A DNA stretch of 64,000 nt from Modestobacter sp. VKM Ac-2982 (GTDB lineage Bacteria; Actinomycetota; Actinomycetes; Mycobacteriales; Geodermatophilaceae): positions 248,001 to 312,000 of the forward strand of contig NZ_JAPVBL010000001.1 of assembly GCF_026967935.1 (NCBI RefSeq). The letters run 5' to 3'. A model generated the notes under the pieces. It made no database searches and had not been told where the DNA came from. It saw only the letters and a program-made list of their open reading frames with translations. This document shows positions 1 through 64,000 of this stretch, piece by piece. The position numbers and the translations under genes were made by a program. Positions within the stretch are counted from its first letter, which is position 1. Every line of letters begins with the position of its first letter.

Positions 1-240
1 GTGAAGTCCGGCTACGGGCTGTGGGTCACCCAGGCCGAGCACGACGCCATCGCCCGGGTGCTCGACACCTGCCCGGGCGAGCCGCTCCCGACGTCCTCCG
101 CGCCGCCGGCCGACCCGGCCACCGCGCCCTTCGCGAACTGCGCCGCGGCCCGGTCGGCCGGCGCCGCACCCCTGCACCGCGGTGACCCGGGATGGTCCGA
201 CGCGATGGACGGCGACGGGGACGGCACCGCCTGCGAGTGA
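1..240 (+). CDS. Excalibur calcium-binding domain protein, C-terminal part
   Basis: The frame is open from the first base, so the gene probably starts outside the window and the GTG at base 1 may be chance. The last ~36 residues form an excalibur domain: FANC near residue 44, a GDPG turn, and the closing DGDGDGTACE with the DxDxDG calcium-binding loop and paired cysteines. In this family the domain is usually the extracytoplasmic tail of secreted proteins, often attached to nucleases or Pro-rich linkers. A short Pro/Ala/Ser-rich stretch precedes it here. The catalytic or main part, if any, is not in the window. Confidence 0.75.
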   Translation: MKSGYGLWVTQAEHDAIARVLDTCPGEPLPTSSAPPADPATAPFANCAAARSAGAAPLHRGDPGWSDAMDGDGDGTACE

Positions 241-241
241 C

Positions 242-766
242 TCAGCCAGGCCAGTGCACCGCTCCGTCGGCACCGAGGACGGCGCCCTCGGCGGGCCGGT
301 GTGGGGTCCGCCGGCCGTCGGGCATCAGGTGGTGCACCGGCAGCCCGCGGGCCAGGACGACGACGTCGGCGATCAGCCGCCGGTGGCAGCGCCACCACAC
401 GCTCTCGCTGCACATCACCGCCACCGTGCGGTCGGCCGCGGCGGCCAGCACCTCGTCCAGGGCAGCGGCGAACTCGGTGGTGCGGGTGTGTGCGGCGTAC
501 GCGGCGAACTGGGCCACCGTCCACCACCCGTCGGCCACCGGCTCCCCCGCGGGCAGTCGTCGCCGGCCGCCCAGCCGCTCCTCCCAACGGTAGGTGACCC
601 CCGCGGCCGGGAGCCACTCGGTGAGCGCCTCGCGCCGGACGTCGGGGTTCACCCGGCTGCCGGGGAACCGCCGGACGTCGACGACCTCGGCCACGCCGGC
701 GTCGGCGAAGCGGGTCAGCAGGCGCGCCCGGTCCTCGGGCCCGTGGCCGACGGTCAGCAGGGGCAC
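242..766 (-). CDS. DUF488 family protein
   Basis: A 174-residue protein with a GTG start. It has the DUF488 hallmarks: an N-terminal TVGHG strand, VVDVRRFPGSR around residues 28-38, and the paired-cysteine signature CSESVWWRCHRR near residue 120, which fits the family's CxE...CHR motif. The biochemical role of DUF488 is not established. It is the last gene of a minus-strand group: its start is 8 bases after the cupin stop, and the cupin overlaps a methyltransferase, so the three are probably co-transcribed. Family call is firm; function unknown. Confidence 0.8.
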   Translation of the reverse strand: MPLLTVGHGPEDRARLLTRFADAGVAEVVDVRRFPGSRVNPDVRREALTEWLPAAGVTYRWEERLGGRRRLPAGEPVADGWWTVAQFAAYAAHTRTTEFAAALDEVLAAAADRTVAVMCSESVWWRCHRRLIADVVVLARGLPVHHLMPDGRRTPHRPAEGAVLGADGAVHWPG

Positions 767-774
767 CGCACGCC

Positions 775-1233
775 TCAGTCGCGCAGGTTGAGCTGGTCGT
801 GCCGGAGCGCGAACGCGTCGATCTCCTCGGTCGACGGGGTTCGCCCGTCCGCGTGCAGCTCCAGCAGCCCGGTGAAGTACTCCTCCCGCGGGATGCCCGG
901 GGTGAAGAGGATGAGGAAGCGGGCTCCGACGTCCGGGCCCACGGACCGGAACCCGTGCACCCCGGAGCGCGGCACGTAGACCAGGTCACCGGCGTGCGCC
1001 GTCGTCCACTCGCCGTTCGCCAGCACCGCCAGCGACCCCTCGAGCACGTGGAACGACTCGCTGAACGTGCGGTGCAGGTGCGGCCCGGGGCCGCTGCCGC
1101 CGGGTGCCATGGTCACCTCGAACAGCCCGAAGTCGCCGCGGGTCTGCGCGCCGGTGGCGACGAACCGGGTCCGGCCCGCCGCGCGCTGGTCGTCGCGCCG
1201 GGAGAAGGTCGCCGGGTCCGGCAGCAGCGTCAT
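775..1233 (-). CDS. Cupin domain protein
   Basis: A 152-residue single-domain cupin. The first cupin motif is visible as PHLHRTFSESFHVLEG around residues 51-66, giving two His and a Glu as metal ligands. The second motif follows as AGDLVYVPRSGVHGF, with the last His ligand. Such small cupins are mononuclear metal enzymes or sensors with very varied substrates, so no reaction can be assigned. Its ATG overlaps the stop of the upstream methyltransferase by four bases, so the two are translationally coupled. Confidence 0.75.
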   Translation of the reverse strand: MTLLPDPATFSRRDDQRAAGRTRFVATGAQTRGDFGLFEVTMAPGGSGPGPHLHRTFSESFHVLEGSLAVLANGEWTTAHAGDLVYVPRSGVHGFRSVGPDVGARFLILFTPGIPREEYFTGLLELHADGRTPSTEEIDAFALRHDQLNLRD

Positions 1234-1820
1234 GCCGGGCGCAGGACGGCGACCAGGAAGTCGGCGTCCGGGGACCAGGGCCGCAGGTCCCAGGTGGACA
1301 GCAGCACGTCCGGGGTGAGCCCGGCGCCCTCGGCGTCGGCCAGGAACTCCTCGAAGGGGTACCCGCGCCCTGCCCCGAAGCCGATCGCCGCCCGGCCCTC
1401 CGCGCGCAGGTGGGTGCGGAACCGGCGGAGCACCTCGCCGCGCGTGCTCGGTGCCAGGAAGGCCATCACGTTCCCGGCGCAGACGATCGCGTCGAACGGG
1501 TCCGGCAGGTCGAGCTCGGCCAGGTCGCCGACGATCCAGCGGGGCCCGGGGTGGTCGGCCTCGGCGGCGGCGATCAGCACCGGGTCGGCGTCCACCCCGA
1601 CCACCTCGTGCCCGGCGTCGAACAGGACGGCGCCGACCCGGCCGGGACCGCAGCCGGCGTCCAGCACCCGGGCGCCCCGGGGCAGCAGTGCGTCGACCAG
1701 CCGCGCCTCCCCGGCCAGGTCCATGCCCTCGGCGGCCAGCCGGCGGAACCGCTCGACGTAGGCGGTGGAGTGCGCCGGGTCCTCCTGGGACATCCGGCTC
1801 CAGCTGCTCTGCTCGACCAT
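1230..1820 (-). CDS. Class I SAM-dependent methyltransferase
   Basis: Rossmann-type methyltransferase with motif I VLDAGCGPGRVG, the acidic motif II VVGVDAD, and motif III/IV IVGDLAEL / DAIVCAGNV. The substrate cannot be read from sequence. The frame is open to 1877, but I place the start at the ATG at 1820 because a GAGGAG ribosome site lies about ten bases before it; that gives 196 residues. It is the first gene of a three-gene minus-strand group with the cupin and DUF488 genes, overlapping the cupin by four bases. Confidence 0.75.
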   Translation of the reverse strand: MVEQSSWSRMSQEDPAHSTAYVERFRRLAAEGMDLAGEARLVDALLPRGARVLDAGCGPGRVGAVLFDAGHEVVGVDADPVLIAAAEADHPGPRWIVGDLAELDLPDPFDAIVCAGNVMAFLAPSTRGEVLRRFRTHLRAEGRAAIGFGAGRGYPFEEFLADAEGAGLTPDVLLSTWDLRPWSPDADFLVAVLRPA

Positions 1821-1945
1821 GCGGTCCGGACTCCTCTGCTCGCGGTGCGGCCGGTCGTTGACGGCGTCATCGGCCACCCGTAGCTTCCTCCCACCCCGGC
1901 TGCCAGGAAACGGCGGACCAGGTCCCCCGGCGACTGGAGTCCCCC

Positions 1946-2851
1946 GTGCCCAAGCGTGTCCTCGCCGGGGCGGTCGTCACCGCCGCCGTCGTCCTCGGGA
2001 TGCCCTCGGTGGCCTCCGCGGCCGAGCAGCTCACCGTCTGCGCCACCGGGTGCGACCACCCGACCATCGCCGCCGCCGTGTCGGCGGCGTCCGCCGGTGT
2101 CACCGTCCGGGTGACCGAGGACCTGTCGGTCACCGGTGCGACGACGGTCGGCAAGGCGGTCACGATCACCGCCGACCCCGGGGTCGTGATCACCCAGACC
2201 GGTGCCAACGCCCGCACCTTCACCATCACCCCGGCCGGCAGCGGGGCGACCATCTCCGGGCTCGAGCTGACCAGCGACGACCTGGTCCGCGGGGAGTTCA
2301 TCGGCGTCAACGGCGCCGACGACGTCACCATCTCCGGCAACACGGTGTACGGACCGGCCCAGCAGGGTCCGATGAGCGGCTGGGTCACCAACCGGGCCTG
2401 GACCAACAACGACGTCGACGGTCTCACCGTCACCGGCAACACCCTGCACACGCTGCGCACCGGCGGGTACGTCGACGGCGGCTCCGGGGTCATCACCGGC
2501 AACGTCACCTGGAACACCAAGGGCGACTACCTGCTCGGCGAGCAGGCCGACTTCCAGATCACCGGCAACAGCGCGGGCGACCCGAGCCTGCCCAGCGAGT
2601 GGGGCATCGTCATCTTCGCCGTCAACGAGACGCCCTACGACGTCCAGGCGCTCGGCGCGGCCAACGACTGCCTCACCGTCTGGGACCAGGCGACGGGTGA
2701 GACGTTCCTCGACGGGGACTGCGACGGGATCGCCGACACCGCGCCCCCGGCCAGCAAGGACGAGTGCAAGGAGGGCGGCTGGGCGTCCTTCAACAACCCC
2801 TCGTTCCGCAACCAGGGGCAGTGCGTGAGCGGGGTGGTCACGCGCGGCTGA
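1946..2851 (+). CDS. Secreted right-handed beta-helix protein with C-terminal Cys/Gly/Trp tail
   Basis: A 301-residue exported protein. Residues 1-28 form a signal peptide (MPKR, hydrophobic core, cleavage near ASA-AEQ). The body is a run of short repeating strands such as VTITADPGVVI, ATISGLEL, VTISGNTVYG, LTVTGNTLHT and GVITGNVTW, typical of NosD/pectate-lyase-like parallel beta helices that bind or cut carbohydrate. No catalytic residues can be picked out. The last 30 residues carry KDECKEGGW...FRNQGQCVSGV with C274 and C293, a tail seen on many secreted actinobacterial proteins. The GTG start is preceded by a GGAG site. Confidence 0.75.
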   Translation: MPKRVLAGAVVTAAVVLGMPSVASAAEQLTVCATGCDHPTIAAAVSAASAGVTVRVTEDLSVTGATTVGKAVTITADPGVVITQTGANARTFTITPAGSGATISGLELTSDDLVRGEFIGVNGADDVTISGNTVYGPAQQGPMSGWVTNRAWTNNDVDGLTVTGNTLHTLRTGGYVDGGSGVITGNVTWNTKGDYLLGEQADFQITGNSAGDPSLPSEWGIVIFAVNETPYDVQALGAANDCLTVWDQATGETFLDGDCDGIADTAPPASKDECKEGGWASFNNPSFRNQGQCVSGVVTRG

Positions 2852-2878
2852 GCCGGGCCCGCCGCACCGCGCGGCATC

Positions 2879-4222
2879 ATGGAGGGCGTGCGTCGGGAGC
2901 CCAGCGTCCTGCACCTGGACCTCGACGCCTTCTTCGCCGCCGTCGAGCAGCGGGACAAGCCCTCCCTGCGCGGCCGGCCGGTCGTCGTCGGTGGCACCGG
3001 CGGCCGTGGCGTCGTCTCCACCGCCTCCTACGAGGCCCGGGCGTTCGGCGCGCGCAGCGCCATGTCCACCATCGAGGCCCGGCGCCTCTGCCCGGCGGGC
3101 ACGGCGTTCCTGGGCACCCGCTTCGCCGCCTACAAGCGGACGTCCGAGGTGGTGATGGCGCTCCTGCGCGAGCTGTCCCCGCTGGTCGAGCCGGTCTCCA
3201 TCGACGAGGCCTACGTCGACCTGGCCGCCGGCGAACACGACCTGTCGGTCCCCGGGGTGACCGCGCTGGCGGCCGACCTCAAGGCCCGGATCGCGGTCGC
3301 CACCGGCGGGGTCACCGGGTCGGTCGGGATCGGCACCTCCAAGGCGGTGGCGAAGATCGGCTCCGAGCTGGACAAGCCGGACGGGCTGACCGTCGTCCCG
3401 CCCGGGCAGGAGCTCGCCGTCCTGCACCCGCTCCCGGTGCGCGCGCTGGGTGGCGTCGGGCCGGCGACCGCCGAGCGGCTGGCCCAGATCGGGGTGAAGA
3501 CGATCGGTGACCTGCACCGGCTGTCCCTGGTCGACCTGACCAGCCTGGTCGGCCAGGCGCACGGCGCCGGGCTGTACCGGCTGGCCCGGGCCGACGACGA
3601 CCGGCCCGTGGTCACCGACCGGGAGGCCAAGTCGGTCAGCGCCGAGGAGACCTTCGCCCGCGACCTGACCGACCCGGCCCGCCTCGCCGCCGAGATCGAG
3701 GCGCTGGCGACCCGGGTGGGCAGCCGGCTGCAGCGTTCGGGCACCTCGGGGCGCACCGTGACGCTGAAGGTCCGCCGCTACGACTTCAGCACCCTCACCC
3801 GCTCCCAGACCCTGGCCCACGCCGTCGACGACCCGCGACAGATCGCCGAGATCGCCCACCGGCTGCTCGGCGCCGTCGACCGCAGCGGCGGCCTGCGGCT
3901 GCTCGGTGTCGGCGTCTCGGGGCTGTCGCCCTATGCCCAGGGCGACCTGTTCGCCGAGCCGTCGGAGGTGGTCCAGCCCGTCGAGGTGGTGGAGGCCGCC
4001 GAGCCGCCGGCCGACCCAGCACCGGGGCCCGCCGTCGTCCTCTGGTACCCGGGGCAGGACGTCGTCCACCCGGAGCTCGGTTCGGGCTGGGTGTGGGGCA
4101 GCGGGCTCAACCGGGTGACCGTCCGGTTCGAGGGCCCGCGCACGACGCCCGGTCCGGTGCGCACGCTGGCCGCCGACGACCCGGACCTGCAACCGGCCGA
4201 TCCGCCGGACTGGACCCCCTGA
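2879..4222 (+). CDS. dinB: DNA polymerase IV (Y-family translesion polymerase)
   Basis: A 447-residue Y-family polymerase. The catalytic carboxylates lie in HLDLDAFFAAVEQ near the N-terminus and in SIDEAYVDL around residue 105. A GSVGIGTSKAVAKIGS block and helix-hairpin-helix residues of the palm/thumb follow. QGDLF near residue 355 fits a beta-clamp binding motif. A tail of about 70 residues beyond the little finger (LWYPGQDVVHPELG...) is longer than in E. coli DinB and resembles the extension in actinobacterial homologues. No LexA box is visible upstream, so SOS control is not supported. A downstream GTG at 2888 is an alternative start. Confidence 0.93.
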   Translation: MEGVRREPSVLHLDLDAFFAAVEQRDKPSLRGRPVVVGGTGGRGVVSTASYEARAFGARSAMSTIEARRLCPAGTAFLGTRFAAYKRTSEVVMALLRELSPLVEPVSIDEAYVDLAAGEHDLSVPGVTALAADLKARIAVATGGVTGSVGIGTSKAVAKIGSELDKPDGLTVVPPGQELAVLHPLPVRALGGVGPATAERLAQIGVKTIGDLHRLSLVDLTSLVGQAHGAGLYRLARADDDRPVVTDREAKSVSAEETFARDLTDPARLAAEIEALATRVGSRLQRSGTSGRTVTLKVRRYDFSTLTRSQTLAHAVDDPRQIAEIAHRLLGAVDRSGGLRLLGVGVSGLSPYAQGDLFAEPSEVVQPVEVVEAAEPPADPAPGPAVVLWYPGQDVVHPELGSGWVWGSGLNRVTVRFEGPRTTPGPVRTLAADDPDLQPADPPDWTP

Positions 4223-4234
4223 ACGGGTGGCCCC

Positions 4235-4247
4235 GCCCCTTCGGGGC
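4235..4247 (+). terminator. Hairpin downstream of dinB
   Basis: GCCCC-TTC-GGGGC is a perfect 5-bp stem with a 3-base loop, 12 bases after the dinB stop. There is no U-tract, which is common for terminators in very GC-rich actinobacteria. Confidence 0.5.
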
Positions 4248-4283
4248 ATGCGCCCGAGCCCATGATCACGACAGACTGCCGAC

Positions 4284-5225
4284 GTGCCCCTGGACCCGGA
4301 GAACACCCCCGACGTCGACGTCCTCGTCGACCGGGGGTGCGCGCTCGCCGACATGGGCGACCACGAGCGGGCGGTCGAGCTCCTCGGGGCGGCGGCGGCG
4401 CACGGCGACCCGGCGGCGCTGCGCCACCTGGGCGCCTGCCTGGGCGTCCTCGGGCGCTGGGCGGAAGCCGCTGTGGTGCACCGCCGCGCGGCCGACGCCG
4501 GGCAGGACGCCGCCTGGCTCGACCTGGCGCGGGCACTGCTGCGACTGGGCTGCTGGTCGGAGGCGGAGGCTGCCGCCCGGACCGCCGTGAACCGCGGGGA
4601 CGCCGGTGGCTGGGCCGCGCTGAGCGAGGCGTTGCAGGGCCAGGACCGGGCCCCGGAGGCCGAGCGGGCGTTCCGGGTGGCCGCCGAGCGCGGTGCGGAC
4701 GCCGCGGCGTTGGAGCTGGCGTACCTGCTGCGGTCCTCCGGACGGCAGCTGGCGGCCTGGCACTGGGCACAGGCCGCCGCGGACGCCGGCAACCCGGTGG
4801 CCCGCGCCACCCTGGCCTGCTGGCGCTGGCAGGAGAGCCGCGACCTCGCGCTGGAGCCCGAGCTGCGGGCCGGCGCCGACCACCACCCGCACACCCGGAC
4901 CGCCCTGGCCGACCTGCTGCGCAGCACCGGCCGGGTCGAGGAGGCCCGGGTGGTGCTGGAGCGGGGCGCGGCCCGCGGCGAGCTCGCGAGCTGGCTCCCG
5001 CTGGGCAACCTCTACCGGGATGAGCTCGACGACGCCGTCGCCGCCGAGGCCGCCTACCGGGCCGGTGTCGAGGGCGGTGACCTGCACGCGCACCACGACC
5101 TGGGGGTGCTGCTGCTGGAGACCGGTGACGTCGACACCGCCGTCGAGCACTTCTCCATCGCCGCCGCCGGCGGGGACGAGCTGGCGGCCCGGTTGCTGCG
5201 CGAGGTCCTCGCCGAGGAGGGCTGA
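4284..5225 (+). CDS. Tetratricopeptide / Sel1-like repeat protein
   Basis: A 313-residue all-helical protein of about eight 34-36 residue repeats with the TPR/Sel1 pattern of A-x-x-x-L-G and A-x-x-x-Y/W. Examples are AALRHLGACLGVLGRWAEAA, NPVARATLACWRW and AHHDLGVLLLETGDVDTA. No signal peptide or membrane segment is present, so it is likely a cytoplasmic protein-interaction scaffold. It starts at a GTG after the dinB terminator and ends convergently one base from the thiD stop. Partner unknown. Confidence 0.75.
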   Translation: MPLDPENTPDVDVLVDRGCALADMGDHERAVELLGAAAAHGDPAALRHLGACLGVLGRWAEAAVVHRRAADAGQDAAWLDLARALLRLGCWSEAEAAARTAVNRGDAGGWAALSEALQGQDRAPEAERAFRVAAERGADAAALELAYLLRSSGRQLAAWHWAQAAADAGNPVARATLACWRWQESRDLALEPELRAGADHHPHTRTALADLLRSTGRVEEARVVLERGAARGELASWLPLGNLYRDELDDAVAAEAAYRAGVEGGDLHAHHDLGVLLLETGDVDTAVEHFSIAAAGGDELAARLLREVLAEEG

Positions 5226-5226
5226 C

Positions 5227-6045
5227 CTACCAGCGCCCCGCGAAGTGGTGCACCGGCCCGTGCCCCGAGCCGACCCCGAGCGACTCCCCGGCCTGGAGCG
5301 CGGCCTGCAGGTAGTCGCGGGCCTCGTCGACCAGCGGAGCCCAGTCCAGCTCGTTGCCGGCGTGCCGTTCGCGGGCGGCCAGCGCGGCGAGCGCCGAGGA
5401 CAGCGTGCACCCGGTGCCGTGGGTGGACGACGTCCGAACCCGGGGCCGCCGGGTCTCCAGCACCCCGCCGGCGGTCGCGAGGACGTCGACGCTCTCCTCG
5501 CCGCCCAGGTGTCCGCCCTTGAGCAGCACCGCCGCTGGCCCCAGCGCCAGCAGCGCGCGGGCCTGCGGGACCAGCTCCTCGACCGTCGTCGCCGGCGCCA
5601 CGTCCAGCAGGGCCGCGGCCTCGGGCACGTTCGGGGTGAGCAGGTCGGTCACCGGCAGCAGGTCGGTGCGGACGGCGTCGACCGCCTCCGCTGAGATCAG
5701 CCGGTCGCCGCTGGTCGCCACCATCACCGGGTCGCAGACCACCGGCCCGCCCGGGCGGCCGGCCAGCGCCGCGGCGACCGTCCGCACGACGTCGGCGGTG
5801 CCCAGCATGCCGAGCTTGGTGGCGTGCACGGTGACGTCGTCGAGCAACGTGGCCAGCTGCTCGCCGACGAAGCCGGCCGGCACCGGGTGCACCCCGGTGA
5901 CGCCGCGGGTGTTCTGCGCGGTCAGCGCGGTGAGCACCGCGGTGCCGTAGACGCCCAGGGCGCTGAAGGTCTTGAGGTCGGCCTGGATGCCGGCGCCGCC
6001 GCTGGGGTCGCTGCCGGCCACGGTGAGGGCCACGGCGGCGGTCAT
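5227..6045 (-). CDS. thiD: Hydroxymethylpyrimidine (phosphate) kinase
   Basis: A 272-residue ribokinase-fold enzyme that phosphorylates HMP and then HMP-P to HMP-PP, the pyrimidine precursor of thiamine. The N-terminal AGSDPSGGAGIQADLKTF block is diagnostic for ThiD. The C-terminal THGTGCTLSSA supplies the anion hole and catalytic residue. The frame stays open far upstream (to 6912), but homology begins at the ATG at 6043-6045, which overlaps the thiE stop by four bases. Last gene of the riboswitch-controlled thiM-thiE-thiD operon. Confidence 0.93.
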   Translation of the reverse strand: MTAAVALTVAGSDPSGGAGIQADLKTFSALGVYGTAVLTALTAQNTRGVTGVHPVPAGFVGEQLATLLDDVTVHATKLGMLGTADVVRTVAAALAGRPGGPVVCDPVMVATSGDRLISAEAVDAVRTDLLPVTDLLTPNVPEAAALLDVAPATTVEELVPQARALLALGPAAVLLKGGHLGGEESVDVLATAGGVLETRRPRVRTSSTHGTGCTLSSALAALAARERHAGNELDWAPLVDEARDYLQAALQAGESLGVGSGHGPVHHFAGRW

Positions 6046-6707
6046 CGGGCCACCAGCTCCCCGGCCATCGCGGAGCGCAGGGTCCGGGCGGCGGCCGCCG
6101 GGTCGGCGGCGGCGCAGATGTCGGAGACCACGCAGATGCCGTCGACCCCGGTGCCGGCCACGGCGGCCGCCGTGGCGGCGGAGATCCCACCGATGGCCAC
6201 CGACAGCAGCCCGCCGGCGCGGGCGCGGGCGGCCAGCGCCCGGGTGCCGTCGAGCTCCAGGGCGGCGCCCGCGTCCGGCTTGGTCGGGGTCGACCAGACC
6301 GGGCTCAAGCCGACCAGGTCCGCGGTGCCGGCGGGGAGGGCCAGGACGGCGTCCAGCTCGGCGGCGCTGCCGACGGAGACGCCGATCAGGGCGTCCGGGC
6401 CCAGGAGCCCGCGGACGTCGGCGGGTGGCAGGTCGTCCTGACCCACGTGCACGCCGTCGGCCCTGGTGAGCAGGGCGACGTCGACGGCGTCGTTCACGAT
6501 CAGCCGCACGTCCGGGGTCGGCCGGAGCGCGTCCTGCACCGCGCGGGTGAGGGCGAGCAGGTCGCGGCGGCCGGCGGTCTTGTCCCGCACCTGGACGGCG
6601 GTCACGCCACCGGAGACGGCCGCAGCGACCACCTCGGGCACCGACCGGGGCGCACAGAGCAGCGTGTCGGTGACCAGGTAGAGCCGCGGGTCGAAGCCGG
6701 CCCTCAT
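6042..6707 (-). CDS. thiE: Thiamine-phosphate synthase
   Basis: A 221-residue TIM-barrel enzyme that joins HMP-PP and thiazole phosphate to give thiamine phosphate. Visible signatures are VQVRDKTA near the N-terminus, DGVHVGQDDLP, SPVWSTPTKPDAG and the phosphate-binding VAIGGISA near the C-terminus. The ATG at 6705-6707 overlaps the thiM stop; the longer open frame to 6770 adds only Arg-rich residues without homology. With thiM and thiD it completes salvage of both halves of thiamine; the de novo genes thiC and thiG are not nearby. Confidence 0.93.
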   Translation of the reverse strand: MRAGFDPRLYLVTDTLLCAPRSVPEVVAAAVSGGVTAVQVRDKTAGRRDLLALTRAVQDALRPTPDVRLIVNDAVDVALLTRADGVHVGQDDLPPADVRGLLGPDALIGVSVGSAAELDAVLALPAGTADLVGLSPVWSTPTKPDAGAALELDGTRALAARARAGGLLSVAIGGISAATAAAVAGTGVDGICVVSDICAAADPAAAARTLRSAMAGELVAR

Positions 6708-7498
6708 GAGGTGCGGACGTCGGCGCGGGCGAGCGCGTCGCCGTCGACCGCGTCGAGCGCGTCCAGCCACAGCGCGGCGAACGTGCCCGGGCCGGCGGCG
6801 AGCCCGGCGGCGGCCTCGGCGGCCAGCGCGACGTGCGCGTGGCCGGCCACGACGGCGGTGAGCGGGTCATCGGTGGTCGCGACGTAGGCGGCGACGATGC
6901 CGCCCAGCGCACAGCCGGCGCCGGTGGTGCGGGTGAGCAGCGGGGACCCGCCCCCCACCCGGACGACCCGGTCCCCGTCGGTGACGACGTCGACCGGGCC
7001 GCTGACGGCGACGATGCCGCCGGTCCGGCGGGCCAGCTCCTGCGCCGTCTGGAGCGCGGCCTCCGGGGAGTCGGTGCTCTCCACGCCGCGGCCGCCCTTG
7101 CCGGCGCCGGCCAGGGCGAGCACCTCCGAGGCGTTCCCGCGGACGACGGTGGGGCGCAGGCCGACCAGGTCGGCGGCGAGCTCGGTGCGGAAGGTGAGCC
7201 CGCCGACGGCCACCGGGTCCAGCACCCACGGGGTGCCTACGTCGGCTGCGGTGCGGGCGGCGAGCCGCATCGCCTCGGCGGTGCGCTGCTGCACCGTGCC
7301 CACGTTGACCAGCACCGCGGAGGCGACGGCGGCGAACTCGCCGGCCTCGGCCGGGTCGTCGACCATCGCCGGGGCCGCACCGATCGCCAGCAGCGCGTTG
7401 GCGGTGATCGTCTGCACGACCGTGTTGGTCAGGCAGTGCACCAGGGGTGCGGAGTCGCGCAGCGCCGTCCGGGCGGTGCGCAGGTCGATGAGGTCCAT
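6704..7498 (-). CDS. thiM: Hydroxyethylthiazole kinase
   Basis: A 264-residue kinase that phosphorylates salvaged thiazole alcohol. The N-terminal NTVVQTITANALLAIGAAP and DPAEA blocks bind thiazole and are family signatures. The C-terminal TTGAGCALGG holds the catalytic Cys and the anion hole. It is the first gene of the operon and lies directly behind a TPP riboswitch, so expression should fall when thiamine pyrophosphate is plentiful. The stop overlaps the thiE start. Confidence 0.93.
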   Translation of the reverse strand: MDLIDLRTARTALRDSAPLVHCLTNTVVQTITANALLAIGAAPAMVDDPAEAGEFAAVASAVLVNVGTVQQRTAEAMRLAARTAADVGTPWVLDPVAVGGLTFRTELAADLVGLRPTVVRGNASEVLALAGAGKGGRGVESTDSPEAALQTAQELARRTGGIVAVSGPVDVVTDGDRVVRVGGGSPLLTRTTGAGCALGGIVAAYVATTDDPLTAVVAGHAHVALAAEAAAGLAAGPGTFAALWLDALDAVDGDALARADVRTS

Positions 7499-7506
7499 CG
7501 CAGTGA

Positions 7507-7578
7507 CATCCCTTCGCCAGTACCAACTGGAGCAGGTTCGACGGGTGTGCTCTCAGTCCCCGGTGGGACACCCCGTGT
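7507..7578 (-). promoter_or_regulatory. TPP riboswitch (THI element) controlling thiMED
   Basis: Read on the minus strand, the leader has the conserved pieces in order: GGGGTGTCC, then CTGAGAG, then ACCCGTCGAACCTG, then CAGTTGGTACTGGCGAAGGGA. These match the TPP aptamer (GGGGUGCC, CUGAGA, ACCC...GAACCUGA and the closing GGUAAUGCCAGCGUAGGGA). The element ends about 8 bases before the thiM ATG, so the ribosome site lies within or next to it. Translational control is therefore likely; this mechanism is inferred. Confidence 0.93.
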
Positions 7579-7597
7579 CAGCCTTCGACGCTAACAC

Positions 7598-7619
7598 CGA
7601 CGTTCCCGCGGGAACGTCG
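7598..7619. promoter_or_regulatory. 22-bp perfect palindrome in the thiM / DUF222-HNH divergent region
   Basis: The 22 bases from 7598 to 7619 are a perfect inverted repeat around CGTTCCCGCGGGAACG. The position is about 40 bases before the -10 box of the HNH gene and 20 bases upstream of the riboswitch, so it could be an operator or a terminator-like structure. The same 16-mer core recurs inside the HNH gene. No regulator can be named. Confidence 0.5.
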
Positions 7620-7658
7620 CCGGGTCGCTGACCTGCGGGTTCTGTCGTACCCCGGTCC

Positions 7659-7664
7659 TAGCGT
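7659..7664 (+). promoter_or_regulatory. -10 box for the DUF222-HNH gene (leaderless)
   Basis: TAGCGT fits the actinobacterial TANNNT -10 and ends seven bases before the ATG at 7671. The transcript would start at or next to the start codon, and no Shine-Dalgarno sequence is present. Confidence 0.5.
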
Positions 7665-7670
7665 CGCGTC

Positions 7671-9038
7671 ATGGGCGCAGTGGTGGCGGTGCGTGAGGTG
7701 TCCGGGCAGCGGTCGGTCGAGGAGCTGGCCCGGGAGATCCGGTCGGGGGCGGTGCGGCTGGCGGCGGCGACCGCCGCCTGGCTGCGACTGGTCGCGGAGT
7801 TCGACGCCCGGGAGGGCTGGGGCGAGGTCGGCGTCAAGAGCTGCGCGCACTGGCTGGCCTGGCAGTGCGGGATGGGCCCCGGTGCCGCGCGGGAGCACGT
7901 GCGGGTCGCCCGGGCGCTGGGCTCGCTGCCGGTGACGGCAGAGGCGTTCGCCACGGGCCGGTTGTCCTACTCGAAGGTCCGGGCGATCACCCGGGTCGCT
8001 GACGCGGGCACCGAAGTGGAGCTGGTCGAGCTGGCACGGCACGCCACGGCGTCCCAGGTCGAGCGGGTGGTGCGGGCCTGGCGCCGGTCGGACGCCGTCG
8101 ACGAGGAGCTGGTCGCGGAGAAGCGGTCCTTCCAGTGGCACTGGGACGCCGACGGGATGCTCGTGCTCCAGGTCCGGATGGACGGTGAGGCCGGTGTGGC
8201 GCTGCTGGCCGCGGTCGAGTCGCTGGCCGAACGCGACGCCCGCCGGGAACGCGCCGCCGCGACCCGGGCGGCCGCGGCGGCCGCCGACTGCCCGGCGGAC
8301 CCGGAGACGTTCCCGCGGGAACGGATGAGCGCCCGGCGCTGCCGGGCGCTGGCCCAGCTGGCCGAGGTCGCCGCCGACACCGGCCGGCGGGCGGGCGACC
8401 CGCCACGCCGGGAGGTGGTGGTGCACGTGGACGCCGACGTCCTGGCCGACGACGCCGCCGCTGGACGGGCGCACCTGGAGGGCGGCCCGGCGCTCTCGCC
8501 GGCGCAGGTCCGGCGGATGGCGTGCGAGGCCGCGCTGACGGTGATCGTCGAGCGGCACGGCCAGCCGCTGGCGCTCGGACGGCGTCGGCGACTGGCCACC
8601 CGCGTGCAGCGGCGGGCGCTGCTGGCCCGGGATGGCGGTTGTGCCCGGCCGGGCTGCACCGAGACCCGGATCGAACGGCTGCACGCCCACCACCTCGCCC
8701 CGTGGCGGCTGGGCGGCCGCACCGACGTCTCGGCGATGGTGCTGCTCTGCGACGTCGACCACGGACTGGTGCACGACGAGGGGCTCGAGCTCACCCGACG
8801 GGGTCGTGAGCTGGTGGTCCACGACGGAGCCGGGCAACGGGTCTGGGGCCCGGCCGACCCCACCTTCGCCGTCGGTCTGCCCGCGAGGGAGGCCACGTCG
8901 CCACGACCGCTGCTGACCCTCGTGCCGGACGCCGCACTCCCGGACGCCTGGCCGGCCGGCGGTGAACGGATGGACCTGGGGCACGTCGTCTGGGCGCTGC
9001 TGGCCCACCGCGAGCACCTGCGGCGGGCGGCGTCCTGA
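7671..9038 (+). CDS. DUF222 / HNH endonuclease domain protein
   Basis: A 455-residue protein of the large DUF222-HNH (13E12-like) group common in actinobacteria. Residues ~10-300 are the helical DUF222 domain with the recognisable WLAWQCGMGPGAAREHVRVA stretch. The HNH nuclease is near residues 320-375: CARPGCTETRI, HAHHLAPW, GG, then LLCDVDHGLVHDEG, giving the Cys pairs and His residues of a zinc-stabilised HNH fold. The physiological target is unknown, and these genes often occur in many copies per genome. Transcription appears leaderless. Confidence 0.9.
   Translation: MGAVVAVREVSGQRSVEELAREIRSGAVRLAAATAAWLRLVAEFDAREGWGEVGVKSCAHWLAWQCGMGPGAAREHVRVARALGSLPVTAEAFATGRLSYSKVRAITRVADAGTEVELVELARHATASQVERVVRAWRRSDAVDEELVAEKRSFQWHWDADGMLVLQVRMDGEAGVALLAAVESLAERDARRERAAATRAAAAAADCPADPETFPRERMSARRCRALAQLAEVAADTGRRAGDPPRREVVVHVDADVLADDAAAGRAHLEGGPALSPAQVRRMACEAALTVIVERHGQPLALGRRRRLATRVQRRALLARDGGCARPGCTETRIERLHAHHLAPWRLGGRTDVSAMVLLCDVDHGLVHDEGLELTRRGRELVVHDGAGQRVWGPADPTFAVGLPAREATSPRPLLTLVPDAALPDAWPAGGERMDLGHVVWALLAHREHLRRAAS
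8308..8323. repeat. Second copy of the CGTTCCCGCGGGAACG palindrome, inside the HNH gene
   Basis: An exact copy of the 16-bp core of the palindrome at 7598-7619, about 700 bases downstream and within the coding sequence (encoding TFPRER). Two exact copies flanking the first half of the same gene may be chance in GC-rich DNA or may be a cooperative operator. Confidence 0.4.
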
Positions 9039-9058
9039 CGGCTTGCGACGATGCACCG

Positions 9059-9505
9059 GTGACCGATGCACCCGCCCTGCGCGAGGCCGCCTTCGCCGAG
9101 CTGACCCCCGCCGAGCTCTACGGGATCCTGCGGCTCCGGGTCGACGTCTTCGTCGTGGAGCAGGCCTGCCCGTACCCCGAGCTGGACGGCCGGGACGCCG
9201 AGCCGACCACCGTGCACCTCTGGCACGAGGCCGATGACGGCACCGTGCTGTCCACCATCCGGGTGCTGACCAACGGCGAGGACCGGGCGATCGGCCGGGT
9301 CGCCACGGCGGAGGGTGCCCGGGGTCGAGGACTGTCGGCCCAGCTCGTCGCCCGGGGCATCGAGCTGTGTGAGGGCCGGCGCATCGACATCGGCGCGCAG
9401 GCGTACCTGGAGTCCTGGTACGAGCGGTTCGGGTTCCGTCGCTCCGGGCCGGACTACGTCGAGGACGGCATCCCCCACCTGCCGATGCGGCTCGGTCAGC
9501 GTTAG
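9059..9505 (+). CDS. ElaA-like GNAT N-acetyltransferase
   Basis: A 148-residue GNAT enzyme that most resembles the ElaA family. It shows GILRLRVDVFVVEQACPYPE at the N-terminus, a VATAEGARGRGLSAQLV acetyl-CoA pyrophosphate loop, and IGAQAYLESWYERFGFRRSG near the C-terminus. The acceptor substrate is unknown. It starts at a GTG 20 bases after the HNH gene and may be read from the same transcript. Its stop overlaps the convergent helicase stop by four bases. Confidence 0.85.
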   Translation: MTDAPALREAAFAELTPAELYGILRLRVDVFVVEQACPYPELDGRDAEPTTVHLWHEADDGTVLSTIRVLTNGEDRAIGRVATAEGARGRGLSAQLVARGIELCEGRRIDIGAQAYLESWYERFGFRRSGPDYVEDGIPHLPMRLGQR

Positions 9506-11283
9506 TCGGCGCCGGTCAGCGAGGTGGCGGGCAGCCAGTCCGCGTCGAGGAGCTCGGCGATCTGCTGCAGCCCGGCGGTGTCGCCGCCGGCGGTCGAGCC
9601 GGTGACCGCCAGCCGCTCGACCATCACCCGGGCCACGTCCTCCTCCACGGTGTCCTGGGCGAACGCGACCCGCCACGGTGAGACCTGGTGGTCGCGGTGC
9701 GTGCGGCCGGTCACCTGCCGGGCCGCGATCCCGGAGAACCGTGGCTGGTGGAACAGCCCGACCCGCGGCGTGGTCGACGCAGCGCGGCCCCCGGGCAGCA
9801 CCTCACCGGCGTGCAGGCTGATCGAGGCGGTGACGGTGAACACGCACACCGGCGCCTCCCCGGCCTGGAAGCGCAGCCGCTCGGCCTCCACGTCGAAGCG
9901 GTCCCGCCCGTAGATCGAGGCGACGGCGACGCCGCCGTCCAGCAGGGCCTCCCGGATCGGGTCGGCTGCGGTCTCGACGAACTCCACCGACACCGCGACC
10001 TGCCGGTCGGCCTCCACCTGGGCCTTCACCCAGTCGACCGTCGCCGCCGCCCGGATCAGCCCGGCCTTCTGCCGGAACCGCAGCAGCGCCGCCCGGCCGC
10101 GCGCGGTCTCCCGCTTCCGGCGGGCCAGCTGCATCTCCGCCCGGAACTCCGACCACTCGGCCTCGTACTGCGCGCGCTCGGCCGGGGTCAGCTCGACCGG
10201 GGTGCCGGTGACCGACACCGGTCCCCACGGGGCGGGGCGGTGCAGCGTGGCGGGCGGGTCGGTGTCGGCCAGCCAGCTGCGCAGCCGGGTCAGGTCGGCC
10301 CGCCGCTCCTCGGCGTCCTCGGTCCAGCTCCAGCCGTAGCGGGCACGTTCCACGTGGAACCCGTGCGCCGCGAGCCGGCTGGGCAGGTCGGCCCACTCCT
10401 TCAGCGGTTCCCCGTGGACGGCGGCGAAGTGCGGCGCCAGGTAGGGCAGCTCCAGCGGGGTGTGTGCCGGGGTCGCGGTGGCCAGCAGCACGTAGGGCGC
10501 GTCCTTGACCCGGCCGGCGCCGGAGACCGACTTCCAGTGCTTCCAGCGCTGGGTCGTGGTGTGCCGCACCATGTGGGCCTCGTCGGCGATCACCACGTCG
10601 AACCGCGTGCCGGTCGCCTTGGTCAGCCCGGCCACCTTGCCCAGCCGGTCCCAGGTGGTCACGCACCAGCGCAGGTCGCTGTCGCCGAAGGCCGCGATGG
10701 AGCGGGCCCAGTGCGGCACCGTGATCGCCGCCGGCCGGTCGGCGACCACGAGCACGGTGCGCACCGGCCGTCGGGTGGCGATCTGCCCCACCGCGAGGAC
10801 GGCGGTGCCGGTCTTGCCCACGCCCGGGTCATCGCCGAGCAGGAACATCCGCCCGCCGGCCGCCTCGTGCGCGGCGATGACCGCTGCCCCGCTGACCTGC
10901 TCCGGCCGCGGCGACATCGGCCGGCCCGCCGGCACCGGGCGGGGCTCGGCGTTCAGCTCGTCCTCCAGGAACCGCTCCAGGCTGTACGGCGGCGGGTCGT
11001 AGGGCGCCAGCGCCGCGGGCAGCGTGGCGCCCACGTACACGTGCGCGGACAGGCCGGCGTGCCAGCTCGCCCCCGGCGCCGGGGCGCGGAACGGCACGGC
11101 GAGCACCCAGACCCGCTCCCCCGGCCCGGCGACCGGCAGCTCGGCCCCGGCCTTCGGTGCGGCCTTCGGGGCGGCCTTCCGGGGGGCAGCCTTCTTCGCG
11201 GCTGCCTTCCGCGGCGCCGCCGTCCGGGTGGTCGTCGTGGTGCTGCGGGTCGAGCTGGTGGGGCGCCGTCGGCGTCCGGGCAC
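9502..11283 (-). CDS. Orphan SNF2-like DEAH-box helicase / ATPase
   Basis: A 593-residue superfamily 2 ATPase. After a Ser/Thr then Lys/Ala/Pro-rich basic tail (repeats of AAPRKAAAKKA), residues ~130-360 hold motif I GDDPGVGKTG, motif II IADEAH and motif III LLATATPAHT. The C-terminal lobe ends with RQVTGRTHRDHQ, a motif VI-like arginine cluster. Size and spacing fit compact SNF2-like helicases of phage or plasmid type more than cellular Swi2/Snf2 remodellers. No methylase or nuclease partner is adjacent. Start: the GTG at 11283 follows AGGAG by six bases; the frame is open to 11334. It contains a parS-like site. Confidence 0.75.
   Translation of the reverse strand: MPGRRRRPTSSTRSTTTTTRTAAPRKAAAKKAAPRKAAPKAAPKAGAELPVAGPGERVWVLAVPFRAPAPGASWHAGLSAHVYVGATLPAALAPYDPPPYSLERFLEDELNAEPRPVPAGRPMSPRPEQVSGAAVIAAHEAAGGRMFLLGDDPGVGKTGTAVLAVGQIATRRPVRTVLVVADRPAAITVPHWARSIAAFGDSDLRWCVTTWDRLGKVAGLTKATGTRFDVVIADEAHMVRHTTTQRWKHWKSVSGAGRVKDAPYVLLATATPAHTPLELPYLAPHFAAVHGEPLKEWADLPSRLAAHGFHVERARYGWSWTEDAEERRADLTRLRSWLADTDPPATLHRPAPWGPVSVTGTPVELTPAERAQYEAEWSEFRAEMQLARRKRETARGRAALLRFRQKAGLIRAAATVDWVKAQVEADRQVAVSVEFVETAADPIREALLDGGVAVASIYGRDRFDVEAERLRFQAGEAPVCVFTVTASISLHAGEVLPGGRAASTTPRVGLFHQPRFSGIAARQVTGRTHRDHQVSPWRVAFAQDTVEEDVARVMVERLAVTGSTAGGDTAGLQQIAELLDADWLPATSLTGAD
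10347..10360. other. parS: parS-like site (intragenic)
   Basis: Exact GTTCCACGTGGAAC, the palindromic core bound by ParB in many GC-rich bacteria. It lies inside the helicase gene. It is one of four exact copies in the window. Confidence 0.65.
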
Positions 11284-11317
11284 GGGGTTCTCCTGGGAGT
11301 CGACGACCGGTTCCTCG

Positions 11318-11323
11318 ACGCTA
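11318..11323 (-). promoter_or_regulatory. -10 box upstream of the SNF2-like helicase
   Basis: On the minus strand this reads TAGCGT (TANNNT), about 35 bases before the GTG chosen at 11283, giving a short leader that includes the AGGAG ribosome site. Confidence 0.35.
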
Positions 11324-11372
11324 CGGGCGCCCACCGACAGCCAGGCGCAGCGACATGTGCTGCGATCAGCGC

Positions 11373-12215
11373 ATGACCGAGGACATCCGCCTGTCGGCCC
11401 GCACGCTCGGCGACTCCGGGCCCCGCGTGGTCTTCGTGCACGGCCTGTTCGGCCAGGGTCGCAACTGGACGACGATCGCCAAGGCGCTGGCCGCCGATGG
11501 GCACCGGGTCACCCTGCTCGACCTGCCCAACCACGGGCACTCGCCGTGGACCGACCGGGTCGACTACGGCGACATGGCCGAGTTCGTCGCCGCCGAGCTG
11601 GCCCAGCTGGGCGAGCCGGTGACGCTGGTCGGCCACTCGATGGGCGGCAAGGTGGCGATGCAGCTGGCGCTGCGCCGGCCCGAGCTGCTGCGCGCCCTCG
11701 TCGTCGTCGACATCGCCCCGACCGACTACCCCGAGTCCGGCGGCCGCACCGAGGACCCGGACGAGGAGGCCTCCCCGTTCGCCGCCTTCATCACCGCCAT
11801 GCAGGGCATGGACCTCGACCGGCTGGAGACCCGGGAGGACGCCGACCAGGCGCTGCGCGCCGCCGTCCCCAGCACGATGGTCCGGTCCTTCCTGCTGCAG
11901 AGCCTGGTTCGGGACGGCGTCGGGGAGGGCGACGGCTGGCGCTGGCGGCTGAACCTGGAGACCCTGGCCCGCGACCTGGGCGAGCTGCGCCGGTTCCCCG
12001 ACCCGCCGCCGGGGGCCAGCTACGAGGGCCCGGTGCTCTGGATCGCCGGCGCGAACTCCACCTACGTGCTGGAGGAGGACCGGCCGCGGATGGACGAGCT
12101 GTTCCCGACGACCCGGCTGGTCCGGGTGAAGAACGCCGGGCACTGGGTGCACTCCGAGCAGCCCGAGGTGTTCCTGGAGACCGTGCGCCGGTTCCTCGCG
12201 CAGGTCGAGGGGTGA
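11373..12215 (+). CDS. Alpha/beta-fold hydrolase
   Basis: A 280-residue hydrolase with the oxyanion HG motif in VFVHGLFGQGRNW, the nucleophile elbow LVGHSMGGKVAM and the C-terminal His in NAGHWVHSEQP. The closest recognisable type is the YbfF/abhydrolase esterase group; the substrate is unknown. The frame opens at 11157 but homology starts at the ATG at 11373. The stop overlaps the GTG of the BluB-CobT gene, so the two are translationally coupled. The context hints at, but does not prove, a role near cobamide metabolism. Confidence 0.8.
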   Translation: MTEDIRLSARTLGDSGPRVVFVHGLFGQGRNWTTIAKALAADGHRVTLLDLPNHGHSPWTDRVDYGDMAEFVAAELAQLGEPVTLVGHSMGGKVAMQLALRRPELLRALVVVDIAPTDYPESGGRTEDPDEEASPFAAFITAMQGMDLDRLETREDADQALRAAVPSTMVRSFLLQSLVRDGVGEGDGWRWRLNLETLARDLGELRRFPDPPPGASYEGPVLWIAGANSTYVLEEDRPRMDELFPTTRLVRVKNAGHWVHSEQPEVFLETVRRFLAQVEG

Positions 12216-13939
12216 CCTGGCCCCGGCCGGTACCGCTGATCGGCGACGGCACCGCGGCGTCCGAGCGCGCGGCCGACCCCGCCGGCTGGGCGTTGCCGGC
12301 CGCCGACCGGGCCGGGCTGTACCGGACGGTCGAGGCCCGCCGCGACGTCCGGCGGTACCGGCCGGACCCGGTGCCCGACGAAGTGCTCACCCGGGTGCTC
12401 ACCGCCGCGCACCAGGCGCCGTCGGTCGGGCACAGCCAGCCGTGGCGGTTCGTCGTCGTCCGGGACACCGGCATCCGGGACACCGCCGCCGTCCTCACCG
12501 ACCGGGAGCGACTGCGACAGGCCGCCCAGCTCGACCCCGACGCTGCCGCCCGGCTGCTGGACCTGCAGCTGGCCGGCGTCCGGGAGGCACCACTTGGCGT
12601 CGTCGTCTGCTGCGACCGGCGGACGCCGGCGGCCGGGGTGCTGGGCCGGGCGACCTTCCCCGACGCCGACCTGTGGAGCTGCGCCACGGCGATCCAGAAC
12701 CTGTGGCTGGCCGCCCGAGCCGAGGGACTGGGCGTCGGCTGGGTGACGCTGTTCCGGCCCGAGGAGCTCGCCGACCTGCTCGGGCTGCCCGACGGGGTGG
12801 TCACCCTCGGCTGGCTGTGCCTGGGCTGGCCCGACGAGCGCCCGCCGGCCCCTGGCCTGGAGCGCGCCGCCTGGTCGCGCCGGCAGCCGCTGTCCGACGT
12901 CGTCCTGGCCGACCGGTGGCCGACGGAGGAGGCCGCGCCCGCGCCGCCGCCGTCCCGGTTGCGCAGCCCGGCGCCCGAGCAGGTCGTCGGCGCCCGGGAC
13001 GACGCTGACCGGCTGCTCACCCCACCGGGGTCGCTCGGCGTGCTCGACGGCGCGGTCGCCCGGGCGGTGGCGCTGGGCCGGGGCGACCTGACCGGGGGCG
13101 TGCTGCTGCTCGCCGCAGCCGACCACCCGGTCACCGCGCACCACGTCTCGGCCTATCCGGGCTCGACGACCCGGGACGTCACCACCGCCGCGGTCGCCGG
13201 GGTCGCCCTGGGCGCCACCGCCGCCCGGTCGGCGGGGCTCGGCCTCGTCGTGGTGGACGCCGGCGTCACCGGCCCTGCGGTGCCCGGGGCGGTCGCTGCC
13301 CGGCCGGCCGGGGCCCGCGGGGACCTGGTGAGCGGGCCGGCGATGACGGCGGCGGACACCGCGGCGCTGCTCGCGGCCGGTCGGGCGCTGGGCGCCGAGC
13401 ACGGCCGGGCCGGGCTGGTCGCCCTCGGGGAGGTCGGCGTCGGCAACACCACGGTCGCCGCCGCGCTGGCCGCCGCACTGTTGCACGTGGAACCAGCCGA
13501 GGTCGCCGGGCTCGGGTCCGGGGCGGACGCGGTCATGGTGGAGCGCAAGCGGGACGTCGTCGCGGCGGCGCTGGCCCGGGCGGGCACCGACCTGGACCCG
13601 CAGACCGCGCTGGCCGAGCTGGGCGGCCCGGAGCTGGCCGTGCTCGCCGGGGTGGTGCTGGGGGCGGCGGAGGCCGGGGCGGTCGTCGTCCTGGACGGCT
13701 TCGCCACCGCGGTCGCCGCGCTGGTCGCCGTCCTGCTGGAGCCGGCGGCGCAGTCGGCGCTGGTGGCCGGCCAGCGCAGCCGGGAACGCGGCTGCGACGC
13801 CGTCCTGCAGGCCCTCGGCTGTGAGCCGCTCCTGGACCTGCGGCTGCGCGCCGGCGAGGGGGTGGGCGCGGTGCTCGCCGCCGGGCTGCTGCTGCAGGGG
13901 CTGCGGCTGCGCCGGGAGACCGCCCGGGTCGACTCCTAG
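12212..13939 (+). CDS. bluB-cobT: BluB-CobT fusion: DMB synthase / nicotinate-nucleotide:DMB phosphoribosyltransferase
   Basis: A 575-residue fusion. Residues ~30-215 are BluB, a flavin-destructase that makes 5,6-dimethylbenzimidazole (DMB) from FMN: RRDVRRYRPDPVP, APSVGHSQPWRF, GLGVGWVTLF and LGWPDERPP...LERAAW. After a Pro/Ala-rich linker, residues ~240-570 are CobT, which converts DMB to alpha-ribazole phosphate for the lower ligand of vitamin B12: LTPPGSLG, GEVGVGNTT and the C-terminal RAGEGVGA with the expected catalytic Glu. The GTG start overlaps the hydrolase stop. No other cobalamin genes and no B12 riboswitch are nearby. Confidence 0.92.
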   Translation: MTWPRPVPLIGDGTAASERAADPAGWALPAADRAGLYRTVEARRDVRRYRPDPVPDEVLTRVLTAAHQAPSVGHSQPWRFVVVRDTGIRDTAAVLTDRERLRQAAQLDPDAAARLLDLQLAGVREAPLGVVVCCDRRTPAAGVLGRATFPDADLWSCATAIQNLWLAARAEGLGVGWVTLFRPEELADLLGLPDGVVTLGWLCLGWPDERPPAPGLERAAWSRRQPLSDVVLADRWPTEEAAPAPPPSRLRSPAPEQVVGARDDADRLLTPPGSLGVLDGAVARAVALGRGDLTGGVLLLAAADHPVTAHHVSAYPGSTTRDVTTAAVAGVALGATAARSAGLGLVVVDAGVTGPAVPGAVAARPAGARGDLVSGPAMTAADTAALLAAGRALGAEHGRAGLVALGEVGVGNTTVAAALAAALLHVEPAEVAGLGSGADAVMVERKRDVVAAALARAGTDLDPQTALAELGGPELAVLAGVVLGAAEAGAVVVLDGFATAVAALVAVLLEPAAQSALVAGQRSRERGCDAVLQALGCEPLLDLRLRAGEGVGAVLAAGLLLQGLRLRRETARVDS

Positions 13940-15732
13940 CGCGGTGCGGCGTCCACCCGGATGGCGATGAGGGCGACGTCGTCGTCGGCACCGGCGGCGG
14001 GCAGCAGCGTCTGGACCACGCGGTCGCACAGCGCGTCCAGCCCCAGGCCGGCGGCGGCCGAGACCACCTCGACCAGGCGCCCGAGACCCTGGTCGAGGTC
14101 CCGGGCACCGGCCGGGCCGGCGCCGTTCTCGATGAGCCCGTCGGTGTAGAGCAGCAGGGTGGAGCCCGCCGGCAGCGCGCAGCGGTGCTCGGGGCGGGAC
14201 CGGTCGGGCAGCACGCCCAGCGGCAGCCCGACCGGGTCGGTGAGGACCTCGACCCGGCCGTCGGCGTGCAGCAGCAGCGGCGGGGGGTGCCCCGCCGAGG
14301 ACCAGCGGACGGCCCGGTCGGCGCCCGGGTCGGGCTGGATCTGGGCGACCAGGACGGTGGCGAACACGTCGTGCCCGAGGGTGTCGCAGGCGGCGTCCAC
14401 GGCGGTCAGCACGGCGCCGGAGGCCGTGGTGCCGTCGTGGCCGGCCATCCGCAGCATCGTGCGCAGCTGGCCCATCGTGGCCGCCGCCTCGATGTCGTGG
14501 CCGGCGACGTCGCCGATGATCAGGCTGGTGGCGCCACGGGCGTCCAGGTAGGCGTCGTACCAGTCGCCGCCGACCAACTGGGCGTCCCCGGCCGGCTGGT
14601 AGCGGGCAGCCAGCTGCAGGTGGTCGGGCTGGGGCAGCACCGGTGGCAGCAGCGCGCGCTGCATGGTCTCCGACACCGACCGCTGCCACGCGTAGGCGAG
14701 GGCGTTCTCCACCACCAGCGCGGCGCGGTCGGCCATCGCGGTGACCAGTTCCTGCTCGACCGCGGTGTAGGGCACCGCTGCACCGGTCCGGGCGACCAGC
14801 AGCACCGCGATCACCGCACCCCGGCTGGTCAGGGGCGCGACGAGGGCGCTGCGCACCCCCAGTCGGGCAGCGGCGTCCTGCTGGGCGGGGGTGAGCGGCG
14901 CGCCGGAGGGCACGTCGATCAGCTCGACCCGGCCGGTCGCGGCCACGCGGCCGGGGCCCGAGGCCTCCCCGACCCGCCGTCCGGCACCGTGGACCCACTC
15001 CTCCAGGACGGCGAGCTGCTCGGGGTCGGAGTGGCGGACGGCGACCGGGGCGAGGCTGCCGTCGCGCTCCACGGTGCAGACGTAGGCGAAGTCGCCCAGT
15101 GCCGGGACGGCCAGCCGGGCGATCGCCTGCCAGACGCCCCCCGGCTCCAGACCGGAGGTGAGCAGGTCACCGATGCGCGACAGCAGGGCGGCGCGGTCGG
15201 CCTCGGCCCGGGCCTCCGCGCGGGCCAGCTCGGCCTGGGCGGTGGACACCCGCAGCGCGACCTCGCGGGAGGCGATGGCCGCGAGGTCCTCCAGCAGCTC
15301 GACGTCGTCCGCCGTCCACTCGTGGACGTCGGTGTCCACCACGCAGAAGCTGCCCAGCACCTGCCCGTCCGGGGTGTACACCGGGAAGCCGGCCCAGGCG
15401 CGGACGCCCACGCCACCGATCGACGAGATGTCCCGGGTCCGCTGGTCGGCGCTCACGTCGACCAGCACCATCGGGCTCCCGTCCAGCACGTGCTGGCAGA
15501 AGGACTCCTCGACGGTGGTCTGGCCCGGGCTGTCCGGGGCCATGCCCTGGTGGCTCAGCCAGTAGGCGCGCTCGTCGTCGACGACGGTGAGGAGGGCCAG
15601 CGGCGCCCCGGTCAGCCGCCGGGCGAGGGCGGTCAGCCGGTCGAAGGACTCCTCGGCAGCACCGTCGAGCAGGTCGGTGGCGCGCACGGCGGCCACCCGT
15701 TCGGGGGCGTTGACGATCTCCTGACCGATCAC
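13936..15732 (-). CDS. GAF-GAF-SpoIIE (PP2C) phosphatase
   Basis: A 598-residue signalling phosphatase. Residues ~30-175 and ~190-345 are GAF sensory domains (the first with LLTVVDDERAYWLSHQG, the second with RSALVAPLTSRGAVIAVL). Residues ~365-595 are the SpoIIE/RsbU phosphatase: GGDWYDAYLDARG and GDVAGHDIEAAATMG supply metal-binding Asp residues, then LLYTDGLIENG and DDDVALIAI. Such enzymes dephosphorylate anti-anti-sigma factors in partner-switching stress pathways. No STAS or kinase partner is adjacent. It overlaps the bluB-cobT stop by four bases. Confidence 0.9.
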   Translation of the reverse strand: MIGQEIVNAPERVAAVRATDLLDGAAEESFDRLTALARRLTGAPLALLTVVDDERAYWLSHQGMAPDSPGQTTVEESFCQHVLDGSPMVLVDVSADQRTRDISSIGGVGVRAWAGFPVYTPDGQVLGSFCVVDTDVHEWTADDVELLEDLAAIASREVALRVSTAQAELARAEARAEADRAALLSRIGDLLTSGLEPGGVWQAIARLAVPALGDFAYVCTVERDGSLAPVAVRHSDPEQLAVLEEWVHGAGRRVGEASGPGRVAATGRVELIDVPSGAPLTPAQQDAAARLGVRSALVAPLTSRGAVIAVLLVARTGAAVPYTAVEQELVTAMADRAALVVENALAYAWQRSVSETMQRALLPPVLPQPDHLQLAARYQPAGDAQLVGGDWYDAYLDARGATSLIIGDVAGHDIEAAATMGQLRTMLRMAGHDGTTASGAVLTAVDAACDTLGHDVFATVLVAQIQPDPGADRAVRWSSAGHPPPLLLHADGRVEVLTDPVGLPLGVLPDRSRPEHRCALPAGSTLLLYTDGLIENGAGPAGARDLDQGLGRLVEVVSAAAGLGLDALCDRVVQTLLPAAGADDDVALIAIRVDAAPR

Positions 15733-15767
15733 CGGGCAGGACGCGGAGGAGCTGCCGGGATCGGAGG

Positions 15768-16706
15768 GTGCACAACAGCAGTGAACACGACGCGCATGAC
15801 GGTCCGGGGCCCGCGCGCGAGGAGGATGACGGGCCGGTGCCGGACGGCCATCCTGGTCCGGTGTCCGACGAATGGGTGCGCGCCCGCCTGCACCCGGCGT
15901 TGCGCCCGTTCGTGGCCGGTGCGGTGGGCTACCGGTACGGCGGGTCCGCGTCCGGGGTGCACCGCGGGCTGCCCTCCCCGTCCCTGACCTTCGTGGTCAC
16001 CCTGGACGAGCCGCTGCTGCTCGCGGCGCACCCCGATCCCCGGCAGGCACCGGACCGCTACGACGCGCTGCTGGGCGGGCTGCACACCCGTCCGGCCCTG
16101 ATCACCCAGACCGGGTGGCAGGCCGGCGTCCAGCTGGCGCTCAGCCCCCTGGGTGCGCGGGCACTGCTCGGCCTGCCGGCGGGCGCGCTGGCCTCCCTCG
16201 ACTGCCCGGTCGCCGACGTGCTCGGCACCGACGGTGCCGAGCTGGTCGACCGGGTGCGGTCCGCGCGGGACTGGACGGGCCGGTTCGCGGCCCTGGAGCA
16301 CGTCCTCCTCCGCCGGCTCCAGGCCGACAGCGCGCCGGCCCCCGAGGTCGTCCAGGCCTGGCGGCTGACCCTCGCCTCCGGTGGGCGGCTGCGGGTCGCC
16401 GACGTGGCCGGGCGGGTGGGGTGGTCCGAGCGGCACCTGCTCACCCGGTTCCGCGCCGAGACCGGGCTGACCCCGAAGGAGGCGGCCCGCGTCGTCCGGT
16501 TCGACCGGGCCCGGCGGGCGTTGGCCGCCCGGGTGGCCGGCGGCGGCCCGCCCGACCTGGCCGCGCTCGCCGTCGCCACCGGCTACGCCGACCAGGCGCA
16601 CCTGACCCGCGACTGGCGGGCGTTCAGCGGTCTCCCGCCGACCCGGTGGCTGGCCGCGGAGTTCGGAATCGTCCAAGACGGCCGGACGCCGGTGTCGACA
16701 CCCTGA
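15768..16706 (+). CDS. AraC-family transcriptional regulator
   Basis: A regulator of up to 312 residues with an N-terminal ligand/cupin-like region (LPSPSLTFVVTLDEPLLL) and a C-terminal double helix-turn-helix: LRVADVAGRVGWSERHLLTRF and LAALAVATGYADQAHLTRDW. The layout matches the DUF6597-type AraC proteins that begin with LHPALRPFVAGAVGYRY. The start is uncertain: GTG codons at 15768, 15837 (an AGGAGG lies 12 bases before it) and 15861 (MSDEWVRARLHP) are all possible. It is 4 bases before a VOC protein, a likely partner or target. Confidence 0.85.
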   Translation: MHNSSEHDAHDGPGPAREEDDGPVPDGHPGPVSDEWVRARLHPALRPFVAGAVGYRYGGSASGVHRGLPSPSLTFVVTLDEPLLLAAHPDPRQAPDRYDALLGGLHTRPALITQTGWQAGVQLALSPLGARALLGLPAGALASLDCPVADVLGTDGAELVDRVRSARDWTGRFAALEHVLLRRLQADSAPAPEVVQAWRLTLASGGRLRVADVAGRVGWSERHLLTRFRAETGLTPKEAARVVRFDRARRALAARVAGGGPPDLAALAVATGYADQAHLTRDWRAFSGLPPTRWLAAEFGIVQDGRTPVSTP

Positions 16707-16710
16707 GCCC

Positions 16711-17121
16711 ATGACCGACACCACCACCGCTCCCCCGCCCACCGTCTGGCCCGCCTTCCGGGCCCGGGACGCCCGGGCGGTCATCCGCTTCCTGGTCGAC
16801 GCCCTCGGCTTCGAGGAGACCGCCGTGTACGGCGAGGGCGACGTCGTGCAGCACGCCCAGCTGGACTGGCCGCCCGGCGGCGGGGTGATGCTCGGTTCGG
16901 TGCGCGACGACGGCGGCTGGACGGTCGCCCCGGGCAGCACCGGCTGCTACCTGGTCAGCGACGACGTCGACGTGCTGTTCCATCGCGCGGTCGCGGCCGG
17001 CGCCGAGGTCTTCCGGCCACTGCAGGACACCGACTACGGCGGGCGCGAGTTCGCCGTCCGCGATCCGGAGGGCAACCTGTGGAGCGTCGGCACCTACCGG
17101 GGCGAACCCCGCCGGGGCTGA
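16711..17121 (+). CDS. VOC (glyoxalase/bleomycin resistance-fold) protein
   Basis: A 136-residue single VOC module: VWPAFRARDARAVIRFLVDALGFEE opens the first beta-alpha-beta-beta-beta unit and FAVRDPEGNLWSVGTY closes the second. Homologues of the PhnB/YdeE type often lack clear catalytic metals, and the substrate cannot be assigned. It starts four bases after the AraC regulator stop, so it is probably in the same operon. Confidence 0.8.
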   Translation: MTDTTTAPPPTVWPAFRARDARAVIRFLVDALGFEETAVYGEGDVVQHAQLDWPPGGGVMLGSVRDDGGWTVAPGSTGCYLVSDDVDVLFHRAVAAGAEVFRPLQDTDYGGREFAVRDPEGNLWSVGTYRGEPRRG

Positions 17122-17126
17122 GCCCC
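17114..17126 (+). terminator. Hairpin overlapping the VOC gene stop
   Basis: GGGGC-TGA-GCCCC forms a perfect 5-bp stem whose loop is the stop codon of the VOC gene. No U-tract follows. Confidence 0.4.
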
Positions 17127-17198
17127 GCTCGCTCCACGACCGCGCACCGGGCTCATCCGTCGGGAGGGTCGGTGCTGTCCGCCGCGCCGATCGGCTCC

Positions 17199-17204
17199 TA
17201 GGGT
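17199..17204 (+). promoter_or_regulatory. -10 box for the DUF4190 gene
   Basis: TAGGGT fits TANNNT. It lies 59 bases before the ATG at 17264, leaving a leader that contains a GGGGACGAG ribosome site. Confidence 0.4.
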
Positions 17205-17263
17205 CGGGGTGTCCGGCCCGTCGGGGCGGCTCCGCACACGCGGCGATCACAGGGGACGAGCAG

Positions 17264-17648
17264 ATGAGCCAGCACGACGGCAGCCAGCACCCGGGTCCGC
17301 AGGGGTACGTAAACCCGTCCTACGGTCCTCCGCCGGGTCCGCCCTACGGTCCGCCGGGTCCGCCCTACGGTCCGCCGGGGGCGCCGTACGGTCCGCCCCC
17401 GTACGGCTACGGCTACCCGCCGCCGCCGCAGCGCACGAACGGGCTCGCCATCGCCTCCATGGTGCTCGGCATCGTCTGGCTGTACTGGATCGGCAGCATC
17501 CTGGCCCTGGTCTTCGGCTACGTGGCCAAGAAGCAGATCCGTGAACGCGGTGAGGGCGGTGACGGCATGGCGACCGCGGGGATCGTCCTCGGCTGGGTCG
17601 GCATCGGCGTCCTCGCCATCCCCCTGGTGCTGGGCACAGCGGCCGGCC

Positions 17649-17656
<8 letters not shown>
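17264..17656 (+). CDS. DUF4190 membrane protein with Pro/Gly/Tyr-rich N-terminus
   Basis: A 130-residue protein. Residues ~15-57 are a low-complexity cytoplasmic segment built of GPPYGPP units. The rest is a DUF4190 module of two hydrophobic helices (LAIASMVLGIVWLYWIGSIL and IVLGWVGIGVLAIPLVL) separated by AKKQIRERGEGGDGMATAG, which is typical for the family. Function unknown; such proteins are common in actinobacteria as small inner-membrane proteins. The end overlaps the convergent SNF2 gene by eight bases. Confidence 0.85.
17336..17398 (+). repeat. Three tandem 21-bp units in the DUF4190 gene
   Basis: Units at 17336-17356 and 17357-17377 are identical, and the third at 17378-17398 is diverged. 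Each encodes the heptapeptide GPPYGPP or GAPYGPP. Recent slippage-type expansion is likely. Confidence 0.8.
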
Positions 17657-20909
<3,253 letters not shown>

Positions 20910-20955
20910 CCGGCCAGGTTACGGCGAGGCACCGACGCGACGCCCCGACGTCACG

Positions 20956-21843
20956 TCACCGCGCGTCCACCCGGCCCAGGAAGTCCAGGAGTGCCGCCGA
21001 CAGGGCCTCCGGGGCCTCCAGGGCCGCGTGGTGGCCGACTCCGTCGAGCTGTGCGGAGGCGACGTCGTCCGCGGTCACCTGGCGCATGGTCGCGGCGGTG
21101 AAGGGGCCGCCGCCGGCACCGACGGCGAGGACCGGCACGGTCAGGGGCCGGTCAGCTGCGAGGGCCCTGAGCTCGGCACCCTCGGCGAGCATCGACCGGT
21201 AGAGGCCCGCGGCCCCGCGCCAGCCGTCCGGGCGCGCGTAGGTGCGGGCGAACTCCGCGACGTCGGCGTCGGTGATCGCCCCCGGGACGGCGGTCATCGC
21301 GGGAAAGGCCCAGTCGCCCAGGAGCTCGCGCTCCCGGCCCGCGAACAGCAGTTCGGGGATCCCCGGTGCCGCGAGGACGCCGATGTGCCAGGCACCACCG
21401 TGGGTCACGTCAGCGAGCCCCTCCAGCCCGAAGCCGGCCAGGCCCATCTCGATCGCGGTCAGGCTGCGTACGTCCTGTGGGTGGGTGGCGGCCAGCCGGA
21501 AGACCGTGGCCCCGCTGATGTCCTGCCCGGTGAGGTGCACGGGGCCGACGTCGAGGTGGGCGATGAGCTGGTGCAGGTCCTCGGCCGACGTCGCACTGTC
21601 GTAGCCGCCCTCGGCGTTGCCCGAGTCGCCGAAGCCGCGCAGGTCGACCGCGAAGACCTGGTGCTCGGCCGCGAGGAGTGGGATCAGCTCGTGGAAGGTC
21701 CACCAGGTCTCCGGGAAGCCGTGCACGAGCAGCACCGGGGACCCCGTCGTGCCGGCGGACACGTAGTGCAGCTCGGTGCCGTTGACCGCAGCGCGGTGGT
21801 GGGAGATCCCCGAGAGGGCGGGGCTCGAGTCGGGAACGGGCAC
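20956..21843 (-). CDS. Epoxide-hydrolase-like alpha/beta hydrolase
   Basis: A 295-residue hydrolase with VHGFPETWW (the HGxP motif of epoxide hydrolases and haloacid/haloalkane dehalogenases), VDLRGFGDSG, and a nucleophile elbow LTGQDISG, where Asp stands at the nucleophile position in place of Ser. The C-terminal GVGHHAALEAPEAL gives the His. An Asp nucleophile points to an epoxide hydrolase or dehalogenase type reaction. Start: the GTG at 21843 follows AAGGAG; the open frame to 21888 runs through the operator. Divergent from a MarR regulator and very probably repressed by it. Confidence 0.85.
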   Translation of the reverse strand: MPVPDSSPALSGISHHRAAVNGTELHYVSAGTTGSPVLLVHGFPETWWTFHELIPLLAAEHQVFAVDLRGFGDSGNAEGGYDSATSAEDLHQLIAHLDVGPVHLTGQDISGATVFRLAATHPQDVRSLTAIEMGLAGFGLEGLADVTHGGAWHIGVLAAPGIPELLFAGRERELLGDWAFPAMTAVPGAITDADVAEFARTYARPDGWRGAAGLYRSMLAEGAELRALAADRPLTVPVLAVGAGGGPFTAATMRQVTADDVASAQLDGVGHHAALEAPEALSAALLDFLGRVDAR

Positions 21844-21860
21844 GTGACACTCCTTGGTTA

Positions 21861-21898
21861 GACAACCTGGTTGTCCAACTATAGACAACTAGGTTGTC
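21861..21898. promoter_or_regulatory. Double MarR operator between hydrolase and marR
   Basis: Two perfect 15-bp palindromes, GACAACCTGGTTGTC (21861-21875) and GACAACTAGGTTGTC (21884-21898), share GACAAC-N3-GTTGTC and start 23 bases apart. Between them, on the minus strand, lies TATAGT (21883 to 21878), a good -10 for the hydrolase. The MarR gene's own -10 is 18 bases beyond the second copy. Binding by the adjacent MarR protein would block both promoters. Confidence 0.85.
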
Positions 21899-21915
21899 GT
21901 CGTCCATGCCTGCCC

Positions 21916-21921
21916 TAGCCT
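21916..21921 (+). promoter_or_regulatory. -10 box for marR (leaderless)
   Basis: TAGCCT fits TANNNT and ends seven bases before the GTG start at 21928, with no ribosome site between. Confidence 0.5.
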
Positions 21922-21927
21922 CTCGGT

Positions 21928-22398
21928 GTGTCCCGTTCCGGCGCCGACCTCGCGCTGCTCCTCCTCGGCGGCTATCGCACCCTCGTGGACGCCGTGGTCG
22001 TCGAACTGGCCGCCCGTGGGCACCCCGACGTCCGGCCGGTGCACGACTTCGCCATGCGGGCCATCGAGTCGGGGGCCGAGAACGCCTCGGAGCTGGGCCG
22101 GCGGCTCTCGGTGTCCAAGCAGGCTGCGGCGAAGACCATCGCCGTCCTGGTCGAGCGCGGGTACGTCGCCCGGGACGCCGACCCGGCTGACGCGAGACGC
22201 AAGCGCATCCAGGTCACCCCGCGCGGGTTCGAGGTGATGCGCCAGGGGGAGGCGGTCTTCGACGAGCTGCGCGCCCGGTGGGCGCAGCGGCTCGGTGAGC
22301 AGGAGCTGGCCGCGATCGAGTCCGGCTTGACGGCTCTCGTCGGTGACTCGCCGGTCCGGATCGACGCCCCCGGGTGGGTCGCGCACGACCGCGACTGA
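21928..22398 (+). CDS. MarR-family transcriptional regulator
   Basis: A 156-residue winged-helix regulator. The recognition helix region is [20 protein letters not shown], followed by the wing [22 protein letters not shown], both typical of MarR. It is divergent from the epoxide-hydrolase-like gene, with twin palindromic operators in the shared promoter region. It probably represses both genes and releases DNA when a small hydrophobic ligand, perhaps the hydrolase substrate, binds. Ligand not identifiable. Confidence 0.9.
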
Positions 22399-22451
22399 CG
22401 GTGCGCGCGGCCGGGTCGCGCAGACAGGTGTCCCGGCGCGAAGATCAACGC

Positions 22452-24086
22452 ATGAGCTCCGACCGCGCCGGCCAGCCGGCCCAGCCCTCTGACCTGGTCG
22501 ACGTCCCGCATCTGGTGACCGCGTACTACACGGTCGAGCCGGATCCGCACGACGTCGCCCAGCAGGTCGCCTTCGGGACGTCCGGGCACCGGGGATCCTC
22601 CCTGGACGGCGCGTTCAACGAGCCGCACATCCTCGCCACCACCCAGGCCATCTGCGAGTACCGCGCCCAGCAGGGGTACGACGGCCCGCTCTTCGTCGGC
22701 CGGGACACCCACGGGCTGTCCGAGCCGGCCTGGGTGAGCGCCCTGGAGGTGCTGGCCGCCAACGACGTCACCGTGCTCGTGGACGCCGCGGACCGCTACA
22801 CGCCCACCCCCGCGGTCAGCCACGCCATCCTGCGGGCCAACCAGGGGAAGACCTCCGGGCTGGCCGACGGCATCGTCGTCACCCCCTCGCACAACCCGCC
22901 CCGGGACGGCGGCTTCAAGTACAACCCGCCCTCGGGCGGGCCGGCCGACACCGACGCCACCGGCTGGATCGCCAAGCGGGCCAACGAGCTGCTGGCCACC
23001 GGTCTCGACGGGGTGCGCCGCATCCCGATCGCCCGGGCCCGGGCCGCGGCGCAGTCCTACGACTTCCTCGGCACCTACGTCGACGACCTGCCGCAGGTGC
23101 TGGACCTGGAGGCGGTGCGCAGCGCCGGTGTGCGGATCGGTGCCGACCCGCTCGGCGGGGCGAGCGTCGACTACTGGGGTGCGATCGCCGAACGGCACGG
23201 CCTGGACCTCGCCGTCGTCAACCCGCTGGTCGACCCGACGTGGCGGTTCATGACGCTGGACTGGGACGGCAAGATCCGGATGGACTGCTCCTCCCCCTCG
23301 GCGATGGCCTCGCTGATCAGCGCGAAGGACCAGTTCCAGATCGCCACCGGCAACGACGCTGACGCCGACCGGCACGGCATCGTCACCCCCGACGGCGGGT
23401 TGATGAACCCCAACCACTTCCTGGCCGTGGCGATCTCCTACCTCTTCAGCCACCGCGACGGCTGGGGCGCCGAGACGGCGGTGGGCAAGACGCTGGTGTC
23501 CTCCTCCCTGATCGACCGGGTCGTAGAGTCGCTGGGGCGCCGGTTGGTCGAGGTGCCGGTCGGCTTCAAGTGGTTCGTGCCCGGCCTGCTGGACGGGTCG
23601 GTCGGGTTCGGTGGCGAGGAGTCGGCCGGGGCGTCGTTCCTCCGCCGCGACGGCGGGGTGTGGACGACGGACAAGGACGGCATCCTGCTCGCCCTGCTGG
23701 CCTCGGAGATCCAGGCCGTGACCGGGAGCTCTCCCTCGGAACTGCATGCGTCACTGACGCAACGATTCGGGGAGTCGGCCTACGCCCGGGTCGACGCTGC
23801 GGCCACCCGGGAGGAGAAGGCCGCGCTCGGCAAGCTCTCCCCCGACGCCGTCACCGCCACCGAACTGGCCGGCGAGCCGATCACCGCGAAGCTCACGAAG
23901 GCGCCCGGCAACGGCGCCGCGATCGGCGGACTGAAGGTCACCACGGAGAACGCCTGGTTCGCCGCCCGACCCTCGGGCACCGAGGACGTCTACAAGGTCT
24001 ACGCGGAGTCCTTCAAGGGCCCCGACCACCTCGCCCAGGTCCAGGAAGAGGCCAAGGCCGTCGTCAGCGCCGCCCTCACCCCCTGA
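22452..24086 (+). CDS. pgm: Phosphoglucomutase (alpha-D-glucose phosphate-specific)
   Basis: A 544-residue phosphohexomutase, the same length as E. coli Pgm. It interconverts glucose-1-phosphate and glucose-6-phosphate for glycogen and cell-wall sugar supply. Signatures in order are [10 protein letters not shown], the phosphoserine loop [11 protein letters not shown] (Ser is the phosphate carrier), the metal loop [10 protein letters not shown], the sugar-binding [10 protein letters not shown] and the phosphate-binding [15 protein letters not shown]. The frame opens at 22374; I chose the ATG at 22452, where homology begins. A repeat hairpin follows the stop. Confidence 0.95.
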
Positions 24087-24093
24087 CCCATCG

Positions 24094-24121
24094 AGGGGCC
24101 AAAGTCGCGATCTTGGCCCCT
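24094..24121 (-). terminator. Repeat hairpin copy 1 (GGGGCCAAA...TTGGCCCC)
   Basis: An imperfect 28-bp inverted repeat with arms AGGGGCCAA and TTGGCCCCT around TCGCGA. It sits between convergent pgm and the DUF559 gene and touches the stop codon of the latter. Same sequence family as the elements at 25024 and 27619. It probably terminates transcription from both sides. Confidence 0.6.
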
Positions 24122-24978
24122 CACGAGGTCAGTGCCTCCCGGACCCGACGGACGACGGAGTCCAGGTCCCGCAGGTCGGGAGCGCTCAGGCGGATGACCC
24201 GCCAGCCGGCCGCGACCAGGACGGCGTAGCGCCGGTCGTCGGACACGATCTTCTCCGCGTCGAAGTGGTGGGCACCCTCGTACTCCACGATGAGCTTGGC
24301 CTCCGGCCAGGCGAAGTCGACCTTGGCCAGGAACTCGCCACGGTGTTGCACGTGGAACTGCGGGACGGGCGCCAGTCCGGCGAGCACCAGCGCCACTCGC
24401 ACCTTCGACTCCGGCGCGGACTCCGCCCGCGGGTCCACCAGGCCGAACGCTCGGCGGACCTTGGTGACGCCCCACTCGCCGGCGGCACTCTCCAGCCGTG
24501 AGGTCAAGGTCGACGCAGTCACCGATCCGGCTCTGACCATGGCGTCGAGTGCGGCCACAGCCGTGGCGAGCGGCTCCAGGGCGGCGACGTCCCAGACGGT
24601 GCGGAGAGCGGTGCTGACCGGGACGTCGCCGATCACGTCGACGTCCCGGGGACCGAAGACGGTCTGGTGGACGCGCACTCCTCGTGGCCCCGACCAGCGG
24701 ACGTCCGCGCTCCGGAGAACGGTCACCGGGTCGGCCGGTCCGGCGAAGGGAGCGCCGTGCCAGGCGGCGGCCGAGTGTCCACCGATCGCCGTCCCAGCCG
24801 GGAGCAGCAGCGCGACACCGGTGCAGCGGAGCCGGTGGTCGAACTCAAGCCCGGGATCGGCGTAGACGCCCTGGACGATGCGCCGGTAGCCCAACAGGCG
24901 GAGTTGCTTGCGGGTGATCGCCCTCTCCGCGATGGCGTGGCTGGCGACGAAGACACCGTGGAGCGGTCGTGAGGGCAC
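24121..24978 (-). CDS. AbiEi-like N-terminus plus DUF559 (PD-(D/E)XK-type) endonuclease domain protein
   Basis: A 285-residue protein. Residues 1-90 have a winged-helix/AbiEi-antitoxin-like pattern (ITRKQLRLLGYRRIVQGVYAD ... LPAGTAIGGHSAAAWHG). Residues ~185-285 are DUF559, a Vsr-like nuclease fold: VDFAWPEAKLIVEYEGAHHF gives the D...E-x-E core, and VLVAAGWRVIRLSAPDL follows. This two-part layout is common in actinobacteria, often in several copies per genome. A role in toxin-antitoxin or phage defence is suggested by the parts but not shown. It lies between two copies of the GGGGCCAAA hairpin. Confidence 0.75.
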   Translation of the reverse strand: MPSRPLHGVFVASHAIAERAITRKQLRLLGYRRIVQGVYADPGLEFDHRLRCTGVALLLPAGTAIGGHSAAAWHGAPFAGPADPVTVLRSADVRWSGPRGVRVHQTVFGPRDVDVIGDVPVSTALRTVWDVAALEPLATAVAALDAMVRAGSVTASTLTSRLESAAGEWGVTKVRRAFGLVDPRAESAPESKVRVALVLAGLAPVPQFHVQHRGEFLAKVDFAWPEAKLIVEYEGAHHFDAEKIVSDDRRYAVLVAAGWRVIRLSAPDLRDLDSVVRRVREALTS

Positions 24979-25023
24979 CGGTGCAGAGTGGTCGACGGAG
25001 TCCGGTCTCTGCTCTCGTCGTCC

Positions 25024-25055
25024 ACAGGGGCCAAAGTCGCGATTTTGGCCCCTGT
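25024..25055 (-). terminator. Repeat hairpin copy 2
   Basis: A 32-bp inverted repeat with arms ACAGGGGCCAAA and TTTGGCCCCTGT; inside, TCGCGA is flanked by a single G.T wobble pair, so an RNA stem would be unbroken. Its end overlaps the stop codon of the HAAS gene at 25055. Confidence 0.65.
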
Positions 25056-25606
25056 CAGCGGGTGAGGAGGCCGCCGAGGAGCATCAGCGTGAAGGCCAGC
25101 GCGGGGGCGCCGACGAGGACGGCGAGCTGCCACCGGCTGATGCGCGCCATGTCCTCGCCGGTGCGGGGGTCACGCACGGTGTCGTCGGGTTCCCGCCGGC
25201 TCGTGGCGACGACCCAGGCGGCGCAGGCGGCCAGGACGACGACGGCGCCGGCGGCCATCAGCCCGGCCGGGACGCCGAACGCCGCATCCTCCCCCGCGCC
25301 GAGCGCCCACAGGCTGTCGGCGAGCAGGAAGCTGGCGACGCCGATGACCACGGTGACGACCAGGTGCGCCCACGTCAGACCGGTCAGCAGGTGACGCCAG
25401 CCGCGGCCCCGCTGCAGGCCGAGCGCCTCGGCGACCTCGTCGGCGTACTGCTTCGGCTCGCCGAACGCCTGGCGGGGGTCCTCCCCGGTCTCCGCCACGT
25501 GGCTCTGCACCTCGGCGAGGACCTCGCCGATCCGGGTGCCCGGGACGTCCCGCAGTCGCAGCGCCAGCAGCAGGTCGTCGCTGTAGGCCTGGTCGGTGCT
25601 CTTCAT
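25055..25606 (-). CDS. HAAS-domain membrane protein
   Basis: A 183-residue protein. Residues ~1-65 form the soluble HAAS helical module (YSDDLLLALRLRDVPG ... EDPRQAFGEPKQYADEVAEAL). Three or four hydrophobic helices follow. HAAS proteins are typically encoded next to PadR regulators and are thought to act as membrane-side partners in sensing. Here the ATG overlaps the stop of the PadR gene by four bases, the standard arrangement. Ligand and output unknown. Confidence 0.85.
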   Translation of the reverse strand: MKSTDQAYSDDLLLALRLRDVPGTRIGEVLAEVQSHVAETGEDPRQAFGEPKQYADEVAEALGLQRGRGWRHLLTGLTWAHLVVTVVIGVASFLLADSLWALGAGEDAAFGVPAGLMAAGAVVVLAACAAWVVATSRREPDDTVRDPRTGEDMARISRWQLAVLVGAPALAFTLMLLGGLLTR

Positions 25607-25956
25607 GGCGTGCTCCTCGCAGCGGGCAGGGGTGTCAGCAGGCCGGCGGCCCGCTCGGTGAAGACGTGCCAGAGCTCGGTCCGTTCGCGGAGGGACTGCT
25701 CACCGGCGTCGGTGAGGGTGAAGAACTTGCGGCCCGGCCCCCCGTCACCGGCCTCCCAGGAGGAGGACACCAGGCCCTCGGTCTCCAGGCGGGTCAGGAT
25801 CGGGTACAGCGTGCCGCCCTTGACCGGCCCCAACCCTGCCTCGGCCAGTCGGGCGGCGATCGCGTAGCCGTAGGTCGGCCCGTCGGCGACGACGCGGAGC
25901 ACGCACAGCGACAGGACGCCGCGCATCCACTCCCCGGGCCATCGTTCTGCTGACAC
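25603..25956 (-). CDS. PadR-family transcriptional regulator
   Basis: A 117-residue PadR protein: GVLSLCVLRVVADGPTYGYAI, then EAGLGPVKGGTLYPILTRLE (recognition helix) and the wing LVSSSWEAGDGGPGRKFFTLT. It starts at a GTG and is coupled to the downstream HAAS gene. A perfect 16-bp palindrome lies 14 bases upstream of the start codon, which suggests that it represses its own operon. Confidence 0.9.
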   Translation of the reverse strand: MSAERWPGEWMRGVLSLCVLRVVADGPTYGYAIAARLAEAGLGPVKGGTLYPILTRLETEGLVSSSWEAGDGGPGRKFFTLTDAGEQSLRERTELWHVFTERAAGLLTPLPAARSTP

Positions 25957-25970
25957 GGGCTAGACAGTAC

Positions 25971-26000
25971 GACTGACTAGTCAGTCGCACAAGCTAGTCA
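25971..26000 (-). promoter_or_regulatory. Probable PadR operator
   Basis: GACTGACTAGTCAGTC (25971-25986) is a perfect 16-bp palindrome just upstream of padR. A second inverted repeat, TGACTAG-N13-CTAGTCA (25974-26000), overlaps it. Position and symmetry fit autoregulation; the motif is not the classic ATGT-N8-ACAT PadR box. Confidence 0.65.
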
Positions 26001-26026
26001 CCCGGGTGGATGGGCCCGGACGCACC

Positions 26027-26060
26027 GCAGGCCCGCCGGAGCGGACTCCGACGGGCCTGC
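26027..26060 (-). terminator. Strong hairpin downstream of glpK
   Basis: Arms GCAGGCCCG (26027-26035) and CGGGCCTGC (26052-26060) pair perfectly. After one mismatch, CGGAG/CTCCG continues the stem around a CGGA loop. It follows the glpK stop on the minus strand and separates it from the padR operon. Confidence 0.7.
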
Positions 26061-26078
26061 AGTGCCGACGAGGAGGCG

Positions 26079-27596
26079 TCAGCTGACGTCCTCGTCGACC
26101 CAGTCGAGGGACTTCGTGACCGCCTTCTGCCAGTTGCGGTAGTAGCGCTCGCGCTCGTCGGTGGGCATCTGCGGGTCCCAGCGCTTGTCCTCAGCCCACT
26201 TGGCGGTGAGCTCGTCGAGGTCGGACCAGAAGCCGACGGCGAGCCCGGCGGCGTAGGCCGCGCCCAGCGCCGTCGTCTCGGGGATCTTCGGCCGGATCAC
26301 CGGGACGCCGAGCAGGTCGGCCTGGAACTGCATGAGCAACTCGTTGCCGACCATCCCGCCGTCCACCCGGAGCTCGGTCAGGTCGACCCCGGAGTCGGCG
26401 TTCATCGCGTCCAGCACCTCACGGGTCTGGTACGCGGTGGCCTCTAGGACGGCGCGGGCCAGGTGCCCCTTGTTGACGAACCGGGTCAGCCCGACGACGG
26501 CGCCACGGGCGTCCGACCGCCAGTGCGGGGCGAACAGCCCGGAGAACGCCGGGACGAAGTAGGAGCCGCCGTTGTCGTCGACCGAGCGGGCCAGGTCCTC
26601 GATCTCCGGGGCGGTCTTGATCATCCCCAGGTTGTCCCGGACCCACTGCACCAGCGAGCCGGTGACCGCGATCGACCCCTCCAGCGCGTACACCGGCTTG
26701 GCGTCCCCTAGCTGGTAGCACAGCGTGGTGAGCAGCCCGTTCTCCGACGGGACGGCCTCCTCGCCGGTGTTGAGCAGCATGAAGTTGCCGGTGCCGTAGG
26801 TGTTCTTGGCCATGCCCTTGGTGAAGCAGACCTGGCCGAAGGTGGCCGCCTGCTGGTCACCGAGCGAGCCGGCGATCGGCACCCCGGCCAGGAAGCCGGC
26901 CTTGCGGCCCTTGCCGTACTCCTCGGAGTTCGACCGGATCTCCGGGAGCATGGACATCGGGATGCCCATCTCCTCGGCGATGTCGGCGTCCCAGGCCAGC
27001 GTCCGGTAGTCCATCAGCATGGTGCGGGAGGCGTTGGAGACGTCGGTGAGGTGCAGCCCGCCGTCGGCCCCGCCGGTCATGTTCCAGATCAGCCAGGAGT
27101 CGATGGTGCCCATCAGCAGCTCGCCGCGTTCGGCGCGCTCGCGGGCGCCGTCGACGTTGTCCAGGATCCAGCGGACCTTGGGGCCGGCGAAGTAGGTGGC
27201 CAGCGGCAGGCCCACCTTGTCCTTGTACCGGTCGGCGCCGCCGCCGAGGGCGCCGAGCTCCTCGATGATCTTCGTCGTGCGGGTGTCCTGCCAGACGATC
27301 GCGTTGTAGACCGGCTCGCCGGTGCTCCGGTCCCAGACCACCGCGGTCTCGCGCTGGTTGGTGATCCCGACCGCGACGATGTCGGAGGTGCCGGCGTCGC
27401 TGCGGGCCAGCGCCTGGCCGACCACCTCGCGGGTGTTGCGCCAGATCTCCATCGCGTCGTGCTCGACCCACCCGGCGCGCGGGAAGATCTGCTCGTGCTC
27501 CTTCTGGCCGACGGACACGACGGCGCCGTCGTGGTCGAAGATCATGCACCGGGTGCTGGTGGTGCCCTGGTCGATGGCTGCTACGTACTGGGCCAT
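26079..27596 (-). CDS. glpK: Glycerol kinase (copy 1)
   Basis: A 505-residue FGGY kinase that phosphorylates glycerol to glycerol-3-phosphate. Signatures are [16 protein letters not shown] at the start, [26 protein letters not shown], and the C-terminal [27 protein letters not shown] motif. The ATG at 27596 has a GAGGAAC ribosome site; the frame is open to 27626. It lies downstream of the aquaglyceroporin gene with a 62-base gap that contains repeat hairpin copy 3. A second glycerol kinase is encoded at 28557-30059. Confidence 0.93.
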
Positions 27597-27618
27597 GCGA
27601 GTTCCTCCTACAGAAGGA

Positions 27619-27644
27619 GGGGCCAAAATCGCGACTTTGGCCCC
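27619..27644 (-). terminator. Repeat hairpin copy 3, between the aquaglyceroporin gene and glpK
   Basis: A 26-bp inverted repeat. Its reverse complement equals the core of copy 2, so it is in the opposite orientation to the others. It lies 14 bases after the aquaglyceroporin stop and 22 bases before the glpK start, so it would attenuate read-through into glpK or stabilise the upstream mRNA end. Confidence 0.55.
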
Positions 27645-27658
27645 CGGAAGGGGTCGGG

Positions 27659-28396
27659 TCAGACGTTGACGTGGGAGAGCAGGCCGGCGAGGACGGCGCC
27701 GATCAGCGGGCCGACGATCGGCACCCAGGCGTAGCCCCAGTTGCTGTTGGTCTTGCCACGGATCGGCAGGACGGCGTGGGCGATGCGCGGCCCGAGGTCA
27801 CGGGCCGGGTTGATCGCGTACCCGGTCGGGCCACCGAGCGAGGCGCCGATGCCGACGACCAGCAGGGCGACGGCCAGCGGGCCGAGCTGGCTGGGGGTGT
27901 CGCCGAACCGCAGGATGATGTAGACCAGCACGAACGTGCCGACGACCTCGGTCACCACGTTGTCCTTGACCGTGCCGAGGGCCGGGCCGGTCGCGAAGGT
28001 GCCGAGCTGGGTGCCGGCGGCGTCCGGGTCGTTGTAGTGGCCGTAGTAGGCGAAGTAGGCGAGGACCGCACCGAGGAAGGCGCCGACCAGCTGCCCGGCG
28101 AAGTAGACGAACGTGCTCGCGACGCTGACCTCGACGCCGGGGGCGTACGTGTCGGTCCCGCTGACCAGCAGGCCGACGGTGACGGCGGGGTTGATGTGTG
28201 CCCCCGAGGTCGCCCCGGCGAAGACGCCGGCGAAGACGGCGAGCCCCCAGCCGAAGATGATGACGATCCAGCCGCTGCCGTTGCCGTTGGTCTTGGGCAG
28301 CACGACGTTGGCGACCACGCCGACGCCGAGCAGCAGCAGGATTCCGGTGCCGAGTACTTCACTGCCGAACACGGTCCACAGACCGACGGTGTCCAC
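27659..28396 (-). CDS. glpF: MIP-family aquaglyceroporin (glycerol facilitator)
   Basis: A 245-residue channel with six membrane helices. The two pore half-helices carry [11 protein letters not shown] and [11 protein letters not shown], the paired NPA motifs. The Asp following the second NPAR (NPARD) is characteristic of glycerol-conducting members. It lies between two glycerol kinase genes, so it supplies glycerol for them. GTG start; the promoter is probably in the 160-base gap upstream. Confidence 0.92.
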
Positions 28397-28525
28397 GAGT
28401 AGGCGCTCCTCACGACGGGCCCGCGGCGTCGCGGACCGGGTGGGTCGGTGACGGGTCTGTGGCGGTGATCACCACGCGTCCCGTCGTGGGAGGACCGTAG
28501 GAGGCCGGATGTGAGCTGGACAACA

Positions 28526-28548
28526 GTCGGCGTCCGACACTGTCGCAC
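28526..28548 (-). promoter_or_regulatory. Possible IclR operator upstream of glpF
   Basis: GTCGG-CGT-CCGAC is an inverted repeat inside CAGTCGGCGTCCGACACTG. GTCCGAC-N2-TGTC-N2-AC (28532-28548) also matches 30803-30819 in the iclR/glpD intergenic region at 13 of 17 bases. The shared motif in two glycerol-gene promoters suggests one regulator; weak evidence. Confidence 0.35.
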
Positions 28549-28556
28549 CGACCGGC

Positions 28557-30059
28557 TCAGGGAGCGCCCCAGGCGATGCTGAGCTCCACTGCACGCTCCC
28601 AGCACCGGTACTCCGCGGTCAGCGCCTGGGCCCGTTCCGGGGTGGGCGTCCACTGCGCGGACCGGTGCCAGTTCCGGCGCAGCGCCTCGACGTCCGACCA
28701 CACCCCGACGGCGAGGCCGGCCGCGTAGGCCGCGCCCAGCGACACCGTCTCCCCCACCATCGGCCGCACCACCGGGGTGTCCAGCGCATCGGCCACGAAC
28801 TGCATGAGGAGGTTGTTGGTGGTCATCCCGCCGTCCACCCGCAGGGCCGGCAGCGAGAGGCCGGAGTCCGCCGCCATCGCCTGCACCACGTCGCGGGTCT
28901 GCCAGCCGGTGGCCTCCAGGACCGCCCGGGCCAGGTGCCCCTTGGTGACGTAGGAGGTCAGCCCGGCGACCAGGCCTCGGGCCTCACCCCGCCAGTGCGG
29001 GGCCAGCAGGCCGGAGAACGCCGGGACGACGTAGCAGCCGCCGTTGTCGGCGACCGTGCGCGCCAGGGTCTCCACCTCCGCGGCCGAGCCGATCAGGCCG
29101 AGCCCGTCCCGCAGCCACTGCACCAGCGCCCCGGCGACGGCGACCGACCCCTCCAGCGCGTAGCGCGGCGCCTCCCCGGCCAGTTGGTAGGCCACCGTGC
29201 TGATCGACCCGGAGCGGGTGCGCACCAGCTCGGTCCCGGTGTTCTGCAGCAGGAAGCTGCCCGTGCCGTAGGTGCACTTGGCCTCCCCGGGCGCGAAGCA
29301 GGCCTGGCCGAAGAGCGCCGCCTGCTGGTCGCCCAGCGCCCCGGCGATCGGCAGGGCCCGGTTGAGGGCGGTGGCCCGGCCCAGGATGCCCACCGAGGGC
29401 CGGATCTCCGGCAGCATCTCCGCCGGGATGTCGAAGAAGGCCAGCAGGTCGGGGTCCCACCGGCAGCTGCGCACGTCCATCAGCAGGGTGCGGCTGGCGT
29501 TGGTCACGTCGGTGACGTGGACGCCGCCGTCCGGTCCGCCGGTGAGGTTCCAGATCAGCCAGGTCTCCATCGTGCCGAACAGCAGCTCACCGCGTTCGGC
29601 GCGCTCCCGGGCGCGCGGCACGTGGTCGAGGATCCAGCGCAGCCGCGGGCCGGAGAAGTAGCCGGCGATCGCCATCCCGCTGCGCTCGGCGACCAGGCCG
29701 GCATCGGGTCGGGCGGCCAGCTCCGTCACCAGGTCGGCGGTCCGGGTGTCCTGCCAGACCAGCGCGCGGGTGACCGGCCGGCCGGTCACCCGGTCCCAGA
29801 CCACGGTCGTCTCCCGCTGGTTGGCGATCCCCAGGGCCACGACGTCGCCGGCGTCCGGCACGTCGCCGAGCACCTGCGCGGCGGTCCGCTGGGTGTTCGC
29901 CCAGATCTCCATCGGGTCGTGCTCGACCCAGCCGGGGCGGGGGAAGTACTGGTGGTGCTCGCGCTGGCGGACGGCGACCATCCGGCCGCCCCGGTCGAAG
30001 ACCAGCGACCGCGTCGACGTCGTCCCCTGGTCGACGGCGAGCACGTACCGGTCAGGCAC
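28557..30059 (-). CDS. glpK2: Glycerol kinase (copy 2)
   Basis: A 500-residue FGGY kinase close to copy 1 but clearly diverged: [17 protein letters not shown] at the start, PRPGWVEHDPMEIW, TYGTGSFLLQNTG and DGGMTTNNLLMQFVADAL near the C-terminus. The active-site positions seen in GlpK are retained. It is translationally coupled to the IclR regulator (8-base overlap) and precedes the aquaglyceroporin gene. The purpose of two kinases in one locus is not obvious; one may prefer another polyol or triose. Confidence 0.9.
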   Translation of the reverse strand: MPDRYVLAVDQGTTSTRSLVFDRGGRMVAVRQREHHQYFPRPGWVEHDPMEIWANTQRTAAQVLGDVPDAGDVVALGIANQRETTVVWDRVTGRPVTRALVWQDTRTADLVTELAARPDAGLVAERSGMAIAGYFSGPRLRWILDHVPRARERAERGELLFGTMETWLIWNLTGGPDGGVHVTDVTNASRTLLMDVRSCRWDPDLLAFFDIPAEMLPEIRPSVGILGRATALNRALPIAGALGDQQAALFGQACFAPGEAKCTYGTGSFLLQNTGTELVRTRSGSISTVAYQLAGEAPRYALEGSVAVAGALVQWLRDGLGLIGSAAEVETLARTVADNGGCYVVPAFSGLLAPHWRGEARGLVAGLTSYVTKGHLARAVLEATGWQTRDVVQAMAADSGLSLPALRVDGGMTTNNLLMQFVADALDTPVVRPMVGETVSLGAAYAAGLAVGVWSDVEALRRNWHRSAQWTPTPERAQALTAEYRCWERAVELSIAWGAP

Positions 30060-30747
30060 TGACGTGTCCCAGCTCGCGGGACACCGCGTGCGCGGCGTCG
30101 ACGACCATCGCCAGCAGCAGGCTGCGTGGCACGCCCCGGCCGTCGAAGAGGGAGGTCAGCGGCCCGCTGACGCCCAGCGCGGCGGTCACCAGGCCGCCCG
30201 CGGCGCGGACCGGTGCGGCGATCGAGCCCGTGCTCGGCTCCTGCTCGCCCCGCTCGGCCGCCCAGCCCTGCGTGCGCACCTCGGCCAGCTCGGCCGGGGG
30301 TGCGGGCGCGTACGCCAGCAGCACCTTGCCCAGCGCGGTGCTCCGCGCGGGCAGGGTGGTGCCGACCTCCAGGACCTGCGCGGAGTCGTCGGGGCGGAAG
30401 ACGTGGTGGACGACGACGACGTCGGCGCCGGCGAGGGTGGCCAGTCGCACCGCGTGCCCGCTGCGGGCGGCCAGGGCGTCGGCCCAGTTCGAGGAGCGGG
30501 CCCGCAGCTCGTTCACGTCCAGCGGCGTGCCGAGCCGCAGCAGCCCGGGGCCCAGGGCGTAACGGCCGGTGGCCGGGTCCTGCTCCACGAAGCCGACGCT
30601 CAGCAGGGTGCGGAGCAGGCTGTGCGCGGTGGTCTTGGCCAGCCCGACCGCCGCGGCGATGTCGGTGACCCCGAGCCTGCCGCCGGAGCCGGCCACCACG
30701 CGCAGGATCGCGGCTGCCCGCTCGATGGACTGCACGGTGCCCGGCAC
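30052..30747 (-). CDS. IclR-family transcriptional regulator
   Basis: A 231-residue regulator. The N-terminal winged helix is QSIERAAAILRVVAG ... VTDIAAAVGLAKTTAHSLLRTL. The C-terminal effector domain ends with TAALGVSGPLTSL. I place the start at the GTG at 30747 (MPGTVQSIERAAAIL), the usual beginning in this family; the frame is open to 30795. First gene of iclR-glpK2-glpF-glpK and divergent from glpD, so it is the likely glycerol-locus regulator (GlpR/GylR-like role). Confidence 0.88.
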   Translation of the reverse strand: MPGTVQSIERAAAILRVVAGSGGRLGVTDIAAAVGLAKTTAHSLLRTLLSVGFVEQDPATGRYALGPGLLRLGTPLDVNELRARSSNWADALAARSGHAVRLATLAGADVVVVHHVFRPDDSAQVLEVGTTLPARSTALGKVLLAYAPAPPAELAEVRTQGWAAERGEQEPSTGSIAAPVRAAGGLVTAALGVSGPLTSLFDGRGVPRSLLLAMVVDAAHAVSRELGHVSA

Positions 30748-30798
30748 GACGCCCGACGCTAGGCCATCGGGGGCCCGGATGGTGACCCAGCACACCCG

Positions 30799-30819
30799 GG
30801 TCGTCCGACCATGTCAGAC
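30799..30819. promoter_or_regulatory. Possible IclR operator in the iclR/glpD gap
   Basis: GGTCG-TC-CGACC (30799-30810) is a perfect inverted repeat, and GTCCGACCATGTCAGAC (30803-30819) resembles the element upstream of glpF. It lies between the divergent iclR start and the glpD -10 box. Confidence 0.35.
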
Positions 30820-30851
30820 AGCGGGCGTCGACGGCCTTCCCGGCGCCGACC

Positions 30852-30857
30852 TACCGT
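30852..30857 (+). promoter_or_regulatory. -10 box for glpD
   Basis: TACCGT fits TANNNT, 48 bases upstream of the glpD ATG. A GAGGAG ribosome site is within the leader. Confidence 0.45.
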
Positions 30858-30905
30858 GGCATCGTGCGCCGTCGTCGGCGACGGCCCGTACCGAGGAGTT
30901 CCCCC

Positions 30906-32633
30906 ATGACGGCAGTCCGCACACTCGGTCCCGAGCAGCGTGCCCAGGCCTGGGCCGACCTCGCGGCCGGCGAGTTCGAGGTCCTGGTGATCGGTGGCGG
31001 GGTGACGGGTGCCGGTGTCGCGCTGGACGCGGCGACCCGGGGGCTCCGGACGGCGCTGGTCGAGGCGCGTGACTTCGCCAGTGGCACCTCCTCGCGCTCC
31101 TCCAAGCTGTTCCACGGCGGGCTGCGCTACCTGGAGCAGTTCGACTTCGGGCTGGTCCGGGAGGCGCTGCACGAGCGCGACCTGTCGGTCAACCGGATCG
31201 CCCCGCACCTGGTCAAGCCGGTGCCGTTCCTCTACCCGCTGACCCGGCACTGGGAGCGGCCCTACGTCACCGCCGGGATCACCCTCTACGACGGCCTGGC
31301 CCGTCTGGGGTCGCTGTCCGCCCCGATGCCGGCGCAGAAGCAGCTGACCCGCACCGGTGCCCGGCGGCTCTTCCCCGCCCTGAAGCCGGACTCCCTCGTC
31401 GGCGCCATCCGCTACTACGACGCCCAGGCCGACGACGCCCGGCACACCCTCTCCGTGGCGCTCACCGCAGCCTCCTACGGCGCGACCGTGCTCAACTCCG
31501 CCGAGGTCGTCTCGTTCTCCCACGCCGGTGGCCGCGTCGTCGGTGCCCGGGTGCGCGACGTGGAGACCGGGAACGAGGTCGACGTCCGCAGCGAGGTGGT
31601 GGTCAACGCCACCGGCGTCTGGACCGACGACATCCAGACGCTGGTCGGTGGCCGCGGCCGGTTCCACGTGCGGGCCAGCAAGGGCGTGCACATCGTCGTG
31701 CCCCGCGACCGGATCAACGGTGAGACGGGCCTGATCCTGCGCACCGAGAAGTCGGTGCTCTTCGTCATCCCGTGGGGCAGCCACTGGATCGTCGGGACCA
31801 CGGACACCGACTGGGAGCTGGACAAGGCCCACCCGGCGGCCAGCAAGGCCGACATCGACTACATCCTCGACCACGTCAACGAGGTGCTGTCCGTCCCGCT
31901 GACGCACGAGGACATCACCGGCGTCTACGCCGGGCTGCGCCCGCTGCTGTCCGGGGAGAGCGAGTCGACCAGTCAGCTGTCCCGCGAGCACGCCGTCGCC
32001 CGGCCGATGCCCGGGGTCATCTCCGTCGCCGGCGGGAAGTACACGACGTACCGGCCGATGGCCGCCGACGCCGTGGACGCCGCGGCCGACGACGTCACCC
32101 GCCGGGTCCCGCCGAGCGTCACCGAGAACATCCCGCTGGTCGGCGCCGAGGGCTACGCGGCGATGGTCAACTCCCTCGACGGGCTCTCCGACCGCTGGGG
32201 CATCCCGCGGTTCCGCGCCGAGCACCTGATCAACCGGTTCGGCTCGCTGACCCCCGAGGTGCTCGGTCTGGCCGCCGAGGCGCCCGAGCTCCTCGACCCG
32301 GTCCCCGGCGCCGAGGAGTACCTGATGGTCGAGATGGTGTGGTCGGCCGCGCACGAGGCCGCGCTGCACCTGGACGACCTCCTGGCCCGGCGCACCCGGA
32401 TCTCCATCGAGACCCCGCACCGGGGAGTGGAGTCCGCCGAGCCGGTCGCCCGGGCCGTGGCCGGCGTGCTGGGCTGGGACGAGGAGCGGATCACCAGCGA
32501 GGTGCAGAGCTACCGGGCCCGGGTGGAGGCCGAGCGGCGGTCGCAGGAGGCCACCGACGACCAGGAGGCGGACGCCGCGCGGATCGCCGCACCGGACACC
32601 CGCGCCGTGGCCGTGGGCCGCGCCCTGGGCTGA
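30906..32633 (+). CDS. glpD: Glycerol-3-phosphate dehydrogenase (FAD-dependent, respiratory)
   Basis: A 575-residue flavoprotein that oxidises glycerol-3-phosphate to dihydroxyacetone phosphate and passes electrons to quinone. It has the N-terminal FAD-binding VLVIGGGVTGAGVALDAATRG, then SRSSKLFHGGLRYLEQFDF, GPHLVKPVPFLYP-type residues, and TTDTDWELDKAHP in the middle. A C-terminal DAO_C helical domain follows. The ATG at 30906 follows GAGGAG; the frame is open to 30864. Divergent from iclR, so it shares control with the kinase/porin genes and completes glycerol entry into glycolysis. Confidence 0.95.
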   Translation: MTAVRTLGPEQRAQAWADLAAGEFEVLVIGGGVTGAGVALDAATRGLRTALVEARDFASGTSSRSSKLFHGGLRYLEQFDFGLVREALHERDLSVNRIAPHLVKPVPFLYPLTRHWERPYVTAGITLYDGLARLGSLSAPMPAQKQLTRTGARRLFPALKPDSLVGAIRYYDAQADDARHTLSVALTAASYGATVLNSAEVVSFSHAGGRVVGARVRDVETGNEVDVRSEVVVNATGVWTDDIQTLVGGRGRFHVRASKGVHIVVPRDRINGETGLILRTEKSVLFVIPWGSHWIVGTTDTDWELDKAHPAASKADIDYILDHVNEVLSVPLTHEDITGVYAGLRPLLSGESESTSQLSREHAVARPMPGVISVAGGKYTTYRPMAADAVDAAADDVTRRVPPSVTENIPLVGAEGYAAMVNSLDGLSDRWGIPRFRAEHLINRFGSLTPEVLGLAAEAPELLDPVPGAEEYLMVEMVWSAAHEAALHLDDLLARRTRISIETPHRGVESAEPVARAVAGVLGWDEERITSEVQSYRARVEAERRSQEATDDQEADAARIAAPDTRAVAVGRALG

Positions 32634-32739
32634 CCGACCGGGCAGCTGCACACGAGGCCGTCGTCTCCCTGTGGGGAGGCGGCGGTCTCGACGCGTCCGG
32701 CACCGGGACAGTGACCCATCTCGCCTCCCGATGCACAGG

Positions 32740-32752
32740 TGTATCCAATACA
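32740..32752. promoter_or_regulatory. Probable TetR operator upstream of tetR-mmpL
   Basis: TGTATCCAATACA is a perfect 5-bp inverted repeat with a 3-base spacer. It is AT-rich against the surroundings and lies 10 bases before the GTG of the TetR gene. TetR proteins typically bind such short palindromes over their own promoter. Confidence 0.6.
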
Positions 32753-32762
32753 GTTCTGCATC

Positions 32763-33389
32763 GTGACCGACGTCGACCTGCAGCGGCCCAAGCGCCGTCG
32801 TGAGGCGACCGTCGAGCGGCTGCTGGACGCCGCCCTGCAGACCTTCGCCGAGCAGGGCTTCGCAGCGGCCAGCGTCGAGGACATCTGCAGCCGCGGTGGG
32901 TTGACCCGCGGCGCCTTCTACTCCAGCTTCAGGTCCAAGGACGAGCTGTTCGAGGCGCTGATGACCCGCGAGGTCGAGCGTGACCTCGCCCGGGTCGCCG
33001 AGCTCCTCACCGGCCTGGCCGACGAGCCGGACCCGCTCGCCGCCGCGGTCGACCGGGTGCTGGGCGCCTTCCGCTGCGACCGCACGTGGGCGTTGGTGGT
33101 CACCGAGTACACCTTGCATGCCGCCCGGAACCCCGAGGCCGCCGAGGTGCTCCGCCGGCACGACGAGCAGGTCGGCAGCCGGCTCGCCGAGCTGGTCGAC
33201 CGGATGGCCGCCGAGGCGGGGCTGGCCTTCACCCTGCCGGCGGCGGACCTCATCGGCGCGGCCACCGCGCTGCTCAGCGGGCTCACCCTCATGTCACTCA
33301 CCGCGCAGGGCGACCTCGAGCCCCTGCGCCGCACCGCCCTGCTCTCCCTCGTCCGCGGTGCCGTGTCGAGCACCCCGACCACCCCCTGA
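32763..33389 (+). CDS. TetR-family transcriptional regulator
   Basis: A 208-residue regulator. The helix-turn-helix is ATVERLLDAALQTFAEQGF ... VEDICSRGGLTRGAFYSSFRSKDELFEAL. The C-terminal ligand domain is all helical. The GTG at 32763 is preferred; the longer open frame from 32739 runs through the operator. It is 23 bases upstream of an MmpL-type exporter, the classic repressor-efflux pairing, and probably senses the exported compound. Confidence 0.9.
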   Translation: MTDVDLQRPKRRREATVERLLDAALQTFAEQGFAAASVEDICSRGGLTRGAFYSSFRSKDELFEALMTREVERDLARVAELLTGLADEPDPLAAAVDRVLGAFRCDRTWALVVTEYTLHAARNPEAAEVLRRHDEQVGSRLAELVDRMAAEAGLAFTLPAADLIGAATALLSGLTLMSLTAQGDLEPLRRTALLSLVRGAVSSTPTTP

Positions 33390-33412
33390 CCCGGCTGAAC
33401 CCAGGAGAACCG

Positions 33413-35653
33413 ATGTCCACCCTGCTCTACCGGATCGGCCGCGCGGCCTATCGCCGTCGCGGGCTCTTCTCCGTGGCCTGGCTCGCGGTCCTCGGGCTCG
33501 TCGTGGGGCTCTTCCTCACCATCGGCGGGGAGTTCGACGACGAGTTCACGATCCCCGGCTCGGAGTCCCAGGCGGCGCTGGACCGGCTCGACGACGTCTC
33601 GACCGCAGCGGCGGGGGCCGGAGCGCAGCTGGTCTTCGTGGCGCCCGAGGGCGCCACGGTGGCCGACCCCGAGTACGCCGCCGCGATCGCCGAGACCGTG
33701 GCCGCCGCCGGCCAGGTCGACCAGGTCGCCGCCGTGCAGGACCCGTTCGCGACCCAGTCGATCAGCCCGGACGGCCGCGCGGCCCTGGCCCCGGTGCAGT
33801 ACTCGGTGCAGCCGCCCGAGCTCGGGGAGAACGCGCTCGAGGAGCTGCAGGCGGCCACCGCCGCCGCCACGGACGCGGGCCTGCAGGTCGAGGTCGGCGG
33901 GGCCGCCTTCAACACCGGTGCCGTGACCGTCGGCCCGCTGGAGCTCATCGGTGTCGTGGTCGCCGTCCTGGTGCTCGTGATCACCTTCGGGTCGCTGCTC
34001 GCGGCCGGGATGAACCTGCTGACCGCGCTGGTCGGGGTGGGCATCGGGCTCACCGGGCTGCTGGCGACGTCCGGGGTCATCACGCTCTCCTCGACCGCCC
34101 CGACGCTGGCGCTGATGATCGGCCTGGCGGTCGGCATCGACTACACGCTGTTCATCCTGTCCCGGCACCGCTCGCAGCTGGCCGCCGGCATGGACCCCGA
34201 GGAGTCCGCCGGGCGGGCCGCCGGCACCGCCGGGTCCGCGGTCGTGTTCGCCGGCCTGACCGTGATCATCGCGCTGTCCGGGCTCGCCGTCGTCGGCATC
34301 CCCTTCCTGACCGTGATGGGCCTGGGCGCTGCGGGGACGGTGCTGGTCGCCGTCCTGGTCGCGCTCACCCTGCTGCCCGCGCTGCTGGGCTTCGCCGGCG
34401 CCCGGCTGGTGCCCAAGCCCGGTTCCCGCGCCGCCCGCCGCGAGCACGCGCTCGCCGAGCACGCCGGCGCCCCGGCGCGCACCGGTGGTGCCCGGTGGGC
34501 CGCGATCGTCACCCGCCGCCCGGTGCTCACCGTCCTGGTCACGGTCGTCGGCCTGCTGGTGGTCGCCATCCCGGCACTGCAGCTGCGGCTGGCCCTGCCC
34601 GACGCCAGCACCGCCCCCGAGGAGAGCACCACCCGGCAGGCGTACGACGCGGTCAACGAGTACTTCGGCCCGGGTGCCAACGGCCCGCTCATCGTCTTCC
34701 TCGACGGGCTGGACCCGGCGACCGCCGAGCAGGCGGCCGGCCAGGCCGCCGTGGCGATCGGTGGCACGCCGACCGACCAGCCCGGGGAGTTCACCGGCGG
34801 GCTGGACGACGTCGCCTACGCCCTGCCCCAGGTGCTGGCCGACGGCACCGCCGCGATCGTCCAGGTGGTGCCGGAGAGCGGTCCGCAGGACGAGGCGACG
34901 ACCGCGCTCGTGGCCGACCTGCGCGACCTCGCGGACGACCTGGAGGCCGACACCGGCGGGGACGTGACGGTGACCGGGCAGACCGCCGTCGCCATCGACG
35001 TCTCCGACCGGCTGGGCGAGGCCCTGCTGCCGTTCACCCTGGTCGTCGTCGGCCTGGCGCTGGTCCTGCTGCTGCTGGTGTTCCGCTCGATCCTGGTCCC
35101 GATCAAGGCCGCGCTGGGCTTCCTGCTCTCGGTGGGCGCCTCGTTCGGCGCCGTCGTCGCGGTCTTCCAGTGGGGCTGGCTGATGGACGTCTTCGGCGTG
35201 CCGGCCACCGGCCCGGTCATCAGCTTCATGCCGATCCTGTTGATGGCGGTGCTCTTCGGCCTGGCCATGGACTACGAGGTCTTCCTCGTCTCCCGGATGC
35301 GGGAGGAGTTCGTGCACGGGGCCGCCCCGCGTGCGGCGGTGGTCGCCGGGATGCGACACGCGTCCCGGGTGGTCGTCGCGGCGGCGCTGATCATGTTCTC
35401 GGTGTTCGGCAGCTTCGTGACCATCGAGGACGTGACCGTCAAGGCGATCGCCTTCGGCCTGGCGGTCGGCGTGCTGGTGGACGCCTTCGTCGTCCGGATG
35501 ACGCTGGTGCCCGCGGTGCTGGCGCTGCTGGGTCGATCGGCCTGGTGGCTGCCGCGCTGGCTGGACCGGCTGCTCCCCGACCTGGACGTCGAGGGCGCCA
35601 AGCTGAGCCGGACCGTCGAGGTCGAGCGCACCCCGGAGCCGGTGGGCAGCTGA
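33413..35653 (+). CDS. MMPL-family RND transporter
   Basis: A 746-residue inner-membrane exporter with twelve predicted helices in two halves. Each half starts with one helix and a large extracytoplasmic loop (residues ~40-180 and ~400-535) followed by five helices. LMIGLAVGIDYTLFILSRHR and LFGLAMDYEVFLVSRMREE are the paired proton-relay signatures of MMPL proteins, with the Asp-Tyr pair in each. These pumps move lipids or hydrophobic drugs outward using the proton gradient. Co-transcribed with the TetR regulator; substrate unknown. ATG after an AGGAGAAC site. Confidence 0.92.
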   Translation: MSTLLYRIGRAAYRRRGLFSVAWLAVLGLVVGLFLTIGGEFDDEFTIPGSESQAALDRLDDVSTAAAGAGAQLVFVAPEGATVADPEYAAAIAETVAAAGQVDQVAAVQDPFATQSISPDGRAALAPVQYSVQPPELGENALEELQAATAAATDAGLQVEVGGAAFNTGAVTVGPLELIGVVVAVLVLVITFGSLLAAGMNLLTALVGVGIGLTGLLATSGVITLSSTAPTLALMIGLAVGIDYTLFILSRHRSQLAAGMDPEESAGRAAGTAGSAVVFAGLTVIIALSGLAVVGIPFLTVMGLGAAGTVLVAVLVALTLLPALLGFAGARLVPKPGSRAARREHALAEHAGAPARTGGARWAAIVTRRPVLTVLVTVVGLLVVAIPALQLRLALPDASTAPEESTTRQAYDAVNEYFGPGANGPLIVFLDGLDPATAEQAAGQAAVAIGGTPTDQPGEFTGGLDDVAYALPQVLADGTAAIVQVVPESGPQDEATTALVADLRDLADDLEADTGGDVTVTGQTAVAIDVSDRLGEALLPFTLVVVGLALVLLLLVFRSILVPIKAALGFLLSVGASFGAVVAVFQWGWLMDVFGVPATGPVISFMPILLMAVLFGLAMDYEVFLVSRMREEFVHGAAPRAAVVAGMRHASRVVVAAALIMFSVFGSFVTIEDVTVKAIAFGLAVGVLVDAFVVRMTLVPAVLALLGRSAWWLPRWLDRLLPDLDVEGAKLSRTVEVERTPEPVGS

Positions 35654-35691
35654 GCAGAGCGGAGGGCAGGGGCGCGGGCCATGATCGGTCC

Positions 35692-36780
35692 ATGAGCGCC
35701 CCTGCCCCCGACGTCGCCGAGCTGATCCGCGAGCTGGTGCGGACCCCGACCGTCTCCGGGGACGCGGCCGGTCAACGGGGCCTGCTCGGCCTGGTCACCG
35801 ACGTCGTGACCGGGGTTGCGCCGCACCTCCAGCGCATCGAGGGCCCCGACCGCGAGCAACCGTGGACCCTGCTCACCTCCGCCACCGACCCGGCGAGGCC
35901 GCGGCTGGTCATCGCCTGCCATGTCGACACGGTCCCGGCGAGCGATCCCGGCGGGTGGCTGCGGGACCCGTTCGGCGCAGACCTGGACGACGGCCGGATC
36001 TGGGGTCGTGGTGCCTCGGACATGAAGGCGGGGGTGGCGGCTGCGGTCGCGGCGCTGGCCGCAGCCGATCCGGAGACGCCGCTCGCGCTGCTGCTCACCA
36101 GTGACGAGGAGATCGGCTCGCGGGGTGCCGCCGCCGCGGCGGGGGCCGTGGCGGAACTGTCGGTGGGCGCCGTCATCGTCCCGGAGGCGACGGGCAACCG
36201 GGTGGTCCTGGGCCACCGGGGTGCGCTGTGGCTCGCCGTCCGGACCCGGGGGGTCGCCGCCCACGGGAGCACCCCCGAACGCGGCCACAACGCACTGCTG
36301 GACCTGGTCACGGTGCTCAGCCGGGCGGGCCGGGAGCTGCCGCTGAGCAGGGACCCGTTCCTGGGCGCCGAGACCTGGAACCCCGGCGTGCTGCACAGCG
36401 GCACGGTGCCCAACGTCGTCCCGGACCGGGCCGAGGTGGTGATCGACCAGCGGACCGTGGGCACCGGTGAGCGGCTGGCGGCCTGGTGGCGGTCGCAGGG
36501 AGAGGTGGCGGAGGTCGACGTGCTCGTCGACCTCCCGGCGGTGCGGACGCCGGCCGACGACCCCTGGGTGGCCACCCTGCCCGTCGAGGTGCAGGCTGCC
36601 CCGGCCACCTACTTCACCGACGCCTCCGTGCTCACCGCGGTCACCGGCGGGGCGCCGATCGTCGTGTGGGGGCCGGGCACCCCCGCGGTGATGCACGCCG
36701 TGGACGAGTACGTCCAGGTGGTCGAGGCGGAGCAGGCCGCCGCCGCGTTCGCCGACGTCCTCGGCCGCTGGCCGCGGTGA
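35692..36780 (+). CDS. M20-family metallopeptidase / deacylase
   Basis: A 362-residue dinuclear zinc amidohydrolase. Zinc ligands and catalytic residues are visible in order: ACHVDTVP (His and Asp), GRGASDMKAG (bridging Asp), LTSDEEIGS (catalytic Glu and ligand Glu), VPEATGN (Glu) and GPGTPAVMHAVDE (last His). A lid domain carries GVAAHGSTPERGHNA. The family includes DapE, ArgE and carboxypeptidases; I cannot choose among them. It starts 38 bases after the MmpL gene and may be read through from it. Confidence 0.85.
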   Translation: MSAPAPDVAELIRELVRTPTVSGDAAGQRGLLGLVTDVVTGVAPHLQRIEGPDREQPWTLLTSATDPARPRLVIACHVDTVPASDPGGWLRDPFGADLDDGRIWGRGASDMKAGVAAAVAALAAADPETPLALLLTSDEEIGSRGAAAAAGAVAELSVGAVIVPEATGNRVVLGHRGALWLAVRTRGVAAHGSTPERGHNALLDLVTVLSRAGRELPLSRDPFLGAETWNPGVLHSGTVPNVVPDRAEVVIDQRTVGTGERLAAWWRSQGEVAEVDVLVDLPAVRTPADDPWVATLPVEVQAAPATYFTDASVLTAVTGGAPIVVWGPGTPAVMHAVDEYVQVVEAEQAAAAFADVLGRWPR

Positions 36781-36783
36781 CCG

Positions 36784-36797
36784 GTTCCACGTGGAAC
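36784..36797. other. parS: parS-like site (intergenic)
   Basis: Exact GTTCCACGTGGAAC in the 38-base gap between the convergent M20 and lacI genes. ParB-binding core; second of four copies. Confidence 0.75.
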
Positions 36798-36818
36798 TCG
36801 CGGGAGCCGGTCGCCCGG

Positions 36819-37823
36819 TCAGCGGCTGGTGCTCGACCGGATGGTGAGCGAAGGCCGTAGCGCCACCCGCGAAGGCGGGGCGTCCTGCGCACCGAGCACC
36901 CGCGACAGCAGGCGCACCGCCTCGGCCGCGATCTCCGCCTGCGGCTGCCTGACGGTGGTCAGGGACGGATGACTGAGCGCCGCGAACGGGATGTCGTCGA
37001 ACCCGGTGACCAGCAGGTCGCGGGGGACGTCGACGCCTGCTGCTGCGCACGACTGCAGCATCCCGAGGGCGATCAGGTCGTCGGCGCAGACGACGGCGTC
37101 CGGTCGGGGGCCGTCGGCCAGCAGTGTGCGGGCGGCCTGTCGCCCCCACTCGATCGAGTACTCGCCCAGCAGGACGTCCCGCTCGCGCACGGCGATGCCC
37201 AGGCGTTCGGCGTGCCGGTGGAAGCCCGCGACCCGCAGTTCCGTCGATGAGTTGGTGAGCTGCGAGCTGACGAACGCGGCGGAGCGGACACCCCGGTCGG
37301 CCAGGTGCTCCATGACCAGTTCCAGTGCGGCGTCGTCGTCGACCCCGACCCAGTCGCTGTCGACCCCGGTGACGTAGCGGTCGACCTGGACCAGGGGCAG
37401 CTCGTCCGCGGCCCGCCGCACCGCGGTCGTGCTCAGGCTGCCGTGCACCGGGCTGATGATGATGCCGTCGACCTGGCGGGCGACGAGGCTGCGCAGTCGC
37501 TGCGCCTCCAGCTCCGGGTCCGAGCGGGAGGAGCACAGGAAGAGCTGTCGGCCGGCGTCCTGCAGGGCGTGCTCGACGTGCTCGACGAGGCCGGTGAAGA
37601 AGGGGTTGGCGATGCTGGGGACCACCATGCCGACGGTGTCGGTCCGGCTGCGACGCAGTGCGCTGGCGATGCCGTTCCCGGCGTAGCCGAGCTCGTCGGC
37701 GGCGCGACGGACCTGGTCGACGACGGCCGGGGAGACCGGCTTGGCCCCGGACAGTGCGCGGGAGACGGTCGCGGTCGACACCTGCGCCAGCTCGGCGACG
37801 TCGCGGATGGTCACCCGCCCCAC
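36819..37823 (-). CDS. LacI-family transcriptional regulator
   Basis: A 334-residue regulator. The N-terminal VTIRDVAELAQVSTATVSRALSG helix-turn-helix and hinge are typical, and the C-terminal domain has a periplasmic-binding-protein fold (PDAVVCADDLIALGMLQSCAAAGVDVP, LLVTGFDDIPFAAL). It is divergent from the BtpA-kinase-ABC operon, and two LacI-consensus operators bracket that operon's promoter. It very likely represses the operon until a sugar or sugar-like metabolite binds. Confidence 0.93.
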   Translation of the reverse strand: MGRVTIRDVAELAQVSTATVSRALSGAKPVSPAVVDQVRRAADELGYAGNGIASALRRSRTDTVGMVVPSIANPFFTGLVEHVEHALQDAGRQLFLCSSRSDPELEAQRLRSLVARQVDGIIISPVHGSLSTTAVRRAADELPLVQVDRYVTGVDSDWVGVDDDAALELVMEHLADRGVRSAAFVSSQLTNSSTELRVAGFHRHAERLGIAVRERDVLLGEYSIEWGRQAARTLLADGPRPDAVVCADDLIALGMLQSCAAAGVDVPRDLLVTGFDDIPFAALSHPSLTTVRQPQAEIAAEAVRLLSRVLGAQDAPPSRVALRPSLTIRSSTSR

Positions 37824-37937
37824 GCGCCCTCCTCTGTCGGTCCACTGACCACGTCATCATCGCCGACCGCGCGTGCGGGAGCGTGCCGCACGTCCGTGTC
37901 CAACGGATGACGCACGACTGACCAGCGGAAACACGAA

Positions 37938-37951
37938 TGTAAACGATTGCC
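37938..37951. promoter_or_regulatory. LacI operator 1
   Basis: TGTAAACGATTGCC matches the LacI-family pattern TGnAAnCGnTTnCx at every fixed position. It lies just upstream of the -35 of the catabolic operon and about 115 bases from the lacI start codon. Confidence 0.8.
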
Positions 37952-37953
37952 TA

Positions 37954-37984
37954 TTGACGGGACAGTGGGGTTCGCCACTACCGT
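37954..37984 (+). promoter_or_regulatory. Promoter of the LacI-controlled catabolic operon
   Basis: TTGACG at 37954 (-35) and TACCGT at 37979-37984 (-10, TANNNT) are 19 bases apart, between the two LacI operators. Confidence 0.6.
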
Positions 37985-37995
37985 CGTCCTCGTTG

Positions 37996-38009
37996 TGCAA
38001 TCGATTACC
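37996..38009. promoter_or_regulatory. LacI operator 2
   Basis: TGCAATCGATTACC matches TGnAAnCGnTTnCx. It lies just after the expected transcription start and 58 bases downstream of operator 1, which suits repression by blocking or looping. Confidence 0.8.
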
Positions 38010-38024
38010 TGGATGGGTGTGGAC

Positions 38025-38864
38025 ATGGCAGCGCAGCTCGGTGTGTACCCCCGCAAGCCCTCGGCGATGGCCGAGCTCTTCGGCACGGAGAAGACGCTCG
38101 TGGGTGCTGTGCACCTGCCTCCGCTGCCCGGCAGCCCCTCCTACCGCGGTCAGTCGGTGGCCGAGCTGTGCCGGTTCGCCGTCGAGGAGACGCAGGCCTA
38201 CGTCGGCAACGGCTTCGACACGGTGATCGTGGAGAACCACTGGGACCTGCCGTTCCTCAAGCCGGGGGAACACGGGTACGAGGTGGCCGCGACGATGGGC
38301 GTGATCACCGCCGCCGTCGTCGCCGAGCTCGGCACGAAGGTGGGGGTCAGCGTGCTCTCCAACGCCGGCCAGTGCTCGGTCGCCGCCGCCTGGGCCGCCG
38401 GGGCAGGCTGGATCCGGGTCAACCAGTGGGCCAACGCCTACGTGGCCAACGAGGGGATCATCGAGGGCCAGGCGGCCAGCACCACCCGGTACCGGCACGC
38501 GATCGGGGCCGACCCGGTGAAGGTCTTCGCCGACGTGCACGTCAAGCACGGCGCACACGCCATCGTCGCCGACCGGACGCTGGCCGAGCAGACCGAGGAC
38601 GCCGAGTTCTTCGACGCCGACGTCCTGATCGCCACCGGCTCCCGCACCGGGCACCCGACGTCCGTGGCCGAGGTCGTCGGCATCCGCGACCACACTCAGC
38701 TCCCCGTGATCATCGGCAGCGGCATCGACCCGACCAACGTCGGTCCACTGCTCGCCGAGTGCGACGGCGCGATCGTCGCCTCCGCCGCCAAGGAGAACAG
38801 CCGGTGGTGGGGCCGGGTCGACCCCGAGAAGGTGCGCGCCGTCGCCCGGGCAGCCGGCCGGTGA
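38025..38864 (+). CDS. BtpA/SgcQ-family TIM-barrel protein
   Basis: A ~279-residue BtpA/SgcQ family protein. LVGAVHLPPLPGSP near the start, GVSVLSNAGQ, VFADVHVKHGAHAI, and the C-terminal phosphate-binding loops ATGSRTGHPT and IIGSGIDPTNVGPLL are visible; these resemble phosphate-binding TIM barrels. The enzymatic role of the family is not established. The frame is open from 37947, but that region holds the promoter and operator, so the start is ATG 38013 or 38025. It is the first gene of the operon and overlaps the kinase gene. I infer that it acts on the kinase product. Confidence 0.85.
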   Translation: MAAQLGVYPRKPSAMAELFGTEKTLVGAVHLPPLPGSPSYRGQSVAELCRFAVEETQAYVGNGFDTVIVENHWDLPFLKPGEHGYEVAATMGVITAAVVAELGTKVGVSVLSNAGQCSVAAAWAAGAGWIRVNQWANAYVANEGIIEGQAASTTRYRHAIGADPVKVFADVHVKHGAHAIVADRTLAEQTEDAEFFDADVLIATGSRTGHPTSVAEVVGIRDHTQLPVIIGSGIDPTNVGPLLAECDGAIVASAAKENSRWWGRVDPEKVRAVARAAGR

Positions 38865-39751
38865 TCGTCTTCTGCGGGTACGCCAACCTCGACGTGGTCG
38901 GCCGGGTGCCCCACGTCCCGCGTCCCGACGAGCGGGTGCACGCCGTCACCGTGGAGCACCTGCCGGGCGGGATGGCCGCCAACGCGGCGGTCGCCGCCGC
39001 CCGCGCCGGAGCGCAGGTCGCCTTCGCCGGCGTGGTCGGCGACGACCCGCTGTCCGCCCGGTTCCTCGCCGAGCTCACCGCTGAGGGCATCGACACCGGG
39101 TGGACCGACCGCACCGGTTTCCTGTCCACCGCGATCGTGCTGGTGGACGCCGACGGCCGGCGCTCGGTGGTGAGCGAGGACGACGCCCTGGGGCCGGCCC
39201 ACGTGACAGCGGTCGCCGACCGGCTGGCTGCCGACGGTGGGCTGCTCTACCTCGACGGCTACCGCGCGGCAGAGCTCGAGCAGGCCGTCCGGGCCGGGGT
39301 CCGCCTGGCCGTCGACCTCGACGGCTGCGACGACCGCGACGTCGCCCTCGCCGCGATGCAGGCCGCCGACCACGTCGTCGTCGGGCGCCGGCGGCTCACC
39401 GAGCTCCTGGCGGTGCCGGCTGCCGAGTGGGCCGCGCTGGCACGTGCCGCCGGGGTGACGCTCGTCGTCACCGACGGGGCTCGGGGATGGTCACTGCACC
39501 AGCCCGACGGTCCGGTGGCGGCCCGGTCCGCGCTCGAGGTCGAGGTCGTCGACGACACCGGGGCCGGCGACTGCTTCACCGGCACCTACCTGGCCGCGCT
39601 GGCCGCCGGCTCATCCCCGCCCACCGCGGCGACCCGTGCCGGCGTCGCCGCCAGCCTGTCCTGCACCGTCCCGGGCGCGCGCGCCGCGCCCGCCCCGGCA
39701 CTCGTCGACGCAGCTCTGGCCGGGGTTCCGGTCGGCTCGTCTGCCACCTGA
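38861..39751 (+). CDS. PfkB-family carbohydrate/nucleoside kinase
   Basis: A 296-residue ribokinase-fold kinase. PGGMAANAAVAAARAGAQV and FAGVVGDDP form the substrate-binding PfkB signature 1. DDTGAGDCFTGTYLAAL is signature 2, with the catalytic Asp and anion hole. It would phosphorylate the imported sugar or sugar-like compound. The GTG start overlaps the BtpA-gene stop (GTGA). It sits between a BtpA barrel and an importer; substrate not identifiable. Confidence 0.88.
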   Translation: MIVFCGYANLDVVGRVPHVPRPDERVHAVTVEHLPGGMAANAAVAAARAGAQVAFAGVVGDDPLSARFLAELTAEGIDTGWTDRTGFLSTAIVLVDADGRRSVVSEDDALGPAHVTAVADRLAADGGLLYLDGYRAAELEQAVRAGVRLAVDLDGCDDRDVALAAMQAADHVVVGRRRLTELLAVPAAEWAALARAAGVTLVVTDGARGWSLHQPDGPVAARSALEVEVVDDTGAGDCFTGTYLAALAAGSSPPTAATRAGVAASLSCTVPGARAAPAPALVDAALAGVPVGSSAT

Positions 39752-39837
39752 CGCACCACCTGCACCGCCGCTCCCCCGCACCACCGTTCCCGCGCACCGC
39801 GATCCCGCAGCATCCGGCACCGCACCCTGGAGGACCC

Positions 39838-40848
39838 ATGAAGCGCCCCCTCGCCCTAGCCGCAGGCGCGTGCCTGCTCGCGCTGACCGCCTGCGACAGC
39901 GCCCCTGCGCCGTCGACCGACGCCGAAGCCAGTGGCAGCTCGTCGGCCGGCTCGCTGCCGGAGCCCAGCGTCCAGCCGGTCGGCTGCGAGACCGACGAGC
40001 CCCTGGAGATCGGGCTCGTGACGATCAACCTGCAGGCGCTGTTCTTCAACCAGATCAACGACGCCGCGCAGGCGATGGCCGACGAGTACGACGTCGACCT
40101 GCAGATCATCAGCGGCAACGACGACTCGGTGACCCAGGCGAACGCGATCAACACGCTGGTCGCCGACGGGGTGGACGCGGTGATCGTGGCCGCGGTCGAC
40201 ACCGAGGGCATCAAGCCGGCGATCCGGGCGGCCGACGAGGCCGGCGTCCCCGTCGTGGCGGTCGACGCCATCGTCGACGACCCGGCGGTGGACGCCCAGG
40301 TCGGCACGGCGAACGCCGAGGGCGGGCAGCTGATCGGTGAGGAGCTGCTGGAGATCTCCGAGGGCGAGGGCGAGGTCGGCATCGTCAGTGCGCTGAACAG
40401 CACCATCCAGCTGGAGCGTCAGCAGGGCTTCGAGGAGGCCGTCACCGCCGGTGGGATGACCATCGGCACCGTGGTCGACGGCCGCAACATCCAGGAGAAC
40501 GCCCAGGCGGCCGCGGAGAACCTGCTCACCGGCAACCCGGACCTGCAGTACGTCTACGCCACCGGCGAGCCGGCGCTCATCGGCCTGGCCGCCGGGGTGC
40601 GCAGCCAGGGCGCCCAGGACCGGGTGACCGCTGTCGGCTGGGACCTCTCCGACCCTGCCGTCGAGGGCCTGGAGGAGGGCTGGATCGCCGGCGTCGTCCA
40701 GCAGAACACCTTCGAGTTCGGCTACCAGGCGATGGCTGCGGCGATCGACCTGGCGTGCGGCAACCCGGTGGAGCGGGAGAACCCGGTCGACATCCAGATC
40801 GTGACGCCGGAGAACGTCTCCGACTACCTCTACTACCTGGAGGGCTGA
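39838..40848 (+). CDS. Sugar-type ABC transporter substrate-binding lipoprotein (RbsB-like)
   Basis: A 336-residue lipoprotein. The signal peptide ends in the lipobox LTAC with Cys19. The mature part is a type I periplasmic-binding fold of the RbsB/xylose class: IGLVTINLQALFFNQINDA, DGVDAVIVAAVDTEGIKPAI, ADEAGVPVVAVDA and NLLTGNPDLQYVYATGEP. This class binds pentoses, hexoses, autoinducer-2 or nucleosides. AGGAGG-like TGGAGGACCC precedes the ATG. Preceded by an 86-base gap after the kinase gene. Confidence 0.9.
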   Translation: MKRPLALAAGACLLALTACDSAPAPSTDAEASGSSSAGSLPEPSVQPVGCETDEPLEIGLVTINLQALFFNQINDAAQAMADEYDVDLQIISGNDDSVTQANAINTLVADGVDAVIVAAVDTEGIKPAIRAADEAGVPVVAVDAIVDDPAVDAQVGTANAEGGQLIGEELLEISEGEGEVGIVSALNSTIQLERQQGFEEAVTAGGMTIGTVVDGRNIQENAQAAAENLLTGNPDLQYVYATGEPALIGLAAGVRSQGAQDRVTAVGWDLSDPAVEGLEEGWIAGVVQQNTFEFGYQAMAAAIDLACGNPVERENPVDIQIVTPENVSDYLYYLEG

Positions 40849-40851
40849 CGC

Positions 40852-41613
40852 GTGGCTGACGAGACCGGGGACCTCCTCGTCGAGCTCGAGGGCATCACCA
40901 AGTCCTACGGGCCGGTGAAGTCACTGCGCGGGGTCGACCTCACCCTGCGTCGCGGGGAGGTCCTCGGCCTCGTCGGCGACAACGGTGCCGGCAAGTCCAC
41001 GCTGATGAAGGTGCTGGCCGGGGCCGTGCAGCACGACGCCGGGGAGATCCGGGTGCACGGCCGGCCGGTGCGCTTCAGCAACCCCTCGGCCGCACAGGAC
41101 GAGAAGATCGGCATCGTCTACCAGGACCTGGCCCTGTGCGACACGCTCGACGTCGCCAGCAACCTGTTCCTCGGCCGGGAACCCCGCAAGGGCCCCTTCA
41201 TCGACCGGAAGGCGATGCATGAGCGGGCCGCGCAGATCCTGGCCGACCTGCACGTCAAGGTCACCAGCACCCACCAGGAGATCGGCACCCTCTCCGGCGG
41301 CCAGCGGCAGACGGTGGCGATCGCCCGGGCGGTGTCCTTCGCCCCCGACGTGCTCATCCTCGACGAGCCGACCGCCGCACTCGCCGTCGCCGAGGTCGAG
41401 TCGGTCCTGCGGCTGATCACCGACGTCGCGCGCCGTGGGGTCGGGGTCATCCTGATCACGCACCGCCTGCAGGACCTCTTCCGGGTCTGCGACCGGATCA
41501 CCGTGATGTACGAGGGGCAGAGCGTCGACGACGCGCTCATCAAGGACCTCGACATCGAGAAGCTCGTCGGTCTCATCACCCGGTCCGCCCCCGGGCAGGA
41601 GGAAGCAGCGTGA
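40852..41613 (+). CDS. Sugar ABC transporter ATP-binding protein (single ABC domain)
   Basis: A 253-residue ATPase with Walker A GDNGAGKSTLMK, signature LSGGQRQTVAIARA, Walker B VLILDEPTAAL and the switch His in LITHRLQDL. RbsA/XylG-type ATPases usually carry two fused ABC domains (~500 residues). This one has a single domain, like FrcA-type proteins, so a homodimer is expected. GTG start three bases after the binding-protein gene; the stop overlaps the permease gene. Confidence 0.92.
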   Translation: MADETGDLLVELEGITKSYGPVKSLRGVDLTLRRGEVLGLVGDNGAGKSTLMKVLAGAVQHDAGEIRVHGRPVRFSNPSAAQDEKIGIVYQDLALCDTLDVASNLFLGREPRKGPFIDRKAMHERAAQILADLHVKVTSTHQEIGTLSGGQRQTVAIARAVSFAPDVLILDEPTAALAVAEVESVLRLITDVARRGVGVILITHRLQDLFRVCDRITVMYEGQSVDDALIKDLDIEKLVGLITRSAPGQEEAA

Positions 41614-42641
41614 CCACCACGACCACCACCGCACCGCCCGGGGAGTCGGCCACCCGGCTGGCCCAGCAGCAGTCCTGGTGGCAGCGGGTGAACAAGGCCA
41701 CCCTGGTCATGGCCGGGGTCACCCTGGCCGTCTGCGTCTTCTTCGCCGTCGCCTCCGACGCCTTCCTGACCTTCGCGAACATCTCCAACGTGGCCACCCA
41801 GGTGGCACCGGTGGTGATCATCGGGGTGGCGATGACGTTCGTCATCACCTCCGGCCAGATCGACCTGTCGGTCGGCTCGATCGTCGCCTTCGTGTCCGCG
41901 GTCTCCGCCCAGCTGCTGCAGACCGGCTGGGACTCCTCTCTCGTCCTGATCGCCGGGGTGCTCATGGGCGCCGGGTGGGGCCTGGTGAACGGGTGGTTCA
42001 CCGCCTACGCCGGGATCCCGGCGTTCATCGTGACGCTGGCGACCCTGTCGGTGATCCGGGGCATCGCGCTGCTGACCACCGAGGGCTTCTCGGTGCCGAT
42101 CGAGCGCTCGACGTTCGTCGCGCAGCTGGGGACGGCGCGGTGGCTCGGCTTCTCCAGCAGCGCCTGGATCGCCCTGGTGTGTGTCGCACTGGGGATCGTG
42201 GTCCTGCACCGGACCCAGTTCGGTCAGTACGTCATCGGCATCGGCTCGGCCGAGGAGTCCGTCCGTCGAGCCGGCGTGAACGTGCGGCGGATCAAGATGC
42301 TGGCGCTCTGCCTGAGCGGACTCGCCGCCGGGGTGGCCGGCCTCCTCATCGCCGCCCGGCTCGGCTCCGGCTCGGCGAACGCCGCCCAGGGCTTCGAGCT
42401 CACGGTCATCGCCGCGGTCGTCATCGGCGGCACCAGCCTCTTCGGCGGGCGGGGAACGGTGGTGGGCACGCTGATCGGGGCCATCCTGACCGGGGTGATC
42501 GCCAACGGGCTCACCCTGATGGGCGTCAGCCCGTTCCTGACGCCGATCATCACCGGGACGGTGCTGCTCGCCGTCATCTGGGTGAACCTCCGCGGCAAGG
42601 ACATCGGCGGGGCACTGCGTGGCCTGGTGGGCGGCCGGTGA
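41610..42641 (+). CDS. Sugar ABC transporter permease (RbsC-like)
   Basis: A 343-residue membrane permease with 8-10 hydrophobic helices. The conserved BPD_transp_2 blocks are VTSGQIDLSVGSIVAF, GIPAFIVTLATLSVIRGIAL, IGSAEESVRRAGVNVRRIK and AAVVIGGTSLFGGRGTVVGT. With the binding protein and ATPase it completes a high-affinity importer. It overlaps both neighbours by four bases. Confidence 0.93.
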   Translation: MTTTTTTAPPGESATRLAQQQSWWQRVNKATLVMAGVTLAVCVFFAVASDAFLTFANISNVATQVAPVVIIGVAMTFVITSGQIDLSVGSIVAFVSAVSAQLLQTGWDSSLVLIAGVLMGAGWGLVNGWFTAYAGIPAFIVTLATLSVIRGIALLTTEGFSVPIERSTFVAQLGTARWLGFSSSAWIALVCVALGIVVLHRTQFGQYVIGIGSAEESVRRAGVNVRRIKMLALCLSGLAAGVAGLLIAARLGSGSANAAQGFELTVIAAVVIGGTSLFGGRGTVVGTLIGAILTGVIANGLTLMGVSPFLTPIITGTVLLAVIWVNLRGKDIGGALRGLVGGR

Positions 42642-43675
42642 GCACGGTCCGCACGGTCCTCGGCGACGTCGACTCGGCCGACCTGGGCCTGGTGCTGCCC
42701 CACGAGCACCTGGTCAACGACAACACCGTGGCCTTCCGCCCCGCGGCCGACCAGCGGCTGCGTCGGCTGCTGGACGCACCGGTGTCGGCGGACCTGGCCT
42801 GGCTCCTGGCCGACCATCCCTACGAGAACGCCGACAACTGCCGGCTGGACGACCTCGACGCGATCGCCGCGGACCTGCAGGTGTTCGCCGCCGTCGGTGG
42901 GCGGACCGTCGTCGACCTGACCCCACCGGGGATCGGCCGCGACCCGGAGCGGCTGCGCGCGCTGTCCGAACGCACCGGTGTGCAGGTGGTCATGGGCTCG
43001 GGCTGGTACCTCCAGGCCAGCCACCCGGCACACCTGGCGACGACGACGCCGGACGAGCTGGCCGCCGAGCTGGTGGCCGAGTTCGACCCCGTGCACGACC
43101 TCCGGCCCGGCGTCATCGGCGAGATCGGGGTCTCCCCCGCCTTCACCGACGACGAGCGGACCGCGCTGCGGGCGGCCTGCCGGGCGCAGCGCGAGGTCGG
43201 GGTGCCGCTGTTCGTGCACCTCCCCGGCTGGCTGCGGCGCGCCCACGAGGTCCTCGACGTCGTGCTGGACGAGGAGGGGGTCGACCCGGCCGCCGTCGTC
43301 CTGTGTCACATGGACCCCTCCGGCGGGGACCCCGATCACCAGCGGTCGGTCGCCGCCCGGGGGACGTTCCTGGAGTTCGACATGGTCGGCATGCCGTTCG
43401 ACTTCCCCGGCGAGGGCCGGTCGCCGTCACCGGCGGAGACCACTGCCGCCGTCGTGGCGCTGGTCCAGGCCGGGCACGGCTCCCGGGTCCTGCTCTCGCA
43501 CGACCTCTTCCTCAAGGCGATGCTCAGCCGCTTCGGCGGCAACGGGCTGGCCTACGTCCCCGTCGTCTTCGCCGACCGGCTGCGCGCTGCCGGCCTCGCC
43601 GACGACGCGGTGGCCGCACTCATGACCGACAACCCGCGGACGTTGTTCGACGGCGCCGCACGGAAGGAACGCTGA
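42638..43675 (+). CDS. Phosphotriesterase-family metallohydrolase
   Basis: A 345-residue amidohydrolase-superfamily barrel. Metal ligands are visible: LPHEHLVND (HxH after strand 1), GVIGEIGVS (Glu in the place of the carboxylated Lys of true phosphotriesterases), LFVHLPG (His), LCHMDPSGG (His) and LLSHDLF (Asp). Members such as Php and PLL lactonases hydrolyse lactones or phosphoesters, so a sugar-lactone or related ring is plausible here. The GTG start overlaps the permease stop. Exact substrate unknown. Confidence 0.88.
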   Translation: MSTVRTVLGDVDSADLGLVLPHEHLVNDNTVAFRPAADQRLRRLLDAPVSADLAWLLADHPYENADNCRLDDLDAIAADLQVFAAVGGRTVVDLTPPGIGRDPERLRALSERTGVQVVMGSGWYLQASHPAHLATTTPDELAAELVAEFDPVHDLRPGVIGEIGVSPAFTDDERTALRAACRAQREVGVPLFVHLPGWLRRAHEVLDVVLDEEGVDPAAVVLCHMDPSGGDPDHQRSVAARGTFLEFDMVGMPFDFPGEGRSPSPAETTAAVVALVQAGHGSRVLLSHDLFLKAMLSRFGGNGLAYVPVVFADRLRAAGLADDAVAALMTDNPRTLFDGAARKER

Positions 43676-43678
43676 CCG

Positions 43679-44428
43679 ATGGCCCGGATCCTGATCGCCG
43701 GTGAGAGCTGGATGACCACCTCGACGCACGTCAAGGGGGTGGACGAGTTCTCCGTGCACTCCTACGTGGAGGGCGTCGGACCGCTGCGTGACGCGCTCAC
43801 CGGTCGCGGTCACGTGGTGGAGCACCTGCCGGCGCACCTCGTGCCGACCCACTTCCCGGGGGACGCCGCAGCACTGTCCGCCTACGACCTCGTGGTGCTC
43901 TCCGACATCGGCGCGAACTCCATCCAGCTGGCCCCCCAGGTGTTCGAGCGGTTCGAACCCGGTCAGGACCGCCTCGGGGCGCTGCGCGACTGGGTGGCCG
44001 ACGGCGGCGCGCTGCTGATGATCGGCGGCTATCTGTCCTTCAGCGGCTTCCAGGCGCGGGCGGCGTTCCGGCAGACGGCGATCGCCGAGGTGCTCCCGGT
44101 GACGATGCTCCCCGAGGACGACCGGGTGGAGAGCCCGGCCGGCATCGCGCCCACGGTCGTCGACCCCGACCACGCCGCACTGGGTGGTGCAGGCGCGGAC
44201 TGGCCCGGGCTGCTCGGGTACAACCGGACGATCGCCAAGGACGGCGCCGAGGTGCCCGCCCGGGTGGGCGAGGACCCGCTGGTCGCGCTGGCCCCCTTCG
44301 GTGCCGGCCGGGCCGGGGTCTTCACCTCCGACTGCTCGCCGCACTGGGCGCCGCCGGCCTTCTGCGAGGAGTGGCCGGGCTACGCGGACCTCTTCGACGG
44401 CCTGGTGCGCTGGCTGGTCCGCGGGTGA
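43679..44428 (+). CDS. GATase1-like (ThuA/DUF1355-type) protein
   Basis: A 249-residue protein of the putative glutamine-amidotransferase-like family (PF07090 type): ILIAGESWMTTSTHVKGVDEF at the N-terminus, YDLVVLSDIGANSI, and WVADGGALLMIGGYLSFSGF at the elbow where class I amidotransferases have their nucleophile Cys. No Cys is present at that elbow (GGY), so amidotransferase activity is doubtful. SPHWAPPAF lies near the end. Homologues commonly accompany sugar-use genes. ATG start three bases after the metallohydrolase gene. Confidence 0.78.
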   Translation: MARILIAGESWMTTSTHVKGVDEFSVHSYVEGVGPLRDALTGRGHVVEHLPAHLVPTHFPGDAAALSAYDLVVLSDIGANSIQLAPQVFERFEPGQDRLGALRDWVADGGALLMIGGYLSFSGFQARAAFRQTAIAEVLPVTMLPEDDRVESPAGIAPTVVDPDHAALGGAGADWPGLLGYNRTIAKDGAEVPARVGEDPLVALAPFGAGRAGVFTSDCSPHWAPPAFCEEWPGYADLFDGLVRWLVRG

Positions 44429-45060
44429 CGGGCGGTCGCTCGGCGTGGCTGGTCGAGCGGCACGCCGCCCTGCTGGACCGGGCCTGCGACGTCCGGTTCG
44501 TCCGGGAGGCGACGGCGGGCACGCTCCCCGCCCCCGACTTCGCCCGGTACCTCCTGGTCGAGGAGGCGTTCGTGCTGACCGCGGCCCGGGTCCTCGGCCG
44601 GGTCGTGTGGGAGTCGGACGGGTGGGCGGGGCTGCTGCCGTCGGCTCGGTCGCTCACCAACCTCGTCACCGAACAGCGCGACTACTTCGCCGGCCTGCGT
44701 CACCGCTGGCCGGTCGAGGACGCAGCCGCGACGCTGGCGCGCGCCGAGGTGCTCTCCGAGGTGGTGTTGCGACAGGTGACCGAGGCCGGCCGGCCCGCCG
44801 CGCTGACCGGGATGCTCGCCGCCGAGACGATGTATGCCCGCTGGTGCACCGACGCCGCCGCCCAGCGGGTCGACCGGCACCCCGACCTGCAGGCGTGGAT
44901 CGACCTGCACGCCGGGCCCGCCTTCCTGGGGCAGGTGGCGGCCCTCCGCGCCGACGTCGACGCGCTGTCACCGGAGTTGGCTGACGACACCGCCCTGGAC
45001 TGCTGGTTCGCCGCGGTGCTGGAGGCGGAGATCGCGTTCCACGACGCCGTCCACGGCTGA
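44425..45060 (+). CDS. TenA-like (thiaminase II / PqqC fold) protein
   Basis: A 211-residue helical-bundle protein of the TenA/HO-like fold: FARYLLVEEAFVLTAARVLGR, LTNLVTEQRDYF and LAAETMYARWCTDAA, ending in CWFAAVLEAEIAFHDAVHG. The nucleophilic Cys of classic TenA (in the LPCxxxY segment) is replaced here by Ala-Glu, as far as alignment by eye allows, so this may be a TenA_E-like or repurposed enzyme acting on a pyrimidine-like or amine substrate. Last gene of the operon; the GTG overlaps the previous stop. It is under LacI, not TPP riboswitch, control. Confidence 0.75.
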   Translation: MTGGRSAWLVERHAALLDRACDVRFVREATAGTLPAPDFARYLLVEEAFVLTAARVLGRVVWESDGWAGLLPSARSLTNLVTEQRDYFAGLRHRWPVEDAAATLARAEVLSEVVLRQVTEAGRPAALTGMLAAETMYARWCTDAAAQRVDRHPDLQAWIDLHAGPAFLGQVAALRADVDALSPELADDTALDCWFAAVLEAEIAFHDAVHG

Positions 45061-45061
45061 G

Positions 45062-45095
45062 CCGGGTCCCGGTTCCACGTGGAACCGGGACCCGG
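45062..45095. other. parS: 34-bp perfect palindrome with parS core, end of the catabolic operon
   Basis: All 17 base pairs around the centre (45078/45079) are symmetric. The middle 14 bases (45072-45085) are GTTCCACGTGGAAC, the ParB-binding core; the arms add CCGGGTCCCG-type GC pairs. It begins two bases after the tenA-like stop, so it can also fold as a strong terminator hairpin. Third parS-like copy. Confidence 0.75.
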
Positions 45096-45129
45096 GGGCA
45101 GGATGGGGGCGACGGCGAGGAGGCCCGAC

Positions 45130-46068
45130 GTGAACGAGTTCGATCTGGTGCTGCCGACGGCGGTCGACGTCCGCGAGGTCGGGATGCGGGACGGGCTCCA
45201 GCTGGAGGACCCGGTCCCCCTGGCCGGCAAGCTGGCCATGCTCGAGGCGCTGGTGGCCACCGGCGTCCGGCGGATCGAGGTGACCTCCTTCGTCTCGCCG
45301 AAGGCGGTGCCGGCCCTGGCCGACGCCGACCAGGTCGCCGCCGAGCTGCACCGCTTCGACGGCGTGCACTTCTCCGCCCTGGTGGCCAACCCGCGGGGCG
45401 CCGTCCGCGCGGTGGACGCCGGCATCGCGCACCTGGAGTACGTCGTCTCCGCCGCCGACTCGCACAGCCGCGCCAACGCCGGGCGCTCCACCGCCGAGGC
45501 GGTCGCCGCGGTCGGGGAGATCGCCGAGCTCGCCCACGGCGCCGGCGGCTCCCTGGAGGTCATCGTCGCCACCGCCTGGGACTGTCCGTTCGACGGGCGG
45601 ACGCCGGTGGCCCGGACCGTGGACGTCACCCGGGCCGCGGTCACCGCCGGCGCCGACCAGCTCTGCCTGGGCGACACGATCGGCACGACCACCCCGGCCC
45701 GCGTCGTCCGGCTGCTCGACGAGGTCCGCCGGGCCTGCCCGGGGGTGCCGCTGGGCGTGCACTTCCACGACACCCGCGGCACCGGCCAGGCCAACGCCCT
45801 GGCCGCCCTGCAGGCCGGCATCACCCAGCTCGACGCCTCGGTCGGCGGCCTGGGCGGGTGCCCGTTCGCCCCGGGCGCCAGCGGCAACATCGCCACCGAG
45901 GAGCTCGTCTACTGGCTGGCCGACGCCGACGTGGCGACCGGCATCGACCTGGACGCCGTCCTCGCCGCGGCTGCGGTCACCGAACGGGCCGTCGGCCACG
46001 AGCTGCCCAGCTCCCTGTTCCGGGCCGGCGGGCGCAACGAGCCGCGCGGCGCGGTCCTGCCGGCCTGA
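45130..46068 (+). CDS. mvaB: Hydroxymethylglutaryl-CoA lyase
   Basis: A 312-residue TIM-barrel lyase that splits HMG-CoA to acetyl-CoA and acetoacetate (leucine degradation, ketone metabolism). VREVGMRDGLQLE near the start carries the catalytic Arg-Asp pair. GVHFHDTRGTGQANAL supplies the metal His pair, and VGGLGGCPFAPGASGN holds the catalytic Cys loop diagnostic for this enzyme versus isopropylmalate synthases. The GTG at 45130 follows GAGGAGG. It stands alone, without the usual acyl-CoA carboxylase genes. Confidence 0.92.
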   Translation: MNEFDLVLPTAVDVREVGMRDGLQLEDPVPLAGKLAMLEALVATGVRRIEVTSFVSPKAVPALADADQVAAELHRFDGVHFSALVANPRGAVRAVDAGIAHLEYVVSAADSHSRANAGRSTAEAVAAVGEIAELAHGAGGSLEVIVATAWDCPFDGRTPVARTVDVTRAAVTAGADQLCLGDTIGTTTPARVVRLLDEVRRACPGVPLGVHFHDTRGTGQANALAALQAGITQLDASVGGLGGCPFAPGASGNIATEELVYWLADADVATGIDLDAVLAAAAVTERAVGHELPSSLFRAGGRNEPRGAVLPA

Positions 46069-46125
46069 CCGTGGGTGACCGGTCGCACGGTGCCCCACCG
46101 GGTCGCGCGTGATGGGATCGACGGT

Positions 46126-46650
46126 GTGAACCAAGGCGCAGACGTCCCCCCGGCAGTGGTCGACCCCTCGGTGATGCGGGACGTGCTGGGCCACTTCGTC
46201 TCCGGCGTCACCGTGGTGACGGCGATGACCGCCGACGGCCCGGTGGGCTTCACCTGCCAGTCGTTCAGCTCGCTGTCCCTGGACCCGCCGCTGGTCGCCT
46301 TCGCCCCGGCCCGCACCTCGCGCACGTGGCCGCTGCTCCGCGAGGCCGGCCGCTTCTGTGTCAACGTGCTCGCCGACGAGCAGAGCGGCCTGTCCCGGCA
46401 GTTCGCCCGCTCCGGCACCGACAAGTACGCCGGCGTGCAGTGGGCACCGAGCCCGCACGGGTCACCGGTGCTCGCCGACGTCGTCGCCTGGATCGACAGC
46501 GAGCTGTGGGCCGAGTACGGCGGCGGTGACCACACCATCGTCGTCGCCCGGGTGCTGGACCTCGGGGCTGATGCCTCCCGTACGCCGCTGCTGTTCCACC
46601 GCGGCGCCTACGGGCTCCAGCAGGCACGGCTGGAGCCCGAGGAGCGCTGA
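46126..46650 (+). CDS. Flavin reductase-like (NADH:FMN) protein
   Basis: A 174-residue member of the flavin reductase-like FMN-binding family: MRDVLGHFVSGVTVVTAMT, GFTCQSFSSLSLDPPLVAF and FCVNVLADEQSGLSRQF are the flavin-binding signature blocks. HTIVVARVLDL follows near the C-terminus. Such proteins supply reduced flavin to two-component monooxygenases or act as stand-alone reductases; no monooxygenase partner is adjacent. GTG start 57 bases after the HMG-CoA lyase gene. Confidence 0.88.
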   Translation: MNQGADVPPAVVDPSVMRDVLGHFVSGVTVVTAMTADGPVGFTCQSFSSLSLDPPLVAFAPARTSRTWPLLREAGRFCVNVLADEQSGLSRQFARSGTDKYAGVQWAPSPHGSPVLADVVAWIDSELWAEYGGGDHTIVVARVLDLGADASRTPLLFHRGAYGLQQARLEPEER

Positions 46651-46700
46651 ACTCGAGGAGCGCTGGCCCTGCTGGCTGTCCTGACCGGGGAGCTCGCGCG

Positions 46701-47441
46701 TCAGTCGACGCGGGAAGCTGCAGACCGGATCGCGTTCGCGAGGTCGCGAGGACGGCTCCACATGGGCCAGTGCCCGGTGGGGAGGTCGACGACGTCGAGC
46801 TGCTCGAGGTCGGCGACCTCGGCGAACACGGGATGTCCTGCGCGGGCCAGTTCCAGCACCTGCGCGCTCGAGATCGAGCAGCAGACGAGCGTGGTCGGGA
46901 CACCCAGGCGTGCATCGTTCGTGAGCTCCACCGGCCGGCGGAGCACGGGACCGGGCTCGGGGACAGCCCTGGCCCGAAAGCGCTCGAGGACCTCCGGGCT
47001 CAGGCCCTCGAGGCTGGCCTGCTCCCCGAGGACGTCGAAGGGCGGCAGCGGCAGCTCCTGTAGTGCTCCCGGCCCGTCCGGAGCGAAGACGGTTCCTGGC
47101 GCCACCGGCCCGGAGTCGATCCACACCACCCGGTGGACGAGCTCAGGGTGCCGGTCCAGGACGAGACTGACCGGGGCGTTGGCCCCACTGTGCGCGACGA
47201 GGACCGCCGGCCGGTCCTCGCGGACCCCGGCCCGCGCCATGACCTGCTCGATCGCCGCTGCTTGATCGTCGAGGGTCCTGGACGAACGCTCGGGGTCGTG
47301 CTGGTCCAGTCCGGGGAGCGTCATCGGGATCGCACGCCAGTTGTCGGCTGTCAGGTGTTCCAGCACCTCGTCCCACGCCCAGGCGCCCAGCCAGTGGCCG
47401 GCGATCAGGATGGTGGTCGGGCTGCTCGTCGTCGTCGTCAC
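46701..47441 (-). CDS. Alpha/beta hydrolase
   Basis: A 246-residue hydrolase: LIAGHWLGAWAWDEV (oxyanion HxxxG region), VLVAHSGANAPVSLV (nucleophile Ser in an AHSGAN elbow), and TGHWPMWSRPRDLA (C-terminal His). It resembles salicylate-esterase / MenH-like small hydrolases. Substrate unknown. GTG start; divergent from a WYL-domain regulator 70-odd bases away, which may control it. Confidence 0.82.
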   Translation of the reverse strand: MTTTTSSPTTILIAGHWLGAWAWDEVLEHLTADNWRAIPMTLPGLDQHDPERSSRTLDDQAAAIEQVMARAGVREDRPAVLVAHSGANAPVSLVLDRHPELVHRVVWIDSGPVAPGTVFAPDGPGALQELPLPPFDVLGEQASLEGLSPEVLERFRARAVPEPGPVLRRPVELTNDARLGVPTTLVCCSISSAQVLELARAGHPVFAEVADLEQLDVVDLPTGHWPMWSRPRDLANAIRSAASRVD

Positions 47442-47514
47442 GCCCCGATGCTCCTGGGCCGGCTGGACAGCTGTGTGTCACCGTTTCTGTCATGGACTTC
47501 GTGAGGTCAGGACA

Positions 47515-48213
47515 CTGAAGCGAGCCGAACGGCTCCACGCACTGTCCGAGATGTTGCGCCGCAACGGCGCGCGAGGATGCACGGCCGAGCGGCTGGCGAC
47601 CGAGTTCGACGTGTCCGTGCGAACGGTCAAGCGAGACCTCGCTGCGCTGGAGAACAGCGGCGCGCCGATCTGGTCACGTCCCGGACCCGGCGGCGGCTAC
47701 GGATGGACCACAGGCGGGTCCCTGCCGCCCGTCAGTCTCTCCCCGGCCCAGGCAGTGGCGCTCCTGGCGGCTGTCTCCGCCGCACCCGACGCCCCCTACG
47801 GCGATCTGGCCTCAGCCGCGGTCCAGAAGATCGTGGACGTCCTCGATCCCCGGACCCGGGCGAGGGCCGACGAGCTGGCGCGCCGGGTCTGGGTCAACGC
47901 GCCACCACCCAGATCGCGCGCCGTCACGTCAGCGCTGGAGGCGGCGATGGCCGAGCAACGAGTGGTCCGGATCCGCTACACCTCGAGCGAGGGGACCACG
48001 ACCACCCGGGACGTCGAACCCGTGTTGTTCGCCTCCACGAACGGCCAGTGGCACCTGATCGGCTGGTGTCGGCTGCGCAACGCCATGCGGTGGTTCACCG
48101 TGTCCCGCATCGAGCGAGCCAGCACGACCACGATCGCCTGCGGCGGCCACACGATCCACGAGGTCGGGACACCCCCGGCGAACGCCAGACCCGTGCACGG
48201 CTCCAGCCACTGA
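47515..48213 (+). CDS. HTH-WYL domain transcriptional regulator
   Basis: A ~232-residue DeoR-like/WYL regulator. The winged helix (residues ~1-60) has RLATEFDVSVRTVKRDLAAL and a GPGGGYGW wing. The WYL-like C-terminal part has VVRIRYTSSEGTTTTRDVEP, GQWHLIGWCRLRNAMRWF and SRIERA. The start is unclear: homology begins LKRAERLHAL at a CTG (47515), and the only upstream in-frame alternative nearby is the GTG at 47473. WYL proteins bind nucleic acid or nucleotide ligands. Divergent from the hydrolase gene, a plausible target. Confidence 0.82.
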   Translation: MKRAERLHALSEMLRRNGARGCTAERLATEFDVSVRTVKRDLAALENSGAPIWSRPGPGGGYGWTTGGSLPPVSLSPAQAVALLAAVSAAPDAPYGDLASAAVQKIVDVLDPRTRARADELARRVWVNAPPPRSRAVTSALEAAMAEQRVVRIRYTSSEGTTTTRDVEPVLFASTNGQWHLIGWCRLRNAMRWFTVSRIERASTTTIACGGHTIHEVGTPPANARPVHGSSH

Positions 48214-48230
48214 TCTGTTCGCTCGACGTG

Positions 48231-50567
48231 TCAGTGCAGCTGGCCGAAGCGCAGGGCGAGCACGGCGACGTCGTCCCGGCGGTCGGGGTCGGCGCCGACG
48301 GCGTGCAGGCACAGCCCGGCCGGGTCGTCGTCGACCGGGGCGTCCCGGAGCCGCTGGACCAGCGAGGCGATCCCCTGGTCCAGGTCCTCGCCCGGCCGTT
48401 CGATCAGCCCGTCCGTGTAGGCCACCAGCGTCGCCCCCGGCGGGATGCTCACCGCCCGGGACTCCCGCCGGTGCGTCACGTCGACGCCGATCAGCATCCC
48501 GGTGATCCCGTCGAGCATCTCGACCGTGCCGTCGACGTGACGCAGCAGCAGGGGCGGGTGCCCGGCGTTGGCCAGCTGCAGGCGCCAGGGCTCGCCCGGG
48601 GCGCTCGGCCGCTGGACCCGGCCGTAGATCATCGTCGCCATCGGGGCCACGTGCAGGCCCTGCACCAGGCGGTCCACCCGGCCGAGGATCTCCCCCGGAT
48701 CGCCCTCGCCGGCGTCCCAGGCGCAGGCCCGGAGCAGACCGCGCAGGTGCCCCATCGCCGCGGCCGCGGCGACGTCGTGCCCGACGACGTCGCCCACGGC
48801 CAGCCCCACGCTGCCGTCGGGCAGGTGCAGCAGGTCGTAGAAGTCGCCGCCGACGTCGGCCGAGCTCGACGCGCTGAGGTAGTGGGCCGCGGCGACGACG
48901 CCGGGGATCTCCGGGAGCTCGGGCAGCAGGGAGCGCTGCAGCGTCTCGGCGACGGTGTGCTCCTGCTGGTAGAGCCGCACGTTGTCCATCGCCATGGCGG
49001 CCCGGCGGGAGAGGTCCCGGGCCAGGTCGACGTCCTCGGGGCCGAAACGCCGGGCCTGGGTCTCGGCGACCAGGGTGAGCGCGCCGAGGGTGCGGCGGCG
49101 GGCGACCAGGGGGACGGTGAGCTGCGAGGAGGTGCCCAGCTCGGCCATCACCGCACGCAGCGCCGGATCGGGGGCGGCCGCGAGCAGGATCTCGTCGGTG
49201 ATCTCCGGGACCAGGACCGGCTCGCTGGAGCGGAGCACCCGCCGGATGGGAGCAGCGTCGGGCAGGTCGGCGATCCGCAGCGCGGCGAAGCGGCGCAGCT
49301 CCTCGGTCATCCCCCGCCGGTGGGCGGAGGAGGTGCCGGTGACCGCGCCGTGCTCGTCGACCAGGGTGACGAAGACCCAGTCGGCGAGCAGCGGGACGCA
49401 GAGGGAGGCCAGCCGCTCGAGCAGGTCGTCCATGTCCAGGGTCGCGCTGAGGGTGCTGGTGGCCTCGGCCATCAGCGCCAGCCGGCTCTGCGCCCGCTCG
49501 GCCTCGACCCGGGCGGCGTCCGCGGCGGCATGGGCCTCCTCGGCGTCCCGGCGGGCGGCCTGCTCGGCGGCGAACGCGGCCTGGCGGTCGTCCTCGACCC
49601 GGACCCGCTCGGTGACGTCGGTCTGCACCCCCACGAAGCTGACGAGCGTGCCCGCACCGTCGAACACCGGCGAGATGGAGACCTGGTTCCAGAAGGCCGT
49701 GCCGTCCTTGCGGTAGTTGAGCAGCGTGGTGGTGACCGGCTGCTCGTCGCGCAGCGCCTGGCGCAGGTCGTCGACCGTCTTCTGCTCGGTCGCCGGGCCC
49801 TGTAGGAAGCGGCAGTTGCGGCCGACGCTCTCCTCGTAGCTGTACCCGCTGATCCGGGTGAAGGAGGGGTTGACCCACACCAGGGGGTCGTCCTCCTGCC
49901 GGGGGTCGGTGATGGTGAAGGCGATGTCCGTGGCGACGACGGCGCGCTCCCGCAGCGCCTGCAGTTGCGCCTCCGGGTCGATGGCGCCGTCGGCGTCGTC
50001 GAGCTCGAGGAAGACGACGAGGGACAGCCGCTGGTCGCTGGCGTCGGCCGACAGCGGGAAGCCGGTCACCCAGAGCACCTGGTCCGGTTCGTCCGCCCCT
50101 GTGTTGGCCCGGTCCGCGTCGGAACTGCGCCGCGGGCTCAGCCGCACCGCCTCGCCGGCGACCGGGCGGCCGGCCGCGACCAGCGAGAGCGGGCTCGCCG
50201 AGCTGGCCAGCGGGGAGCCGCCGAGGTCGGCGAGCCCGGCGGCCGCGCCCCAGGCATCGACGGGGACCGGCAGGCCGACGTTGCCGGCCAGTTCCCTCGC
50301 GGCGGTGTTGGCGTAGGTGACCGTGCCGGCGGCCTGGTCGATGACCAGGACGGCGACCGGGACGTCGGCGAGCACCCCCGGGAGCGCGGCCTGCGCGAGG
50401 TGCTGGGACTGGGTGCCCCAGACGGCGGCCTCGGCGGCGTCCACGATGGAGGCCTGCCGGGTGCGCTCGGGCCGGTCGGCGTCGACGGGCACGCCGTCGA
50501 CGAGCGCAGCAGCGGCTTCGGGCGGGACCTGACCGACGGACGGGCCCCCGGGTCTGTCTGACGGCAC
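48231..50567 (-). CDS. PAS-LOV-GAF-SpoIIE phosphatase (predicted blue-light photoreceptor)
   Basis: A 778-residue sensor phosphatase. Residues ~60-195 form a PAS domain. Residues ~205-320 form a LOV domain with the exact photoactive motif GRNCRFLQ (Cys252), the flavin contacts N284 (LLNYRKDG) and N294, and the signalling Gln315 (GVQTDV). A coiled linker (~325-365) leads to a GAF domain (~370-530) and a SpoIIE/PP2C phosphatase (~545-775: VGGDFYDLL, VGDVVGHDVAAAAAMG, LVAYTDGLIERPG, RRDDVAVLAL). Blue light would form the Cys-FMN adduct and alter dephosphorylation of an anti-anti-sigma factor. GTG start. No partner-switch genes are adjacent. Confidence 0.92.
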   Translation of the reverse strand: MPSDRPGGPSVGQVPPEAAAALVDGVPVDADRPERTRQASIVDAAEAAVWGTQSQHLAQAALPGVLADVPVAVLVIDQAAGTVTYANTAARELAGNVGLPVPVDAWGAAAGLADLGGSPLASSASPLSLVAAGRPVAGEAVRLSPRRSSDADRANTGADEPDQVLWVTGFPLSADASDQRLSLVVFLELDDADGAIDPEAQLQALRERAVVATDIAFTITDPRQEDDPLVWVNPSFTRISGYSYEESVGRNCRFLQGPATEQKTVDDLRQALRDEQPVTTTLLNYRKDGTAFWNQVSISPVFDGAGTLVSFVGVQTDVTERVRVEDDRQAAFAAEQAARRDAEEAHAAADAARVEAERAQSRLALMAEATSTLSATLDMDDLLERLASLCVPLLADWVFVTLVDEHGAVTGTSSAHRRGMTEELRRFAALRIADLPDAAPIRRVLRSSEPVLVPEITDEILLAAAPDPALRAVMAELGTSSQLTVPLVARRRTLGALTLVAETQARRFGPEDVDLARDLSRRAAMAMDNVRLYQQEHTVAETLQRSLLPELPEIPGVVAAAHYLSASSSADVGGDFYDLLHLPDGSVGLAVGDVVGHDVAAAAAMGHLRGLLRACAWDAGEGDPGEILGRVDRLVQGLHVAPMATMIYGRVQRPSAPGEPWRLQLANAGHPPLLLRHVDGTVEMLDGITGMLIGVDVTHRRESRAVSIPPGATLVAYTDGLIERPGEDLDQGIASLVQRLRDAPVDDDPAGLCLHAVGADPDRRDDVAVLALRFGQLH

Positions 50568-50643
50568 CGCGTGATTTTACGAGACGACCTTCGGTTGCGC
50601 ACCACCGAGCTGGCTCCGGGGCGGCTCTCGTCCCCCGCTCGGG

Positions 50644-51126
50644 TCAGACGGTGCGGCCGTCACCGCCCGCAGGAGCCTGTTCGTCGGCGACGTGGGACCT
50701 GCCGCGCAGCCACAGCAGGCCGAGCACCGGGAGCAGCAGCGGGACGTACCCGTAGCCCTGCCCGTAGCCCGACCACACGGTGGCGTCCGGGAACGCCGCC
50801 GGGTCCAGCAGCGAGAGCGTGCCCACCACCAGCACGCCGGCCAGCTCGATCGAGCAGGCGACCACGGCGGTGCGCCGGCCACCGCGACCACCGCGGGCCA
50901 GCCCGACCGTGGCGATCACGTAGACCACTGCGGCGACGGCGGACAGCAGGTACGCCAGCGGCGCCTCGTCGAACTGCGTCGACAGCTGGACCACCGCCCG
51001 TGCGCCCGCGGCGAGGGCGAACACCCCGTAGAGCGCGACCAGCACCCGACCGAAGCCGCCGATCGTGCCCGGCTCGGCGGACGTCCCCTCCGCAGCCGGC
51101 CGGCCCAGCGCGCCGCCGTCAGCCAC
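50644..51126 (-). CDS. Small membrane protein, function unknown (A)
   Basis: A 160-residue protein with a GTG start at 51126, overlapping the upstream gene by eight bases. Four or five hydrophobic stretches are visible: VLVALYGVFALAAGARAVV, YLLSAVAAVVYVIATVGLA, TAVVACSIELAGVLVVGTL and VPLLLPVLGLLWL. SGYGQGYGYVP lies before the last helix. I recognise no catalytic motif. The family of paired small actinobacterial integral membrane proteins is uncharacterised as far as I know. The open frame to 51426 upstream is a shadow. Confidence 0.65.
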   Translation of the reverse strand: MADGGALGRPAAEGTSAEPGTIGGFGRVLVALYGVFALAAGARAVVQLSTQFDEAPLAYLLSAVAAVVYVIATVGLARGGRGGRRTAVVACSIELAGVLVVGTLSLLDPAAFPDATVWSGYGQGYGYVPLLLPVLGLLWLRGRSHVADEQAPAGGDGRTV

Positions 51127-51484
51127 CGGTGACCTCCCACAGGTCCAGCAGCCGCCAGAGCATGACGGCGACGGCCAGCGCGGCCACCCCGAGCACCGTC
51201 CCCGCCCAGCGGGTGGGATCCGAACGGGCCCAGAGCAGCCCGGCCACCGGCAGCAGCACGACGCTGAGCAGGTAGGCGAGGAACGTGGCCAGGTCCTCGG
51301 GCCGGTCCCCGCCCGCGAGCGCGGCCACCGCCACACCGAGCTGCACCAGCAGCAGCAGCTCCAGCAGCCCGGCGCCGGCCAGGTGCGCGGTGCCGATCCG
51401 GCGGCGCAGCGCCGTGCTGAGCCCACCGAGGGCGGCCAGCACGACGGCGACGACGGTCGCGGCGACGACCAGCGGCGTGCTCAC
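51119..51484 (-). CDS. Small membrane protein, function unknown (B)
   Basis: A 121-residue protein with three or four hydrophobic helices: LVVAATVVAVVLAALGGLST, LAGAGLLELLLLVQLGVAVA, LATFLAYLLSVVLLPVAGLL and GVAALAVAVMLWRLL. It is first of a two-gene unit with the 160-residue membrane protein. No signal peptide or known domain. Possibly the two form a complex. Confidence 0.65.
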   Translation of the reverse strand: MSTPLVVAATVVAVVLAALGGLSTALRRRIGTAHLAGAGLLELLLLVQLGVAVAALAGGDRPEDLATFLAYLLSVVLLPVAGLLWARSDPTRWAGTVLGVAALAVAVMLWRLLDLWEVTGG

Positions 51485-51498
51485 CGGTGGCGGCCGGT

Positions 51499-51525
51499 CA
51501 GGATGGGTGGCACGCCCCCATCCTG
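51499..51525 (-). terminator. Hairpin downstream of the aldo/keto reductase gene
   Basis: CAGGATGGG (51499-51507) and CCCATCCTG (51517-51525) form a perfect 9-bp stem with a 9-base loop, located 13 bases after the reductase stop and before the start of the membrane-protein pair. Confidence 0.55.
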
Positions 51526-51538
51526 CCCGGCGGCCGGA

Positions 51539-52531
51539 TCAGCGGTGCACGGTGGACATGTCCGGGTACCGGTCACCGGCCGCGGCCCCGGCCGGTGCGG
51601 CCTCGTCCAGCGCCCGCAGGTCCTCGTCGGTGAGGACGACGTCGGCGGCGGCCGCGTTCTCCTCCAGGTACCGCACCCGCTTGGTGCCCGGGATCGGCAC
51701 GACCGCCGGGGCGCCGTCCTGGCCGGACTGGGCCATCACCCAGGCCAGGGCCAGCTGGGTGGCCGTGATGCCCTTGGTCTCGGCGAGCTCGCGGACCCGG
51801 TCGACGAGCTCCAGGTTGCGGATGAACGCCGCCCCCTGGAAGCGGGGGTTGCGCCGGCGGAAGTCGTCGGGCTCGAGGTCGTCGATGCTGCGGATCTGCC
51901 CGGAGAGGAAGCCGCGGCCGATCGGTGAGTAGGCGACGAAGCCGATGCCCAGTTCGGCGCAGGTGGCCAGCACGCCGTCCTCCTCCGGGTCGCGGGTCCA
52001 CAGCGAGTACTCGGTCTGCAGCGCGGTGACCGGCAGGACGGCGTGCGCCCGGCGGATGGTGTCGGGCGCGGCCTCGGAGATCCCGGCGTGCCGGATCTTC
52101 CCGGCCTCCACCAGCTCGGCCAGCGCGCCCCAGGTCTCCTCGATGGGCACGGTCGTGTCGACCCGGTGCTGGTAGTAGAGGTCGATGACGTCGACGCCCA
52201 GCCGTTGCAGCGAGGCGTCGCAGGCGCGGTGCACGTACTCGGCGCGGCCGTTGATCCGGAGGAAGGAGCCGTCCTCGCCCCGCTCGTTGCCGAACTTCGT
52301 GGCCAGCACGACCTCGTCCCGGCGGCCGGCGATGGCCTGGCCGACGAGGCGCTCGTTGGTGAAGGGGCCGTACATGTCGGCGGTGTCGAGGAACGTGACC
52401 CCGAGGTCGAGGGCCCGCCGGACGGTGTGCTCCGCCTCGGTCTGGTCTCCGGTGCCGTAGAACTCGCTCATCCCCATGCAGCCCAGGCCCTGGGCGGAGA
52501 CGGTCAGGTCGCGGAGCACGCGTGTCTGCAT
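51539..52531 (-). CDS. Aldo/keto reductase
   Basis: A 330-residue NADPH-dependent reductase. The catalytic tetrad can be seen: [10 protein letters not shown] (Asp, Tyr), [12 protein letters not shown] (Lys) and DLYYQHRVD (His). The C-terminal cofactor-binding part has [18 protein letters not shown]. It is of the AKR13/YakC-like type ([11 protein letters not shown]). The ATG at 52531 follows GGAGG; the open frame to 52651 is not used. It is divergent from the siderophore importer, with the IdeR boxes about 130 bases away. Substrate unknown. Confidence 0.9.
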
Positions 52532-52660
52532 GGCCCCCTCCTGCCCGCGGACCGGAGGCCGCAACCCGCCCAGCGGGCGGCTGTGTCCCACTGCGTGGGA
52601 GATCCGGGCCGGGATGGTCACGAAGAGGTCACGGGGAGGTGACAACTCCAAGGTCAGCTG

Positions 52661-52694
52661 ATTGGTTAGGCACGCCTAAGTGAGGCTAGCCTTT
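52661..52694. promoter_or_regulatory. Two overlapping IdeR/DtxR iron boxes
   Basis: Against the 19-bp IdeR consensus TTAGGTTAGGCTAACCTAA, 52661-52679 matches at 14 positions (GGTTAGGCACGCCTAA core) and 52676-52694 at 13 (GTGAGGCTAGCCT core). The two are offset by 15 bases and end 32 bases before the siderophore-binding-protein ATG. Iron-loaded IdeR should shut the importer off. Confidence 0.8.
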
Positions 52695-52726
52695 CCTCTC
52701 CGAACCATCTGAACCTGGAGTCCCGC

Positions 52727-53743
52727 ATGCGCACAACGTCCCGGCCGCTGGCCGGCGCCGCACTGTCCCTCTCGGCGCTCCTCGCCCTGGCCGCCTGCGG
52801 GAACGACGTCGCGACCGACACCGCCGCCGCCGCGGACGAGGCCGAGACCGTCACGTTCACCTGGGACCGGAACACCGCCGGCGAGGACGAGGACCCCGCG
52901 TACGAGGAGACGACCGTCGAGGTCCCGGCGGACCCCGAGAACATCGTCGTGTTCGACATGGCCAGCCTGGACACCATCGGCGCGCTGGGCGGCGAGGTCA
53001 CGGGCGCACCGCTGGACTCGGTGCCCGAGTACCTGCAGGACAGCCTGGCCGAGGACGCCTACAACGTGGGCACCCTGTTCGAGGCCGACCTCGTGGAGAT
53101 CGAGGCGCAGCAGCCCGACCTCATCGTCATCGGCGGCCGTTCTTCGGCGCTGTACGAGGACCTGAGCGAGATCGCCCCGACCGTCGATCTGAGCATGCGC
53201 GGGTCGTTCACCGAGACGCTGGAGCGCAACGCCACCTTTCTGGGCGAGGTGCTCGGCGCCGAGGACGAGGCAGCCGCCGCGATCGAGGAGATCGAGGCGG
53301 GAGTCGAGGAGGCGCAGCAGGTCACCGCCGACGCCGGGACCGGTCTGGGCCTGATGGTGTCGGGTGGCCAGCTCAGCGCGATGGCCCCTGCCGGGGACGA
53401 CGCGAGCGGGCGCGGCGCGCGGGGTGGCCTGATCTACGACACCTTCGGCGTGGAGCCGGTGGTGGAGGACATCGAGGCGGCCACGCACGGCGAGCCGGTC
53501 TCCTTCGAGTTCCTGCTGGAGACCAACCCCGACCACCTCTGGGTCGTCGACCGGGACGCCGCCACCAGCGCGGAAGGTGCCCAGGCGGCCGCCGAGGTCC
53601 TCGACAACGAGATCGTCGCGCAGACGACCGCTGCCCAGGAGGGGCAGATCCACTACCTGGACCCGGTCGCCTGGTACGTCGTCTTCGGCGGCATCGAGAC
53701 CGCGCAGATCATGATCGACGACGTCCTGCAGATCGCCGACTGA
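52727..53743 (+). CDS. Siderophore ABC transporter substrate-binding lipoprotein (CeuE/YclQ-like)
   Basis: A 338-residue lipoprotein. The lipobox ends LAAC with Cys24. The mature protein is a type III binding fold: VEVPADPENIVVFDMASLDTI and QQPDLIVIGGRSSALYEDL match CeuE/YclQ/FatB-type catecholate-siderophore receptors. ALAPAGDDASGRGARGG-like residues line the later loop (here MAPAGDDASGRGARGG). It is the first gene of a four-gene importer, with overlapping IdeR boxes in its promoter. Confidence 0.9.
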   Translation: MRTTSRPLAGAALSLSALLALAACGNDVATDTAAAADEAETVTFTWDRNTAGEDEDPAYEETTVEVPADPENIVVFDMASLDTIGALGGEVTGAPLDSVPEYLQDSLAEDAYNVGTLFEADLVEIEAQQPDLIVIGGRSSALYEDLSEIAPTVDLSMRGSFTETLERNATFLGEVLGAEDEAAAAIEEIEAGVEEAQQVTADAGTGLGLMVSGGQLSAMAPAGDDASGRGARGGLIYDTFGVEPVVEDIEAATHGEPVSFEFLLETNPDHLWVVDRDAATSAEGAQAAAEVLDNEIVAQTTAAQEGQIHYLDPVAWYVVFGGIETAQIMIDDVLQIAD

Positions 53744-53780
53744 CCGTGTCGGCCCTGACCGAGCGCCCCTCCGGCCACCG

Positions 53781-54800
53781 TTGACGGCGCTCGCCACCCC
53801 CTCGACGAGCACCTCCACCCCGGCGCGGCCACGCCGCACGTGGGTGGGGGTGCTCATCGGCGCCCTGCTGGTCGGGCTGGCGGTCACGGGTCTGTTCGTC
53901 GGCGTCTCCGACGTCACCCCGGGCTCGGTCGCCGCCGGCGGCGCGGACGGGGACGCCGCCTTCCTGCTGGTCGCCAGCCGGATCCCGCGCACGGTCGCGG
54001 CGATCCTCGTCGGTGCCTCGCTGGGCATCGCCGGCCTGATCATGCAGATGCTGGTGCGCAACAAGTTCGTGGAACCGGGCACCACGGGCGTCAGCGAGTT
54101 CGCGACGCTCGGCATGCTCGCCACGATGGTCTTCCTCCCCGGCCTGGCCGTCGTCGGGAAGATGGGCGTGGCCGCGGTCTTCGGGCTCTTCGGCACCTGG
54201 GTGTTCCTGCGCGTGATCCGGGTCGTGCCCGTCCGCCAGCTGGTGCTCGTCCCGCTGGTCGGCATCATGCTCGGCGGCGTCGTCGGCGCGGTGACGACGT
54301 TCTTCGCCTACCGGCTGGACCTCCTGCAGTCCCTGGGGCAGTGGTCGCAGGGCAGCTTCGCCACGGTGATGCAGGGGCGGTACGAGTTCCTCTGGATCGC
54401 GGGGCTGATGGTCGGGGTCGCCTGGTTCGCCGCCGACCGGTTCAGCGTCATCGGTCTGGGCGAGGAGTTCGCCACCAACCTCGGGCTGGACCACCGGCGG
54501 GTCGTCGCCGTGGGGATGGTGGTCGTCGCGGTGATCACGGCCGCGGTCCTCGTCACGGCGGGCATGATCCCGTTCCTGGGACTCGTCGTCCCGAACATCA
54601 TCAGCCTCCTCATCGGGGACAACGTGCGCCGGGCGATCCCCTGGGTCGCCGGCCTCGGGGCCGTGTTCGTCCTCGCCTGCGACCTGATCGCCCGCGTCGT
54701 GCGCTTCCCCTACGAGATCCCGCTGTCGGTCATCGTCGGCATCGTGGGCGCGGCGCTGTTCCTCTGGCTGCTGCTGCGGAGGCGGAGCCGTGCTCACTGA
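53781..54800 (+). CDS. FecCD-family siderophore permease 1 (YclN-like)
   Basis: A 339-residue permease with about nine helices. FecCD signatures are ASRIPRTVAAILVGASLGIAG, GTTGVSEFATLGML, GEEFATNLGLDHRRVV and GMIPFLGLVVPNIISLLIGD. Start: a TTG at 53781 is the only reasonable codon, since the GTG at 53746 runs into a stop. It overlaps the next permease gene by 11 bases. Confidence 0.9.
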   Translation: MTALATPSTSTSTPARPRRTWVGVLIGALLVGLAVTGLFVGVSDVTPGSVAAGGADGDAAFLLVASRIPRTVAAILVGASLGIAGLIMQMLVRNKFVEPGTTGVSEFATLGMLATMVFLPGLAVVGKMGVAAVFGLFGTWVFLRVIRVVPVRQLVLVPLVGIMLGGVVGAVTTFFAYRLDLLQSLGQWSQGSFATVMQGRYEFLWIAGLMVGVAWFAADRFSVIGLGEEFATNLGLDHRRVVAVGMVVVAVITAAVLVTAGMIPFLGLVVPNIISLLIGDNVRRAIPWVAGLGAVFVLACDLIARVVRFPYEIPLSVIVGIVGAALFLWLLLRRRSRAH

Positions 54801-55818
54801 TCCCACCACCACGGAGTCCGGGGCCCTGCCCGACGCCGGGCTGCACCGCAGCCGGCTCGCCACCGCCTGGGCGAGCCCGCTGGCCCGGCTCGCCCTGCTC
54901 GGCGCGGTCGTCCTGGCGCTGACCGCCGCCTACCTGTTCACCGACGTCCCCGGGTCGCTCGCCTTCGCGCTGCGGATCCGCGGTCTCACGGTGCTCGCGA
55001 TGCTCGTGATCGCGACGGCGGTCGGCGTCTCCACGGTCGTCTTCCACACCATCACGCAGAACCGCATCCTCACCCCCTCGATCATGGGGTTCGACGCGTT
55101 CTACGTGCTGATCTCCACCCTCATCGTGTTCTCCTCCGGGTCGGCGGCGTTCCTGGCGTTCGACCAGCTCACGCTGTGGCTCGTCCAGGTCGTGGTGATG
55201 GTGGCGTTCAGCGTGCTGCTGTTCACCTGGCTGTTCGGCGGCAAGCGCCGTTCCATCCACCTCATGCTGCTGGTCGGCATCGTGCTGGGCACGTTCTTCC
55301 GCAGCTCCACCGAGTGGATGCAGCGCATGCTCGACCCGCTGGACTTCCAGGTGCTCAGCGACGCGATGTTCGCCTCCCTCACCCGGCCCGACGAGACGCT
55401 CCTCGCGCTCACCGCCTGCCTCGTCGCCCTCGGCTGCGCCGTCGTCGTGCCGCTGCTGCGCACCCTGGACGTCCTCACGCTGGGCGAGCCGGTCGCCGTC
55501 GGTCTGGGTGTGGACCACAAACGCGTGGTGATGGTCCTCTTCGTCGGGGTCTCGGTGATGATCGCCGCCTCCACGGCGCTGGTCGGGCCGATCCTGTTCT
55601 TCGGCCTCATCGTCGCCAATCTCGCCTACTCCTACGTGGGCTCCTTCCGGCACGTCTGGACGCTGCCCGCCGCCGTGGGGATCGGCATGGTCTGCCTGCT
55701 GGGCGGCCAGCTGGTCCTCGAGCGGCTGTTCGGCTTCGGCGGCGCGTTGTCCATGGTCATCGACTTCGCCGGTGGCCTGTTCTTCCTGTACCTCGTGCTG
55801 CGAAAGGGGGCGCGGTGA
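54790..55818 (+). CDS. FecCD-family siderophore permease 2 (YclO-like)
   Basis: A 342-residue permease, partner of the previous one: LRIRGLTVLAMLVIATAVGV, TQNRILTPSIMGFDAFYVLI, LGEPVAVGLGVDHKRVVM and ALVGPILFFGLIVANLAYSY. The MGFDAFYVL segment is typical of the YclO/CeuC subgroup, which fits the CeuE-like binding protein. GTG start within the previous gene; the stop overlaps the ATPase gene. Confidence 0.9.
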   Translation: MLTDPTTTESGALPDAGLHRSRLATAWASPLARLALLGAVVLALTAAYLFTDVPGSLAFALRIRGLTVLAMLVIATAVGVSTVVFHTITQNRILTPSIMGFDAFYVLISTLIVFSSGSAAFLAFDQLTLWLVQVVVMVAFSVLLFTWLFGGKRRSIHLMLLVGIVLGTFFRSSTEWMQRMLDPLDFQVLSDAMFASLTRPDETLLALTACLVALGCAVVVPLLRTLDVLTLGEPVAVGLGVDHKRVVMVLFVGVSVMIAASTALVGPILFFGLIVANLAYSYVGSFRHVWTLPAAVGIGMVCLLGGQLVLERLFGFGGALSMVIDFAGGLFFLYLVLRKGAR

Positions 55819-56573
55819 TCGCGCTCGAGAAGGTCACCAAGCGCTACGGCCGGCAGACGGTCGTCGACGACGTCTCGATCACGTTCGGCGGGGAGGGGGT
55901 GACGGCGCTCATCGGCCCCAACGGCGCCGGGAAGTCGACGCTGTTCGGCCTCGTCGGCCGGCTGTTGCAGCCCGATGCCGGCCGGATCAGCGTGGACGGG
56001 ATGGACGTCGGGTCCACGCCGTCCAGCGAGCTCGCCAAGGTCCTCGCGGTGCTGCGCCAGGACAACCACATCGCGGCACGGCTGACCGTGCACGACCTCG
56101 TGGAGTTCGGCCGTTTCCCGCATTCGCGGGGGCGGCTCACGGTGCACGACCGCCGGCACATCGAGGACGCGATCGGGTACCTCGAGCTCGGCCCCTACCG
56201 GGACCGGTTCCTCGACGAGCTCTCCGGTGGGCAGCGCCAGCGGGCCTTCGTCGCGATGGTGCTCGCCCAGGACACCCGCTACGTGCTGCTGGACGAGCCG
56301 CTGAACAACCTCGACCTGCGGCACATGACCGAGATCATGCGGCTGGTCCGGCGGACGGCCGACGAGCTCGGCAAGCGCGTGGTCATCGTCCTGCACGACA
56401 TCAACTTCGCGGCCAGCTACGCCGACCGGATCGTGGCGATGCGCGGTGGCGTCGTGGTGGCCGATGCACCCGCGCGTGAGGTCATGCGGCCGGACGTGCT
56501 CGCTGCCGTCTACGACACCCCCGTCGACGTCCGGGAGATCGACGGCAGGCCGGTCGCGCTGTACTACGGCTGA
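55815..56573 (+). CDS. Siderophore ABC transporter ATP-binding protein (YclP-like)
   Basis: A 252-residue ATPase: Walker A IGPNGAGKSTLFGL, Q-loop LRQDNHI, signature LSGGQRQRAFVAMVLAQ, Walker B YVLLDEPLNNLDL and the switch His in IVLHDINFAA. The DEPLNNLD variant is typical of the CeuD/YclP/FatE group. GTG start at 55815, coupled to the permease gene. It completes the importer. Confidence 0.93.
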   Translation: MIALEKVTKRYGRQTVVDDVSITFGGEGVTALIGPNGAGKSTLFGLVGRLLQPDAGRISVDGMDVGSTPSSELAKVLAVLRQDNHIAARLTVHDLVEFGRFPHSRGRLTVHDRRHIEDAIGYLELGPYRDRFLDELSGGQRQRAFVAMVLAQDTRYVLLDEPLNNLDLRHMTEIMRLVRRTADELGKRVVIVLHDINFAASYADRIVAMRGGVVVADAPAREVMRPDVLAAVYDTPVDVREIDGRPVALYYG

Positions 56574-56586
56574 GGTGGCCGGGCGG

Positions 56587-56600
56587 GTTCCACGTGGAAC
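56587..56600. other. parS: parS-like site (intergenic)
   Basis: Exact GTTCCACGTGGAAC, 14 bases after the importer ATPase stop and upstream of the ngg promoter. Fourth copy in the window. Confidence 0.75.
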
Positions 56601-56621
56601 GTGGCGGAAACGGCGGTCGCC

Positions 56622-56627
56622 TACGGT
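56622..56627 (+). promoter_or_regulatory. -10 box for ngg (leaderless)
   Basis: TACGGT fits TANNNT and ends seven bases before the GTG at 56634; this decides the start chosen for the gene. Confidence 0.5.
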
Positions 56628-56633
56628 GGACCG

Positions 56634-58400
56634 GTGACCAGCGCACCCCGGAGGTTGGCCGGCCACCGCACTCGTCGCGATGTGGGCGCGACGTTCAGCA
56701 GTCGTTCCTGGCAACGGCCCACAGCGCACGAGCGCGCGGGCATGCAGGACGACGTCGTCCTGGACATGGGCTGGGGCCGGCTGGTGTTCGGGCAGACGTT
56801 CGACGACCTCTCCGGCGTGCTGACCGCACTGCGGGCGGAGGAGTCCGGACGGCGGGACATCTGCGTCTACCCGTGGGACCCGCAGGTGCTCGTGGGCATG
56901 GCCCCCGACGAGCTGTTCATCGACCCCTCCTTCGTCTACCGGCTGCCGCTGCACCGCTACCGGCCCCGGGAGGAGGTGATCCGCGGCGTCTTCGTGCGCA
57001 CGGTGACCGCCGCGGCCGAGATGGACCGGATCAACGAGCTCTACGCCCGCGCCGGCATGGTCACCGGCGACGCCGCCACGATGTGGCGCAACCACCGCAC
57101 CCGCACCTTCACCTACCTGGTCGCCGAGGACACGCGCACCGGGCAGGTGATCGGCACGGTCACCGGCGTCGACCACCAGCTGGCGTTCGGCGACCCCGAC
57201 GGCGGCGCGAGCCTGTGGTGTCTGGCCGTCGACGCGCAGGACGCACCGGCCGGCACCGGCGAGGCGCTGGTGCGGGTGCTCGCCGAGCGGTACGCGGCCC
57301 GGGGCCGGGCACACCTGGACCTGTCGGTCATGCACGACAACCGCGCGGCGATCGCGCTGTACCGCAAGCTGGGCTTCTCCCGGATCTCCGCGGTCTGCGT
57401 CAAGCGGAAGAACCCGATCAACACCCCGCTGTTCGCCGCTCCCCCGCCCGGCCTGAACGAGCTCAACCCCTACGCGCGGATCATCGCCGACGAGGCGCTG
57501 CGCCGCGGGATCCGGGTGGAGGTCACCGACGCCGATTTCGGCGAGCTGCGGCTGGCGCTGGGCGGGCGCTCGGTGCTCACCCGGGAGTCACTGTCGGAGT
57601 TCACCTCGGCGGTGGCGATGAGCCGGTGCGACGACAAGCGGGTGACCCGCCGGATCATGGACCGTGCCGGCGTCCGGGTGCCCCGCGGCGCCGTGGTGGT
57701 CGACGGCGCGGACGCCGCTGCCCGGCAGCTGCTGATCGACTGCGGCGCCGTGGTGGTCAAGCCGGCCCGCGGGGAGCAGGGCAAGGGCATCACCGTCGGC
57801 GTCCGCGACGAGCCGGCGCTGGACCGGGCCCTGGCGCTGGCGGTGCAGTACTGCCCCGACGTCCTGGTCGAGGAGCTGGTCGCCGGCGACGACCTGCGGG
57901 TCGTGGTGATCGACCACCGGGTGGTCGCCGCGGCGCTCCGCCGGCCGGCCGAGGTCGTCGGAGACGGCCGGCAGGACGTGGCCGCCCTGGTCCGGGAGAC
58001 CAGCCGCCGCCGGCAGCGGGCCACCGGCGGGGAGTCGAGCATCCCGCTGGACGACGCCACCGCCGAGGTGGTCGCCGACGCCGGGCACGCCATGGACGAC
58101 GTCCTGCCCCGGGGCCAGCGGCTGCGCGTGCGGCGGACGGCGAACCTGCACACCGGCGGCACGATCGACGACGTCACCGACCGGCTGCACCCCGACATCG
58201 CGGCAGCGGCCGTGCGGGCCAGCCGGGCCATCGGCATCCCGGTGACCGGGCTGGACTTCATGGTCCCGGAGGTCACGGGGCCCGAGCACGTCTTCATCGA
58301 GGCGAACGAGCGGCCCGGGCTCGCCAACCACGAGCCGCAGCCGACCGTCGCCCGCTTCGTCGACCTGCTGTTCCCCGAGACCCGCGGGCCGGACCGCTGA
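56634..58400 (+). CDS. ngg: N-acetylglutaminylglutamine synthetase (GNAT + ATP-grasp)
   Basis: A 588-residue two-domain enzyme of the NAGGN synthetase family. The N-terminal part begins VVLDMGWGRLVFGQTFDDL, and the GNAT region (~residues 110-270) has VAEDTRTGQVIGTVTGVDHQ and LSVMHDNRAAIALYRKLGF. The ATP-grasp ligase (~280-580) has VVKPARGEQGKGITVG, DVLVEELVAGDDLRVVV and FIEANERPGLANHEPQ. It makes the acetylated Gln-Gln precursor of the osmoprotectant N-acetylglutaminylglutamine amide. The usual partners, an asparagine-synthase-like amidotransferase and an M42 peptidase, are not adjacent. The frame is open from 56601. Confidence 0.88.
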   Translation: MTSAPRRLAGHRTRRDVGATFSSRSWQRPTAHERAGMQDDVVLDMGWGRLVFGQTFDDLSGVLTALRAEESGRRDICVYPWDPQVLVGMAPDELFIDPSFVYRLPLHRYRPREEVIRGVFVRTVTAAAEMDRINELYARAGMVTGDAATMWRNHRTRTFTYLVAEDTRTGQVIGTVTGVDHQLAFGDPDGGASLWCLAVDAQDAPAGTGEALVRVLAERYAARGRAHLDLSVMHDNRAAIALYRKLGFSRISAVCVKRKNPINTPLFAAPPPGLNELNPYARIIADEALRRGIRVEVTDADFGELRLALGGRSVLTRESLSEFTSAVAMSRCDDKRVTRRIMDRAGVRVPRGAVVVDGADAAARQLLIDCGAVVVKPARGEQGKGITVGVRDEPALDRALALAVQYCPDVLVEELVAGDDLRVVVIDHRVVAAALRRPAEVVGDGRQDVAALVRETSRRRQRATGGESSIPLDDATAEVVADAGHAMDDVLPRGQRLRVRRTANLHTGGTIDDVTDRLHPDIAAAAVRASRAIGIPVTGLDFMVPEVTGPEHVFIEANERPGLANHEPQPTVARFVDLLFPETRGPDR

Positions 58401-58780
58401 TCGGCTACGTCGCCGCTGCCCTCGGCGGGGTGCTCGGGGCGGTGGCCCGCTGGGGCGTGGCCGGGGCGTTCCCCTCGACCGCCGAGGGCTGGCCGTGGGC
58501 CACGCTGCTGGTCAACCTCACCGGGTGTGCGCTGATCGGTGCGCTGCTGGCCGTCCTGCTGGCGCGGCACCCGGACTCCGTGTGGCTGCGGCCGTTCCTG
58601 GCGACCGGAGTGCTCGGTGGGTACACGACGTTCTCCACCTTCGCGGTCGAGACCGTGCGGCTGGTCGAGGGCGGCGCCGCCCTCCTGGCCGGCGGCTACG
58701 TGCTGGTGTCGGTGATCGGGGGCGTGCTGGCGGTGGTCGCCGGACTGACCGCCGGCCGCGCGGTGGTGAGCCGGTCGTGA
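58397..58780 (+). CDS. crcB: CrcB/Fluc fluoride channel subunit 1
   Basis: A ~127-residue membrane protein with four helices: GYVAAALGGVLGAVARWGV, WATLLVNLTGCALIGALLAV (the VNxxGC pore motif), GVLGGYTTFSTFAVE (the GGxTTFSTF motif with the Phe residues lining the pore) and YVLVSVIGGVLAVVAGL. It exports fluoride. The start appears to be a CTG at 58397 overlapping the ngg stop; the next in-frame GTG (58430) would cut the first helix. Paired with a second subunit. Confidence 0.88.
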   Translation: MIGYVAAALGGVLGAVARWGVAGAFPSTAEGWPWATLLVNLTGCALIGALLAVLLARHPDSVWLRPFLATGVLGGYTTFSTFAVETVRLVEGGAALLAGGYVLVSVIGGVLAVVAGLTAGRAVVSRS

Positions 58781-59130
58781 CGGTGCTGTGGGTGGCGCTG
58801 GGGGCGCTGGCCGGGGCGCCGCTGCGGCTGCTCGCCGACCGGGTGGCCACCGCCCGCCGGGGTCGGGGCAGCGTGCTGGGGACCCTGGCGGTCAACGTGC
58901 TGGGCAGCGCCGTCCTCGGGGTGCTGCTGGGCCGGTCCGACGTCTCCCCCGCCGTCCTCGCGCTGGTCGGCACCGGTTTCTGCGGCACGCTCACCACCTT
59001 CTCCACCTTCGGCTGGGACGTCGTCCGGCTGGTGGAGGAGCGCGCCGTGCTGCGCGCGCTGGGCTACGTCACCGCCTCGCTGCTGCTCGGGCTGGGTGCC
59101 GCGGCGGCCGGGTTCCTGCTCTCCCGCTGA
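58777..59130 (+). CDS. crcB: CrcB/Fluc fluoride channel subunit 2
   Basis: A 117-residue partner of the previous gene, GTG start, four-base overlap: LWVALGALAGAPLRLLAD, LGTLAVNVLGSAVLGVLLG, VGTGFCGTLTTFSTFGWDVV and LLLGLGAAAAGFLL. Paired small CrcB proteins are known in Gram-positives and may form a dual-topology heterodimer. No fluoride riboswitch is visible upstream; the pair is translationally coupled to ngg. Confidence 0.9.
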   Translation: MTVLWVALGALAGAPLRLLADRVATARRGRGSVLGTLAVNVLGSAVLGVLLGRSDVSPAVLALVGTGFCGTLTTFSTFGWDVVRLVEERAVLRALGYVTASLLLGLGAAAAGFLLSR

Positions 59131-59162
59131 GCCGCGATGCGCACCAGGTGGGCCGCGTCACC

Positions 59163-59168
59163 TAGGGT
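59163..59168 (+). promoter_or_regulatory. -10 box for otsA
   Basis: TAGGGT fits TANNNT, nine bases before the ATG at 59178; near-leaderless. Confidence 0.45.
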
Positions 59169-59177
59169 CGGTGCGGG

Positions 59178-60602
59178 ATGAGTGGATCAACGCGCACCGG
59201 AGGAGATCAGGTGGAGGCCGACAGTCCGGTGGTGGTGGTCGCCAACCGCCTCCCCGTCGATCAGGTGACCGACCCGGACGGGACGACGCGCTACCAGCGC
59301 AGCCCCGGTGGCCTGGTCACCGCACTGGAGCCGTTCGTCGCCGGCCGCGGCGGCGCCTGGGTCGGCTGGTCGGGTGCTGCGGGCGACGCCCCGGAGCCCT
59401 TCGAGTCCGGCGGCATGTCGCTGGTGCCGGTGCCGCTCACCGAGGAGGAGGTGGACCGCTACTACGAGGGGTTCTCCAACGCCTCGCTGTGGCCGCTCTA
59501 CCACGACGTCGTGGAGAAGCCGGAGTACCACCGCAAGTGGTGGGACGCCTACGTCCAGGTCAACAAGCGCTTCGCCGACCGGGCCGCCGAGGTGGCCGCC
59601 GAGGGCGCGATCGTCTGGGTGCACGACTACCAGCTGCAGCTGGTGCCGGCGATGCTGCGGCAGCAGCGCCCCGACCTGACCATCGGCTTCTTCCTGCACA
59701 TCCCGTTCCCGCCGTACGAGCTGTTCACCCAGCTGCCGTGGCGCTCGGCGATCATCGAGGGGCTGCTCGGTGCCGACCTGATCGGCTTCCAGCAGCCGTC
59801 GGCGGCCAGCAACTTCGTCAACCTGGCCCGGCGACTGCACGACCTGCAGTGCAAGGGCAACGCCATCGCCTACGAGGGCCGCACGGTCACCGCGAAGGCG
59901 TTCCCGATCTCCATCGACGTGACCGCCTTCGACGAGCTCGCCCGCACCCCCGAGGTGCTGGCCCGGGCCGCGGAGATCCGCGAGGAGCTGGGCCAGCCGG
60001 ACAAGATCGTCCTCGGCGTCGACCGGCTCGACTACACCAAGGGGATCGGGGTTCGCCTGGAGGCGTTCGAGGAGCTGCTCGAGGACGGCGCCCTGGAGGC
60101 CCCTTCGACGGTCCTGGTGCAGGTGGCCACCCCCAGCCGCGAGCGGGTCGAGCACTACGTGACCATGCGCGAGACGATCGAGCAGCAGGTCGGTCACATC
60201 AACGGCGTCTACGGCTCGATGGCCGGGCCGGCGGTGCACTACTTCAACCAGTCGATGCCCCGCGAGGAGCTGGCAGCGATGTACCGGGCGGCCGACGTCA
60301 TGCTCGTCACGCCCTATCGCGACGGGATGAACCTGGTCGCCAAGGAGTACGTCGCCGCCCGGGGTGACAACGGTGGCGTGCTGGTGCTCAGCGAGTTCGC
60401 CGGAGCCGCCGCCGAGCTCAAGCAGGCGCTGCTGGTCAACCCGCACGACATCGCCGGGGTGAAGGCGCAGCTCCTGCGCGCGCTGCGGATGGAGCCGGCC
60501 GAGAGCGCCAAGCGGATGAAGGCGATGCGCCGGCACATCACCAAGCACGACCTCGACCACTGGGCCAGCTCCTTCTTCGAGTCGCTGCAGGCCCAGGCGT
60601 GA
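59178..60602 (+). CDS. otsA: Alpha,alpha-trehalose-phosphate synthase (UDP/ADP/GDP-glucose)
   Basis: A 474-residue GT20 enzyme that joins nucleotide-glucose and glucose-6-phosphate to give trehalose-6-phosphate. Signatures are [22 protein letters not shown] (donor phosphate loop), [53 protein letters not shown] and [19 protein letters not shown]. Trehalose protects against desiccation and osmotic stress. The ATG at 59178 is used (a GTG at 59211 is possible). It overlaps otsB by four bases; with pgm and ngg in the window it adds to a stress-solute theme. Confidence 0.95.
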
Positions 60603-61354
60603 GTCCGTCCCTGGACGCCGCCCTGGCGCAGGCCCTGGACGACCTGGCCTCGTCCCGGCCGCTGCTGCTGGCCAGTGACTACGACGGCGTGCTGGCCCGG
60701 CTGCGGGACGACCCGGCAGCGGCCGTGCCCGAGCACGGGGTCGGCGACCTGCTGGCCCGGCTGGCGGCCGTCGACGGGGTGACCGTCGCCCTGGTGAGCG
60801 GCCGCGGCGTCGCCGACCTGCAGGCGACCAGCGGGCTGACCGGCCCGTTCCGCTGGGTGGGCAGTCACGGCGCGGAGTTCGACGGGCCACTGACCGGTGA
60901 CCTCGCCGTTCGCCGGGACGAGCTCGCGGCGGCGGTCGCCCCGCTGGTCGACGCCGTCCCCGGTGCCCGGCTGGAGCACAAGCCGGCCAGTGCCGCGGTG
61001 CACGTGCGCACCGTCGCCGACCGTGCCGCGGCGTCCCGGCTGCTCGCCGAGGTCGCCGCCGGCCCGGGCGCCGACCCGGCGCTCACCGCCAAGCCGGGCA
61101 AGGACGTGCTGGAGCTGGCGGTCACCGACGCCGACAAGGGGTCGGCCCTGGTCCGGTTGCGCGCGGAGCTGGGCGCCGAGGGCGTGCTGTACCTCGGGGA
61201 CGACGTGACCGACGAGGACGGCTTCCGCGCCCTGGCCCCCGACGGCGTCACGGTCAAGGTCGGTGACGGTGACACCGCCGCGGCCCACCGGGTGCCCGAC
61301 CTGGACGGTGTGCGCGCCGTCCTCGAGCGCCTGGTCGCCGCCCTGCGCGCCTGA
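60599..61354 (+). CDS. otsB: Trehalose-6-phosphate phosphatase
   Basis: A 251-residue HAD phosphatase. Motif [12 protein letters not shown] has the nucleophile Asp and acid/base Asp, motif [14 protein letters not shown], the substrate-recognition GSHGAEFDG, and motif [17 protein letters not shown]. It removes phosphate from the OtsA product to release trehalose. GTG start coupled to otsA; two hairpins follow the stop. Confidence 0.93.
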
Positions 61355-61369
61355 ACGGGCAGCCCCACC

Positions 61370-61392
61370 GGCCTCACCAGGCCCTTTCTGTT
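61370..61392 (+). terminator. Rho-independent-like terminator after otsB
   Basis: GGCCT-CACC-AGGCC stem followed by CTTTCTGTT, the closest thing in this window to a U-tract terminator, 15 bases after the otsB stop. Confidence 0.65.
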
Positions 61393-61404
61393 CCCTGCTC
61401 CCCC

Positions 61405-61441
61405 ACTGTGACCGTCGGCCCCCTGGGTCGGCGGTCACAGT
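61405..61441. terminator. Second, longer hairpin after otsB
   Basis: Arms ACTGTGACCG and CGGTCACAGT pair perfectly; after one mismatch CGGCCC/GGGTCG continues with one G.T pair around a CCT loop. It may act with the preceding hairpin to isolate the otsAB and cheA-like units. Confidence 0.6.
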
Positions 61442-61679
61442 CGTTCCCGGCGCTGCCGATTCGTCACATCACGCCGTGGTCTCGCCACCTGACCTGGTCG
61501 GACGCTGGTCCGCGGCCATTGTCGACATGGGAATGAAACACCATTTCAGACCCATGGAATGACAATTCACAAAAGGCGAGTGCTCGCATGGAGTTCACCT
61601 TCAGGTGGTCCGGCGGGCGCCGATGAAGCCATCGCTGTGCGGGGCACGCCCCACGGCGCACCAAGGGGAAGAGGCAGGC
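61442..61679 (+). promoter_or_regulatory. Leader region of the CheA-like gene with an AT-rich dyad
   Basis: From the otsB stop (61354) to 61679 there is no clear gene. This half holds an AT-rich patch unusual for the window. ATTGTC (61518) / GACAAT (61561-61566), CATGGG (61526) / CCCATG (61551) and AATG (61532) / CATT (61542) nest as one interrupted inverted repeat of 49 bases. No good TANNNT/-35 pair or flagellar sigma-28 promoter is obvious. A 12-codon frame with its own ribosome site follows at 61588. Confidence 0.4.
61588..61626 (+). CDS. Possible 12-residue leader peptide upstream of the cheA-like gene
   Basis: ATG to TGA encodes MEFTFRWSGGRR. AAAAGGCGAG lies about eight bases before the ATG, a better ribosome site than most in this window. 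It ends 53 bases before the cheA-like GTG. It has no regulatory codon run, so an attenuation role is not supported; it may be chance. Confidence 0.25.
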   Translation: MEFTFRWSGGRR

Positions 61680-64000
61680 GTGGAAGGTCTGGACGACATC
61701 GTCGAGGAGTTCCTCGTGGAGAGCCACGAGAACCTCGACCAGCTGGACCAGGATCTGGTCGCACTGGAGCAGGACCCCCGTTCACGGGACCGGCTCTCGA
61801 GCATCTTCCGGACCATCCACACGATCAAGGGCACCAGCGGGTTCCTGGCCTTCAACCGGCTGGAGGAGGTCGCGCACGTCGGGGAGAACCTGCTCTCCCG
61901 GCTGCGGGACGGCGCCCTGGAGCTGACCCCGGTCCGCACCGACGCACTGCTGCAGATGGTCGACACCATCCGGGCCCTGCTCGCCGCCATCGAGGCCTCC
62001 GGTGGGGAGGGCTCCGTCGTGGTCGCCGACACCGTCGCCACGCTCAGCGCCGTCCTCGAGGACGCCCCCGCCCCGGTCGCCGCGCCCGAGCCGGAGGGCG
62101 CACCGGCCACGGCCGAGGTGCCGGCCGAGGTGCCGGTCGAGGCCCTGGCGGCCCCGGCCAAGCCCGCGCCCGCCAAGCGTGCCGCCGCCAAGAAGGCGCC
62201 GGTCAAGAAGGCCGCGCCGAAGACCCCCCGTGTCACCAAGGCCGCTGCACCGGCCGTCCCGAAGCCGGCTCCCGTGCCGGCCGCCGAGATGGTCCCGGCC
62301 GCCCCGGCCGCCCCGCCCGCGCCGGCTCCGGCCGTCGACGTCCCGAAGGAGGTCCCCATGGAGGTCCCGGTGGCCGAGGCCCCCGCCCTGCCCCCGGCCG
62401 CGGCCGAGCCCGTGCCGGAGCCCGGCGAGGAGCGCTCCGGTGCCCAGCCCGGCCGCCGGGCCGTGGCCGACAGCACCATCCGGGTCGACGTCGACCTGCT
62501 CGACGCCCTGATGCTGCTCGTCGGTGAGCTCGTGCTCACCCGCAACCAGATCGTCCAGTACGTCGGCCGGCAGACCGACCAGGACCTGGTCCGGGCCTCC
62601 CAGCGGCTGAACCTGATCGCCAGCGAGCTGCAGGAGGGCGTCATGAAGACGCGCATGCAGCCGATCGACCACATCTGGAGCAAGCTCCCCCGCGTCGTCC
62701 GTGACCTCGGTCTGCAGTGCGGCAAGTCGGTCCGCCTGGAGATGGAGGGCCGGGAGACCGAGCTGGACAAGACCCTGCTCGAGGCGGTCAAGGACCCGCT
62801 GACCCACCTGGTCCGCAACTCCGTCGACCACGGCGTCGAGCCGACCGGGGTCCGCACGGCCGCCGGGAAGCCGGCCGAGGGCGTGCTGACCCTGCGGGCC
62901 CGGCACGAGAGCGGCCAGGTCGTGGTCGAGGTCGCCGACGACGGCGCCGGGATCGACCCGGTGAAGATCGGCGCCAAGGCCGTCGAGCGCGGGCTGCTCA
63001 CCCCGGACGCGCTGTCCCGGATGAGCCCGGCCGACATCCTGCAGCTGGTCTTCCTGCCCGGCTTCTCCACTGCCGCCGCGGTCACCAACGTCTCCGGCCG
63101 CGGCGTCGGGATGGACGTGGTCAAGACCAACATCGAGTCCATCGGCGGCACGATCGAGGTCGAGTCGGTGCCCGGGCGCGGCACCTGCACCCGGCTCCGG
63201 ATCCCGCTGACCCTGGCGATCGTCCCGGCACTGACCATCGAGTGCGCCGGCGACCGCTACGCCATCCCGCAGATCAGCCTGCAGGAGCTCGTCGCCCTGG
63301 ACGCCGAGAAGGCCGCAGCCGCCGTCGAGGAGGTCGGTGGGGCGTCGGTCTACCGGCTCCGTGGCGAGCTGCTCCCCCTGGTGCACCTCGCCGACGTCCT
63401 GGGCCTGCCCTCCGACCGGCACGACGGCCACGTCGTCATCGCGGTGCTCCGCTCGGAGGGACGCCGGTTCGGGCTGGTCGTCGACCGGGTCATCAACACC
63501 GAGGAGATCGTCGTCAAGGCGGTCGGTGGCCAGATGAAGGCCATCGGGCTGTACTCCGGGGCCACCGTGCTCGGGGACGGCGCGGTCGCGCTCATCCTGG
63601 ACGTGCAGGCGCTCGCCCGCCGGGCCCTGCGCGCCGAGACCGCGGAGCGCCAGGAGGCCCGGGTGGCCGCCAGCGTCACCATCGCCGTCCAGGAGCGCCA
63701 GCGGATGCTGCTCGCGGCCATCGGCGGCGGCCGGCGGGTCGCCATCCCGCTGGACACCGTCACCCGGCTGGAGCAGGTGCGCAGCGAGACCGTCGAGCGC
63801 GTGGGCTCTCGCGAGGTGGTCCAGTACCGCGGCGCGATCCTGCCGATCGTCCGGCTCGACCGGCACCTGGGCGCGTTCGGCGACACCGAGCGGGAGACGC
63901 TGGAGGTCATCGTCTACGCCGACCACGGGCGCAGCGTGGCGATCGTGGTCGAGGAGATCCTCGACATCGTCGACGGCGAGGCCTCGGTGCACAGCGACAT
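61680..64000 (+). CDS. cheA: CheA-type histidine kinase with two CheW-like domains (cut by window end)
   Basis: At least 773 residues, open at the 3' end. Residues 1-105 are an Hpt domain with the phosphoacceptor His47 in TIHTIKGTSGFLAF. Residues ~110-260 are an Ala/Pro/Lys-rich linker with no P2 (CheY/CheB docking) domain visible. The dimerisation domain starts VDVDLLDALMLLVGELVLTR (~263). The ATPase domain has the N box HLVRNSVDHG (N380), EVADDGAGIDP and GRGVGMDVVKTN. A CheW domain (~500-645) is followed by a second CheW-like domain (~660 on: RMLLAAIGGGRRVAIPLDTV). GTG start after GGGGAAGAGG. No receptor or flagellar gene is in the window. Confidence 0.9.
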   Translation, partial: MEGLDDIVEEFLVESHENLDQLDQDLVALEQDPRSRDRLSSIFRTIHTIKGTSGFLAFNRLEEVAHVGENLLSRLRDGALELTPVRTDALLQMVDTIRALLAAIEASGGEGSVVVADTVATLSAVLEDAPAPVAAPEPEGAPATAEVPAEVPVEALAAPAKPAPAKRAAAKKAPVKKAAPKTPRVTKAAAPAVPKPAPVPAAEMVPAAPAAPPAPAPAVDVPKEVPMEVPVAEAPALPPAAAEPVPEPGEERSGAQPGRRAVADSTIRVDVDLLDALMLLVGELVLTRNQIVQYVGRQTDQDLVRASQRLNLIASELQEGVMKTRMQPIDHIWSKLPRVVRDLGLQCGKSVRLEMEGRETELDKTLLEAVKDPLTHLVRNSVDHGVEPTGVRTAAGKPAEGVLTLRARHESGQVVVEVADDGAGIDPVKIGAKAVERGLLTPDALSRMSPADILQLVFLPGFSTAAAVTNVSGRGVGMDVVKTNIESIGGTIEVESVPGRGTCTRLRIPLTLAIVPALTIECAGDRYAIPQISLQELVALDAEKAAAAVEEVGGASVYRLRGELLPLVHLADVLGLPSDRHDGHVVIAVLRSEGRRFGLVVDRVINTEEIVVKAVGGQMKAIGLYSGATVLGDGAVALILDVQALARRALRAETAERQEARVAASVTIAVQERQRMLLAAIGGGRRVAIPLDTVTRLEQVRSETVERVGSREVVQYRGAILPIVRLDRHLGAFGDTERETLEVIVYADHGRSVAIVVEEILDIVDGEASVHSD

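Follow-up and report, generated by a model that had tools for sequence, protein, structure and literature searches.

A conserved LacI-controlled operon of Modestobacter with PfkB and BtpA-family proteins, probably for the catabolism of a nucleoside-like N-riboside

The window analysed here, a stretch of 64,000 nucleotides from Modestobacter sp. VKM Ac-2982, contains a LacI-repressed operon that probably takes up a nucleoside-like N-riboside with a CUT2-type ABC transporter and breaks it down by a PfkB kinase, a BtpA-family barrel and other enzymes (Table 1). Sequence comparison establishes the gene set, its conservation, the alternation of BtpA with a nucleoside hydrolase in sister operons, and the pocket and operator common to both operon types. 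As the sister operons carry a nucleoside hydrolase together with the same binding pocket and a recurring operator, an N-riboside, nucleoside-like in character, is the most probable ligand, and so PfkB and BtpA appear to stand in for nucleoside hydrolase and ribokinase. According to the literature searched, no described pathway matches this catabolic unit, and the first-pass annotation of the locus as an undescribed operon was upheld.

Table 1. Features of the operon and its surroundings (positions in the window)
Feature	Coordinates	Strand	Evidence and remarks
M20 metallohydrolase, ArgE/DapE-like amidase	35692..36780	+	PF01546; outside the coordinates first given for the operon
LacI-family repressor	36819..37823	-	PF00356 and PF13377
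Putative LacI operator 1	37939..37950	+	GTAAACGATTGC
Putative LacI operator 2	37997..38008	+	GCAATCGATTAC; 58 bases from operator 1
BtpA/SgcQ-family barrel	38025..38864	+	PF03437, 1.3e-60
PfkB-family kinase	38861..39751	+	PF00294; proposed riboside or ribose 5-kinase
CUT2-type substrate-binding protein	39838..40848	+	PF13407; signal-like N-terminus
ABC ATPase, single-domain, 253 aa	40852..41613	+	PF00005
CUT2-type permease	41610..42641	+	PF02653
PTE-family metallohydrolase	42638..43675	+	PF02126; proposed amide or ester hydrolase
GATase1_like protein	43679..44428	+	PF07090, 2e-87
TenA-like protein without the TenA cysteine	44425..45060	+	weak PF03070; AlphaFold model
Perfect palindrome, 34 bases, after TenA	about 45062..45095	.	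possible terminator without T tract

The arrangement of LacI opposite eight same-strand genes was confirmed from the coordinates, and the junctions from BtpA to the TenA-like gene are, in order, -4, 86, 3, -4, -4, 3 and -4 bases. The palindrome reported at the end of the operon is perfect, but the terminator scan detected no T-tract terminator at this place. A sigma-70 promoter scan found none. The importer had been called RbsBAC-type; the binding protein and the permease are of the CUT2 type, but the ATPase is not a two-domain RbsA. The M20 amidase belongs to the set and was missed in the first parts list. The HMGL and flavin reductase genes (45130-46650) were rejected as operon parts, as they lie near the operon in only 5/27 and 8/27 loci, all in Geodermatophilaceae, with one additional 31% match in L028. 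The upstream MMPL gene was also rejected, being present in L026 only among the 27 loci.

We defined a core locus as binding protein, ATPase, permease, PTE and GATase1-like genes, and 42 core loci were compared. A gene was scored as present when tblastn covered 40% or more of the query, and the ORFs of the fetched relatives' DNA were called with a simple ORF caller. The locus counts are not independent events. The first 27 loci were found via the GATase1-like protein and lean to close kin of that protein (many are from Rhodococcus, and L012 is nearly identical to L073), and the plasmid gene tables are incomplete. BtpA and PfkB are present in 33 of the 42 core loci, from actinobacteria and from alpha- and gamma-proteobacteria, with TenA in 29 of those 33. 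M20 was detected in 31/42 core loci, including 25 of the 33 with BtpA and PfkB, and jointly with TenA in 25/42. The BtpA, PTE, GATase1-like and TenA genes, earlier taken to form one set, are jointly kept in 29/42 core loci, but BtpA and TenA are missing in the five loci with a nucleoside hydrolase. The gene order is retained across several genera, and thus the gene set is more than chance; as judged by these comparisons, it is deeply conserved. Nine to ten genes common to actinobacteria, rhizobia and enterics suggest a common nutrient. In a less biased class sample of 394 genomes, 15 PF07090 and 28 BtpA matches were above the cut-off. Counting against the main reading, BtpA is near the PF07090 gene in only 4 of the 15 (the two about 5.5 kb apart), and in G292 and G326 both are present on different contigs. 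A DNA-level search for E. coli homologues gave no match.

Among the core loci, BtpA occurs in 33, a nucleoside hydrolase in five, both in none and neither in four. Three of the last (L002, L006 and L007) are truncated by the end of the contig ahead of the place of BtpA; the fourth, L024, combines the core with TenA but lacks both BtpA and a nucleoside hydrolase. In the five loci of the nucleoside hydrolase type (IUNH-type), which fall into two groups, the core is directly followed by a RihA/UriH-like nucleoside hydrolase (PF01156), with no BtpA and no TenA. PF01156 matches at about 1e-101 in L069 and L074, with RihA and UriH as the best NCBIfam models, below the model cut-offs; for L070, L075 and L076 the assignment is based on sequence similarity and a motif instead of a profile scan. 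A ribokinase is beside the hydrolase in three of these five operons, and the hydrolase is alone in two. The IUNH-type operons form one clade on the tree of binding proteins and need two changes on the PTE tree. Thus, the alternation represents one or two events, not five. The Pfam profile scan found no PF01156 enzyme in the window operon. Outside the operon, however, the Modestobacter genome carries three PF01156 matches, one of them strong, so that a nucleoside hydrolase was not lacking, which counts against the main reading.

The pocket of the window binding protein is identical at 15/15 compared positions to those of the five IUNH-type binding proteins. The same 15 positions are found in 7 of the 9 BtpA-type binding proteins compared, and L022 and L078, like L024, have one or two changes in the pocket. 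Compared with the ligand residues of RbsB, 9/15 are changed (S9I, N12Q, N13A, R90A, F164N, Q189T, N190G, D191E and F214W); Asn13, Arg90 and Asn190 are ribose-binding in RbsB. Plain ribose uptake was rejected on these differences. The closest solved structure by sequence is 5hsg. A nucleoside-like or aminated sugar conjugate had been suggested as the ligand. The sister nucleoside hydrolase and the same pocket favour the nucleoside, and the aminated sugar is no longer on a par with it.

The pattern GYAAWCGATTRC occurs at three places in the 4.78 Mb genome, and two of them are at the window operon. With one mismatch or fewer, four matches (two sites on both strands) were detected in the window against 0.16 expected, a count attained by 1/100 shuffles. 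A putative operator like GTAATCGATTAC recurs in BtpA-type and IUNH-type operons, and a scan of 18 intergenic regions, from both types, detected the core AATCGATT in 13. The exact site CGGGTAATCGATTACCCA is present in Pseudonocardia L016 (BtpA-type) and in L074-L076 (IUNH-type). The operator core is common to the window and L074-L076, and L069 and L070 have a variant form.

From these features we infer the reactions, their order and the exact compound as follows. The nucleoside-like N-riboside would enter through the CUT2-type transporter, and PfkB would phosphorylate its ribose. BtpA may then split off the ribosyl group with its phosphate, or isomerise the compound for separation, giving a pentose 5-phosphate. 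The PTER-like PTE and the M20 protein would hydrolyse amide-type bonds in the aglycone, the cysteine-less TenA-like protein may take off an amine or acyl-amine, and the PF07090 protein would act somewhere on the ribosylated compound. The earlier interpretation is partly supported, with the role of the PTE, the aminated-sugar option and the parts list changed. Its proposed sequence of phosphorylation followed by a BtpA step may hold for a nucleoside-like compound.

The BtpA protein exceeds the cut-offs of PF03437 (205.5 bits against 30) and TIGR00259 (185.3 against 153.4), and the motifs around ENHWD, RVNQWANAYVANEG, DVHVKHG and GSG are kept; Glu70, Asp170 and His172 are conserved. Its structure model is moderate (pLDDT 78.5) and falls among phosphate-binding TIM barrels, with HisF/HisA/TrpF, and also class II aldolases and triose-phosphate isomerase, as fold matches (TM about 0.5-0.6). 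In the literature searched, we found no settled reaction for BtpA/SgcQ, nor did we find an accepted substrate for BtpA, for PF07090 or for bacterial proteins of this PTE clade. PfkB accompanies BtpA in all 34 loci having the GATase1-like gene and BtpA. The class sample has 24 other BtpA places; 20 were fetched, and in 16 of these an FGGY sugar kinase is nearby. The window PfkB has GGMAANAAV where ribokinase-like proteins have GGKGANQAV, in which GGKGANQ is the ribose motif of PfkB ribokinases, and it scores 111 bits against TIGR02152 (cut-off 299.65). The ribokinase-like motif is retained in the proteobacterial BtpA-type kinases, and therefore cleavage may come first, with free ribose as the substrate of the kinase.

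The PTE protein has full-length matches to 3k2g (1e-94), Pmi1525 (9e-79) and PTER (7e-44), and its metal ligands H22, H24, E162, H194, H224 and D289 are in the expected motifs. It had been regarded as a possible lactonase; instead, it groups with the amide hydrolase PTER and Pmi1525. The N-acetyltaurine hydrolase PTER shares the sequence clade and the metal ligands with it, but the taurine-contacting residues R204, R233 and H300 (PMC11374699) are replaced by Trp198, Pro227 and Phe291 according to our own reading of the alignment register, in which residue numbers of the chain are 7 higher than those of the mouse protein. N-acetyltaurine was thus rejected as the substrate. The piperine amidase is not related, according to the available part of its description (PMC12753220). 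The M20 protein is 36-40% identical to those of the Pantoea, Klebsiella, Ponticoccus and Streptomyces loci; its gene is convergent with LacI in the window, and on the same strand, overlapping or adjoining LacI, in L022, L069 and L074-L076. The GATase1-like protein is related to 2gk3, the structure of STM3548, and to 3soz. Its elbow is GGYLSF, and none of 15 aligned sequences has Cys there. The label "glutamine amidotransferase" denotes no more than family membership, since the nucleophile cysteine is missing. The TenA-like protein matches PF03070 weakly (4e-5, 23.9 bits, cut-off 22), and its predicted AlphaFold model (pLDDT 95; TM 0.86 to 2gm8 by Foldseek) settles the fold as that of TenA. E46, E134 and E202 are invariant in 22 sequences. 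In a register based on a phmmer alignment and the TenA motif, Ala133 takes the place of the TenA cysteine (C135 in B. subtilis) and Glu46 that of Asp, and Glu134 is adjacent.

Several other explanations bear on the same genes. An Amadori-type or other sugar-amine conjugate (opine-like), with PfkB and BtpA as analogues of fructoselysine 6-kinase and deglycase, is an unlikely substrate. HisA and TrpF, which do Amadori chemistry, are among the predicted BtpA fold matches, and at the pTi plasmid locus L037 a 34% GATase1-like relative is beside a fructoselysine 6-kinase, an FrlB-like SIS protein and hydantoinases. However, same-pocket sister operons carry a nucleoside hydrolase, and the operon PfkB proteins scanned score best with ribokinase, not FrlD, although below the cut-offs. 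In the YlmB-TenA route, deacylation is followed by amine removal by TenA. Salvage of a thiamine-breakdown or similar aminomethyl-pyrimidine product, with M20 as the deacylase, TenA removing the amine and the sugar genes serving a glycosylated form, would account for M20 occurring with TenA in the core loci and for the presence of TenA with hydroxymethylpyrimidine among the structures closest in fold to the TenA-like model. We regard it as quite improbable, since the TenA cysteine and Asp are replaced and TenA is missing from 5/5 IUNH-type and 4/33 BtpA-type core loci.

A pathway for a plain sugar or a sugar lactone, with import by CUT2, the PTE as lactonase, the kinase, and BtpA as isomerase, is very unlikely: it has no need for M20, TenA or a nucleoside hydrolase, and the pocket lacks the residues at the positions of the ribose-binding Asn13, Arg90 and Asn190. 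The CUT2 transporter and PfkB kinase would suit it, some PTE relatives are lactonases, and L071 and L080 share a protein beside the GATase1-like gene that in L071 has the metallo-beta-lactamase fold, like AHL lactonases. The least probable explanation is that BtpA is a stabilising partner and PfkB alone handles ribose freed by PF07090 or PTE. The strictly kept polar motifs of BtpA are typical of an active site, and a sugar kinase is often in its company. On the other side, cyanobacterial BtpA interacts with and stabilises GluTR according to the available text (PMC11449065), which implies a role needing no reaction, and the Salmonella cluster is described, in the part of the report at hand, as PfkB, GATase1-like, DMT and PTE genes with no BtpA (PMC13432705).

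This Salmonella cluster, rikA (STM3547)-STM3548-STM3549-STM3550, includes a PfkB protein for which ribose kinase activity was measured, and its authors suspect a pathway for an as yet unnamed substrate (McCormick et al. 2026, PMC13432705, available text). Like the window, it combines PfkB, a glutamine-amidotransferase-like protein (STM3548) and a PTE-family protein; it has a DMT transporter where the window has an ABC importer, and BtpA, TenA, M20 and LacI are not named in that text (PMC13432705). The Rbs ribose operon resembles the window operon in its LacI regulator, CUT2 importer and ribokinase-family kinase, whereas the window has the single-domain ATPase, the altered pocket and five extra enzymes (BtpA, PTE, PF07090, TenA-like and M20). 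The nucleoside hydrolase and ribokinase route (RihA/UriH and RbsK) may share the logic of ribose release and phosphorylation, with BtpA and a divergent PfkB instead in the window, plus further hydrolase-type genes. In E. coli sgc, BtpA (SgcQ) is likewise combined with sugar-phosphorylating import and the metallopeptidase-like SgcX, but the import is by PTS, an SgcE epimerase is present, and SgcQ is about 26% identical to the window BtpA.

More tentatively, the BtpA/SgcQ family might cleave N-glycosides in phosphorylated form, or isomerise them, in most cases after a PfkB or FGGY kinase or a PTS has phosphorylated the sugar. The operon would then be a second, kinase-first route of nucleoside consumption, used on a modified nucleoside with an aglycone bearing an amide and an amine, for instance a tRNA-turnover product or a ring-opened pyrimidine or pyridine nucleoside. 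The operon suggests a testable job for BtpA, with consequences for SgcQ of E. coli and for the RikA cluster of Salmonella as well, and the nucleoside-hydrolase link narrows the substrate hunt to one compound class and opens direct tests. The main reading, of a nucleoside-like ligand, is further supported by L034 and L067, in which PF07090 and PfkB are joined with a NAMPT-like transferase and a PRPP synthetase. In L066 the transferase is again found with PF07090 and PfkB, and a nucleoside hydrolase is also present in L066 and L067.

The operon is a real, deeply conserved catabolic unit. As the first-pass annotation had claimed, LacI on the minus strand lies opposite a plus-strand run of eight genes: BtpA, PfkB, binding protein (SBP), ABC ATPase, permease, PTE, GATase1-like (GAT, PF07090) and TenA-like. 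Its tight junctions were confirmed, with spacings of -4, 86, 3, -4, -4, 3 and -4 bases. The palindrome said to end the operon is a perfect 34-base one located 3' of TenA, and the terminator scan found no T-tract terminator-like site there. Of the proposed RbsBAC importer, the ABC importer genes are present, but the ATPase is a single-domain protein of 253 aa and not a two-domain RbsA. The eight-gene parts list was incomplete, as an M20 amidase gene had been overlooked.

Coordinates of the operon and its flanking features in the window
Feature	Position	Strand	Remark
M20 amidase gene	35692-36780		convergent with LacI, upstream of operon
LacI gene	36819-37823	-	Pfam
Near-palindrome copy 1	37939-37950		LacI-BtpA intergenic region
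Near-palindrome copy 2	37997-38008		LacI-BtpA intergenic region
Eight-gene run, BtpA to TenA-like	38025-45060	+	Pfam families

Searching at the protein level with the GATase1-like gene yielded a first set of 27 related loci (L-numbers). The order LacI/BtpA-PfkB-SBP-ABC-Perm-PTE-GAT-TenA is constant in this set from Geodermatophilaceae to Rhodococcus, Pseudonocardia and Amycolatopsis. There are exceptions: Arthrobacter L022 lacks TenA, Frigoribacterium L024 lacks both BtpA and PfkB, and Glaciihabitans L028 has solely the GATase1-like gene; L002, L006 and L007 are truncated by contig ends. The same genes in shuffled order were detected in the plasmid collection (Rhizobium L030, Pantoea L031, Ponticoccus L035, Pannonibacter L049) and on a Klebsiella chromosome (L047). 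Reduced sets occur in Streptomyces L033 (M20, LacI, GAT, DMT, PTE) and Roseomonas L048 (LacI, GAT, BtpA, PfkB and an oligopeptide-type transporter). Among 394 genomes of the class, PF07090 exceeded the cut-off in 15 and BtpA in 28. The two families lie about 5.5 kb apart in four genomes (G000, G375, G400, G477), where TenA adjoins the GATase1-like gene, and on separate contigs in G292 and G326. No description of the operon or of a BtpA reaction was present among the matches listed from open-licence PMC papers.

Fifteen PF07090 neighbourhoods were fetched. In five (L069, L070, L074-L076), M20, LacI and SBP-ABC-Perm-PTE-GAT are present, and a nucleoside hydrolase (IUNH, PF01156) directly follows GAT; ribokinase comes next in three. 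Neither BtpA nor TenA was found in these five IUNH-type loci. The L069 and L074 hydrolases match PF01156 at about 1e-101 and are closest to the RihA and UriH models, under the model cut-offs. Profile scans cover these two, and the hydrolases of L070, L075 and L076 were assigned by similarity and motif. Among the 42 core loci (SBP, ATPase, permease, PTE and GATase1-like gene), 33 have BtpA, five have the nucleoside hydrolase, none has both and four have neither, namely L024 and three loci cut short by contig ends. All five IUNH types group as a single clade in the SBP tree, adjoining proteobacterial BtpA types. In the PTE tree, with seven IUNH rows including L066 and L068, IUNH needs two changes. 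According to the trees, the alternation thus reflects one or two exchanges, not five.

We compared 15 SBP positions corresponding to the ribose-pocket lining of RbsB. The set I Q A F F D A R N T G E W D Q is shared by the window, L012, L030, L036, L047, L072, L077 and all five IUNH types; RbsB has S N N F F D R R F Q N D F D Q. The SBPs of L022, L024 and L078 are one or two positions off, and two further binding proteins (in L078 and L079) lack the set. Across the whole genome, only three matches to the near-palindrome pattern occur. Its AATCGATT core was detected in 13 of 18 intergenic regions scanned, of both BtpA-type and IUNH-type operons. Variants of the core occur in L069, L070 and L077, a different palindrome in L022, and none was found in L073. 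The pocket and putative operator shared with IUNH-type operons suggest that the ligand is most likely a nucleoside-like N-riboside.

PF07090 in other settings bears on this reading. In a Rhodococcus aetherivorans plasmid (L034), L066 and L067, PF07090 is accompanied by PfkB and a NAMPT-like phosphoribosyltransferase (profile-scanned in L034 and L066, by similarity in L067), with PRPP synthetase in L034 and L067 and nucleoside hydrolase in L066 and L067 (scanned in L067). Such company is expected if PF07090 acts on N-ribosyl compounds, and the clusters look like base degradation via ribose tagging with recycling of the ribose. A contrary hint comes from pTi locus L037, which has fructoselysine-type genes in the company of a distant PF07090 protein. 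Overall, we lean towards a nucleoside-like substrate for the operon.

PfkB is present in all 34 loci having the GATase1-like gene and BtpA. It was predicted beforehand that BtpA outside the operon should neighbour a sugar-phosphorylating device, and 20 of 24 such places were fetched. FGGY kinase was found in the fetched stretch at 16 of the 20; two (L096, L099) are close to contig ends, and at two (L100/L106, L103/L107) no kinase was found in the fetched stretch. Halobellus BtpA adjoins a PfkB-family gene, a second Rhizobium BtpA adjoins FGGY kinase, and E. coli sgcQ (BtpA) sits inside the sgc PTS operon. Mesorhizobium BtpA (L052), with no annotated kinase nearby, counts against the prediction. 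The kinase motif is GGM.ANAAV or near it in actinobacterial BtpA-type operons and GGKG.NQ in IUNH-type and proteobacterial operons. It is thus plausible that PfkB would act before BtpA in the window operon. The BtpA model (pLDDT 78.5) resembles the TIM barrels HisF, HisA, TenI, ThiE, TrpF and MJ1099 (TM about 0.5-0.6), and also matches class II aldolases and triose-phosphate isomerase. Robust ribose kinase activity is reported for the kinase of a PfkB-PF07090-DMT-PTE cluster in Salmonella, for which the authors propose an unknown substrate (PMC13432705), and a review states that cyanobacterial BtpA is now tied to GluTR stability (PMC11449065).

The nearest solved structures to the window PTE are 3k2g, Pmi1525 and PTER, the last of which hydrolyses N-acetyltaurine (PMC11374699). 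The metal ligands are retained, and PTER R204, R233 and H300 are replaced by Trp198, Pro227 and Phe291 (alignment register read by eye). These replacements make a sulfonate a less likely substrate than an amide or ester of larger size or aromatic character. The PF07090 protein lacks the glutaminase cysteine, with GGYLSF at that place. The proposed TenA-like protein holds: the sequence match is weak (Pfam 4e-5), and the fold is firm by structure (AlphaFold pLDDT 95; TM 0.86 to 2gm8, P. aerophilum TenA with hydroxymethylpyrimidine). Glu46, Glu134 and Glu202 are invariant in 22 sequences, and the TenA cysteine was not found in the window protein. TenA-like genes occur in 29/33 BtpA-type and 0/5 IUNH-type core loci.

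M20 is present in 31 of the 42 core loci (25/33 BtpA-type, 5/5 IUNH-type and L024), and was not found in Rhizobium L030 and Pannonibacter L049. The window protein shows 36-40% identity to those of the Pantoea, Klebsiella, Ponticoccus and Streptomyces loci. In Arthrobacter L022, L069 and L074-L076, M20 lies on the LacI strand, 3' of LacI. Alphaproteobacterial L036 and L050 lack ArgE-type M20 and TenA and have a 'Zn-dependent hydrolase', which in L036 is a hydantoinase/carbamoylase-family amidase (NCBIfam).

Several minor observations were made. M42 or M29 peptidase-like genes adjoin BtpA-FGGY kinase loci (L095 6374-7405, L084 3003-4097), a parallel to SgcX beside SgcQ in E. coli; BtpA may thus often have an amidase as its partner. 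The Mesorhizobium plasmid cluster (L052 79-10834) places BtpA among phosphoribosyl-type biosynthetic genes (PurH, SAICAR synthetase and phosphoribosylanthranilate isomerase by annotation), with annotated beta-RFAP synthase and Rieske protein; perhaps a natural product is made on a phosphoribosyl precursor. The NAMPT-like clusters (L034 6849-15807, L066 1457-11587, L067 3590-12345) also contain HAD-type phosphatase, LacI and LLM monooxygenase (scanned in L034 only). L071 (4954-11323) and L080 (898-6867) have PF07090 without the core CUT2 importer and PTE, beside an NMT1/SsuA-type binding protein and a metallo-beta-lactamase-fold protein (both scanned in L071); L080 shares the latter. Frigoribacterium L024 (11442-13822) contains TenA, an M28 peptidase and a 393-aa protein with no Pfam/NCBIfam match at the limits used. 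An IS1 copy adjoins the PfkB match in one Klebsiella chromosome (L047 10353-11729). In the window, an HMG-CoA-lyase-like gene and flavin reductase (45130-46650) lie downstream of the operon and share its strand; they occur near some Geodermatophilaceae loci and were not found in the other genera of the 27-locus set, except for a 31% flavin-reductase match in L028. A glycerol block (26079-32633; names assigned by eye from translations) comprises two GlpK-like kinases, an aquaporin-type facilitator, an IclR regulator and a GlpD-like dehydrogenase.
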